DNA of 44,023 bases, taken from a virus. Shown piece after piece: positions 1 through 44,023 of this stretch. Location of the stretch: the IMG/VR virus record IMGVR_UViG_3300027833_001313, positions 1 to 44,023 of that record; one strand, given 5' to 3'. The translations under genes were made by a program, and so were the position numbers. The first letter of the stretch is position 1, and the number at the start of each line of letters is the position of its first letter. Below the pieces are notes generated by a model. That model worked only from the letters and a program-made list of their open reading frames with translations. It was not told the DNA's origin and did not search any database.

Positions 1-452
1 AAATCAGCAATCCTCGAACCTATAATACTCTTTGGTTTATCATTATCTATTAAAAATTCTTTAAATAAGTATTCTGATTCTCCATGGAATGTGTGATCCA
101 CAAAAGGATGATCGTTATGAAACTGTGCAGGGCTGTCAGGAACTTGCGGTCCTCCGAATACAATTAAACAGTTAGGAAACTTTTGTTTAATTGCTTTAGC
201 TAACTTTAAATTATAATTTTCATTCCAGATATACGAACTAAATGCAGCAATGTCAATAGTATCTATACTTTCTACAAAGTTGTCTATAGGCAGACGTTCA
301 AAAATAAAATCTTTTGCACAGTATGTTTTATTAACATACAAGTCTGTTTTAGCATAACTCCACAGTCTAGCAACAGCATACGGAAGCCAGTGTGTCTCAA
401 ACTTGCCGAAGCCAATAGGAAAATTAACTTGAAAGAAATATATATTTTTCAT
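1..452 (-). CDS. B12-binding-domain radical SAM protein, N-terminal part (runs off the window)
   Basis: Reading from the ATG at 450-452 gives about 150 residues open to the window edge. It starts MKNIYFFQVN, followed by an alternating beta/alpha pattern with IDIAAFSSYIWN, then FPNCLIVFGGPQVP and a HGESEYLF segment. This layout is typical of the Rossmann-like cobalamin-binding domain that precedes the radical SAM barrel in B12-dependent radical SAM enzymes (the BchE/P-methylase class). The radical SAM CxxxCxxC motif would lie beyond the window, so the catalytic half is not seen. The start overlaps the stop of the upstream epimerase as ATGA, which implies translational coupling and membership of the same operon. 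The family call is good; substrate and reaction are unknown. Phage-borne members are usually found near glycan genes, as here. Confidence 0.7.
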   Translation of the reverse strand, partial: MKNIYFFQVNFPIGFGKFETHWLPYAVARLWSYAKTDLYVNKTYCAKDFIFERLPIDNFVESIDTIDIAAFSSYIWNENYNLKLAKAIKQKFPNCLIVFGGPQVPDSPAQFHNDHPFVDHTFHGESEYLFKEFLIDNDKPKSIIGSRIAD

Positions 453-1342
453 AGCATTAATTTTATCCCTTGCTCTAAAGAGGTTTTAGGATAAATGCCT
501 AACTGTTTTTGAAGTGTATTATCGCAATAACGATTTAGTACACCGACTGGTTTTTCTAATACACATGTAATATCTAGCACAGGTGTATTGTATATTAGTT
601 GATGTGCTAAAGTTATAACGTCAACAAAGCTAGTAGCAATACCTGTGCCTATATTAACTACTCTATATTGGTCAGTATCAGTTAAGCACCATTCTAGTGT
701 ATCGAGTACATCATCTATGTAAACAAAGTCTCTTGTTTGTTTACCTGTCCCCCAGACTTCAATATTATCTGGATTATTTTTTACAATATTAATAAGATTA
801 GGCATAGGGTAGTCTAAACTTTGTTTAGGTCCATACCCACTAAAAGGACGAATTATTGATATTTTAGTATTAATAGTATTACGCAGTTCCCAAAGCATTC
901 GTTCAGTAGTTAATTTTGACCAACCATACAAATGATCACTTACTCCGATATTATTTTTGGAAAAGTCAATATCAGTTTCACATAGGGGGCGATGTACTTC
1001 CTGTTGATACGTTGTTGGATAAACTGCACTACTACTTGGATATATAAACTGTTTAGGAGGGCACTTTAATACTTTTTCTAACACTATTCTGTCAAGTTCA
1101 ATATTTTTTGCAATTGACAAAAAGTTACTTTCAATAGCTTCTCTTCCTTTTACATATGCGGCAAAATGAAATATTGCATCATATACTACTGTTATATCAA
1201 AACTATGAATAGATTGAACATGTGTAGTATAAATGCCTGGAACTATGTCCACGCCGACAACTGTATGCCCTTGCACAGATAATCGATGTGCTAATTCAGA
1301 TCCTAAAAATCCGCTGCTGCCGCTTACTAGGTATCTAGCCAT
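449..1342 (-). CDS. NAD-dependent nucleotide-sugar epimerase/dehydratase (extended SDR)
   Basis: A 297-residue extended short-chain dehydrogenase/reductase that probably epimerises, dehydrates or reduces a nucleotide sugar in the cytoplasm. The N terminus has the Rossmann glycine motif GSSGFLG (residues 8-14) and an acidic residue at the end of beta2 (VD, 31-32) that favours NAD over NADP. The catalytic SSS cluster is at 103-105 and YGWSK (Y139, K143) supplies the YxxxK pair. TRDFVYIDDV (203-212) is the usual substrate-domain signature of UDP-glucose 4-epimerase and GDP-mannose dehydratase relatives. It is somewhat short for the family (310-340). Its start overlaps the end of the preceding gene by 16 nt and its stop overlaps the next start by 4 nt. 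The exact sugar cannot be told from motifs alone. Confidence 0.87.
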   Translation of the reverse strand: MARYLVSGSSGFLGSELAHRLSVQGHTVVGVDIVPGIYTTHVQSIHSFDITVVYDAIFHFAAYVKGREAIESNFLSIAKNIELDRIVLEKVLKCPPKQFIYPSSSAVYPTTYQQEVHRPLCETDIDFSKNNIGVSDHLYGWSKLTTERMLWELRNTINTKISIIRPFSGYGPKQSLDYPMPNLINIVKNNPDNIEVWGTGKQTRDFVYIDDVLDTLEWCLTDTDQYRVVNIGTGIATSFVDVITLAHQLIYNTPVLDITCVLEKPVGVLNRYCDNTLQKQLGIYPKTSLEQGIKLML

Positions 1343-2550
1343 TTATAAATAAAGTCCTGTGTTTGTGTAATCGAATGTAATTTTCGATTAATAATATTTT
1401 GTCTATTATGTAATCGTAATTTCTTAGTTTGTTGGTGTAGTCTATTAATATTTATTTGACAAATTTTTTCTATTTTATTAATCAACGCCCAAAAGCGTGT
1501 AGTATCGTCTACTATATTATCATACTCTTTGCAATCTAATTTATATCCCAATCTAGTAAGTTGTTGTCCGGTTCCCTTGCTATACATATGTAACGGCAAA
1601 CAATAATTACTTAAACTCCTAAATGTTTTTTCAGATAACTTTATACAATCAGTTTCACCTATAGTATTTTCTGTAATAACACTATATACACTATCGTAAT
1701 AAAAATCTGTTATTGAATTAGTACTACATGTTTGGTCTGTAAAATCTCTTCCATCTGCAATATAAGGAAGTGTGTCTAAAAATTCTTGCCAGCGACTATC
1801 ATCTATATTAAACATTTTAAGATTAGTTTTATCAAAATGAAAATCTAATGTTTCGTTAACGCTGGGCATACTAACATAACCGTATTTTAATAAATCCCTT
1901 TTCCATAGCTCATATACCAAACACTGCCTCAAAGGATTTGGCTGTCGATTAAGACAAATAAAATGCTTTGCGGGCTTAGTTATAGTAACATCTAACTCAT
2001 CTATAGACTCATACAAATAAACAGTGGATATATTGATTGTGCAAGTTACATTATTTAATTTTGCCCATTTAGCATACTCATTCTCTGCAACAGAATTCAT
2101 CGTGATATACAATATGTTAGCTGGGTCTAACTTAAATTTATCAAGTTGATCATGTAAGTTTTTAAAAAAGTTATATGTGGTGTTTGAATAACCTTCGTTC
2201 ATATCATTAATAATAAACAAACACTTGCCGGCTTGCTGTGCTTGTATTGCTACTGTGCTTACATTATTAAATGCATTATTAGTCCACTGATACGGTTTAA
2301 GCAACGGTGTTAGTTCGTATATAAATTTGTTGTTACAATCAAGAATATGACTGTGCGTTATGTTTTTGCCTAAAATTGCGTGTAGTTTAGAGTAAGTATA
2401 CGGATGTCTTTTACTTTCAAGATTATAGATAGTATTAGTAACAGAATAATGAGAATCTTCATAATTCTCAGGTGATGTTAGCAAATCTAGACTCTGACCG
2501 TTAGGCCAAGGGCCACTTGGTCCTATCCAGTCATGTGCCAGTTGTATCAT
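1327..2550 (-). CDS. Unknown protein with glycosyltransferase-like C-terminal motifs
   Basis: A 407-residue protein that I cannot assign with certainty. Visible landmarks are FICLNRQPNPLR (197-208), a segment VITEN...SEKTFRSL (291-313), and GTGQQLTRLGYKL (326-338) followed by an acidic YDNIVDD stretch. The order 'ITE(N/T)...SEK(T/L)F..L...G....L..LGY' recalls the donor-binding half of GT-B sugar transferases such as the fucosyltransferase-like family. It also recurs in uncharacterised proteins of marine T4-like phages. The first 190 residues carry no motif I recognise. It starts with an ATGA overlap on the radical SAM gene and overlaps the epimerase downstream by 16 nt, so it is translated with them. 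A sugar-transfer role is inferred from motif shape and context only. Confidence 0.55.
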   Translation of the reverse strand: MIQLAHDWIGPSGPWPNGQSLDLLTSPENYEDSHYSVTNTIYNLESKRHPYTYSKLHAILGKNITHSHILDCNNKFIYELTPLLKPYQWTNNAFNNVSTVAIQAQQAGKCLFIINDMNEGYSNTTYNFFKNLHDQLDKFKLDPANILYITMNSVAENEYAKWAKLNNVTCTINISTVYLYESIDELDVTITKPAKHFICLNRQPNPLRQCLVYELWKRDLLKYGYVSMPSVNETLDFHFDKTNLKMFNIDDSRWQEFLDTLPYIADGRDFTDQTCSTNSITDFYYDSVYSVITENTIGETDCIKLSEKTFRSLSNYCLPLHMYSKGTGQQLTRLGYKLDCKEYDNIVDDTTRFWALINKIEKICQININRLHQQTKKLRLHNRQNIINRKLHSITQTQDFIYKWLDT

Positions 2551-4136
2551 ACTACATTATCAACAGTTATGATTTTAGATTTTACTACCTCTTTAGCTAA
2601 TCTACATTCTTCGTAAAATTCTGCCATTTCAGGAAAAGTTTCTAGGAAATTAGTTCCGTCACGAGAATCTTTAACATTAAGAAAGTCATAAAGTTCTGCT
2701 CTAGGTTTGATAACAGTTTTATAATGTTCGGCTGTTCCAGGCTTGGTTGTCCAAGATATTTTTAATCGGTGTTCTGTAATCGATTTAAGTTTATACATTT
2801 CGTTAAGTTCAAAAGAAAGATGCATTTGCCATTTATTATCAATTGTGTTTGCTGCCATATAGTCCATTGTAGGTAACATATAATCTTGTACTAATTTATC
2901 AGTAGATATTTGTGCGTCTAAAAACCGCGGATGTCTTAAATACGGAATATCTAGTCCTAACGGAACTACATGAGACGGCGAACGCTTTTTTAATTCATTA
3001 TTAGACATTCCTTCTCTAAAGGAAAATGGAAGGTTTTCTTCCCACCAAAGCACGGGTGTATTAAAGTGATATTTTTTCTTCATCTCTAATTGCCATTCTA
3101 GTAGCTTACCAAAACTTGTAATACTTAATACATTATATGCTGCCATAATAACGACTTTAACATTGCCTAGACTAGCAAGTTGTTCATATCGTTTTTTAAA
3201 AACCTCAAAGTCTAATCCTCTACGCACGTATTCTGCACGTTCTCCGTATCCTTCGACACTAGTATAAATTGTAACGCTTTTAACTTTATTATCTTTAATT
3301 GTTACTAACTTATCAATAAATCGATCCCATATGCTATCAACAACACCTAAATTAGTATTAATCGAAAAATCAAGTTTATCGTTAGGATTTTCAAAAATCC
3401 AATCCATAGTTTTAAATGTTTCCTTACTCATTAACGGCTCACCGCCGGTAATTCTATAATGTTCTAACTTAGAATAAATTTCAGGAAACCATTTCCAAAA
3501 TGCTTCAATGTAAGGATTGTAGTCTTTATTTTTATATGCTAAATTATCAAGATCTTGCCAGCCTTGCACCCAACGTTCATTATCGGCTAATCCTTCTAAA
3601 ACTTTCATTGGTCCTTTTTGTTTAAGGTCATTTACCCATGTAGTACTAAATTCAGGGCCGCAATATAAACAACTCATATTACATGCATTACTAAAACTAA
3701 CTTCTAAGTATGTAGGAGTTATGTTTTCGTCTCCTGTTGACGCTATAATATCGTCATGACGGTCAAGTGCCCATGATTTCATACTTTTAAAACTACGATC
3801 GCTAATATTATTGTCATCTTCAATTCTCCAGCAATAGTCACATTCTGAAGGTTTTTGATTATTAAGCATTTCTTTTCTGGCAGTCTTTAAATGCTTAGTA
3901 TTAAATAACGCCCGATAATCTTCTTTTAATTCATCTAAAGGTATTTTATGCATTTTTGGGTGGTGACAGCTATGTACATGGCCTGTTCCTAAATGCATTG
4001 TAACTTGTGTAAATTTTGCAAGACAGAAGCCGCAACCAGTATTGTTCAGTAGTTTTTGAACATTTTCAACATTTGAGGGATCACTAGTTAATTCGCCGTT
4101 TTTGTCTTTAAGTAATTTAATATCATTCTTTTTCAT
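2547..4136 (-). CDS. Twitch-domain radical SAM protein
   Basis: A 529-residue radical SAM enzyme. The SAM-cluster motif C152-x3-C156-x2-C159 (ACNMSCLYC) follows the strand TYLEVSFSN, and RITGGEPLM (GGEP at 231-234) is the standard SAM-binding strand. Further cysteines lie before the barrel: C35/C38 (CGFC), C57 and C99/C102 (CDYC). They are spaced like a half-SPASM (Twitch) auxiliary iron-sulphur site but placed N-terminally. SPASM/Twitch enzymes typically act on peptides, proteins or sugars by hydrogen abstraction. Neighbouring genes are glycosyltransferase-like, so a carbohydrate or glycoprotein substrate is possible, but no precursor peptide is visible. The gene overlaps both neighbours by ATGA. 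Family confidence is high; function is unknown. Confidence 0.85.
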   Translation of the reverse strand: MKKNDIKLLKDKNGELTSDPSNVENVQKLLNNTGCGFCLAKFTQVTMHLGTGHVHSCHHPKMHKIPLDELKEDYRALFNTKHLKTARKEMLNNQKPSECDYCWRIEDDNNISDRSFKSMKSWALDRHDDIIASTGDENITPTYLEVSFSNACNMSCLYCGPEFSTTWVNDLKQKGPMKVLEGLADNERWVQGWQDLDNLAYKNKDYNPYIEAFWKWFPEIYSKLEHYRITGGEPLMSKETFKTMDWIFENPNDKLDFSINTNLGVVDSIWDRFIDKLVTIKDNKVKSVTIYTSVEGYGERAEYVRRGLDFEVFKKRYEQLASLGNVKVVIMAAYNVLSITSFGKLLEWQLEMKKKYHFNTPVLWWEENLPFSFREGMSNNELKKRSPSHVVPLGLDIPYLRHPRFLDAQISTDKLVQDYMLPTMDYMAANTIDNKWQMHLSFELNEMYKLKSITEHRLKISWTTKPGTAEHYKTVIKPRAELYDFLNVKDSRDGTNFLETFPEMAEFYEECRLAKEVVKSKIITVDNVV

Positions 4137-5017
4137 TTAAATTTTACATTCCTAGGATTGGGGACATATATTGATTTAAAAAATTTACTTTGCTGTGCAT
4201 CTAATGGATTTGCTGCAATAGGCAATTCTAACTCATTAATAAGTTTAGTACCGTATTCTTGTATTTCATATTCAATGTCTTCAATTGCGACAAATGATGT
4301 TTTCCATAAGTCGTTTAAATATTCAAAGTCTCTAACTTGAACATGATCCCATTCTGTACGCATTGTCATAAACACACCTGCCCTTGCACCTAAGATGGCC
4401 CATAGACCATTTTCTACATCCGAACCAATCATAGTCCATATTAATAGTCTATTATAATTTTGCCACCATACTGATTTTAAGTCTTTAATTGACTTGCCTC
4501 GGTTTAAAGACATTTTTACACCTTCACGAAACCCTGCTCGCCAGGCTTGTTGCGGCGTTAAACTTATAATACTTGTACTATAGTTTTCATTAAGTTGTAA
4601 GTAGTTGTCAAAGTAACAAAATTCAATATTAGTTTCGTCTGATCCGTCTGTATTTTCGTGTGTCTTCATATTGTTTACAAAGTCTCTAGTCCACATTTTG
4701 ATACTGCCGTTACCGTACTCTAATCCGTTGACGTCAATTTTACCTGCCCAACTAAACTGATATTCTGGTGTTGCTCCTAACTCGTCTAGGTCTAACTCTA
4801 CTTGTAAAAACTTAGGATCAATAATAGTATCACCGTCAATTGTAATAAAGTTTTCAGTTTCACTAATAGCTGCACAGGCTTTATGTGCCGCATCTGAACC
4901 TTCTACACCATGTACACGTTTTGCCCAAGGTACTTTGCTTAACAAGTCTGCATAGTTTTTTTCTGCATTAGGTTCGTCATAACTTAAAAATATTATATCT
5001 TGATCAATTATTTTCAT
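4133..5017 (-). CDS. Glycosyltransferase-like protein with DGD motif
   Basis: A 294-residue protein. It opens with an N-terminal Rossmann-like half (IIFLSYDEPNAEKNYADLL), then VHGVEGSDAAHKACAAI and FITIDGDTII with the acidic DGD at 61-63. This pattern matches GT-A (family 2-like) transferases, in which DxD binds the metal-nucleotide-sugar complex. The C-terminal half has an Arg/Trp-rich section (WRAGFREGVKMSL) and no transmembrane segment, which suggests a soluble enzyme. It starts by TAATG overlap with the gene before it and ends by ATGA overlap with the radical SAM gene, so it belongs to the same polycistronic unit. Donor and acceptor are not known. A GT-like fold is fairly secure; activity is inferred. 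Confidence 0.7.
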   Translation of the reverse strand: MKIIDQDIIFLSYDEPNAEKNYADLLSKVPWAKRVHGVEGSDAAHKACAAISETENFITIDGDTIIDPKFLQVELDLDELGATPEYQFSWAGKIDVNGLEYGNGSIKMWTRDFVNNMKTHENTDGSDETNIEFCYFDNYLQLNENYSTSIISLTPQQAWRAGFREGVKMSLNRGKSIKDLKSVWWQNYNRLLIWTMIGSDVENGLWAILGARAGVFMTMRTEWDHVQVRDFEYLNDLWKTSFVAIEDIEYEIQEYGTKLINELELPIAANPLDAQQSKFFKSIYVPNPRNVKFK

Positions 5018-5559
5018 TATACAGTTCCAGTTTTGTGTGTATGTAGTAAATGACTACTGCGAGTAACAACCGATGCATATGTGTTTGCTGAACATCCTTG
5101 TATTTTAATACTATTTGAATATACAAAATCTTTTAAATTTATAGTAAATTTATCAAATAATATAAACCTATTAGTAGCATCTACAACATAGTATTCTTTA
5201 AAATAGTCTTCGCCATATGATAGCCTAGTACGAGTTGCATCGTCTATAAAGCTATTTACAGTCCAAGATTTTTTATTCTGCACAATTTGAATTCCGTATA
5301 GTGGTTTAGTGCGAATACGTTGAATAATTCCTGTATCGTGATGGACGCCATCTAGGTCAAAATTTGGCGAAGTAGTACACATAACGCACATTTTTCCCTT
5401 TACTTGAATATCTTCAACAACTTTGTATTCGTGAAGAAGCTTTCGACTAAAAGAAAAGTCAAGATATAATTCTTCTGTGATTTCAATACATAATTCAGCA
5501 TCATTGGTATTAGCAGCCGATTGTATATTACCATCTTCGTCATAGTGTATATAAAACAT
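5017..5559 (-). CDS. Conserved-looking protein of unknown function
   Basis: About 180 residues, beginning MFYIHYDEDGNIQ. This ATG overlaps the upstream stop as TAATG and has AAAGGA a few bases before it, so I prefer it over an in-frame GTG-type start 21 nt upstream. The protein looks beta-rich (EDGNI, ELYLDFSF, YGIQIV, FILFDKFTINLK), has several cysteines (including CVMCTT), and shows no signal peptide or membrane span. No family is recognised. Its place between two glycosyltransferase-like genes, with overlapping ends on both sides, suggests it serves the same pathway, for example as a small beta-sandwich accessory. That is inference from context only. Confidence 0.6.
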   Translation of the reverse strand: MFYIHYDEDGNIQSAANTNDAELCIEITEELYLDFSFSRKLLHEYKVVEDIQVKGKMCVMCTTSPNFDLDGVHHDTGIIQRIRTKPLYGIQIVQNKKSWTVNSFIDDATRTRLSYGEDYFKEYYVVDATNRFILFDKFTINLKDFVYSNSIKIQGCSANTYASVVTRSSHLLHTHKTGTV

Positions 5560-6383
5560 TATGTTTTTTCCTTTAACCAAGCTAACATATCATCTGTTAG
5601 GAATTCGTCTTCAACATAGTGCAGTACACCTGATTGTTTATATCCATTAATATAGATGGAATTACCATAATCCACAGTTAACACGTCGGTCCACTTAGAG
5701 GGCACATTTATTAAATTTTGTACACGTGGTTTCATATGAGTAAATGTCATTGGACTATGATCTAAACAATATCCTTGCATATCTAAAATCCTTAATGCTA
5801 TAGCTACACTTACATCTACACTGCACCATTTTTGCAAATTATTAGGAGTGTATTTTTCATAAACTACTTGCCAATTTTGCATAATAATATCTAGTAATTT
5901 AAAAAAGGTTGCAGTCTCTTCACACTTAGTAAATTGATACATACCAGAATATACATCAGGTAAATTATTTTCTTCAAATGTTTTTCTATAATACTTTGAT
6001 GTTATTATTTCATTTCTATAAGTAGTAACATTTTTAGTAAACAATAAAGAAGGAGTAGTTCTAAAGTGTTGCCAAGTAGTACTAATGTTGTCTAATACTA
6101 ACATATCAACATCAAATACCATTGTATTTTCATAAGGAGTTAAGTGATATACTTTCCAACGATTGTCTATTTTCCAATCACTTCCTATAGCTAGGTCGCC
6201 CCAGGGTATAGGTATAATCTTATCAAATACAGACTTATATGTATCTGGTACTTCGTCGTTAGTAATTAAACTTATGTTTGTTCGTGGACTGTTTGCAAGT
6301 ACACTTAAAGCAAGTGCATACGCTTGCCTAATATAATCTGTTTTTGAATTATTTTGTGCAACAAGACAAATACCGTTACTCAT
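5559..6383 (-). CDS. GT-A glycosyltransferase-like protein, copy 2 of a paralogous pair
   Basis: A 274-residue protein starting MSNGICLVAQNNSKTDYIRQ. The ATG at 6381-6383 is chosen over an upstream in-frame TTG; it overlaps the end of the preceding gene by 8 nt. The first 100 residues follow the glycogenin/family-8 plan: a first strand, then an NNS...DYI helix, ISLITND, and a metal-binding DVD (91-93) inside MVFDVDMLVLD. The N terminus is clearly related to that of the gene immediately before it (GVVLFAFNNSSIDYIKQ), so the two arose by duplication. No membrane segment is seen, so it is probably cytoplasmic. A sugar transferase acting on host or phage glycan is likely; donor and acceptor are unknown. 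Confidence 0.7.
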   Translation of the reverse strand: MSNGICLVAQNNSKTDYIRQAYALALSVLANSPRTNISLITNDEVPDTYKSVFDKIIPIPWGDLAIGSDWKIDNRWKVYHLTPYENTMVFDVDMLVLDNISTTWQHFRTTPSLLFTKNVTTYRNEIITSKYYRKTFEENNLPDVYSGMYQFTKCEETATFFKLLDIIMQNWQVVYEKYTPNNLQKWCSVDVSVAIALRILDMQGYCLDHSPMTFTHMKPRVQNLINVPSKWTDVLTVDYGNSIYINGYKQSGVLHYVEDEFLTDDMLAWLKEKT

Positions 6384-7227
6384 TAGCAAACTCCGTATCG
6401 ATAAAATTATTTAAGCTAAACTTATTCATTACATGCACTGTTGCATCTGATAACGCAACTAATAAATAATCCCAATCACGTTGTGCTAAAAGTTGTATAC
6501 TATCATTTTTTATATCTACTAATAAATCTTTATCAAGTGATACCCACATATCAGAAGGAATTGGTTTTGGCCAATTACTATCTTCAACAAACCCGCGCAT
6601 CATATGTACTGCAATACTAAAGGCAAAATCATTTCTAAATTTTGTTTCAACAATATCATATGTTAATCTATAATAGTTATAATTTTCTTTGATGTGCTGC
6701 ACTGTATCAAATACAATTTTTGCAGTATCACTTTTAGTAAAATATAAAATAGTTGCCCAATACATAGGTATTGACTTGTCACTAATTCTATCAAGACTAG
6801 CGTAATGCTTTTGTGTATTGACCATATGATAATCTTTAGCAATCATAAAGTCTTCAGGGGAGTCAAAGCATGTTAGTAATTTATCGTTACTAATTAATAG
6901 GTCAGTGTCTATTACTAATGTTTTTTCAAATATAGATAATTCGTATGCAGAATCCCTTGCTGAATTGGCCCATATAAGTTTAGGGTATTCTCCATAAATT
7001 CCATCGTGAAATGTTCTAGTAGACGATACAGGAGCATCGCAGTATGTAACTTCGTCAATGTACTTTTTATAAAAAGGAAATTTATCATTAATGTATTCTT
7101 TATTATCAGTAATAAGTTGTACAGGAAGTTTTAAATATTTTTTTATACGCTTTGCACAATAAACTGCCTGTTTAATATAATCAATACTACTGTTATTAAA
7201 TGCAAATAACACTACGCCTTTATTCAT
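6376..7227 (-). CDS. GT-A glycosyltransferase-like protein, copy 1 of a paralogous pair
   Basis: A 283-residue protein with the same plan as its downstream neighbour. GVVLFAFNNSSIDYIKQAV forms the first strand and helix, VQLITDN the second strand, and TLVIDTDLLI carries the DxD (DTD, 107-109). The segment after DxD (PEDFMIAKDYHM) and the later YWATILYFTKS strand fit family-8-like transferases, where a second acidic/His site completes metal binding. The start is joined to the preceding small gene by ATGA. The two copies have diverged outside the N-terminal 45 residues and the DxD strand, which suggests different donors or acceptors. The enzyme class is inferred from motifs; no activity can be assigned. 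Confidence 0.7.
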   Translation of the reverse strand: MNKGVVLFAFNNSSIDYIKQAVYCAKRIKKYLKLPVQLITDNKEYINDKFPFYKKYIDEVTYCDAPVSSTRTFHDGIYGEYPKLIWANSARDSAYELSIFEKTLVIDTDLLISNDKLLTCFDSPEDFMIAKDYHMVNTQKHYASLDRISDKSIPMYWATILYFTKSDTAKIVFDTVQHIKENYNYYRLTYDIVETKFRNDFAFSIAVHMMRGFVEDSNWPKPIPSDMWVSLDKDLLVDIKNDSIQLLAQRDWDYLLVALSDATVHVMNKFSLNNFIDTEFANE

Positions 7228-7571
7228 AGATTAGTTAATCCTTCAACACTTCTATTCTTTTTAATCTTTGCATAGTCATATGCGTACTTTCGAGAGGCAA
7301 AGGTATATACGCCAAGTACTTCTCTTGTGAAATCTTTTAAATTACTTACATTAAACGGAGTATTATTATCATCTAACAGTACAACTTCATCTTGTTCTAA
7401 TGCAAGCATACTTTGACAAAAGCTAATTACATTAGTAGTTACAGATATCTTATGTCCATCTACATAATGAACTAAATTATCGTAATATTGTTTTAAGAAA
7501 ATACTTTTTTGATTGTTTTGAGTTTCTAAAAAATTAGAAAACTCTAGTGCTTTTTCTAGTCGTTCGTCCAT
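7224..7571 (-). CDS. Small unknown protein, first gene of the early cassette
   Basis: A 115-residue protein that I do not recognise functionally. It has an N-terminal helical stretch rich in Lys/Glu (ERLEKALEFSNFL, LKQYYDNLVHYVDG), a middle VLLDDNNTPF segment, and an aromatic C terminus (VYTFASRKYAYDYAKI). A GAGGA ribosome site lies about 10 nt before the ATG. It is the first gene after a strong sigma70-type promoter, so it should be among the first products made from the cassette. Similar short proteins occur in marine T4-like phages, as far as I recall. No membrane helix or cysteine cluster is present. A helper or regulatory role is possible but unsupported. Confidence 0.6.
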   Translation of the reverse strand: MDERLEKALEFSNFLETQNNQKSIFLKQYYDNLVHYVDGHKISVTTNVISFCQSMLALEQDEVVLLDDNNTPFNVSNLKDFTREVLGVYTFASRKYAYDYAKIKKNRSVEGLTNL

Positions 7572-7597
7572 AGATACATCCTCATATACTTATTATT

Positions 7598-7626
7598 AGT
7601 ATATATTCAATCTATCTATATGTCAA
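7598..7626 (-). promoter_or_regulatory. Sigma70-type (early) promoter for the glycan/radical-SAM cassette
   Basis: On the minus strand, TTGACA (7626-7621) is followed after exactly 17 nt by TATACT (7603-7598). The start codon of the first cassette gene is about 27 nt further on. A 7-bp inverted repeat (7584-7590 with 7598-7604) overlaps the -10 box and could be an operator. No NATAAATA late motif is seen in this gap. Confidence 0.8.
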
Positions 7627-7629
7627 GTA

Positions 7630-8541
7630 TTATGTGAATGTATTTGAGCTACCAGTTGAGATAGTAGGGGCTGCAACCTGCACGTTTGATCCAGTAGCAC
7701 GTATATACGATAACGCACTAGTTAGTGTACCTTTTACATTTTCGTCAACTGCTGGGCCTACGCCTGTTTGGTCGCCGGTGTCATCATCTCTATAAATCAT
7801 ACGAATTCTAACGCCATTTGTAATCGAACGTGCTTCAATTTGATAATCGTTTTCTGAGTATGGATTTGTACCTGTCTTTGATACCAAATAGCGAGCAGTA
7901 GTAGTAAGATCATAATAACCATCATTAATAACAGTACCAGTTGATCCTGTTTTACTAACACCAATATGATCCATAGTAACAACACCTGGTCCTGCGGCCA
8001 TTGATTTCCAATCTAGTGTTTTTGCTTCACTGCCTGTATAAGATAGTGTTGACGAAAATACTAGTTTTCCACCTGCATTAAAGAATGCCTTTGCTGCGTT
8101 TGCACTTGCCCAAGTAAACTGTACATCATGTACTTGTGTGCCGTTCCAATTAGATTTAGTTTTACTTCTAGCCGATGTTGTGCTAGACTGTCCTGCTGCT
8201 ATTGAAAATCTATTTCCCGAAGCTTTGATGAAATTAATTGTGGTTTCAAGTGCATCGTGTATTGCTTTTGTAATTCCGCTATCAGTATTAACCGTTGCTA
8301 ATGCAGGACTTGGTGCTGATCCAACTTGGTGAGTGTAAGCTTTAACTGCATCAGTTTTTAATGCATTCCACGCTGTGGCTGTAACTTTATCACCAGGACT
8401 AACTGACGGAGCCGAAGTTGATTGAAGATATCCAGCTGCTCCTGTTCCTGTTCCTGTTGGTGTGCCCATAACGAGATTAATACCCGATCGTAGTGTAGTA
8501 TACTGTGCTTCGCCTATTTGTTGGCCAACATTAACTGCCAT
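7630..8541 (-). CDS. Virion structural protein (tail/fibre-associated, putative)
   Basis: A 303-residue protein rich in Thr, Ser, Gly and Ala, with almost no cysteine, as is usual for phage fibre or decoration proteins. The N terminus MAVNVGQQIGEAQYTTLRSGINLV and the later segment FFNAGGKLVFSSTL recur in virion proteins of marine myoviruses, as I recall them. It has its own late promoter (TATAAATA at 8568-8575) and a GAGGA ribosome site. It is the last gene of the late structural block before the early cassette. It may form a fibre tip or accessory component that works with the three fibres upstream. The structural role is fairly likely; location in the particle is not known. Confidence 0.65.
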   Translation of the reverse strand: MAVNVGQQIGEAQYTTLRSGINLVMGTPTGTGTGAAGYLQSTSAPSVSPGDKVTATAWNALKTDAVKAYTHQVGSAPSPALATVNTDSGITKAIHDALETTINFIKASGNRFSIAAGQSSTTSARSKTKSNWNGTQVHDVQFTWASANAAKAFFNAGGKLVFSSTLSYTGSEAKTLDWKSMAAGPGVVTMDHIGVSKTGSTGTVINDGYYDLTTTARYLVSKTGTNPYSENDYQIEARSITNGVRIRMIYRDDDTGDQTGVGPAVDENVKGTLTSALSYIRATGSNVQVAAPTISTGSSNTFT

Positions 8542-8567
8542 ATTATATCCTCTTTATTAACTACGTA

Positions 8568-8575
8568 TATTTATA
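8568..8575 (-). promoter_or_regulatory. T4-type late promoter TATAAATA
   Basis: A perfect TATAAATA on the minus strand, 26 nt before the ATG at 8541. Its internal TAA (8573-8571) is also the stop codon of the preceding fibre gene. In T4 this box is read by polymerase carrying gp55, which is encoded at 39095. Confidence 0.8.
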
Positions 8576-10091
8576 CTTTTAAAACACACTCTATTAATTT
8601 TTCTGATTCGTCTTCACTTGATTCTAATGCAATACCAACTAATGCCAACCCTGTAATAGTTGAACATACTCCATCTTCCCAGGCAAATACAGGCTGTCCT
8701 TTTGTTATAACACCTTTTACTCTTACTGGAACACGCCCTTTAAGACCAATTGCTTGGCCATCACAGTCGCTATTCATTAAGTATGCAGGTTCTGCAGATA
8801 TAACACCAATACACATATTGCCTGCGCTTGCTGCTTTTGCTTCAGCTTCGCCGCCAACTGCCATTGCTGTGCCTACTGGATATTCTTGATCAGTTGTGTA
8901 TTTTTCTGCAAGGTCAGCATAACGTGCGCTAGTTGCAGTACCTTGGAATAGTACTGCGTTTAAGTTTCCACTTGCATCTCTAACTGCAACAGTATTACTA
9001 GTACCAGTTCCAATAGTATCAACTGCACCTGGTCTTGCTGAACCGCCAACTACTAAAGCACTTGTTTTTTCTGATAATCCGTAAAGATTAGAAGCATGCA
9101 CTTCACTAAATAATTTTGTTGCAGTTCCTAAAGTAACAGATTCGACGCCATTGCCAGCAGTATTGCTTCCTGGAACAACTTCTCCAGGCTCCATTGTTAC
9201 AATATTCTTAACTAATCCGCCTGTTTGTTTTGCTCTAAAACGTATTTCGTCGCCTTGTTGATTACTAATAACACCTTGGTTGTCGTTTTCAATAAAGATT
9301 TTTAAATCTAGGCCTGCACCAATTGCAATACCTGCATCAGTCTGAAAGTTAGTAACTTCTGTAAATACACTCGGTACACCTGGAGTTGCAGTAACATAAT
9401 TAGATGCCAATAATCCGTTTAACTTATCAGCATTAGTTGCAGTGCCGTGGAATCTTGATGTTCCAGTAGTAACACCAGCAGTAGCATTTAATGTATTTCT
9501 AAGAGTAACGCCTGGATGAATAAAATCAAATCCAATAATTGCATTTTCAGCATCGTTACTGTCTATTTCAAAAGAGTCATGAGTGCTAATAATAAACAAC
9601 ACATCATTTGTTGCACCATTACTCACAGTAGCAGCAATAATATTTCTAGCAACTGCACTAGTATCACGTACTGTTTTACTTTGCATTTGTGTAATGCCCG
9701 AGCCGGCATCTTGCGGACCAACTAGTACAAAGTCTCCACCGTTATAGGCATATAACTGTTCGTTAGTAGTATCCCACCAAAAATCACCAGTAGCTAATCC
9801 TGCAGGGGAAGTTGCACTAATTTCTGCGCCGCCTGTTGTACGCCATTTCGTGCCGTCGTTAAACTTTAGTTTACTATTTGCAGTATCAAACCAAAGTTGG
9901 CCTGTTATAGCCCTTGGTGGCTGCCCTGCCCCAGCAAAATTTTCAAGTAAAAATACAAAATTTTCATTTTGAATTTCACCGTATCCTGCATAGTTTTTGC
10001 CCACTAATTTAATATCAGTTGTTTGATCCAATGTGCCGTCTTGCACAACTGTTAACTGACTTGTGTTATATTTGTTTATTGTATATGCCAT
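8571..10091 (-). CDS. Tail fibre protein, paralogue A (shared N-terminal module, conserved C-terminal domain)
   Basis: A 506-residue fibre. The first ~125 residues form a module shared with the next two genes: a short opening (MAYTINKYN), a VQDGT...IKLVGKNYAGYGE turn, ENFVFLLENFA, then two short repeats of the type GQLWFDT...LKFNDGTKW and GDFWWDT...LYAYNGG...LVGP. This is probably the part that docks to the baseplate. The middle is beta-rich. The C-terminal ~120 residues begin ADLAEKYTTDQEYPVGT and run through GVISAEPAYLMNS and LKGRVPVRVKG. That domain recurs at the ends of phage fibre proteins and may act in folding or as a chaperone-like tip. It has its own late promoter. Receptor specificity cannot be read from sequence. 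Confidence 0.8.
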   Translation of the reverse strand: MAYTINKYNTSQLTVVQDGTLDQTTDIKLVGKNYAGYGEIQNENFVFLLENFAGAGQPPRAITGQLWFDTANSKLKFNDGTKWRTTGGAEISATSPAGLATGDFWWDTTNEQLYAYNGGDFVLVGPQDAGSGITQMQSKTVRDTSAVARNIIAATVSNGATNDVLFIISTHDSFEIDSNDAENAIIGFDFIHPGVTLRNTLNATAGVTTGTSRFHGTATNADKLNGLLASNYVTATPGVPSVFTEVTNFQTDAGIAIGAGLDLKIFIENDNQGVISNQQGDEIRFRAKQTGGLVKNIVTMEPGEVVPGSNTAGNGVESVTLGTATKLFSEVHASNLYGLSEKTSALVVGGSARPGAVDTIGTGTSNTVAVRDASGNLNAVLFQGTATSARYADLAEKYTTDQEYPVGTAMAVGGEAEAKAASAGNMCIGVISAEPAYLMNSDCDGQAIGLKGRVPVRVKGVITKGQPVFAWEDGVCSTITGLALVGIALESSEDESEKLIECVLKV

Positions 10092-10116
10092 ATTTTAAAT
10101 AACCCCTTGTTGCTAG

Positions 10117-10124
10117 TATTTATC
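10117..10124 (-). promoter_or_regulatory. T4-type late promoter GATAAATA
   Basis: GATAAATA on the minus strand, 25 nt before the ATG at 10091, with AAGGGG as the ribosome site between. It lies in the 38-nt gap after the stop of the preceding fibre gene. The spacing matches the other late boxes in the window. Confidence 0.75.
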
Positions 10125-10129
10125 ACAAG

Positions 10130-12022
10130 TTACGGATAAGCAGACGTACTTACAAATGCCCATGCTGAACTAGTAACTTGAAACTCCATTGTATAACGAT
10201 CCGGATTTAAAGTAGCTACACCCGATGCTGTATTTGCTGCTGCAATGTCTGCAACAACTGATTCATTTTGTGTTCCTGCTGCATCAACTGCAAGCAGTGT
10301 CTTTTGTAATACACCCGAAGTATCTGTAGTTACACTGATGTTAATACCAGAAACAGTTGCATTAGCATAACTAGTACAATGTATTCTTGCAATAGTACCG
10401 TTTCTAGCAGCACTTGCCGGACTTAAACTTTCTAATATTGATCTAACATCTACATTTGGTCCTGTTCCAACACCAGGGGCATTTGGACTAGATAGTCCAG
10501 TAATGTCTAAAGTAAATACAATTGGTGCAGTTGTAATTTCTTCGTCAACATATGCTTTATTAGCTGCATCTGCGCCTACTATAGGAGTTGCTACTCCGGT
10601 AATTCGTTGACTATCAATTGTGATAAGTCCGCCAGCTGTAATACTTAATGCGCCATTAGCTGAAATGCTACCTAGATTAATATCACCAGTAACAGTTAAA
10701 CTACCTAAAGTACCAATTGTTGTTAATCCCATAGCAGTATTAACTGTATCTCCAAGTCTTGTTTTAGAAAGTACTTGTGTATTTTCAATTCTGTACTCTT
10801 TGCCAATTGTTAGATCTGCATTTTGGTTAAACGTCCAGTTTCCTGTTGATTGTACCCATTTAATTGTTTTATCAGTTGCGCCTTTAAGTGTAATTCCGCC
10901 TTGATTTGCTGTAGTATCAGTCGGAGTATCTGTTGTGCCTAACTCGATATTAGGATCTTCTACAGTCATTGTAGCGGTATTAACAGTTGTCCGAGTGCCT
11001 TCAACTGTTAAGTCACCTTCCACCGTTAAGTCACCTGTAAACTTGCCGGAACCAGTAACATCTAATGCTACTGTCGGAGTATCTTGATAGATGCCAATTC
11101 TGCTAGTACTAGTGTCTAATGTAAATGCTTCAATAAAGTCGTTTCCTTGCGGAACTCTAATAGCAAAGTCATAATTTAATTGTTTTAATTCTATTGCAGT
11201 AGTTGCACCACTTTCAACTGTCTTAAATGCAGCATATTGTGAATCACCAGAACCAACTATAAGGCCTTCATCGCCTTTAACATATAATGAAGCTTCCATT
11301 TCTTGAGCTACTACTACATTGTTTGAATCACGCTCATTAGTTGCTACAAATGACGAAGCTGCATATGAATTTCCTTGACTATCGACTAAATTTTCAGAGC
11401 TTAGTGCAGTTCCGTTAAATTTGTAGGCTCCTACTATTGTTGGATTAAATCCAACTTCAATTGATCTACCAACTGTATATGGAAGTATATTATAGTCTCT
11501 CTTAGGAGTAAATTGAAATCTACTGTGAATACCTGATAATACGCCACCGATATATTCTGCTAATACAGTACGTGTTTGGTTTCCAGTATCTACCATTGTA
11601 ACTGCTTCTAATCCAGTTTTTCCTTGAGTAGCATTATATTGCGGTCCTACTAATACTAAATCAGTGCCGTCAAAAAAGTGCAACTTATTTTGTTCATTAT
11701 CAATCCAAAGATCGCCTGCTACTAAATTAACAGGCTGTGTAGGGCTTACTGTAGGTGCGCCAGCAGTTTTAAAACTAGTGCCGTTATAAATTTTTAATCT
11801 ATCTTCACTAGTATCATACCACAACTGTCCTTGTAAAGGATTGTTAGGAGCACTAGTTGATGCAAAGTTTTCAATAATTTTTACAAAGTTTTCGTTAAAT
11901 GCTTCACCAAACCCTTTGTAATTTCTACCTACTAGAGTAATATCAGTAGATACTATGTCAATTACGCCGTCTGTAAGTTCTACTAGCAATGCGCCATTAG
12001 TTTTGTTTATTTTATAGCTCAT
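10130..12022 (-). CDS. Tail fibre protein, paralogue B
   Basis: A 630-residue fibre protein. Residues 1-130 are the same docking module as in both neighbours (VGRNYKGFGEAFNENF, GQLWYDTSEDRLKIYNGT, GDLWIDNEQ...LVGPQ). The middle carries a repeated beta pattern, GKFTGDLTVEGDLTVEGT, then VEDPNIELGTTDTPTD and GGITLKGATDKTIKW. That block is common in fibre shafts of marine phages. The C-terminal ~130 residues differ completely from the other two paralogues and probably hold the variable receptor-contact part. Its start overlaps the stop of the upstream fibre gene as ATGA, so the two are translationally coupled. No late box sits directly before it. Confidence 0.8.
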   Translation of the reverse strand: MSYKINKTNGALLVELTDGVIDIVSTDITLVGRNYKGFGEAFNENFVKIIENFASTSAPNNPLQGQLWYDTSEDRLKIYNGTSFKTAGAPTVSPTQPVNLVAGDLWIDNEQNKLHFFDGTDLVLVGPQYNATQGKTGLEAVTMVDTGNQTRTVLAEYIGGVLSGIHSRFQFTPKRDYNILPYTVGRSIEVGFNPTIVGAYKFNGTALSSENLVDSQGNSYAASSFVATNERDSNNVVVAQEMEASLYVKGDEGLIVGSGDSQYAAFKTVESGATTAIELKQLNYDFAIRVPQGNDFIEAFTLDTSTSRIGIYQDTPTVALDVTGSGKFTGDLTVEGDLTVEGTRTTVNTATMTVEDPNIELGTTDTPTDTTANQGGITLKGATDKTIKWVQSTGNWTFNQNADLTIGKEYRIENTQVLSKTRLGDTVNTAMGLTTIGTLGSLTVTGDINLGSISANGALSITAGGLITIDSQRITGVATPIVGADAANKAYVDEEITTAPIVFTLDITGLSSPNAPGVGTGPNVDVRSILESLSPASAARNGTIARIHCTSYANATVSGINISVTTDTSGVLQKTLLAVDAAGTQNESVVADIAAANTASGVATLNPDRYTMEFQVTSSAWAFVSTSAYP

Positions 12023-14124
12023 GCTATCACTCCTGTGTAGATAATATAATTCATAGTTTGATAAGGATTCATTATATTAATTGGGGCGCCCACTTCACTA
12101 AACGAACTACCAATAGGAATAAGAACATCACCACTATTTGATATCTTTTGTGATAAATTTTCAACACCTGTTTGTAAATTAGATGATAATACGCCGTCTG
12201 GAAGATCACTACGCCCATCTACTTCTCTATGAGCATAAAACTGCTGACCTGTTTCTGAAGTTAAATCATGCTGGTGTTCAGGTAAGTTATCTACCCCAAT
12301 AGTAGCAGTATCAGTACCATCTGATGCTCCTAATATACTTGCATTTGATTCTCTATTTCTTGATTCAGGATCTTCATCTGGAGGAGCAACGCCGCCCATC
12401 ATTAAGTTACCTAATGCAAATCTTCCTCTAAGATCAGGAACGTTAAAATATCCTGCACTAGGTGCTGGTCCATAATTATTACTAATTAATTGAAATAATT
12501 GACTGTATACACCAGTACTTAATTCTTGTCCGTTGCAAAATTTCCAACCAGCTGGCTCAACGCTGCCTGCATAAGGCATTATACTAGCAACAGGAGTTAA
12601 TCCTACAATACTATTAAATAAAGTTGATCTAGATACACGCTTTAGCCCTGTATTTGTCCCAGTAGTTCTGTCAATAAGAAATTCATCACTAGATAAACTA
12701 TTAGTCATTTGTTCTTTAGCACTAATAATTGTGTTTTTTAATGTAAGTGCAAACGACTTTACGCCACCACCCGTTTGGCCATCAAATGCATTTTCAACAG
12801 TTTCAACATCACCTGTAAATCTAAATGTTGTCGAACTTGTAAGTTTATCCGAACTGCCTGATTTACCACTTACGTTTCCACTAACCTGGCCTTCTAAGTT
12901 TCCTAAGAATGTAGTTGCATAAATCTTGCGCCAACGATTATCACTTCTGCCAATATTTCTAGTATTGTTAAGATCAGGTAGTATTAAATCACTTGCTGGT
13001 GTATCAACTACTAAATCGTTATTGCCTAAAGTTATACCCTTTTGTACATTTATTGCCTCGCCGATATTAAGAGTTTTTGCAATTCCCAGGCCACCTTTGA
13101 TAACGGCTGCACCGTTATTAATTGTAGTACTTTCAGTTGTGTCATTGGTTTTAATCATGCCACTAGCTAATATATTACCAGTAACATCTAATGCTTCTTC
13201 TGGAGCATCATTATTAATACCAACTCTTAAACTGCTATCAACTCTTAAAACTGTTTTACTGTTGCCTGAATTTCTAACACGAATGTCAATATTAGACCCT
13301 TCGATGTTATGCTGTATAACTCCTGCACTGCCTTCAATACCAATGTTAAGTTCAGCATTAATTCCATATGCAATGCCATTATTGTTTTGTATATTAACTG
13401 GGAAAGTAGTAGTAGATTCAATATCACCTCTTAAAAAATTAGCCGCTGGAATTGATAAATTATTAACAATTAAACTTTCTGCCTTTTCTGCAATACCATA
13501 AAACTTAACATTATTAATTCCGTCAGCGTCAGTATCTCTATTTGCTAAGTTAATGCCTGGTCTAATTTCTACACCGCTAAATCCGTTAATTGTGGCTTTC
13601 GGAATAAACGTGTCAAATGCAATAATTGCAACAACGTTTGCATTAACTTGTATTTCAATAACAGTGTAATCTATATTATTTTGACCAGTAATTGTAGTAG
13701 CAAGTGGACCAGTTGTTAATCCGCTACTAAAACTAGGTCCTACTAATATCCAATTAGATCCAGTAAACATATACAACTGTTGATTATCAGTATCGGCCCA
13801 CAAATCGCCTGTTAATGCTTGAGCATTATCTGGTTGGGTTGTACTCTTTTTAAGTCCACTAGCTGATACCCAAACTGTACCATCATAAATTAGTAATTGT
13901 TCTGTATTGTTATTGTACCATAACTGCCCTTCAATAGGAGTTGATGGCTCTGTCGGACTTGCAAAATTTTCTAGTAAGTGCAATAAGTCTTCAGCAATTG
14001 CTGCGCCGTATCCTGTGCTGTTTCTCCCTGGAAGTTTTATGCTAGTAACAGTATTAATTGTTCCATCTTCGACTACAATAGGATTCTTTTCAGCACTATC
14101 AGTAAATTGTATTGTGTACGCCAT
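12019..14124 (-). CDS. Tail fibre protein, paralogue C, with C-terminal tail-collar (gp12-like) domain
   Basis: A 701-residue fibre. Residues 1-135 are the shared docking module (KLPGRNSTGYGAAIAEDLLHLLENFA, GQLWYNN, GDLWADTDNQQLYMF). From about residue 515 it carries the phage tail-collar domain: MPYAGSVEPAGWKFCNGQEL, then YSQLFQLI..NYG, FNVPDLRGRFALG, HQHD and a closing PYQTMNYIIY. This is the receptor-binding-type domain seen in T4 gp12 short tail fibres, so the protein may be the functional counterpart of the short fibre. HQHD could bind metal, as the gp12 histidines do. GAGGG precedes the ATG. It is 4 nt after the upstream structural gene and shares that gene's late promoter. Confidence 0.85.
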   Translation of the reverse strand: MAYTIQFTDSAEKNPIVVEDGTINTVTSIKLPGRNSTGYGAAIAEDLLHLLENFASPTEPSTPIEGQLWYNNNTEQLLIYDGTVWVSASGLKKSTTQPDNAQALTGDLWADTDNQQLYMFTGSNWILVGPSFSSGLTTGPLATTITGQNNIDYTVIEIQVNANVVAIIAFDTFIPKATINGFSGVEIRPGINLANRDTDADGINNVKFYGIAEKAESLIVNNLSIPAANFLRGDIESTTTFPVNIQNNNGIAYGINAELNIGIEGSAGVIQHNIEGSNIDIRVRNSGNSKTVLRVDSSLRVGINNDAPEEALDVTGNILASGMIKTNDTTESTTINNGAAVIKGGLGIAKTLNIGEAINVQKGITLGNNDLVVDTPASDLILPDLNNTRNIGRSDNRWRKIYATTFLGNLEGQVSGNVSGKSGSSDKLTSSTTFRFTGDVETVENAFDGQTGGGVKSFALTLKNTIISAKEQMTNSLSSDEFLIDRTTGTNTGLKRVSRSTLFNSIVGLTPVASIMPYAGSVEPAGWKFCNGQELSTGVYSQLFQLISNNYGPAPSAGYFNVPDLRGRFALGNLMMGGVAPPDEDPESRNRESNASILGASDGTDTATIGVDNLPEHQHDLTSETGQQFYAHREVDGRSDLPDGVLSSNLQTGVENLSQKISNSGDVLIPIGSSFSEVGAPINIMNPYQTMNYIIYTGVIA

Positions 14125-14128
14125 CTAA

Positions 14129-14743
14129 TTATCCCTCATTAAACCCAGTTAAACTTTGAACCCTAACCGTATAATCAATTTGTATTAACCTATTAAGTGA
14201 TTTTTGTACAGGATGAAATATAACATGTGTTAATAATCTTCCAGTTCCATCTGCATTATACGCCTTTAATCCCAATTCGTCAAACACATATAAGCTTTCT
14301 AAATTAGTAGCTGTATCAAACGCATCTTGGCCACTAGGTTCACCGTAGTCTAATAAACATGTTACTAAAATATCAGTATAATTAGTACCACTTACATGAC
14401 GTGTTTCAATCTTATTACGAGCAGGATCAAGATTGTTTACACTACGATCATCTACTACTTTAGTAAATGTTTCATTATACAAACTAGCATTTGTGCCTGT
14501 GCTGTTTGGAGTTAAGTATGTAATAATACCTGTTGGGTCGACGCTAGTTCCGCCGTTACCAAATCCCATTTGATAAATCCAACCTGTGCCTGCATTGCCT
14601 AAACTTTCTGCAAGACTAATACTCATATTTTCATAATGAATAGCATTGCGCTTGTCTACAATAACTTCTCCAGTTTCTGGATTGTGTATTTTAATGTGCC
14701 CTTGTAACAGCACACCGTTTTGTTCATTTAATTTATCTGTCAT
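14129..14743 (-). CDS. Virion structural protein, unknown position
   Basis: A 204-residue protein lying between the giant baseplate gene and the fibre genes. Segments such as GVLLQGHIKIHNPETGEVIVDKRNAIHYENM, IYQMGFGNGGTSVDPTG and FDELGLKAYNADGTGRLLTHVIFHPV point to a compact beta-rich fold. As I recall, close relatives are widespread in marine T4-like phages as virion proteins. By position it could replace the T4 gp8-gp11 group that connects fibres to the baseplate, but no T4 protein is recognised. It is driven by the late box at 14772-14779, with AGG about 10 nt before ATG. Structural role likely; identity unknown. The long stretches quoted are split by variable loops in the full protein. 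Confidence 0.6.
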   Translation of the reverse strand: MTDKLNEQNGVLLQGHIKIHNPETGEVIVDKRNAIHYENMSISLAESLGNAGTGWIYQMGFGNGGTSVDPTGIITYLTPNSTGTNASLYNETFTKVVDDRSVNNLDPARNKIETRHVSGTNYTDILVTCLLDYGEPSGQDAFDTATNLESLYVFDELGLKAYNADGTGRLLTHVIFHPVQKSLNRLIQIDYTVRVQSLTGFNEG

Positions 14744-14771
14744 AGTTTTATACCTATCATCCTACTGTTAG

Positions 14772-14779
14772 TATTTATC
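14772..14779 (-). promoter_or_regulatory. T4-type late promoter GATAAATA
   Basis: GATAAATA on the minus strand, 28 nt before the ATG at 14743. Its TAA (14777-14775) is also the stop codon of the giant 4949-residue gene, so promoter and stop are the same bases. Confidence 0.75.
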
Positions 14780-17700
14780 GCGGCAGGTCAACTGTTGCGG
14801 CACGTAAGAATCTACTAATGTCAGAATCTGCATCACCTAGTGGTGTTCCTGGTTCTGTCCAACGTATTCCTTGTCGTCTAACAACTGTTACTTTAGCGTT
14901 TTGGGTTGGTGTTGCTGCTAATGTTAGCGTAGTACCATCTACACTAAATTCTGCTGGTAATATTGTGTCGCCTTCTGGACTATCTTGCGCTGTAAGTGCA
15001 GTAAAGTCATAACTACTAATTGCGTTTTTACGTAGACGCTTGCCTTCAACAAATACTTCAAACTCGTTTATACTAGAAGCTGTAAAGTCTAAAGTATATG
15101 CTGCTGTAGTACCGTCTGCTAAAAATTGTGTAGATATTGTTTCATCTTTGTAAGGTATTGTTGAAGTTGCACCTCGATTTAGCACACCTTCACCAGTTAA
15201 GTAAATAGCTTTAACACCAGTACCTAATGTACCTCTGCGTAACTGACTTAATACGTTTCCGTTTCTTACAAAATATTCAATACGTTCTCCGTCAATGAAT
15301 AGTACTCCTGGAGTACTACTTGTTGGATTAGGTGCTGGCAAAGTTGCTCCGTTAGTTACTGTAATACTATTATCGTACCAATTTAAGTCAGCAGCTAACA
15401 TTACGTTATCCCTGTCATCTAAACGCTTATAGTGTGTTCTGTTAAGCATATCTTTAAATTGACTCCATCCATATTTGTCAACTAATACAGGATCTGCAAA
15501 GTGGAGTAATTCAATTACATCATTTTGTTCAATAGCACTGTTTATCTTAATATAACGCTTGTTATCAGTTAGATAATAGTGTACACTTGGAGTTAATAAA
15601 TCGCCGTTTAATGTAACCCATACATATTCTGCATCCAGTGCAGGTTTTGATAGTTCAATTAATCCAGCTTGTAAATGATTATACTTATACCAATTGTCTG
15701 AACCAACTGTTAACGTAACTCTATCAACAACGTCATATTGCTGCCTATCAAACCCTTGTGAATCATGATTACTAAACTGATAAACTGTAATAATATCATC
15801 TTGAGTGAAAGCACTATCAAAATGTATTGTGCCTGGAGTTGAAATAAAGTTTGTATTTTCATCAAAATACCCATATCTATACTCGCCGTCATTGGTTACA
15901 TAGACATTTAGTATATCTCCATCTTTTTGTTTAACTTTTGCTCTTAATTTAATAATACTATTATCACTATTTACATTAGAACCAGTAAACGTCCAATCAG
16001 TATTATAAGTTAACTCTTTATTATTTAAGAAAACTTTCATCTGGTTATTAGTAACAGATCCTGCTGGTTTTTGGAATTCTTCTAATTGATAATCTCTAGT
16101 TCCTGCGGCTGTTACAAAACGTCTAGTATACCCTGCATTAAGAATCTTATTATTAACCTTTACAATGCCAAACCAAGCACTTGGTTCATTGTTGAACGGT
16201 GTTTGATTTAAATTAAACGATGTTGTAGATCCGTCAGCAGTAAATGTATCAATTGATACTTCACTAAAGTTTTGTGTTTTGCCTTTAAATATTGCAAAAC
16301 TTATTACACTATTAACAGCCGGTGGTGTAGATAGTGATATTACAACGTTATTAGGATAAGCATATGTTTCATCACTTTCTATAATCACGTTATTTAATTT
16401 TTCTCCATTTAATGTAACAAAATATTGTAGGTCTGCACTAAATCTTACATTAGTTAAGAATTTAGATGAAGTACCATCTGCAATAATATTATCAATATCA
16501 AGGATGTCTGTGCCACTTACGCCTAATACTGCTAGATGCACTTTTTCACTAATTGCCGGAGCAGTAGTAAATGTAACAGTTTTAGCATCATAATTAACTG
16601 TGTAAGCAGAAGAAGCTATAATAGTTGTTCCAACCTTCACAAACACACCATTAGCCTGTAACGGTGTTGTGTCTAAGCTAAACGTAGTTGTAGTGCCATC
16701 GCCTGTATAGTTTCTTGATACTATTTGACTACTACCAGCTTTTGGTCTTTCGTATACCTTAATATCAACCGTGTCAAGTAACTGTCCTGGAACTAGTTCT
16801 TCTGGACCTGCACTTGTAGTTTGTGTTACAAATCCATCACCATCAATAGTAATATCTTCTGCATTTAAGCCAGTGGCTGTAGAATAGTTAAGGGCGCCGC
16901 CAGTAATAAGAGTATCATAACTATTCACATCTGGTAGGAAAGTACCGTCGCTAGTTGATTTTCTAATAATAATTTTGTCGTTGGCAGCGTTTGTAAGATT
17001 AAGGCCATCATTGTCAAGGAATACAATTTGTGTAGTCCCGTCACCTGTAATACTTTGGCATAGTGCATTTGGATTAGTTAAAGGTTCTGCTGTGCCAAAA
17101 TTTGCATCATCAACACGCACCCCATTTAAGTAAACATTGTATACTGATCCGTTTGCTAATGGTGCAGCAAGATCAAGACTTATTGTAGAACCGTCTAATT
17201 CAAAAATTTCATCTTCAAATGTTGTGTCATAACTATCCCATGTGTCGTTATACCATTCGTTTGAATCCCAACCTCTACCAGTACCAAAATCAAAGCTTTT
17301 AACTTCAACTCCGCCATAATCTACACCAGTCATTAGCTGTGATAAATCCTTGCCGGGCATACCAACTGTTGGAGTATAAAAATTGTTAATCCTGTCTTGG
17401 GCTTGCATTAACACAATAGATTTTTTATAATTAACAATTATAGTAGCACTAGCTACTGGAGCATTAGTAAATTCTATTTGGCCATAATAACGATCATATC
17501 CTTTTGTAGTATCTAACTTATTTGTAAATGTATATTCACTATCTAACGATTCTGCTCCATTAACAAATACACTAACTGCTGACTTTGATAAGTTCATTGG
17601 CCATGTTAGTGCAAACTCAAACTGACTGCCGCTAGCAGTAAATGTTTCTGTGTGATTTATTACTGTATAAACATATGTTCCAGTAGTTCTATCATACTTA

Positions 17701-20700
17701 ATAGTAGTATGTATTCCTCTAACTGGATTATTTCCTATTTGTACACTATAAGTTGCAGGAACATTTTCACCACTGTCAGATTCTACTATCACAGGAGCAC
17801 TGTAATATCCAGTACCTTCAGATACTACATCCACCTTAGTTACTTTTCCATTGGTGCCAATGTGTGCTTTAAGAATTGCCCCCGAGCCACTGCCTCCACT
17901 AAGTGTTAAAGTCGGTGCTATTGTGTATCCACTTCCGGGATTAACAACTTCAACGTTAATAACTTTATAACTGCTGTTGTCTAACCAATTTTTATTTGGA
18001 TAAGTTTCAATATCAGTATTAGTTCCTATTAGTACACCGTCTTGCACTGTAACAGATTGTGGGATTATTTTTCCTTCAATACTATTATATGTTGGCGGTA
18101 AATCAAAATCAGTAACTACAGTACTTGTGTTATCAAGGCCTTGATATGCACTTAAATATTCTCTAATCTTAGTTCCAAAAGGCTTAACTTCTTTAATGTA
18201 GGATTCGTAACTTGGAAGGTTATCATTATTAAACGTAATATCTTCTCTTAGCGATCCAACATTATGTTTTGCTTTAATAAAGCTAGTTTTAAATGCCCAA
18301 TCAATGTATGTTTGTTCACTAAACGCATACCGTAAACTTGCAAAGAATAGTTCGTTAAATTTAACTAATAATTCATCAATAAATAACTCATTTTTAATTG
18401 AATTTAATATAGTTCTAAGTTCAGTAATAGGCTCTGAATCATAAATCTTTGTGTCAAAGCTTATAGAGTCAAATCCTGTAGACGATAATGAATTATCGTA
18501 TAAAGTAGACTTAAACTGTATTGTACCATCTTCCCTACCAATTGTTTTATAATTAATAGTATAATCGTCAGTATCGATATTTGCTATTTTTTCTAATAGC
18601 AACCAACCGCCCGAACCAATTGAAGATATTTTTACAATGTCACCAATTTGGTTAGTTAGAGCAGTAAGTTCATAACTGTTGTCGATACGATATTGAATAT
18701 TAGTTAATGCACTATATCCAGTAGCATACCAATCTTCGTAATTCCAAAAATTTCTTGTATTATAATTTTGCGTTTGTGTTCTATCCCAAGTACGTGCTTC
18801 AGTAATTCTTTCATAAAGTGCCCATTTGCCTTGCACTGTACTATCATTAGAAACTAATACAGTAAATCGGCGTACTGTTAATGTAGGTAAATCTTCATAA
18901 TTGTTTCCAGGTTCTATAATGTTAACTGAAGTAATTCTTCCTTGCGTATCGATAGTAGTTTGCAATTCAGCGCCAGTACCGTTTCCAGTAATTGCTACTG
19001 TAGGTGCTACTCTGTATCCTTTACCAGGATCACTAATAGCAACACTTGTGATTTTACCGTTAGTTATTACAGGTGTTAAGACTGCTTGGGTAGCTTTTGC
19101 AACTCCTACAAATGCTAGATCCTCAATAGTATCAACTGTTGTATCCCATTGATTTGAAACTGCTGACGGAGCAACATCAAAAGTAAATAATGATGTAAAA
19201 ATTTTATCATCAGCAATTAAATTCTCTTTAAGAATAAGATTAGTTCTTTCAATAAATTGCTTTAACGCTTCATTGCGATTAACGAACCACGACTGTCTTG
19301 GTCGATTTAAAGAACCATATTTCTGCTTTACATTTAATTGCGGATCTGGAACAATACGGAATTGCTGATCATATCCAATTAAACTATCATACCATTTCTT
19401 AATAATGTCAGTATTAGGCTGACTTGTTTCAAGCCCTTCTGAGATAATTTGGTATTGTGTATGAACATTTTGGTCTTGATTTTCAATAGTCCAAAATTGT
19501 GCGCTTAGTGCAACATCAGTACCTTTAATATATTTTTCAGCGTTAAACAGTACAAAATTACTCGGTCCCATAAGTGCAGCAAATGTATACCCCTTAGCTG
19601 CTGGATCTGCAATGTAATCAGTAATATCACTAATGTTTATATTTCTAAATTCTACGTCTGGTACAGTTTTTTTGTTAGTAACCCAAAAGTAGTATACCGT
19701 TTTAAATACACCAGCAACACTATCGTAATTCCGCTTAGTACTATAGGTGCTATCACCGTATGCACTAGTTCCGCTATATCCGCTAGCAAGACCATTTTCA
19801 GTATCAGATTGTGCGTCCCATACACTTGGTAATACAGCAGATTCTACCCATTCAAATACATCGATACTATTACCCTGGAATACTTTATTCCAAGTTTGTG
19901 TACTACGGATTATATCTCCTTGGTAAGGATTATAAAATTTAGCGTCAGTTAAATTCCACCATACTTCGCCAACATGCTCACTTCCCCAACTATTTGTTAT
20001 ATCAATAGTAGCACCTACTACTCCTGAAATATCATAAAGAGCAGGATCGTAATAAGTTTTAAATGTTAATTCTTGTTCAGCAACCCCTGCAACTTTTCCT
20101 TGTATCGGGTCAATATAATCTAAGTCAGTTAATAATAAATTTTCTTTTGTATCGTATAAGAACAATTTTTTAATTTTACTAATATCTACAGTAGCTTTAT
20201 AAGTATCGTGAGTTTTCCACATTGGCAACAATTTATCATTAGAGAAATCTATAACTTGCCCTGTATTATCACCATTAATCTTGTTTGGTAACCCTACATA
20301 TAAGTGATTATTACTAGCAAGAATATTTCTACCAAAATAGAATACATCTGATTCGGGTATTTGTATAGTTTGTGCAAATAGCAATTCTGATTGCACTTTT
20401 TCATAAACATATATAACGCCAGCATTTTCATTTATTGATTTAATAGTTGTAAAGTTGTTGTCAAATATTGTTTTATTATTATCAAACGAAGTACCGTTAA
20501 TTGAGTCAGCATTCTTAGATGAAATATGTAATTTTTCTCCGTCAAATTCTGCTTTCCAACCAAACATTTCTGTTTTTTCATTATTTGGGCTTTTCAATGT
20601 TTGTGATAACGTAAATACTCCATTATCTTGCTTGTAAACATAGACTACACCTTGTTCTAATAAAACATCATTATTTAATGGAGATGTAATTGCAAGTAAC

Positions 20701-23700
20701 ATGCCATCAGTTGATATTGCAATAGATCTAGCAAAGTCTGATGTCTTATCAGGAGCAGTAATTTCTTGTACTTTTTCAAAATGTCCAAAGTTGGCTCTAT
20801 AGATTACTACTTGATTTGGAGAATTAATATCATAAAGTGCGTTAGTAATTAGTATTTCGCCATTAGCTGAAACATCAAACTGTGAACCAAATTCTTCAAG
20901 TCCCGACTGGTCTAATATAACGTTGTTGCCAACTAACAATCCCGAATCGTTAGGAATATATCCAACATAATCAATTAATGTTGATGCTGGTAACCAATCA
21001 GAAATAGTAAACGTGCCAGGGGCTAAGTTAGTTTTTGCTGAATATAATATGTTACTTTGGTACACAATATCATCTGTAAAATAAGACAAAGCAGTACTAA
21101 ATGTTCCTTTAAACTTTTTATTTTTTGCATATTCCCAATTATAAGTTAATCCGTTTTCAGTACCATTTTTAATAAAATATACTCGACCTGGCAAAGATGA
21201 AGTTTTGTCTCCTTCCGCATGTACAAATCCTCGATATAAATCATTATCTTTTGTAATTTTAATTGAACTACCGAGTTTAAAGTTTGACTGTTTTTCAGGA
21301 ACGGTATAACTAATCGGAGATCCAAAATTACCGTTTGTATCTCTTATTAAGATAGTATATAGACCCTCGTCAGTTAATCCACTTCCAGTTCCAGTAGATT
21401 CTGCAGGAATTTTAAATGTCTGAGTCCATTCATTGTTTGAAGAACTAGGAATATTTGCTACCCTAGAAATACCTAGAGCTGTTTCTGTTTTGTAGAACCA
21501 GCATTCTATATCTAACAAGGACGAAGTTAAAGTTAGTGCAATATTAGTCGCCGCTTGAAATACTAATAATTTGCCGATGCCAGCACTAGTAAATCCTAAG
21601 CTTACATATTGCACTTGGCCAATGGTTCGATCTGATTGATATGTTGGACTAGGGTCACCTGGTATTTCTTTAAATTCAATCTCTGCGTTTGCACCATAAA
21701 CATCACCGTTAGACCAAACGCCAGTTACTGTCTTAACAAACACTGTTGCATTTAGGCCGTCTCGTTGATAGAAAGTAACTACACCTGTAGCACCAGTAGA
21801 TATGTCGGCAACAGTTTGACCAACTTTAGGTTCAAACGGATTACCTCCCGAGTCAAACTTTGTAAAGTTAAGGTTTATGTATCCATCCCATACATCATAT
21901 ACTGTATGCAGTTTATTTGTATCAGTAGTTGATAACCCAATTGTGGTTAAGTTTTTAGTAATTCCGCTTTCGTATAGCGGTAACTGATTAACAAACAAGT
22001 TAATAGGATCGCCTTGAGAAATAGTAAGTGCGCTCGGAGCTCTAACTACAAATAAATTACTTAATTGCGCAGCATTAGAACCATATGCACCTGGCAATCC
22101 TTGGTAACTTAGTTTTTCTATGTAAGCATTATACGTATTTTGACTACTAATTGTGGAAGTTTTATAGTCTAATGAGTTATAAAAATAAGTACTAGCATGG
22201 GCAATGTCTGTTATTGCATCATAAAATACTAATCCCCTAGCTTGATCTGTGTTTTCTGTAACTGTAGTAGGCGTATAACTTGGAGTATTAATAACCCAGT
22301 AACCACCAAGTTCTGTATTAGATGATGATGGCGATCCAATAGGACCTTGTTTAGTATACTCTCCAATAAAATCTCCATCATCACGGAATAAACTATCACT
22401 AGTACTAAACACTCCATTAGCATCTTTTAGATAAATTACTACTGCTGCACCGACATTATAGATATAGTCAACTATACCCGAAGCTGACTGAGTTTGTAAT
22501 TTATCTCCTATAGAAGGCAAGTTAGTTGAAGCATCAATATAAAGTACTTCATCAATCTTATTTTGTATAGTATGAGTTTGTTCTAGAAATGCTGCATCAA
22601 TATTATTAAAAGAGTTGTTAAACGGATTGCGAGAGTCTAATGCTAATAAATCTTGATTAGAATAAGTTACTGCATTCCAAGCTAATTTAATTTGATTACC
22701 TACTCCGCTACCATTGTACTGAGAAAGTGGGGCTCTAACTAACATGTGGGTAGTTGGTAAATTATTAAATGCTAATAATCCAGTTACCGGACTTATTGCA
22801 TAGTTTCCTACAACTAATACTGGTATATCTGTTGCATTAGCATTTTCTAAATTTAAGTCTTGAATTATATTTGTGACGGAATTAAAAGTATTAAATTCAA
22901 CATTTGTTACAGCACCACTAATATCAACAACTGATTTCCATAACTGGGTGTCTTTAGATACAATTGATCCTTTGCTATAGTTAGTAGTGCCAGAGAATTC
23001 ACCATTATATTTCGTTTTTACATTAGACGCATTAGGGGAACCTACAATTACATAGTCGCCATCTGGACTGACTGCAACTGCTGCGCCAAATCTTTCTAGA
23101 TCGTCACCAAGCTTCTCAGGTATAATTTCTTGTGTTAAGACAAAATTTAATGATTCTGCAGGGCGTGAATATACATATATTTTACCATCATCTTCATCCG
23201 GAGCACCTACTACTAAAGTTGTATTTCTAGAATCTACACTCATTGCAGATCCAAACATTGTGTTAGAATCTGTTGATGGAGTTTCTACTGATAGTTGATT
23301 AGTAAATAGATTATTATTTTCAAGAACTTTCCACTTTCCAAGGCCGTCGACATTGTCAATCCAAATTTTATCATTAGTTTCAAAAGACTCTTGAAGTATA
23401 ATATTAGCAGTAGTGATATTTTCTGCACGAACTTTCGTAAAACGTGTAATAGATCCAATACATTCTGGTATTTCTGTTTGTGGTACACTAGAAGCAACTG
23501 TAATAACATTCTTATCTACTGCTGTAACTATGCAAAATTTTTCTAGATCAAATTTTTCTACTGTGGAAGGTGCTGTAGAATCATCAGCAATATATTCTTC
23601 ATACCTATAAAAAGAATGAACACCTATAACATCATTAACTTTAATATCAGTTACATTAGAAGTAAGGGTTAACGTAAACGAAGTTGTACCCGGTGATACT

Positions 23701-26700
23701 GCTTCGACTACATAATCAGTTTCAACGTGCTTATACACATTCCAGTCATTATTGTCATTACCTACCCAAATATAGTCGCCCTTACGAATATCTGTAAAAG
23801 TAAAGTCAGCAATATTACTATAGTTTGTAGTAACACCACGGACATCTGATTGATTTACATATCCTGCATCTTTTACAAAGCTATTATCTACATATTTTTC
23901 TGGAAAAGGCTTATGATAATAATTAGGAGTTTTCTGATACACTTCGTAAGGAAGTATTCTGTAAATTAAATCAGTTTCTAAATCAGTCCTACTGTTTACT
24001 AAATCAATAGGCTGCGGTGTTAGTCTAAATTTACTCTCATCTAGTAATAATTCAAACTCAGTAAATCCATCACTTGCACCGTATTGGCCGCTTCTAATTG
24101 CCCATTCTTCGTAAAATTCTAAACTGTCTTTATCAGCACTGCCTAATACATCAAATAATTTTGTTAATGAATTTTTAGTACCTTTATCTTGTATCATTCC
24201 TTGATAGAATTTGTATTGACTTACATCATCGTTAATAATGTTTTCAAGGTATTGACGTTTCTGATACCCAATTAAATGCTGTGCCATTCTCTGTTGCTCA
24301 GTATCAAAATTATCACTATCTAAGTCGTAAAAATCAGCAAACTGATTAGTTTTATATTCAAAGTTTGCATATAATCCTGCTTCTGGCTTGCTATCTAATC
24401 GATGCCATTCGCCAGCACTAAATGTATCTGCTCCACTTAACTTATTAATTGCACTGTAATAAAATTCTTTATACTTAACAATACTGCCAACTGCATAATC
24501 TTGCCAGGCTGTCCAATTAGTAACGTTAGCATCATCATATATAAACCCTGGAACATTTAAACTTCCGTTCCACTCTTGAGTAACATATCCAAGTACTTTG
24601 ATCCGTTCTTGTCTATACCCTGGCTGTGTATCATAAATTACATCACCAAATACTGTTTTATTATCAATTAAAATAACATGTTCTTTTTGCACAAGTGGTA
24701 ACTTAACGGCAAATATGCCATCAGCAGTTCCTTTAGTGCGAATAGTAAATTCGTTAGCTGATCTACCTAATGAAGAAAATTCTTGTACTAATTTTGTACC
24801 ATCAGATTGCAATAAACTATAATTATAGAATCCATCAAATATATTATCAACCATTGAATATTCTGTTTGAAACTTCAACTGTGTTGATGCAGGGCTTACA
24901 GTAATAACACTTCCGGCACCCCAGTTTTGAGTTGTCCAGAATAAGAATTCGTTTACACTATGACGCCAATCTAGTACAACTTTTGCATCACTTTCGTAAT
25001 AATCAAATACAAACCCTTGGTCTTTTAAGTACTCACCGTATCCTAGTAAGAAGTCAACAACCTCTTGAATAGTCGTAAATAACGATCCGTAATCTGCTTC
25101 AAGCGTAAGATTTTTATTAAACTTTCTTCTTACGAATGCATCTCTACCGCCTATTAATGGCAACGTTGAAAGTTTAGTAATGTTAGTTGTATCAAAGTCT
25201 ATGCTGCTTGTAAAATTGGCTTTTACTCTATAATACGAACCTTGATGCTCGATGTTCTGTCCTGCAATATACGATTTGTTACTAGCCCATACTAGGTAGT
25301 TTTCACTAATTCCGCCAATATTAATACTTGGGTCTGCTTGTGTTGGTATTGTGGAATAATAAGTAAATGATGCATTGTCAGTATCATAACCTTTAACCAC
25401 ATAGCCGTCACTTCTGCGTTCTACAATTACACCACTATATGATATAATTTTAATAGGAGTACTTGTGTTTAAAAATACTTTGTAATTTTCATCAGGAACA
25501 AAGACATTTCCTTCATTTAAAGGAGTACGACTATCTAATATTAATCTAAACTTTTCTTTATCAGTAAATCCGGCTAACTTATACCCTAATTGATTTTTAA
25601 TTGATTTAATATTTGATTTATATTCATTATACGAAACTGTTAAATCTGACGCCATGTAGTTTGCAATATAGTTAACAATTCCACTAGTGTAAATTTGTGT
25701 TGTATCTTTGTAAGTATTTGGAAATATAATATCTTTTAATTTAATTCTAGTACCAGTTGGTTTGTATACTAGTTCATTAGCAGAATTTCTTATTTGGTTT
25801 ATTCTATCAAATCCTGTAGCAAATAGCATGTGAGGCTTATTAATTGCAAATGCACTAATAATACTAAACGGATACTGACTACTAGATCTCCAAGCAGATT
25901 CGATTGGAGCACCGTCGCCGAATACAAAACTTTCATCTAATAATTGATTATCAAAGTTATTAATATAACCTGATGCTAAGGGAGATATTAAATTACCGTT
26001 ACTATCTGCAGGAATATGATTAAGTAAGCCTGGACGTTTATAATTATTTAATATTTTATATTTTACACCCGGCTGTCTTAATATACCTGCTTCTAGGTCT
26101 TGCCAAAGTAATAAATTTTCTTTAGTGTAAGGTGCTGGACCGTATTGCGATTCCCACCAATCTGGCATGATAGTTAAGCCTAACATTTCCCACGGATGAG
26201 TATGCGGGCGATCTGTATCATATGCTGTTTGGTAAATTTCTCTCCAAAACCCTGGTACAGTATTGCCTGCTGCATTTGTACTGCCTGCATAGTTAAACGT
26301 AAACGAGTTAGATCTATCAAAGAAATTATGCAATGTATAATCTTGATCGATTAATTTAGACCATTGTAAAAAGTCACCTAATAATACTTTATCAATTTGG
26401 CGCTTAGTAACCTCAGTATTTCTTGCATCACTACCAATTAAATTATGAATGTCTAAAAAGTCAGTATTATATGATACTTTAATATTATTAAAAATTCGTT
26501 TTTCGAGCTCAAGTATTAAGTCATCTCTGTAATCATTAAACGCTATAATCTTACTACCATCGTGTCCTTGAATTACATTTGCAGGAGTTTGGTAAGTATT
26601 ATCTAAATATTTTATAGGCCGATAAGTAGGGTATAATCCTAATTTACTAGGAGTAGGCGGAACGAAACTACCATTAGTAGTTTCATATTCGTAAATTTCA

Positions 26701-29624
26701 ACAATGTCATCTTGCTGCTTTGTAGCTGTTATTAACACATATCCTTCAGTATTAAAAGTATAATCTTTACCACTTACTAGTTGTACATTATTAATATACA
26801 CTTGCACAGCTACTCTCGACGGAGTGCTTAAAGAAAATACAGTTGATAATGGGTAGTATAATTCGTCGGCATCATCTACTATAGTAGTTAACTTTCTAGT
26901 GCCGCCAGTTGGAACCATATCACTAAAGAAAAACGGATCAGATGATGTTTTATCTTTGCTAATTTCTAATAATATTGCATCTACTTTTTCTTTAATAGTG
27001 CCATCAATTTCTAAATCTTCAGCAAGTTGCATGAACAATCTTTTAAATGTAGAATAATGATTCATTGCATATTTTAGGCTTTTTACAGCATTTGCATTGT
27101 TGTCTAGTGTGTGGTACATTGCAAGATTCATCGGCGAACTATGCTGTACAAATCTACGTCCTAATTCAGTAACGTTTCCGAGATCTCGTAAGTTACTTGT
27201 TCCAGGATATTGTCCTGTAAATATATCACTCTGTTCTACAATAGTAGCAACATGATCGTTAACTTCGCCTAGCGTAAATTCTGTAATATTTTCATTAGAT
27301 GGATTTCTTTCCAACGAAGCTGGAATTTCGTAATATCCATTATTATTCTTAGTAGCAGCGGATCGTGCTTTGATAATAATTACATCATTTAATACAAGAG
27401 GAGACACAAATGTTACTATTGCATTATTATTAATGTCGTTAGTAATAGTATAATCAATATCTTTAAATAGTAATGTATTATTTAAATATACTCGAGACCA
27501 AAGGTCAGTTAATAATCCACTATTGTCATACATATCAATTGTAAAACTAGTTGTAGTATTATCAAATACATATTGTCTAATTACTAGTTGTTCACTAAGT
27601 TTACTAACTTTTTTCCATCCGCTTAGAGTAGAAAAATAATTAAGTGATGTATACTTTCTTAAAAATCCAATATCAGTTTTTTTAGTTAGAGATTCATTGT
27701 TTACATTATAAGTAAATGTATCATTTAATAAATTAAAATTAAAAACAATATCACCAACATTGCTAATACTTCTATAAGAAATAGGAAATCCTAATTCAGT
27801 ATCATTAGTGCCTGTACCAGTTTTATATCCAAATAATTTGGTTCCTATAAATGTTGATGATTCATATATTGAAGTATCTGAAAAAGAATCACCATTAACG
27901 TCAAATACATCAAACAATGGTGCTTGGTTAGCAATAGTTTTATCTTGTGTTAGTTGCCATTTAGATCCTGTGTAATGTAACATTTTACCTTTAAACGATG
28001 TACCGTTTAAAACTAACACAACTTCATTAGTTTGAGGCAAAGTATCTAATTCTGGTATTAATGTAATTTGTCTTACATTTTGATCTATTTCAATCTCTTG
28101 ATCATTAAATTTAATAAACTTAACTTTAAATATTCTACCTGCTACTAACGTATCAGTATCTGCTGTAAACAAAACACGCATGCCTTCGGCAAGATCAATA
28201 CCATCAACGTTATATCCTGGAGATCCTTCAATTATTGAAAATGCATCCTTTGTAAAGGTATCAACAACATCAACATCTGCTTTTGCAAAAGTACCAAAGT
28301 TGTTTAATTTTAAATTTGCTTCAAATTCAATAATAGGACGTTTTGCTCGTTGTAACTGATTAACTTCTATATCTTGTCCATTGGCTAATGCACTTGTTTC
28401 AATAACACTTTTGTGGAACCATCTATTATAACGACTCCATAAGTTTCCGTCTAAACTTGCACGATTAATTACAATATAATCTTTATCGTCTGGATACCCA
28501 ATTGCCACACTATAAGGCATTTTATCAAAGCCCTGTGCATCAAAGTTTACATCAATATCTGATGTAAATGAAGTTGGAACGTTTAAGCTTTCTTCAGGTA
28601 TAAGTCTAATAGCAGTACCAACACCTTCTACATAAAATGATTTGTTAGCATAAGTTACAGGTAATACTTCGCCTGTAAATTCAACCTTCATACCGTTTGA
28701 TAATTCAATTCCGTTACTACTTTTGTAAAATTGTTTGCCGGTAATTTCTTTATCTACATCAATAAAAGTTGCTTCACTAATATCTTTTACAATAATAGTA
28801 CCACTTGCTTGTAACTCATTAGCTGCTACATAGTATAACACGTCAGGAGTATCTGTACTTAATTGCAAAGTACTAATGCCCTTTTCTAATCCTTGTATAC
28901 TAACACCTTCTTGTACAATAATACTAGAGCTATCTAATTCAAATCCAGTTTCTAAAGTTTTCTTTGTTTTAATAGTAAACGGTAAATTTGGAGTATCTAT
29001 ATCAAACTTGTAAGTCATTCCTCTATAAAGAGTAATTGTAGGATTATTTGTTAAACCGTCTGGGGAAAATACATAAGTTTCGTTATCGTCATTATCGCCA
29101 ATACGTACAGTATATGTACTTTCAACATCAATAGTATTTCCAGCAACTCCGATTATTTGAGGACCTAATGGTAACCAGTAATATTCGCGAAAGTTACTAA
29201 ACTTATCCCAATCAATATTAGGATTCCATGCATAATGTTCTTGTTGATTAAACACACTATGGTTGTCATTTGTTTTATTAAAGTTGTTTAATTGATTTAC
29301 AAAATCATTATAATCTTTATAAAAGGTAACATTATCTAAATTGTCTTTAATAACAGCAGCTGGTTCTAGTTGATAATTAAATCTACTATCTGAAACATCG
29401 CCAATATAGTTATCAGTTGCAGTAAATGCTTTAGCAGTTTCTCTACCAATATACCCATTAAGTTTTTCAACAACTCCCGGCTGTATTAACTGGTCTAATG
29501 TGCTACTTAAAAACTTTTTATTTGGGGTTGTTCTAAAGAACCTAGGAAGAAGCGTTTCACTTTTACGATTCGACTTACCGTCTGCTGGTAGTGCTTGTTC
29601 ATTTTGATCATTATCGTAAGACAT
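14775..29624 (-). CDS. gp7-like: Giant gp7-like baseplate/fibre protein (4949 residues)
   Basis: One uninterrupted frame of 4949 residues directly after gp6, the position of gene 7 in T4 (1032 residues there). The N-terminal ~1000 residues look like a gp7-type wedge protein of marine myoviruses: FFRTTPNKKFLSSTLDQL, WNPNIDWDKFSNFREYYW near 140, and NLWSRYNRWFHK near 400. FG-GAP-like beta-propeller blades appear near 2120-2200 (MFGSAMSV..VVGAPD; RFGAAVAVSPDG) and again near 2915-3115. Two copies of a GxGY-aPt beta repeat lie near 3520-3575 and 3890-3950. The last ~900 residues hold several repeats of the type 'DGTTTTFSLDTTP...VFVKVG...VTFTTAP'. GGAGGG precedes the ATG, 2 nt after the gp6 stop. 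It is probably a wedge core fused to a long adhesive or fibre-like extension. Confidence 0.75.
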   Translation of the reverse strand: MSYDNDQNEQALPADGKSNRKSETLLPRFFRTTPNKKFLSSTLDQLIQPGVVEKLNGYIGRETAKAFTATDNYIGDVSDSRFNYQLEPAAVIKDNLDNVTFYKDYNDFVNQLNNFNKTNDNHSVFNQQEHYAWNPNIDWDKFSNFREYYWLPLGPQIIGVAGNTIDVESTYTVRIGDNDDNETYVFSPDGLTNNPTITLYRGMTYKFDIDTPNLPFTIKTKKTLETGFELDSSSIIVQEGVSIQGLEKGISTLQLSTDTPDVLYYVAANELQASGTIIVKDISEATFIDVDKEITGKQFYKSSNGIELSNGMKVEFTGEVLPVTYANKSFYVEGVGTAIRLIPEESLNVPTSFTSDIDVNFDAQGFDKMPYSVAIGYPDDKDYIVINRASLDGNLWSRYNRWFHKSVIETSALANGQDIEVNQLQRAKRPIIEFEANLKLNNFGTFAKADVDVVDTFTKDAFSIIEGSPGYNVDGIDLAEGMRVLFTADTDTLVAGRIFKVKFIKFNDQEIEIDQNVRQITLIPELDTLPQTNEVVLVLNGTSFKGKMLHYTGSKWQLTQDKTIANQAPLFDVFDVNGDSFSDTSIYESSTFIGTKLFGYKTGTGTNDTELGFPISYRSISNVGDIVFNFNLLNDTFTYNVNNESLTKKTDIGFLRKYTSLNYFSTLSGWKKVSKLSEQLVIRQYVFDNTTTSFTIDMYDNSGLLTDLWSRVYLNNTLLFKDIDYTITNDINNNAIVTFVSPLVLNDVIIIKARSAATKNNNGYYEIPASLERNPSNENITEFTLGEVNDHVATIVEQSDIFTGQYPGTSNLRDLGNVTELGRRFVQHSSPMNLAMYHTLDNNANAVKSLKYAMNHYSTFKRLFMQLAEDLEIDGTIKEKVDAILLEISKDKTSSDPFFFSDMVPTGGTRKLTTIVDDADELYYPLSTVFSLSTPSRVAVQVYINNVQLVSGKDYTFNTEGYVLITATKQQDDIVEIYEYETTNGSFVPPTPSKLGLYPTYRPIKYLDNTYQTPANVIQGHDGSKIIAFNDYRDDLILELEKRIFNNIKVSYNTDFLDIHNLIGSDARNTEVTKRQIDKVLLGDFLQWSKLIDQDYTLHNFFDRSNSFTFNYAGSTNAAGNTVPGFWREIYQTAYDTDRPHTHPWEMLGLTIMPDWWESQYGPAPYTKENLLLWQDLEAGILRQPGVKYKILNNYKRPGLLNHIPADSNGNLISPLASGYINNFDNQLLDESFVFGDGAPIESAWRSSSQYPFSIISAFAINKPHMLFATGFDRINQIRNSANELVYKPTGTRIKLKDIIFPNTYKDTTQIYTSGIVNYIANYMASDLTVSYNEYKSNIKSIKNQLGYKLAGFTDKEKFRLILDSRTPLNEGNVFVPDENYKVFLNTSTPIKIISYSGVIVERRSDGYVVKGYDTDNASFTYYSTIPTQADPSINIGGISENYLVWASNKSYIAGQNIEHQGSYYRVKANFTSSIDFDTTNITKLSTLPLIGGRDAFVRRKFNKNLTLEADYGSLFTTIQEVVDFLLGYGEYLKDQGFVFDYYESDAKVVLDWRHSVNEFLFWTTQNWGAGSVITVSPASTQLKFQTEYSMVDNIFDGFYNYSLLQSDGTKLVQEFSSLGRSANEFTIRTKGTADGIFAVKLPLVQKEHVILIDNKTVFGDVIYDTQPGYRQERIKVLGYVTQEWNGSLNVPGFIYDDANVTNWTAWQDYAVGSIVKYKEFYYSAINKLSGADTFSAGEWHRLDSKPEAGLYANFEYKTNQFADFYDLDSDNFDTEQQRMAQHLIGYQKRQYLENIINDDVSQYKFYQGMIQDKGTKNSLTKLFDVLGSADKDSLEFYEEWAIRSGQYGASDGFTEFELLLDESKFRLTPQPIDLVNSRTDLETDLIYRILPYEVYQKTPNYYHKPFPEKYVDNSFVKDAGYVNQSDVRGVTTNYSNIADFTFTDIRKGDYIWVGNDNNDWNVYKHVETDYVVEAVSPGTTSFTLTLTSNVTDIKVNDVIGVHSFYRYEEYIADDSTAPSTVEKFDLEKFCIVTAVDKNVITVASSVPQTEIPECIGSITRFTKVRAENITTANIILQESFETNDKIWIDNVDGLGKWKVLENNNLFTNQLSVETPSTDSNTMFGSAMSVDSRNTTLVVGAPDEDDGKIYVYSRPAESLNFVLTQEIIPEKLGDDLERFGAAVAVSPDGDYVIVGSPNASNVKTKYNGEFSGTTNYSKGSIVSKDTQLWKSVVDISGAVTNVEFNTFNSVTNIIQDLNLENANATDIPVLVVGNYAISPVTGLLAFNNLPTTHMLVRAPLSQYNGSGVGNQIKLAWNAVTYSNQDLLALDSRNPFNNSFNNIDAAFLEQTHTIQNKIDEVLYIDASTNLPSIGDKLQTQSASGIVDYIYNVGAAVVIYLKDANGVFSTSDSLFRDDGDFIGEYTKQGPIGSPSSSNTELGGYWVINTPSYTPTTVTENTDQARGLVFYDAITDIAHASTYFYNSLDYKTSTISSQNTYNAYIEKLSYQGLPGAYGSNAAQLSNLFVVRAPSALTISQGDPINLFVNQLPLYESGITKNLTTIGLSTTDTNKLHTVYDVWDGYINLNFTKFDSGGNPFEPKVGQTVADISTGATGVVTFYQRDGLNATVFVKTVTGVWSNGDVYGANAEIEFKEIPGDPSPTYQSDRTIGQVQYVSLGFTSAGIGKLLVFQAATNIALTLTSSLLDIECWFYKTETALGISRVANIPSSSNNEWTQTFKIPAESTGTGSGLTDEGLYTILIRDTNGNFGSPISYTVPEKQSNFKLGSSIKITKDNDLYRGFVHAEGDKTSSLPGRVYFIKNGTENGLTYNWEYAKNKKFKGTFSTALSYFTDDIVYQSNILYSAKTNLAPGTFTISDWLPASTLIDYVGYIPNDSGLLVGNNVILDQSGLEEFGSQFDVSANGEILITNALYDINSPNQVVIYRANFGHFEKVQEITAPDKTSDFARSIAISTDGMLLAITSPLNNDVLLEQGVVYVYKQDNGVFTLSQTLKSPNNEKTEMFGWKAEFDGEKLHISSKNADSINGTSFDNNKTIFDNNFTTIKSINENAGVIYVYEKVQSELLFAQTIQIPESDVFYFGRNILASNNHLYVGLPNKINGDNTGQVIDFSNDKLLPMWKTHDTYKATVDISKIKKLFLYDTKENLLLTDLDYIDPIQGKVAGVAEQELTFKTYYDPALYDISGVVGATIDITNSWGSEHVGEVWWNLTDAKFYNPYQGDIIRSTQTWNKVFQGNSIDVFEWVESAVLPSVWDAQSDTENGLASGYSGTSAYGDSTYSTKRNYDSVAGVFKTVYYFWVTNKKTVPDVEFRNINISDITDYIADPAAKGYTFAALMGPSNFVLFNAEKYIKGTDVALSAQFWTIENQDQNVHTQYQIISEGLETSQPNTDIIKKWYDSLIGYDQQFRIVPDPQLNVKQKYGSLNRPRQSWFVNRNEALKQFIERTNLILKENLIADDKIFTSLFTFDVAPSAVSNQWDTTVDTIEDLAFVGVAKATQAVLTPVITNGKITSVAISDPGKGYRVAPTVAITGNGTGAELQTTIDTQGRITSVNIIEPGNNYEDLPTLTVRRFTVLVSNDSTVQGKWALYERITEARTWDRTQTQNYNTRNFWNYEDWYATGYSALTNIQYRIDNSYELTALTNQIGDIVKISSIGSGGWLLLEKIANIDTDDYTINYKTIGREDGTIQFKSTLYDNSLSSTGFDSISFDTKIYDSEPITELRTILNSIKNELFIDELLVKFNELFFASLRYAFSEQTYIDWAFKTSFIKAKHNVGSLREDITFNNDNLPSYESYIKEVKPFGTKIREYLSAYQGLDNTSTVVTDFDLPPTYNSIEGKIIPQSVTVQDGVLIGTNTDIETYPNKNWLDNSSYKVINVEVVNPGSGYTIAPTLTLSGGSGSGAILKAHIGTNGKVTKVDVVSEGTGYYSAPVIVESDSGENVPATYSVQIGNNPVRGIHTTIKYDRTTGTYVYTVINHTETFTASGSQFEFALTWPMNLSKSAVSVFVNGAESLDSEYTFTNKLDTTKGYDRYYGQIEFTNAPVASATIIVNYKKSIVLMQAQDRINNFYTPTVGMPGKDLSQLMTGVDYGGVEVKSFDFGTGRGWDSNEWYNDTWDSYDTTFEDEIFELDGSTISLDLAAPLANGSVYNVYLNGVRVDDANFGTAEPLTNPNALCQSITGDGTTQIVFLDNDGLNLTNAANDKIIIRKSTSDGTFLPDVNSYDTLITGGALNYSTATGLNAEDITIDGDGFVTQTTSAGPEELVPGQLLDTVDIKVYERPKAGSSQIVSRNYTGDGTTTTFSLDTTPLQANGVFVKVGTTIIASSAYTVNYDAKTVTFTTAPAISEKVHLAVLGVSGTDILDIDNIIADGTSSKFLTNVRFSADLQYFVTLNGEKLNNVIIESDETYAYPNNVVISLSTPPAVNSVISFAIFKGKTQNFSEVSIDTFTADGSTTSFNLNQTPFNNEPSAWFGIVKVNNKILNAGYTRRFVTAAGTRDYQLEEFQKPAGSVTNNQMKVFLNNKELTYNTDWTFTGSNVNSDNSIIKLRAKVKQKDGDILNVYVTNDGEYRYGYFDENTNFISTPGTIHFDSAFTQDDIITVYQFSNHDSQGFDRQQYDVVDRVTLTVGSDNWYKYNHLQAGLIELSKPALDAEYVWVTLNGDLLTPSVHYYLTDNKRYIKINSAIEQNDVIELLHFADPVLVDKYGWSQFKDMLNRTHYKRLDDRDNVMLAADLNWYDNSITVTNGATLPAPNPTSSTPGVLFIDGERIEYFVRNGNVLSQLRRGTLGTGVKAIYLTGEGVLNRGATSTIPYKDETISTQFLADGTTAAYTLDFTASSINEFEVFVEGKRLRKNAISSYDFTALTAQDSPEGDTILPAEFSVDGTTLTLAATPTQNAKVTVVRRQGIRWTEPGTPLGDADSDISRFLRAATVDLPR

Positions 29625-29626
29625 TA

Positions 29627-32600
29627 TTAATAAGTCCCTCCGGTTGTAGATAATCCACTACTTGTTAATCCTGTTGATGCAGTTGTTGCGTCAGAAACAA
29701 TTGATCCACTTGAGCGCAATCTTGTTGCAGTCACACTATCAATTAAATCAACATCGGCAACAGTAGCACCGCTTATAAATATTTCATCTGCTTCAGACTT
29801 GATTTCAAATAAGCTACCAAAAGTACTAGTTGCTTGATTTGGTACTATTACAAATGTTACTAAGTTAGGTGTTAATTGCTGCATAACATATGTGCTAAGT
29901 TCTGTAAAGTAAAAAGTTTCACCAAATTCCCAGTTTTCAAGTGCAAAGAATTCATTAATTGCAGCTATCACTCTAGTTTTAATTTCATTATCATTAATTA
30001 CAATATCCGGATTCTTTACAATTTTAAATTTTGCTTGCAAGTCTGTAGATGAAGTTTCGCCAAACAGTACTTTATACTTAACAGGATGATAAATTATTTC
30101 ATCACTAATTGACTTAATATTATTAAGCTTTTGTCCATAATTTAAATATAACTGATCTGAACTAGGAGCAAGCGGAGCAACAGTTGTTGTCCCGTCAATA
30201 TATAATCTGTAATCAGTGTCATAAGTTTTTGTTAGCATATATACATCTACTATATTACTCACACTTGGATCAATGCGATTGCTAGCATCTGCTGCATGCA
30301 CATAATGAAATTTAAGTTTATCGCGGCCAAGTTTAGCATTATAAGACTGAGTCGTTACAATATTGCCTGATGCTTTATCTAATACTTGGAACAAATCTTC
30401 TTTTATAAAGTAAAATATCTGTCCGTCATTATAGGCAGAAGTACTACTTAACAAATCTTTTGAAGAAATAACTTGTATACTACCAGTACCGTCTGTAAAC
30501 ACATACCTTCCAAGATCAGTTGGCATTTCTGTTGCAATATAGTTAAATTCGTCAACTCCGTCAAGTGTGGTTGTTTTTATTTGAAATACTTGCTTTTCTA
30601 ACGGGTTCACAGTTTCATTAACAAGGGTGTCAAACATTTCTGGATCATCAACTACTCCGTCGTCATCCTCATCAAAAAAGCTAACTTGAATTTTACTACT
30701 ATCTACATATCCTTCAGCATCTCTATATTCTTCAACAATTTCCCAGTCAAAATCAACTGTGAACGGACTAGTCGAATCAGGTTGATTATTGATGTTTAAT
30801 ACTGATATTTTGTCTTTAACAATTTTACCAGTTTTATTATTGTAAATTTTATCAGAACTATCAAAGTAGAATCTAATTTCTTCTGCACTTTCAAATACAT
30901 ATCTACTACCTCTATAGGTAACTGTATATGTTTCACCGTTTGTTTCAAAAAGTAATAACCAACTTGCATCTAATTGTTGATTGGAAGAATCCCCAGTTTT
31001 ACCAATACTAAATGGACTATCTACATTTAGATTGTTTGTTGTGATTAGTCTCCATTCGCCTATTGTGGTGTCAAACCGTAAACCAAATGTGTTATATGCA
31101 AATACTTGATCAATTAACTGTATTGAAACAGCTGGTTGTAATTCTGTCGCTAAACGAGGAATTATTTGAGATAATTTAGATCCTACAGGAATATTATCAC
31201 TTAGTATTACTGCGCCTGTACCGTCTGCATTATCCTCAGTTCCGTTACCAACAACACTAATAATTTTAGTCCATTTGTACGAAACTGCTCCAGCTACCGT
31301 AGCATCACCAGTTCCAAGTTCGTTATTGTTTTTACTCTTAAAATACTTTCCTGCAGGTGCCGTAAATTTAATAAGTGTGCCTGCTTTTAATAATTTTAAT
31401 GTACTAGCAGTAAATGTGCCTAACAAAGAACGTGTTCCGACATTGTTAGCAAAGTACCCAGTATTTTGGTTAGTGCTAGTAGTTAACGGATTCCAAGATA
31501 CACCTAAGTCACCTACTAGAGTCTTAGGAAAACTATTATAATAATAATTTTTTACTTTTTTATCTTTAAGAATAGGTTCAATAATATTTGCAATAGCACC
31601 TTCAATATCTGTTTTAGTAACAAAACTAAATTTTGATTTAGGAGTTAAAAATTCTTTAGTTATAATTCCGTCAACGCCATACAAGTTAGTTTTTGAATAT
31701 TTGCCAGTTGCATCAACTAGGTCTAAGTAACGACTAATTCCGCTTGCTGTTCTATTAACACTTTTTACTTTGATAATTTCTTGGCTAATCCCTAATGGAG
31801 CAATTTGATAATCTTCAGCAGATATCATTCTGTTCTGTGTATAATAAGTAGACGGAGCATTTCGTTTAATACTCTCGCTTGATTCACTAGTACTTGCATT
31901 ATCGATAGAATAGTGTAAACGATAAACCATAGTAATTTGTTCTGTTTTACCAGTCTTACTAATATATGGAACTTTAATACTAATGCCGCGCATGTCGCTT
32001 GGGTCAATAAGCAGACGTTGATTTTTACTAGTTCTATAATATACTTTAAAATTACCTTGTGGTAAATTTCCAAAAGTACCATCGGAAAACACTAGACTAA
32101 TTCTATCATTTGCTCGTGTTAATACGCTATAAATGTTTCTAATACTTTTACTTAAACTATTATAAATTACATTGTTGCCTTCAACTGCGTCAACTTTAGA
32201 CCATAGTTCTTCTTCTAATCCAAAATTATCAACTTTATAAAGCCATACATCTGAGTTATTAATGTTTGTTGCATCAATTGCAACTACTTGATTAGTACTA
32301 GGTCTGTCTACTGTGAACGAACCTTCATCTATTGCACCTTGTCTAAAGTGGCAGAAATATCCAGTATTAGAACTTGCTGCGCCCTTACCATCATTTCTAT
32401 ATAGGAAAGCAAAGTTGTTACCTGGAAATGGTGCTTCTTCTTTAATTTCACCATTGTCTACATCAGTACTAACAATTTCAAATGCACTAGTCGATCCACT
32501 AATAGTTTTACTAAACGAGTAAACAGGTAAATCAGAATTTGCACTGTTTAGTCTATATTGTTCTGTCGGAACTCCAGCAACAGTATCTTTCTTAACTGGA

Positions 32601-33115
32601 CGTCCAACACTAGAATTAACCGGTAGTGCAGCATTTAAAATCTTTGTAAACTGTTCTTGCCAATTAGGATTACTTGGATCATTCCAAACAATTGTTTGAT
32701 TTTCTAAATTTAAATTATTAGAGTCCCTAACACGTTCAGTTGTGTTAACTGACTCAACTTTAAGCAATCCATTTGCTGCTTGATTACGTTTAGGATTGTA
32801 GGACAGCATACGTGCAAGACGGAGAACTGATTCTCTACGTTCTGCAAGCTCTAAAAAGTTTTCTCTAGAGTTTAAATCAGTACGGAATGCAATGTTTTGC
32901 CCTAGAAAAGCAATTAGGTCAATAAGTGCAAGGTACTCTGAACTTTCAATGTAGTCGTTAAAATCTTCTGGATAATTTTGACGAATATAATTAATCATTG
33001 TTCGACGTAAATTGTCGAAATCATATGATTTAAAATCTGCGTTTCTATAACTCTGATAGATACGCTTCCAATCTTCTGCTACTAGCAGTCTATTTTGTCT
33101 GTCTGTACTTGACAT
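29627..33115 (-). CDS. gp6: Baseplate wedge protein gp6
   Basis: 1162 residues, nearly twice T4 gp6 (660). The N terminus is diagnostic: EDWKRIYQSYRNADFKSYDF, MINYIRQNYPEDFNDYIES, LIAFLGQNIAFRTDLN and NFLELAERRESVLRLARMLSYNPKR. This is the segment with which gp6 builds the iris-like ring of the wedge. Near residues 1050-1085, EFFALENWEFGETFYFTELSTYV resembles the C-terminal part of gp6 and the related baseplate J proteins. The extra length lies in the middle as beta-rich insertions. It is preceded by a late box (33143-33150) and GAGGAAAG, and followed 2 nt later by the gp7-like gene, its wedge partner in T4. Confidence 0.92.
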   Translation of the reverse strand: MSSTDRQNRLLVAEDWKRIYQSYRNADFKSYDFDNLRRTMINYIRQNYPEDFNDYIESSEYLALIDLIAFLGQNIAFRTDLNSRENFLELAERRESVLRLARMLSYNPKRNQAANGLLKVESVNTTERVRDSNNLNLENQTIVWNDPSNPNWQEQFTKILNAALPVNSSVGRPVKKDTVAGVPTEQYRLNSANSDLPVYSFSKTISGSTSAFEIVSTDVDNGEIKEEAPFPGNNFAFLYRNDGKGAASSNTGYFCHFRQGAIDEGSFTVDRPSTNQVVAIDATNINNSDVWLYKVDNFGLEEELWSKVDAVEGNNVIYNSLSKSIRNIYSVLTRANDRISLVFSDGTFGNLPQGNFKVYYRTSKNQRLLIDPSDMRGISIKVPYISKTGKTEQITMVYRLHYSIDNASTSESSESIKRNAPSTYYTQNRMISAEDYQIAPLGISQEIIKVKSVNRTASGISRYLDLVDATGKYSKTNLYGVDGIITKEFLTPKSKFSFVTKTDIEGAIANIIEPILKDKKVKNYYYNSFPKTLVGDLGVSWNPLTTSTNQNTGYFANNVGTRSLLGTFTASTLKLLKAGTLIKFTAPAGKYFKSKNNNELGTGDATVAGAVSYKWTKIISVVGNGTEDNADGTGAVILSDNIPVGSKLSQIIPRLATELQPAVSIQLIDQVFAYNTFGLRFDTTIGEWRLITTNNLNVDSPFSIGKTGDSSNQQLDASWLLLFETNGETYTVTYRGSRYVFESAEEIRFYFDSSDKIYNNKTGKIVKDKISVLNINNQPDSTSPFTVDFDWEIVEEYRDAEGYVDSSKIQVSFFDEDDDGVVDDPEMFDTLVNETVNPLEKQVFQIKTTTLDGVDEFNYIATEMPTDLGRYVFTDGTGSIQVISSKDLLSSTSAYNDGQIFYFIKEDLFQVLDKASGNIVTTQSYNAKLGRDKLKFHYVHAADASNRIDPSVSNIVDVYMLTKTYDTDYRLYIDGTTTVAPLAPSSDQLYLNYGQKLNNIKSISDEIIYHPVKYKVLFGETSSTDLQAKFKIVKNPDIVINDNEIKTRVIAAINEFFALENWEFGETFYFTELSTYVMQQLTPNLVTFVIVPNQATSTFGSLFEIKSEADEIFISGATVADVDLIDSVTATRLRSSGSIVSDATTASTGLTSSGLSTTGGTY

Positions 33116-33142
33116 GGATTTGCTTTCCTCTTAACTATACAG

Positions 33143-33150
33143 TATTTATT
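33143..33150 (-). promoter_or_regulatory. T4-type late promoter AATAAATA
   Basis: AATAAATA on the minus strand in the 59-nt gap between gp25 and gp6, 27 nt before the gp6 ATG. It would raise expression of gp6 and the giant gene above that of the upstream baseplate genes. Confidence 0.75.
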
Positions 33151-33174
33151 CAAATGAATTAACTGCGTATATTA

Positions 33175-33624
33175 TTAGTTTGCTAGAAATCCATTATTTT
33201 GATCAAACGATAGTCGCATATTTTCTGAGATATTATATGGCAAAAATAGTAGAGTCGTGTCTATTTGTAGACCGCTTTCGTATTGATCAATAGTAATAGA
33301 CGTAACACTTACTCTCGGATCGTAATTAACGATCTTAGTTACATTTTCCGCAATAATTTGTTTTAAACTTTCAGTTAACGGCTCATATAGTATATCCCAT
33401 ATGATTGTTCCAAACCCAGGGTTACTAAGTAATTCACCTTGTCTAATATGAAAGTGGTTAATAATGTCTTGTTTTACAAGTTGTAAATCATATAATTGAA
33501 ACCCAATTGAATCAGGATTAACTGTTGAAAAACCTTTATAGGTTTTTTCACCAATACCGTAATCAGGGCGAGTATTACCTTTGACAGTAATCTCTTTATA
33601 TAACTTTTTCTCTAATGTGCTCAT
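33175..33624 (-). CDS. gp25: Baseplate wedge protein gp25 (lysozyme-like fold)
   Basis: 149 residues, close to T4 gp25 (132). The family core is clear: YDLQLVKQDIINHFHIRQGELLSNPGFGT, then IWDILYEPLTESLKQIIAENV, DPRVSVTSI and a final strand TTLLFLPY. gp25 sits in the baseplate core with gp6 and gp53 and helps start sheath assembly; relatives occur in all contractile injection machines. Gene order gp5-gp25-gp6 supports the call. The ribosome site is weak, so it may depend on translation of the gp5 gene that ends 15 nt upstream. Confidence 0.95.
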   Translation of the reverse strand: MSTLEKKLYKEITVKGNTRPDYGIGEKTYKGFSTVNPDSIGFQLYDLQLVKQDIINHFHIRQGELLSNPGFGTIIWDILYEPLTESLKQIIAENVTKIVNYDPRVSVTSITIDQYESGLQIDTTLLFLPYNISENMRLSFDQNNGFLAN

Positions 33625-33639
33625 ACTATATTTACCATA

Positions 33640-35217
33640 TTAAAAAGGGCCTTCTGTGTCTGTTAGTGTTGCGCTTCCGGGTTTAACTAATTTTCCATCT
33701 AGATAATACTCACCGCCGCCAATTGATGTATTATACTGAGCTATCTCAGAATCAGTTGTCGCTACTTGTTCGGGATCGCCTGTTAAAACAGCATTGTCAT
33801 TAGCATCAGAATTAGGACCTACCGAATCTGCAGTTGGAGAATTTCTTACTTCTTCACGCAATGCTGCTACACAAGCTGCAAAAGTATCTTCTTGTGTTTC
33901 TGATTCTCCTGTTGCTCCTCCAGCAGTTCCTGAAGTAGCTGAGCCTGCGCCGCCCGGTACAGTTGTTGGTGCTCCTGCAGCAGATGCCACTGCTGCTGCG
34001 GGCCCGTTCATATGTATAGGTGAAGCAGTTTCGAAGTGTCCGCTGCTTGATATATTACTTGTGCCGGCGCATGAAAGCCGACCATCTGCTCCTACAGATA
34101 TATCCCAGTTTGCACCAGTCTGTTGTGCCATTTGATTAGTTGCAATCATATTAATGTCAGCGCCTGCTTTAAAATTAATATTTTTTCCGGCGTCAAAGTT
34201 TATATCTTCGTCAGAGTGAAAACTAATATTGCCTTTTGAATACACTTCAAGTGTACCGGCTGCTGTCATTTCTATCCAAGTTTGCCCGCTGCCGTGTGCA
34301 ATATAAATTAAATCTTCTGAATTATGTAATAATAGTTGATGTCCAGTCCGTGTTCTTAATCTAATTAATTCATTAGCAGGAATCATAGGATCACCGCCGT
34401 CTGCTAATGAAGCATAAACACTAGGAGTTGTAGCTGCTGGTCCTTTTCTAAATATACTAGGGTCACCGTCGTCCATTACAAAAGTTGATCCGGTTAATCT
34501 CGATGCAGGAATTTCTGTCTGAGAACCTATAGCGCCTACTTTTACTTTAGGATGCCCAGGCCTTCTATCAAGTGGCCCTGGAGTACTTAATCCAAATACC
34601 ATACTAGGAACTTCTCGTCTTGCACTTGATGTAGTAGTTCCTCGTACTTGGTCATTTAGCAAACCTGCACGTTCTAAAATAGCTTGTGCGTCAGTGTTGA
34701 CTGGTTTTATAAACTGTGTAGGATTATTCCCTACTCCTGGTTCGTTACGCTTGTTATACTCGCCTACTGGAAGTTGCTTAGTTATGTCGTTTTTATTACT
34801 TTTTGTACTTGCATTTCCAGGAACCATAAAGTTCATAAATTGCTCTTGTATGCAACCAAACCAATATCCCCTAGCTCTATTACCTTCTACAAATGTAACT
34901 AACACTAGTGATCCAATGTCTGGAGGCACTGCCCACATTCCGTAACTTTTTTGAGTATGATCAAACCCTTCATTGTCACTTGTTCCAGTGTACGGAGTTA
35001 TGCCATAAAACGGACTCAAATACCCCACTTCTACCATTTCGCCAGTAACGTCTGTATTATTGCCTTCAGTTGTTGTTTTTAATAGTTCAACACTTAGTCT
35101 TCCCATAAATTCAGTATCTAAGTGACTCCTAACAAGGGCCATAAACGGGCCAGGGCCGTCAAAGTTACTAACTTTAGTAGTACCTATTGGGGTTCTTGAT
35201 TCTTCATTAGCTGTCAT
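33640..35217 (-). CDS. gp5: Baseplate hub spike protein gp5 (OB-fold and beta-helix, no lysozyme seen)
   Basis: 525 residues. The N-terminal ~130 residues form a gp5/VgrG-type OB-fold (FMALVRSHLDTEFMGRLSVEL, VGYLSPFYGI, YGMWAVPPDIGSLVLVTF, ARGYWFGCI). Around residues 325-357 the spaced repeat EVYSKGNISFHSDEDINFD, GKNINFKAGADINM matches the octad beta-helix that makes the membrane-piercing needle in T4 gp5. The T4-lysozyme domain normally between these parts is not evident. The C terminus is Ala/Gly/Thr-rich and ends in TEGPF. It starts with a TAATG overlap on the 871-residue gene, which suggests the two products are made together and form the hub. Confidence 0.88.
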   Translation of the reverse strand: MTANEESRTPIGTTKVSNFDGPGPFMALVRSHLDTEFMGRLSVELLKTTTEGNNTDVTGEMVEVGYLSPFYGITPYTGTSDNEGFDHTQKSYGMWAVPPDIGSLVLVTFVEGNRARGYWFGCIQEQFMNFMVPGNASTKSNKNDITKQLPVGEYNKRNEPGVGNNPTQFIKPVNTDAQAILERAGLLNDQVRGTTTSSARREVPSMVFGLSTPGPLDRRPGHPKVKVGAIGSQTEIPASRLTGSTFVMDDGDPSIFRKGPAATTPSVYASLADGGDPMIPANELIRLRTRTGHQLLLHNSEDLIYIAHGSGQTWIEMTAAGTLEVYSKGNISFHSDEDINFDAGKNINFKAGADINMIATNQMAQQTGANWDISVGADGRLSCAGTSNISSSGHFETASPIHMNGPAAAVASAAGAPTTVPGGAGSATSGTAGGATGESETQEDTFAACVAALREEVRNSPTADSVGPNSDANDNAVLTGDPEQVATTDSEIAQYNTSIGGGEYYLDGKLVKPGSATLTDTEGPF

Positions 35218-37832
35218 TATCCTGCACTCGCACTAATTATGTTTTGTCTTCTTTGTTCTGCTGCTTTTGCTTCTTGTCGTTGTCGTAGTTGGCTTTTGCC
35301 GCCAGGTTTAGTTGTTCCAACTGGGATGCCGCCGTCTAATGGTGCTGGGCTTGATGATTGTCCTGCTCCTGAATCTCTTTCAGCATTAGTCATGCCATCG
35401 TCACCTACCATAGGATTAGCATTAGTTGGAGTAATCTGAGCATCTGTCGCTGAAGTGTTAACTGCAAGATCGATTGCAGTTACTAAATCATCATCTTGGC
35501 GAGGCCTTCGCATAGTTTGAAGTGTTTGCGTAAACTGTCCTCCATTAAATTTGCTATTTACAAATAACACCTGGTACAATCCACTAAATTCACCTACTGG
35601 AGCAGAGCCGCCACCTGGGAATTCCATATACCCATCAGGGCCATAATCAAGCGGTGTTTTAAAATTAAGTTCAATATCAACTTCACTGCCTTGATATTCT
35701 ACTGTGCCGTCTGTGGTGAGATTTATACTTCCTGCTAATGCTGCATTATAATTGCCCATCCCACTATCAGCTATATAATACGGATCACCTAATATTGTCA
35801 AGTCGACCATAACTAAGTCTACCGGACTATTTACTAATGCTTCGTTAAAATCTCTTGCAATTTGTGATTCTGGAGTAATTAATCCAATGCCGCCATCAAT
35901 TTGATTAGGAAGTGCCACTCTTGACATCGTTTTGCCAACTTCGCCTGCATTTGTATTACCTTCATTTACGCCCGGCGATGCATTTTCACCTGTTGACGTA
36001 GTTTCTTGCGTTACAGAATTTTTACTATCAGCAGTTGCTTGACCTAGGTCTCCATTAATTGATGAAAAGAATGCCGCATTAAATGTAATGTCAAAATCAA
36101 TAATATCTTTGTTCAGTCCAGTATATATATAATTGTATTCTTTTACTGCTTGTTGTTTTAGCTGAGGAATATTTGGACTACTTTCTGACGGAGACATAAA
36201 TTTACTTAGGTGTACTAAGTAAGGAATGACCCGATATACATAAATTCGAGCTGGCATTCCTGTCTTTGATATAACAGCCGAACTACTATCGGAATTATAC
36301 ACCTGAGCTTCGATTCTAAACCATTCTACCATTCCATTGCCGTCGGGCTTCCTATTTGCAATATCTTTACCGTATTCACTAGTTATAATAACTTCTTCAA
36401 TTATAGTTTGAATACGCTTACCTGAAGAAAATGTACCTTGTCTAACATCACCAGTTAACTGAACTCTGCAACAATCTATTTCGCCTTGTGTATATTCGCT
36501 TTCGGCATTTATATGAGTTTGCATCGGGCGATTGCCGCTATCAGTATTAGAGCTTGTAATCTTAGACTGGCCAATTTTATTCATAGTAGCAATATTTTCA
36601 GCATACTCTCGAATATTTTCTCCAATGCTAGATCTCTTAACTGATAAGCCAGGAATATTTGTTATTTTATCTCTATAATCAGCCGGTACTTCACCTTCAG
36701 TATCTCCTGTGACAGAAATATAATAATTCTTTATTTCTTCATCAGTGAACTCCCGAGTAGTCGCAGTATCGTCATTGGTTGTTTCTGGAGATCCTTGCAT
36801 AATTTGATTAGATTCTTGTGCTGACGAACTTGCAGTTGGAAACATTATAACATATTGGTCTGCTTTTTCAACTTTTTTAGCTGCCTCTAATGCCAGCTGA
36901 CGATCATTTAACACTCTTGTTAAGCTTTTTTCACCAGTTTGTAACATTTCAGCAACTGTTGCTCCAGAAAAACTTACATCAGAATGAGTACTTTGTACTT
37001 GATCAGTTAGTGCAAGTTCTTGGTATGGAATTGATGAAACTTGATATTCGCTTCCGCCTTCAGTAACGTCAAATGTTACATTTGTAAGTTTTAACGGAAA
37101 CATTCTACGCAGATTGCTCGAATGTATATAGTTTCCAGCATCGTCATACCCTTTAAAGTCAACAGTTAGCAAATACGGAGCTTCAATGTAACTTGACAAT
37201 GGGCCCTGAGCACGTTTAGCTGCTACTTGCAATGCTTGTAAGAACAATCCCATACTATATGGTTCACTAACTTTAAAACTAATACTTGTTGCATTTGTAG
37301 CCCGAGTAGCAGGATTAAAAGACATCATTGATTCGATATCTACGTCATCAATAAAGTATTCAACCTTTCCTCTTTGCTCGTAAATTGTTGCACTACCAGG
37401 AGTTGGGCCGCCGCCGCTTCTTAGTATTACAACGCCCGGATCTCTGCGTCTATAAGTTTGATCAGGAAATTGTAATTCATAATTAGATAAACACCCTAAA
37501 GTAAAACTGTAGGTAAAACTTGCATATTTTTCTAATTCATTAGGTTGTTTGCCACTGTATCCGCCTATACCGCTTAAAAATCCACCAAACAACGCCTTTG
37601 CTTGTCGTTCAATATTATCTAAAATAGAAGGACCGGTTAATCCGTTTATGCTAGTTCCAAGATTAACTGTTGCACCCTTAATATCCTGTATCGAGCCTGT
37701 TATAGAGTCTGCAATTCCATCTACTGCAATATTACTACTAGTTTGGAAGGCCCGGGCAGCATTTTCTAAATTACCTACTCCAGATGCTGCTAGTCTTGCG
37801 TTAATATTTTGAGGTCTTAAATGTGTTGACAT
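35217..37832 (-). CDS. Large baseplate structural protein, putative hub component
   Basis: 871 residues, not recognised as a T4 homologue by motif. The N terminus is helical, Ala/Ser/Gly-rich and includes ALFGGFLSGIGGYSG. A long alpha/beta section follows (YSFTLGCLSNYELQFPDQTYRR, EYFIDDVDIESMMSFN, APYLLTVDFKGYDDAGN, RMFPLKLTNVTFDVTEGGSEYQV). The C-terminal ~50 residues are polar and basic (SQLRQRQEAKAAEQRRQ). Position suggests a job: it lies between gp53 and gp5 with a TAATG join to gp5, and in T4 the gp5 trimer needs gp27 as its platform. It could be the gp27 counterpart enlarged with extra domains. That assignment is inference. The virion role is likely from the all-structural context. Confidence 0.6.
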   Translation of the reverse strand: MSTHLRPQNINARLAASGVGNLENAARAFQTSSNIAVDGIADSITGSIQDIKGATVNLGTSINGLTGPSILDNIERQAKALFGGFLSGIGGYSGKQPNELEKYASFTYSFTLGCLSNYELQFPDQTYRRRDPGVVILRSGGGPTPGSATIYEQRGKVEYFIDDVDIESMMSFNPATRATNATSISFKVSEPYSMGLFLQALQVAAKRAQGPLSSYIEAPYLLTVDFKGYDDAGNYIHSSNLRRMFPLKLTNVTFDVTEGGSEYQVSSIPYQELALTDQVQSTHSDVSFSGATVAEMLQTGEKSLTRVLNDRQLALEAAKKVEKADQYVIMFPTASSSAQESNQIMQGSPETTNDDTATTREFTDEEIKNYYISVTGDTEGEVPADYRDKITNIPGLSVKRSSIGENIREYAENIATMNKIGQSKITSSNTDSGNRPMQTHINAESEYTQGEIDCCRVQLTGDVRQGTFSSGKRIQTIIEEVIITSEYGKDIANRKPDGNGMVEWFRIEAQVYNSDSSSAVISKTGMPARIYVYRVIPYLVHLSKFMSPSESSPNIPQLKQQAVKEYNYIYTGLNKDIIDFDITFNAAFFSSINGDLGQATADSKNSVTQETTSTGENASPGVNEGNTNAGEVGKTMSRVALPNQIDGGIGLITPESQIARDFNEALVNSPVDLVMVDLTILGDPYYIADSGMGNYNAALAGSINLTTDGTVEYQGSEVDIELNFKTPLDYGPDGYMEFPGGGSAPVGEFSGLYQVLFVNSKFNGGQFTQTLQTMRRPRQDDDLVTAIDLAVNTSATDAQITPTNANPMVGDDGMTNAERDSGAGQSSSPAPLDGGIPVGTTKPGGKSQLRQRQEAKAAEQRRQNIISASAG

Positions 37833-37833
37833 A

Positions 37834-38136
37834 TTAAATTCCTAATACCCGTGTTAGTGCATTTCCTTTAGGTACATAAATTTGTATACCTGCAACTAAA
37901 TCAAATACAGGATCTTTAAGTATCTCTATGTTACGCTGGGCAAATACCCACCATAATTCTTTATCACCATACAAGTCAAAAGCTAATAAATCAGGCCGGT
38001 GTGTATATTGAGTCTGAACTGTATAAAGTACATCATCTGATTCTGCAGGAATTGATCGTATTTTTAATATATCAAGATACTGACCTTCTTTTGTAGGAGT
38101 GTTAAACCACGGACTTGTTCCAGTATATGTTGCCAT
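37834..38136 (-). CDS. gp53: Baseplate wedge protein gp53-like (LysM-like)
   Basis: 100 residues, shorter than T4 gp53 (196). The key part is RPDLLAFDLYGDKELWWVFAQRNIE followed by GIQIYVP, the LysM-like pattern 'P..lA...YGd..lWW.l...N' that characterises gp53 and many tail proteins. In T4, gp53 holds adjacent wedges together around the hub. It lies 1 nt before the 871-residue gene and overlaps the gene upstream of it by one base, in line with a baseplate operon. It corresponds to the gp53 core without the T4 extension. Assignment is good to family level. Confidence 0.8.
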   Translation of the reverse strand: MATYTGTSPWFNTPTKEGQYLDILKIRSIPAESDDVLYTVQTQYTHRPDLLAFDLYGDKELWWVFAQRNIEILKDPVFDLVAGIQIYVPKGNALTRVLGI

Positions 38137-39014
38137 TATATAAACCCACCACCATCAGTGCCATTGGCATAATTGCCACTGACAAATTTTTCTAAACTAA
38201 ATTGTTGCACAGCCCGTCTACTGTAAGTTGGCATTACTACAACTGAGACAGTACATCTTGTCGGGGCCCAAGAGTCTAATGCTGAAACATAAATGTAATC
38301 TACATCAGTAGGCAAATCGCAAGTAAATTGCTGTACTACTACAGGCACGTTTTTAAAAACATAATCACCATATCCATTAAGCTGTACTACTGGAGGTGGT
38401 GCGCCTCGATTAGTTGATTGACCGTAAGCCATTTTTGTAACACTTCTTAGGTAATGCACCATTGCTACCCAATATATACCCTCAGCTTCACTTTCGATTA
38501 TAAAATCACCACTAATCTGAATATTGTCTGGTTGACTACTTTGATAAACTGGAAACGGATAGTTGCTATGAGTCGGCTTTGCTTGTGAATAGTTTGCTGA
38601 GTGAGACAAAATTATGGACGGAGTATAAGGAAAAACTAATCCAGCAGTTGTGTTTAATGCGGCCTTTATTGGGTCTGATAATCCTAAGTTAGGCGGTAGG
38701 GAAAGCCTAACACGCCAATCATCATTATCAGTGCCTTTCCAACTAACGTTACTAAATCCTACGCCGCCAGGCATGCCAAACTTAGGCAGTCCTCCACCTC
38801 GTAATAAACTCATAAAGTTTGAAGCAGTAAACACATCTTCAGCAATGCCTTTTACAGCATCACCCACTTGTCCTATTAGGCCTTCGCCGAATTTTGCTGC
38901 ACTGCCTAATAAGTTACTAACTGACGCAGATGGACTAGCTGTGTTTCTAGCTTGCGATTTTGCTGCTTGGCTAAATGATGTCCCAATTGACCCACCTGGG
39001 TTAAAGTTTGGCAT
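38136..39014 (-). CDS. gp48-like: Tail-tube cap/initiator-type baseplate protein (gp48/gp54-like, putative)
   Basis: 292 residues. The first ~90 are low-complexity and helical (Ala, Ser, Gly-rich). The rest is a beta-rich fold with DWRVRLSLPPNLG, GLVFPYTPSIILSHSANYS, ISGDFIIESEAEGIYWVAMVHYLRSVTKM and VVVQQFTCDLPTDVDYI. The pattern 'P.SI.ls...Y......h..Y.fp.y.....d.i.isG.F' is shared with tube-like proteins at the baseplate-tube junction of marine myoviruses, which correspond to gp48 or gp54 of T4. I cannot separate these two. It is the first gene of the minus-strand baseplate block, with AGGAGA as ribosome site and a weak late-like box upstream. Confidence 0.55.
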   Translation of the reverse strand: MPNFNPGGSIGTSFSQAAKSQARNTASPSASVSNLLGSAAKFGEGLIGQVGDAVKGIAEDVFTASNFMSLLRGGGLPKFGMPGGVGFSNVSWKGTDNDDWRVRLSLPPNLGLSDPIKAALNTTAGLVFPYTPSIILSHSANYSQAKPTHSNYPFPVYQSSQPDNIQISGDFIIESEAEGIYWVAMVHYLRSVTKMAYGQSTNRGAPPPVVQLNGYGDYVFKNVPVVVQQFTCDLPTDVDYIYVSALDSWAPTRCTVSVVVMPTYSRRAVQQFSLEKFVSGNYANGTDGGGFI

Positions 39015-39036
39015 ATTAATTGTCTCCTATATACAT

Positions 39037-39044
39037 TATTTAGT
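39037..39044 (-). promoter_or_regulatory. Possible degenerate late promoter ACTAAATA
   Basis: ACTAAATA on the minus strand, 22 nt before the ATG at 39014. It differs from the NATAAATA boxes elsewhere in the window at position 2 and its spacing is 3-6 nt shorter, so the call is weak. It touches the -35 box of the opposite early promoter. Confidence 0.4.
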
Positions 39045-39072
39045 TGACTTTTTAATGTATGTATATTATAAT
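39044..39072 (+). promoter_or_regulatory. Sigma70-type (early) promoter for gp55
   Basis: TTGACT (39044-39049), a 17-nt spacer, and a perfect TATAAT (39067-39072). The gp55 start codon lies 22 nt further on, after AGGAGA. The late sigma factor is therefore read by the host polymerase. Confidence 0.85.
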
Positions 39073-39094
39073 ATATACTAACAGGAGATTAAAT

Positions 39095-39928
39095 ATGGCC
39101 AGAAAGATAAATTATCTAAATAATAAAGATATTCTTAAAGAAATACACAAATCAAAAAGCACATTTTGTAGCTTTATTGACCCAGAGTACAACCAATTTG
39201 ATGTAATATTGCTCGATGTAAACAAGGTTAATAGATTAACTATTGCCGAAGCAAAGAGAAATAAAGCAAAAAGACTTCAACATATTGACTTTGAAGCTAG
39301 AAAAGCTAACGGTGAAAAGGTTAAACTTGCCGAGTGCGAAATAGACTATCGTAAAATGGAAAAGAACGAGTTAATATTCCGTATTATGACATTTGACCAC
39401 GTACCAGACGAGCCAGGACGTAAAAAGACTCCTAAAACAATTGCAGACCACAAAGTTAAATTAAATTTTCCTCCTTTTAAACATTATAAGTTTGATGAAA
39501 ATGACGAACTTGTATGTGTAGGTAAATCACATTGGACTGGTGGAATGGAGAACGGTAATTTTGAATTAAAAGGTGGCAAAGCAACTAATAAACTTGCTAT
39601 GATGTGGATGAAACTTTGTGATCGCTATGCTACAAGAGGTAATGTACGCGGATACACTTACAATGACGAAATGCGTGGACAAGCTATCCTACAACTAGCA
39701 CAGATTGGATTGCAGTTTGACGAATCTAAATCGCAAAACCCCTTTGCATACTACACTGCGGCTGTAACCAACAGTTTTGTTCGTGTTATCAATATTGAGA
39801 AACGTGCGCAAAACATACGCGACGATATCTTAGAAATGAATGATATGAACCCTAGCTTTACAAGACAAAATCAAGGTGACTGGGAAGCTCAACAGCGTAG
39901 AGAAAAATTATCACAAGAGAAAAAATGA
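39095..39928 (+). CDS. gp55: Late-transcription sigma factor gp55, with a long insertion
   Basis: 277 residues from the ATG at 39095. It is preceded by AGGAGA at 39083-39088, so an in-frame ATG 36 nt upstream is rejected. T4 gp55 has 185 residues. The opening INYLNNKDILKEI matches the T4 start (YVNNKELL), and residues ~165-240 match the sigma region 2-like core: NKLAMMWMKLCDRYATR, RGYTYNDEMRGQAILQ, FDESKSQNPFAYYTAAVTNSFVRVIN and EKR. In T4 this core binds RNA polymerase and reads the TATAAATA box. Between these parts lie about 135 extra residues (25-160) that are Lys-rich and aromatic (KLNFPPFKHYKF, KSHWTGGMENG). The C terminus is polar (QQRREKLSQEKK) and lacks the hydrophobic clamp-binding tail of T4 gp55. 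It is transcribed from its own early promoter. Confidence 0.85.
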   Translation: MARKINYLNNKDILKEIHKSKSTFCSFIDPEYNQFDVILLDVNKVNRLTIAEAKRNKAKRLQHIDFEARKANGEKVKLAECEIDYRKMEKNELIFRIMTFDHVPDEPGRKKTPKTIADHKVKLNFPPFKHYKFDENDELVCVGKSHWTGGMENGNFELKGGKATNKLAMMWMKLCDRYATRGNVRGYTYNDEMRGQAILQLAQIGLQFDESKSQNPFAYYTAAVTNSFVRVINIEKRAQNIRDDILEMNDMNPSFTRQNQGDWEAQQRREKLSQEKK

Positions 39929-39932
39929 TCGA

Positions 39933-39961
39933 TTGACATCATTTACATTATCGTGTATAAT
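39933..39961 (+). promoter_or_regulatory. Sigma70-type (early) promoter for gp47-gp46
   Basis: TTGACA (39933-39938), a 17-nt spacer, and TATAAT (39956-39961): a full consensus promoter. It lies in the 65-nt gap after gp55, 32 nt before the gp47 start. Confidence 0.88.
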
Positions 39962-39993
39962 TAAGTACAACTTATAATTTTGGAGTTCTAACC

Positions 39994-41004
39994 TTGTTTA
40001 AAAAAGCGGCTGTTTTTACAGACATACACTTTGGTTTAAAAGGAAATAGTAAAGTTCATAATCAAGACTGTGAAGACTTTATTGATTGGTACATAGAACA
40101 AGCACAAGCTGCCGGTTGCGAAACTGGTATCTTCTGTGGAGACTGGCATCATAATAGAAATAGTTTAAACTTAACTACTATGGATGCTACTGTTCGATGC
40201 ATGGAGAAGCTAGGGGCTGCTTTTGAGCAGTTCTTCTTCTTTGATGGTAACCACGACTTGTATTATAAAGACAAGCGTGACGTTAATAGTACTGCATTTG
40301 CAAAACACATTCCAGGTATTACGTTTGTAGACGAAATAACTACAATCGAAGACGTAACCATTGTGCCTTGGCTTGTAGGTGACGAATGGAAGAAACTTAA
40401 AAAGTTAAAAAGCAAATATATATTTGGGCATTTTGAGCTACCTAGCTTCTATATGAACGCTATGGTACAAATGCCTGACCACGGAGAGCTTAGAGCAGAA
40501 GACTTTGCTAATCAGTCTTATGTTTTTAGCGGACACTTTCACAAACGTCAGCAACAAGGTGTAGTTCATTACTTAGGTAATGCATTTCCGCACAATTATG
40601 CAGATGCGTGGGACGATGCACGTGGTATGATGATTCTTGATAGAGAAAATGACAAGGAGCCAGTCTATATTGATTGGGCAGAGTGTCCTAAGTATCGTAC
40701 AGTTAAACTAAGCCAATTAATTGATGAAGCAGATACGCTTATTAAGCCTAATATGTATCTGCGTGTTAACTTAGACTTACCAATTAGTTATGAAGAAGCA
40801 AGTTTTATTAAAGAAACATTCATTAATAACTATAACTGTCGTGAAATTAGTTTAATACCGCAAAAGTCACTAGAAGAAATTAGTACACAACTAGATATTC
40901 AACAATTTGAAAGTGTCGATCAAATTGTTGCTGGCGAAATTAGTGCAATCGACTCAGACAACTTCAACAAGAAGATGCTAATGGATATTTATAACGAGTT
41001 ATGA
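39994..41004 (+). CDS. gp47: Recombination nuclease subunit gp47 (Mre11/SbcD-like)
   Basis: 336 residues, as in T4 gp47 (339). All metallophosphoesterase motifs are present: TDIHFG (D10, H12), FCGDWHH (D50), FFDGNHD (N86, H87) and FSGHFHKR (H181, H183). With gp46 it forms the Mre11-Rad50-type complex that resects double-strand ends and feeds recombination-dependent replication. The start codon is TTG at 39994; GGAG lies 8 nt before it and the residues after it match the family N terminus, so this start is well supported. A TTG start may hold expression down relative to gp46. The stop overlaps the gp46 start as ATGA. Confidence 0.95.
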   Translation: MFKKAAVFTDIHFGLKGNSKVHNQDCEDFIDWYIEQAQAAGCETGIFCGDWHHNRNSLNLTTMDATVRCMEKLGAAFEQFFFFDGNHDLYYKDKRDVNSTAFAKHIPGITFVDEITTIEDVTIVPWLVGDEWKKLKKLKSKYIFGHFELPSFYMNAMVQMPDHGELRAEDFANQSYVFSGHFHKRQQQGVVHYLGNAFPHNYADAWDDARGMMILDRENDKEPVYIDWAECPKYRTVKLSQLIDEADTLIKPNMYLRVNLDLPISYEEASFIKETFINNYNCREISLIPQKSLEEISTQLDIQQFESVDQIVAGEISAIDSDNFNKKMLMDIYNEL

Positions 41005-42773
41005 TTAAGATTAAAGACCTAACTGTAAAAAACTTTATGAGTGTGGGCAATCAGACCCAAGCTGTAGACTTTGATAAAGAAAACTTAACATTAGTATTAG
41101 GTGAGAATCTAGATCAAGGTGGTGATGACAGTGGTTCACGTAATGGTACTGGTAAAACTACTATCATTAATGCACTATCATATGCATTGTACGGTACAGC
41201 ACTTACAAACATTAAGAAAAATAATCTAATTAACAAAACAAATTCAAAAGGCATGCTTGTTACTTTGCACTTTGAAAAGAATAATGTCGACTATCGTGTT
41301 GAACGCGGTCGTTCACCTAATGTACTCAAGTTTTTTGTCGACGAACAAGAACAAGAAATGACAGATGAGTCGCAGGGCGATAGTCGCAAGACACAACAAT
41401 ACATTAACGACTTGTTAGATATGAGTCATGATATGTTTAAGCATATTGTTGCACTAAACACTTACACCGAACCTTTTTTAAGTATGCGAGTTAATGATCA
41501 ACGTGCTATTATTGAACAGTTACTCGGTATTACTATATTAAGTGAAAAAGCTGATGCACTTAAAGAAAAAACAAAGCAAACTAAAGACGCAATCCAAGAA
41601 GAAACATTAAAAATTAATGCTATTCAAAGTGCAAATGAAAAGATTCAAACAACTATTGATAGTTTAAGTCGTACACAACGTGCTTGGCTTTCTAAGAAAG
41701 AGCAAGACTGTACAAAGCTACAGACTGGCATTACTGAATTAGAAAAAGTAGACATTGACGCTGAATTAGATGCGCACGAAAAACTTTCTAACTGGACACA
41801 GCATAACAATACTATTTTAGCTCTTAAGAAAGAACTAAGCACACTTGAGCCAGCACTAGAACGTGCTACTAAGGCATCAAACAAGCTCATTAAAGACATT
41901 ACAGAACTTGAGGATGCAACTTGCTACACTTGTGGACAAGAGCTACATGCGGATAAAAAAGCAGAAATTGCAGATCGTAAAGATAAAGAACTAATTGATG
42001 CAACTACATATCAACAAGAGATTGCAGGTAAAGTAGTTGAAGTAATGAAAGCACTCGAAGAGATTGGTGACATCAACGGCAAGCCTAATACATTTTATGA
42101 CAGTGCAAAAGAAGCGTATGACCATAGACAAAATGTCGATAGCTTAAAGCAAGCACTAGCAAATAAGAAAGATGATACTGATCCATATCAAACGCAGATT
42201 GATGAACTTACTGCAACTGCAATGCAAGAGATTAATTGGACGATTGTTAATGAATTAACAGACTACAAAGAACATCAAGATTTTTTATTAAAATTACTTA
42301 CAAACAAAGATAGTTTTATTCGTAAAAAGATTATTGATCAAAACTTAATGTTCTTAAACAATAGACTTACTTATTATCTTGACAAGTTAGGATTGCCTCA
42401 TACAGTTGTGTTTCAAAATGACCTAACTGTCGAAATACAACAACTAGGACAAGACTTAGACTTTGATAACTTATCACGTGGCGAACGTAATCGACTTATC
42501 TTAGGTATGAGTTTTGCATTTCGTGATGTTTGGGAAAGTTTATATCAGAAGATAAACTTACTGTTTATCGACGAACTTATTGATAGTGGAATGGATACAG
42601 CAGGTGTTGAAAATTCACTTAGTGTTCTTAAGAAGATGGGCAGAGAAGGTGACAAAAATGTGTATCTTATCTCCCACAAAGATGAACTCATCGGAAGGGT
42701 TAATAATGTTATGCGTGTTGTAAAAGAAAATGGGTTTACGTCATACGAAAACGATATTGACATTATGGAGTAA
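41001..42773 (+). CDS. gp46: Recombination nuclease subunit gp46 (Rad50/SbcC-like ATPase)
   Basis: 590 residues (T4: 560). Walker A is GSRNGTGKTT (45-54) after VLGENLDQ. A long coiled-coil region follows, split by the zinc hook CYTC near residue 310 (ATCYTCGQEL). The ABC signature LSRGERNRL is near 490, Walker B LLFIDELIDSG near 520, and the D-loop/H-loop region VYLISHKDEL near 555. It is an SMC-type ATPase that dimerises through the hook and drives gp47 on DNA ends. The ATGA overlap with gp47 ensures balanced synthesis. The Walker A loop is preceded by an unusual acidic, Gly-rich stretch (DQGGDDSGS). Identification is firm. Confidence 0.96.
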   Translation: MIKIKDLTVKNFMSVGNQTQAVDFDKENLTLVLGENLDQGGDDSGSRNGTGKTTIINALSYALYGTALTNIKKNNLINKTNSKGMLVTLHFEKNNVDYRVERGRSPNVLKFFVDEQEQEMTDESQGDSRKTQQYINDLLDMSHDMFKHIVALNTYTEPFLSMRVNDQRAIIEQLLGITILSEKADALKEKTKQTKDAIQEETLKINAIQSANEKIQTTIDSLSRTQRAWLSKKEQDCTKLQTGITELEKVDIDAELDAHEKLSNWTQHNNTILALKKELSTLEPALERATKASNKLIKDITELEDATCYTCGQELHADKKAEIADRKDKELIDATTYQQEIAGKVVEVMKALEEIGDINGKPNTFYDSAKEAYDHRQNVDSLKQALANKKDDTDPYQTQIDELTATAMQEINWTIVNELTDYKEHQDFLLKLLTNKDSFIRKKIIDQNLMFLNNRLTYYLDKLGLPHTVVFQNDLTVEIQQLGQDLDFDNLSRGERNRLILGMSFAFRDVWESLYQKINLLFIDELIDSGMDTAGVENSLSVLKKMGREGDKNVYLISHKDELIGRVNNVMRVVKENGFTSYENDIDIME

Positions 42774-42777
42774 AGGT

Positions 42778-42987
42778 ATGATAGAAGACGATGTCCATGA
42801 TCAATTAACTAAAGCATACTTAGAATACTTTAAGGCAAACGAAAACTTTGAGTCTCGTTTGTCTCATCGTACACATGCTGCAAGTCGTAGATGGTTACGA
42901 GAGATTAGAAAATTAGCAAAACTAAGGCAAGAAGAAATACACGAAGCATTTGCAGCCAAGAAGGCTGCAAAAAAAGAAAAGACATAA
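42778..42987 (+). CDS. Small basic helical protein downstream of gp46
   Basis: 69 residues from the ATG at 42778, which lies 4 nt after the gp46 stop; GGAG at 42767-42770 serves as ribosome site. An in-frame start inside gp46 (42730) is rejected because it would need a 44-nt overlap and has no ribosome site. The protein is nearly all helix and strongly charged, with an acidic opening (MIEDDVHDQLTK), then RTHAASRRWLREIRKLAKLRQEEI and a lysine-rich tail (AAKKAAKKEKT). This could bind DNA or RNA, or cap gp46/47, but no family is recognised. Being in the gp47-gp46 transcript, it probably serves early DNA metabolism. Confidence 0.6.
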   Translation: MIEDDVHDQLTKAYLEYFKANENFESRLSHRTHAASRRWLREIRKLAKLRQEEIHEAFAAKKAAKKEKT

Positions 42988-42997
42988 TAAGTATGTG

Positions 42998-43420
42998 ATG
43001 CAATGGACATATCAAGACGAGACAATAGACAAACTACCAGAAGGTTGTGAAGCATTTGTATACTTGATAACAAATAAAGTCAATGGCATGAAATACGTAG
43101 GCAAAAAACTAGCAAAATTTAAAGTAACAAAGAAACCACTTAAAGGCAAGAAAAACAAAAGACGCAGCACTAAAGAAAGTGATTGGAGAGATTATTATGG
43201 ATCCAGTGATAGACTTAATGCAGACGTTTTAGAATTAGGCGAAGAAAATTTCATAAGAGAAATTATTCACATTTGTCCTAGTAGAGGCATAGCAAGTTAC
43301 TTAGAGGCTAGAGAACAGTTTGAACGCAGAGTACTCGAAACAGATGATTACTACAATGGAATTATAAATGTTAGAGTAGGCGGATCAAAAATTCTTAAAG
43401 AGCATTTAAATAAAATTTAA
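42998..43420 (+). CDS. GIY-YIG family endonuclease
   Basis: About 140 residues starting MQWTYQDETI at 42998; an in-frame ATG at 42950 would overlap the preceding gene by 38 nt and is less likely. The catalytic fold is visible as FVYLITNKVNGMKYVGKK (the Y-x-I/L and Y-V-G halves of GIY-YIG). SDWRDYYGSSDRLNADV contributes the family arginine region and YLEAREQFERRVL the metal-binding glutamate. Such stand-alone nucleases in T4-like phages can be homing endonucleases (Seg type) or DNA repair/host-DNA degrading enzymes. No DNA-binding domain beyond the core is visible, though the KKPLKGKKNKRRSTK insert is very basic. It ends the gp47-gp46 transcription unit. Confidence 0.8.
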   Translation: MQWTYQDETIDKLPEGCEAFVYLITNKVNGMKYVGKKLAKFKVTKKPLKGKKNKRRSTKESDWRDYYGSSDRLNADVLELGEENFIREIIHICPSRGIASYLEAREQFERRVLETDDYYNGIINVRVGGSKILKEHLNKI

Positions 43421-43431
43421 ATAATCTTTGG

Positions 43432-43460
43432 TTGACAACAATAGTAAACTCAACTACACT
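43432..43460 (+). promoter_or_regulatory. Sigma70-type (early) promoter for the small Cys-pair protein
   Basis: TTGACA (43432-43437), a 17-nt spacer, and TACACT (43455-43460), 18 nt before the ATG at 43479. The -10 box is one change from TATACT, which is used by the promoter at 7598-7626. Confidence 0.75.
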
Positions 43461-43478
43461 TATGTATAGGCAAAAGAA

Positions 43479-43715
43479 ATGACAAAGCTAAACTGGACAA
43501 AGAATACTACTAACAGGAAGATAGATCACTACGCTGATGCTGTTGAACGTAACCAGTCTAAGCTAACAAAAACTAAAAAAGATATTAAACTAGGCATACA
43601 CGAAAATCATAACTGGCAAATTGTCAAAACTCAAACAGGTCCACACGCAGGCAAAATAATCTGTAACGATTGCAATGGCAAATTTGTTACATGGTTACCT
43701 AAAGGCATAACATAA
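43479..43715 (+). CDS. Small Cys-pair (possible zinc-binding) protein
   Basis: 78 residues. The first half is basic and helical (NRKIDHYADAVERNQSKLTKTKKDI). The second half, HNWQIVKTQTGPHAGKIICNDCNGKFVTWLPK, has His, His, and a C-x2-C pair that could form a single zinc knuckle. As I recall, the H-W...GPH-G...C-x2-C...W-L pattern recurs in small phage proteins and at the ends of larger phage nucleic-acid enzymes. This suggests a nucleic-acid contact role, but I cannot name one. It has its own sigma70-type promoter 18 nt upstream and a poor ribosome site (AGG). Probably an early protein. Confidence 0.6.
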   Translation: MTKLNWTKNTTNRKIDHYADAVERNQSKLTKTKKDIKLGIHENHNWQIVKTQTGPHAGKIICNDCNGKFVTWLPKGIT

Positions 43716-44023
43716 CAGCACTTAAGGTTAGCGGGCCAGTTTAAAAATACCGCTGTGGAAAAAGTAGCCGTATAGGCGCACACGTAACATGTTGAGACAC
43801 TCCCCTAGGTAAATCCTAGTATCCTGAGAAATGGAAGTGAGTTAGAGGGTTCGAATCATATGCCCGATGTATTGACATAGAATGAATTGCTGTCATTCGA
43901 AAAACACAACATAGTTCATAAAAACCCTTTAGCAATAGGAACGAAGCGAGGGAATAGTGTTACATATAATGTACATTGTATATTATAAGCAACATAATGT
44001 CGACGGAGGATGGGAAAGGTCAG
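43716..44023 (+). other. Gene-free region rich in hairpins; candidate structured RNA
   Basis: 308 nt without a credible reading frame on either strand. Visible pairings on the plus strand are AGCGG (43730-43734) with CCGCT (43750-43754), GCC (43767-43769) with GGC (43775-43777), and CACTCCC (43798-43804) with GGAAGTG (43833-43839, one mismatch). The last encloses the 5-bp hairpin CTAGG/CCTAG (43805-43809, 43815-43819). Further on, GAATGA (43880-43885) pairs with TCATTC (43893-43898). The region follows a sigma70-transcribed gene with no obvious terminator between, so it may be in the transcript. No tRNA, riboswitch or ribozyme class is recognised. The strand is chosen from the upstream promoter only. 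Confidence 0.4.

Follow-up and report, generated by a model that had tools for sequence, protein, structure and literature searches.

Large uncultured water-dwelling phages carry a fixed set of predicted sugar-attaching enzymes directly after their tail-fibre genes

Islands that link GT8 and radical SAM enzymes to fibres are already known from pelagimyophages, and LPS-type gene clusters are known from cyanophages. The host recognition clusters of pelagimyophages join tail fibres with GT8 enzymes and cassettes of radical SAM genes, and the authors propose that they change the host surface (PMC7029224). Another publication describes 12 radical SAM genes in one T4-like genome (PMC5332604). The LPS-type clusters of cyanophages (P-SSM2, S-SSM7) comprise epimerases, nucleotidyltransferases and several glycosyltransferases, with carbamoyltransferases in a second cluster, and a function in superinfection exclusion was proposed (PMC3037559, PMC7824862). 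In T4-like cyanophages sigma-70-type promoters mark early genes and the motif NATAAATA marks late genes (PMC2984593).

The window, that is the whole stretch of DNA that was analysed, is one entire IMG/VR virus record of 44,023 bases. A virion protein of 4,949 aa, genes for the baseplate wedge and hub, a late sigma factor and SbcCD-like genes identify it as a T4-like phage. Its baseplate wedge protein has 34-38% identity to the corresponding proteins of jumbo phages, among them SCTP-2, Atu_ph07, Phosso, Munch and PA5oct. For the moraphage lineage the predicted hosts are Bacteroidota (PMC12619734). As described in a first-pass annotation of the same DNA, positions 3-7571 harbor nine overlapping minus-strand ORFs, which run from o9, next to the fibre genes, to o1 at the record end. 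The genes upstream of o9 are named s1 to s5. The ORFs overlap by 1-16 nt when ATG starts are used for o6 and o7, and by 1-22 nt with the listed TTG starts, and 58 nt separate s1 from o9. The features are as follows:

8571-14743, minus strand: s2, s3 and s4, tail-fibre-like, and s5, a conserved protein
8568-8575, minus strand: TATAAATA, T4-type late promoter of s1
7630-8541, minus strand: s1, 303 aa, final gene of the late fibre cluster, no PHROG match
7598-7626, minus strand: predicted sigma-70 promoter TTGACA-N17-TATACT in the s1-o9 gap
7224-7571, minus strand: o9, 115-aa protein of unknown function, first gene of the predicted early unit
6376-7227, minus strand: o8, glycogenin/GT8-like glycosyltransferase with an invariant DTD
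5559-6389, minus strand: o7, glycogenin/GT8-like glycosyltransferase, paralogue of o8, DVD motif, ATG at codon 3
5017-5580, minus strand: o6, 187-aa protein of unknown function, probable ATG start at codon 8
4133-5017, minus strand: o5, GT-A-like protein with a DGD motif, last gene of the fixed core
4133-4140, no strand: recombination joint between core and cassette (o5/o4 overlap)
2547-4136, minus strand: o4, radical SAM enzyme with an N-terminal Twitch region (N_Twi_rSAM), first cassette gene
1327-2550, minus strand: o3, GT-B-like glycosyltransferase
449-1342, minus strand: o2, NAD-dependent sugar epimerase/dehydratase (PF01370)
3-452, minus strand: o1, N-terminus of a B12-binding radical SAM enzyme, cut by the record end

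Here, too, a giant gene of the VrlC type is followed by fibre genes, glycosyltransferases and radical SAM genes, and this locus shares with the pelagimyophage cluster (PMC7029224) a variable island that follows VrlC and the fibres and contains GT8-type and radical SAM enzymes. The pelagimyophage cluster extends to the neck gene gp14, whereas in G003 the island is bounded by HNH endonuclease and ATPase genes and in G005 by the same HNH gene. A search of HTVC008M with the o9 profile, run without a positive control, was empty. The cyanophage LPS clusters lie near hli03 or phoH and not at the fibres as here, and radical SAM enzymes, which are present here, are unmentioned for the cyanophage clusters in PMC7824862. 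A fixed early core or a promoter switch is not described for pelagimyophages in the accessible part of PMC7029224. Judged by the available parts of the pelagimyophage and cyanophage literature, three features appear to be new, namely the fixed core o9-o8-o7-o5, the conserved promoter switch that goes with it and the swap joint.

Within the core, o7 gave a glycogenin match in a PDB profile search (4.2e-6). The o8 protein is a paralogue of o7 (hhalign 99.8%); its own match to solved GT8 enzymes was weak (0.17), and its placing in GT8 is by way of homology to o7. Neither o7 nor o8 matched the Pfam GT8 model PF01501. D107 and D109 of the DxD motif are invariant in o8 homologues. For o5, the PDB profile search returned chance-level matches only, and profile comparison with o8 revealed no sequence relation. 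The predicted o5 structure (pLDDT 90.6) had 23 Foldseek matches at E≤1e-3, nearly all to glycosyl- or nucleotidyltransferases, with a best E-value of 1e-4 and low TM scores (0.24-0.39); the top match, itself a weak one, was the capsid glycosyltransferase of PBCV-1. By fold alone, o5 may weakly be placed as GT-A-like. The o6 gene is conserved in close relatives only, and o9 is the most reliable marker of the core.

In the cassette, o4 is a member of the N_Twi_rSAM family (NF033640; 286.1 bits over residues 37-508, curated cut-off 170), and the alignment of its homologues showed an invariant CxxxCxxC at C152, C156 and C159 together with C38, C57, C99 and C102. The o2 protein belongs to PF01370 (117.2 bits, cut-off 20.9) and reached no single-reaction (equivalog) model, the best being GDP-L-fucose synthase with 76 of 500 bits. 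The o1 fragment carries the start of a B12-binding domain. A full-length homologue of 595 aa, from the relative L004, has B12-binding and radical SAM domains; its best relatives are KedN5-type C-methyltransferases, and it stayed under the cut-off of the KedN5 B12 radical SAM C-methyltransferase model (225.4 of 700 bits). A PDB profile search with o3 found nothing, and its predicted structure (pLDDT 81, Foldseek 6e-5) gave weak fold matches with TM scores of 0.4-0.5 to SdgB, the GtfA/B complex and TarM. The best of these were adhesin O-glycosyltransferases, with SdgB in first place (0.47-0.49), and o3 also aligned weakly with the T4 alpha-glucosyltransferase. The gene kinds named in the first-pass annotation were recovered: by family for o4, o2 and the start of o1, as glycogenin-like proteins for o7 and o8, and tentatively, by weak fold matches, for o5 and o3. 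Its proposal of a sugar-building pathway is supported by these assignments and by the sugar chemistry encoded in the cassettes.

We analysed whether the gene order recurs in relatives. For the first sample, viral contigs with relatives of o4, o5 and o3 were collected and dereplicated to 89 contigs. In general, the "best 80" sampling favours close relatives, IMG/VR records may be fragments, and E-values of the contig scans are relative to the candidate set. All of o9, o8, o7 and o5 were present in 66 of the 89 contigs, in the same order in 65 of the 66. A fibre homologue lay at most 6 kb upstream of the core in 54 of the 55 contigs with enough upstream sequence, and a Twitch gene at most 1.5 kb downstream of o5 in 61/79. 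Since these loci had been picked by o4, o5 or o3, the test was repeated on loci chosen by o9 alone. Here, o9-o8-o7 was found in all 47 loci with room, o5 in 37/37 and a Twitch gene in 36/37. The recurring block expected by the first-pass annotation was therefore observed. Scattered, unlinked homologues, which had been named there as the outcome speaking against it, did not occur in the relatives, and both radical SAM genes sit with sugar functions there. A downstream Twitch gene was missing from 6 of 57 core loci, and the radical chemistry is therefore optional.

IMG/VR holds at least 572 relatives of o9. In long records (131-382 kb) o9 was present as a single copy with an adjoining o8-like gene in 12 of 12 cases, and six of these twelve records had 11-16 Twitch model matches each. 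No match was obtained when o3, o4, o5, o7, o8 and o9, or divergent homologues of o5 and o8, were compared by tblastn to 50,697 phage records, and cultured phages yielded no o9 at E≤0.1. The fixed set of predicted sugar-attaching enzymes directly after the tail-fibre genes is a property of large uncultured water-dwelling phages.

The promoters before the fibre genes and before o9 are of different types. We scored the sigma-70 consensus out of 12 with a threshold of ≥10, took the expectation from mononucleotide shuffles and used neighbouring genes as real-sequence controls. The threshold was reached before o9 in 90 of 109 dereplicated loci, with about 4 expected (82/99 in a narrower set), and before s2-s5, o8 and o7 at or near chance. 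The late motif NATAAATA was present at the right distance before s2 in 79/94 loci, before s1 in 24/27 and before s5 in 12/15, with 0.5-5 expected; before o9 it occurred in 6/99, which is about chance. The o9 unit thus has the sigma-70-type promoter and lacks the late motif, as is the case for T4-type early units. The SbcD-like gene of the window, which is early-class by homology, carries TTGACA-17-TATAAT. Because the fibres have late promoters and o9 has a sigma-70 promoter, we regard the cassette as a separate predicted early unit; early expression is predicted from the promoter sequence, and the sigma-70 match in the gap before o9 agrees with the "early-type" label given previously. On the basis of the promoter comparison we reject an assignment of the cassette to the late fibre operon.

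The nine genes are two modules: a fixed core, o9-o8-o7-(o6)-o5, and an exchangeable cassette headed by the Twitch gene. Positions 1-4140 of the window (o4-o1) matched L004 with 87.5% nucleotide identity and positions 1443-4140 matched L001 with 90.7%, while positions 4133-15028, from o5 through the fibres, matched L081 with 79.4%. The Twitch gene of L081 has just 40% protein identity to o4. The window is a recombinant of two phage lineages, joined at the o5/o4 overlap. Over 47 loci the pairwise similarities of o9, o8, o7 and o5 correlated with 0.67-0.89, and those of the first Twitch gene with the core with 0.44-0.51. Fibre and core genes change in step (0.75 for s2 and o8, 0.82 for s2 and o7). 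The order o4-o3-o2-o1, followed by sulfotransferase-like and SGNH-hydrolase-like genes, is kept in three diverged contigs (L002, L003 and L004) and partly in L011; the two latter calls are motif readings, and the tested ones had no Pfam match. The first-pass annotation had treated the nine genes as one cassette. This has to be replaced by a fixed glycosyltransferase core and a separately inherited cassette, swapped at o5/o4; the breakpoint at this junction rules out a single nine-gene unit. Its statement that the radical chemistry lies outside ordinary O-antigen sets needs tempering, because pelagimyophage clusters already bring radical SAM cassettes together with GT8 enzymes and fibres (PMC7029224), and the T4-like genome has its 12 radical SAM genes (PMC5332604).

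We also analysed the variable content behind o5, sampling about 10 kb per locus. The 747 island genes formed 176 clusters, and most assignable genes have radical SAM or sugar functions. Among their products are Twitch enzymes, of which a single record can have as many as 16 matches, further radical SAM enzymes, short o5 paralogues, o3-like proteins, a carbamoyltransferase, a PseC-like aminotransferase, UDP-glucose/GDP-mannose dehydrogenase, a nitroreductase-like protein and a cytidylyltransferase-mannose-6-phosphate isomerase fusion. Membrane segments and motifs were counted for 445 genes in the same-strand run behind o5 and for 145 bacterial control genes. The CxxxCxxC motif was present in 182/445 island genes and 22/145 controls. 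A TM-like window was found in 9/445 and 36/145, respectively, and four or more such windows in 0/445 and 10/145. The island therefore encodes soluble enzymes. Within the ~10 kb per locus we saw no lipid-carrier transferase, flippase, polymerase or ligase, and no multi-span gene among the 445 that would indicate a Wzx/Wzy or gtr-type O-antigen cassette.

The best explanation, which we consider on balance likely, is that the island is expressed early and serves to build and diversify a glycan; the pathway class itself, an early glycan island, can be assigned with somewhat greater confidence. The family and fold assignments, the near-constant core order, the promoter switch, the sugar chemistry of the cassettes and their exchange speak for this reading, as does the GT8 and radical SAM cluster of the cultured Vibrio phage K566. 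Against it stand the low TM scores of o5, the missing PF01501 match of o7 and o8, the lack of lipid-carrier transferase, flippase, polymerase and ligase genes in the ~10 kb sampled per locus, the position of bacterial Twitch relatives outside sugar clusters and the six core loci that have no Twitch gene downstream. Host RNA polymerase would transcribe the o9 unit soon after infection. The core glycosyltransferases would then put a common sugar stem on a cytoplasmic acceptor, and the cassette would make or alter the sugars added after the stem. In the window, the GT-B, epimerase, Twitch radical SAM and B12 radical SAM C-methyltransferase-like enzymes might produce an unusual, e.g., methylated, sugar. 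A cassette swap would alter the structure and leave the stem constant. Among acceptors, we infer a glycolipid of the host envelope, e.g., LPS core, to be the likeliest, and rival phages would thereby lose their receptor. The early control favors a target required ahead of virion assembly, and hence the host envelope. Since GT8 enzymes that act on LPS core work in the cytoplasm and do not depend on a flippase, the small number of membrane proteins does not exclude LPS as the target. We consider the host envelope as target a serious possibility, just short of probable, and the virion rather unlikely, the host envelope being the more likely of the two.

Virus-encoded enzymes glycosylate virion proteins in PBCV-1 and mycobacteriophages. 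The island could likewise decorate fibre or capsid proteins of the phage, with the early enzymes waiting for the late fibres. The fixed position beside the fibres, the near absence of membrane proteins compared to bacterial controls and the common drift of core and fibres are in agreement with this, as are the best fold matches of o5 and o3. However, the early promoter of o9 is sharply unlike the late fibre promoters, and the fold matches are weak and spread over many glycosyltransferase classes. Virion glycosylation stays the main rival because of the fibre-side position and the capsid- and adhesin-type fold matches, but we hold it to be rather unlikely.

A small-molecule or peptide product, i.e., a modified peptide or a sugar-bearing secondary metabolite that would serve in conflicts between phages or with the host, is unlikely. 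Natural-product and RiPP enzymes (KedN5, SunS-like fold) are among the radical SAM matches, the islands contain carbamoyltransferase and nitroreductase-like genes, and a metabolite cluster was proposed for cyanophage S-SSM6a (PMC7824862). But neither a precursor peptide nor a peptidase or exporter was noticed in the islands, the fixed part consists of glycosyltransferases beside fibres, and o1 stayed under the KedN5 cut-off. DNA hypermodification, with the transferases glycosylating phage DNA and the radical SAM enzymes altering bases, is very unlikely: the weak alignment of o3 with the T4 enzyme and the predicted early expression would fit, but a base-modifying partner was not seen in the sampled islands, and location and exchange pattern follow fibres and sugar genes. 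Least probable is a cargo zone in which unrelated passenger genes pile up behind the fibres without a shared pathway, since despite the highly variable content and the exchange at junctions the core order is near-invariant, the block from o4 to the SGNH-hydrolase-like gene is kept in diverged contigs and most assignable genes have radical SAM or sugar functions.

We tentatively suggest a modular, phage-specific glycan system. The early core might supply an invariant stem, the swap joint behind o5 might exchange radical-SAM-driven sugar cassettes, and the resulting serotype-like surface glycans might mark infected cells (or virions) and exclude rivals; the Twitch copies might represent a new class of carbohydrate-modifying enzymes. 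If the reading as an early glycan island holds, a surface sugar would be rewritten early in infection with a defined joint for swapping chemistry, the Twitch radical SAM enzymes would have a testable function, and cassette exchange would be tied to phage-phage competition. The arrangement recurs in hundreds of IMG/VR contigs, some of them in records of 260-380 kb.

The closest bacterial Twitch relatives are on Bdellovibrionota chromosomes, outside sugar clusters. Their neighbours are mostly housekeeping genes, with further radical SAM genes in two loci, and so the bacterial Twitch genes gave no hint on a pathway.

The host-envelope reading agrees with the proposal made for pelagimyophages (PMC7029224).

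Two cultured phages offer laboratory handles. Sinorhizobium phage Phosso (PV764938) has a radical SAM-rich island behind its s5 and fibre homologues, followed by an HNH endonuclease; an o9-o5 core and a TTGACA promoter were not found in it, and promoter rules of its host may differ. The jumbo Vibrio phage K566 (OZ196521) has no detectable homologue of o9, o7, o8 or o5, unlike the core described here. It carries a Pfam GT8 gene between several N_Twi-like radical SAM genes, and a PagP lipid A gene is located ~6 kb beyond these.

The only fast-changing gene inside the glycosyltransferase core o9-o8-o7-(o6)-o5 was o6, at 32-62% in the eight relatives in which it was detected.

5017-5580, minus strand: o6, located between o7 and o5

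Intact core order was also found in contig L136 (5722-11407), which had been assigned to a MAG of Neomarinimicrobiota: o9, o8, o7, o5 and a Twitch radical SAM gene follow each other in order. Given this arrangement, L136 is phage sequence within that bin. High-scoring Twitch radical SAM genes were present in contigs L138-L140, L143, L144, L147 and L150, which are assigned to Bdellovibrionota and other Deltaproteobacteria. Several of these loci carried two copies, and the neighbours in the loci examined were mostly housekeeping genes. The phage family may have come from cellular genes such as these, or may have been passed on to them.

Radical SAM clusters also occurred in two cultured phages. 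In Vibrio phage K566 (L239, 10705-21167), a Pfam GT8 gene was flanked by Twitch-like radical SAM genes; about 6 kb further along lies a gene annotated as PagP, which acts in lipid A acylation. In Sinorhizobium phage Phosso (L240), a cultured phage of 469 kb, the homologues of s5 (a conserved protein) and of the fibres were followed by several radical SAM genes together with one for a cupin (18626-26369). The o9-o5 core was absent from this phage.

Two further features were located elsewhere in the window.

14775-29624, minus strand: virion protein gene, 4,949 aa (phrog_10938; part head closure Hc2-like)
39933-39961, plus strand: perfect TTGACA-17-TATAAT, 5' of an SbcD-like gene

The former is the giant gene of this lineage at the VrlC position. 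The latter provides a useful internal example of the predicted early promoter of the phage. A second site, TTGACT-17-TATAAT, begins at 39044 and overlaps the start of the gp55 gene.
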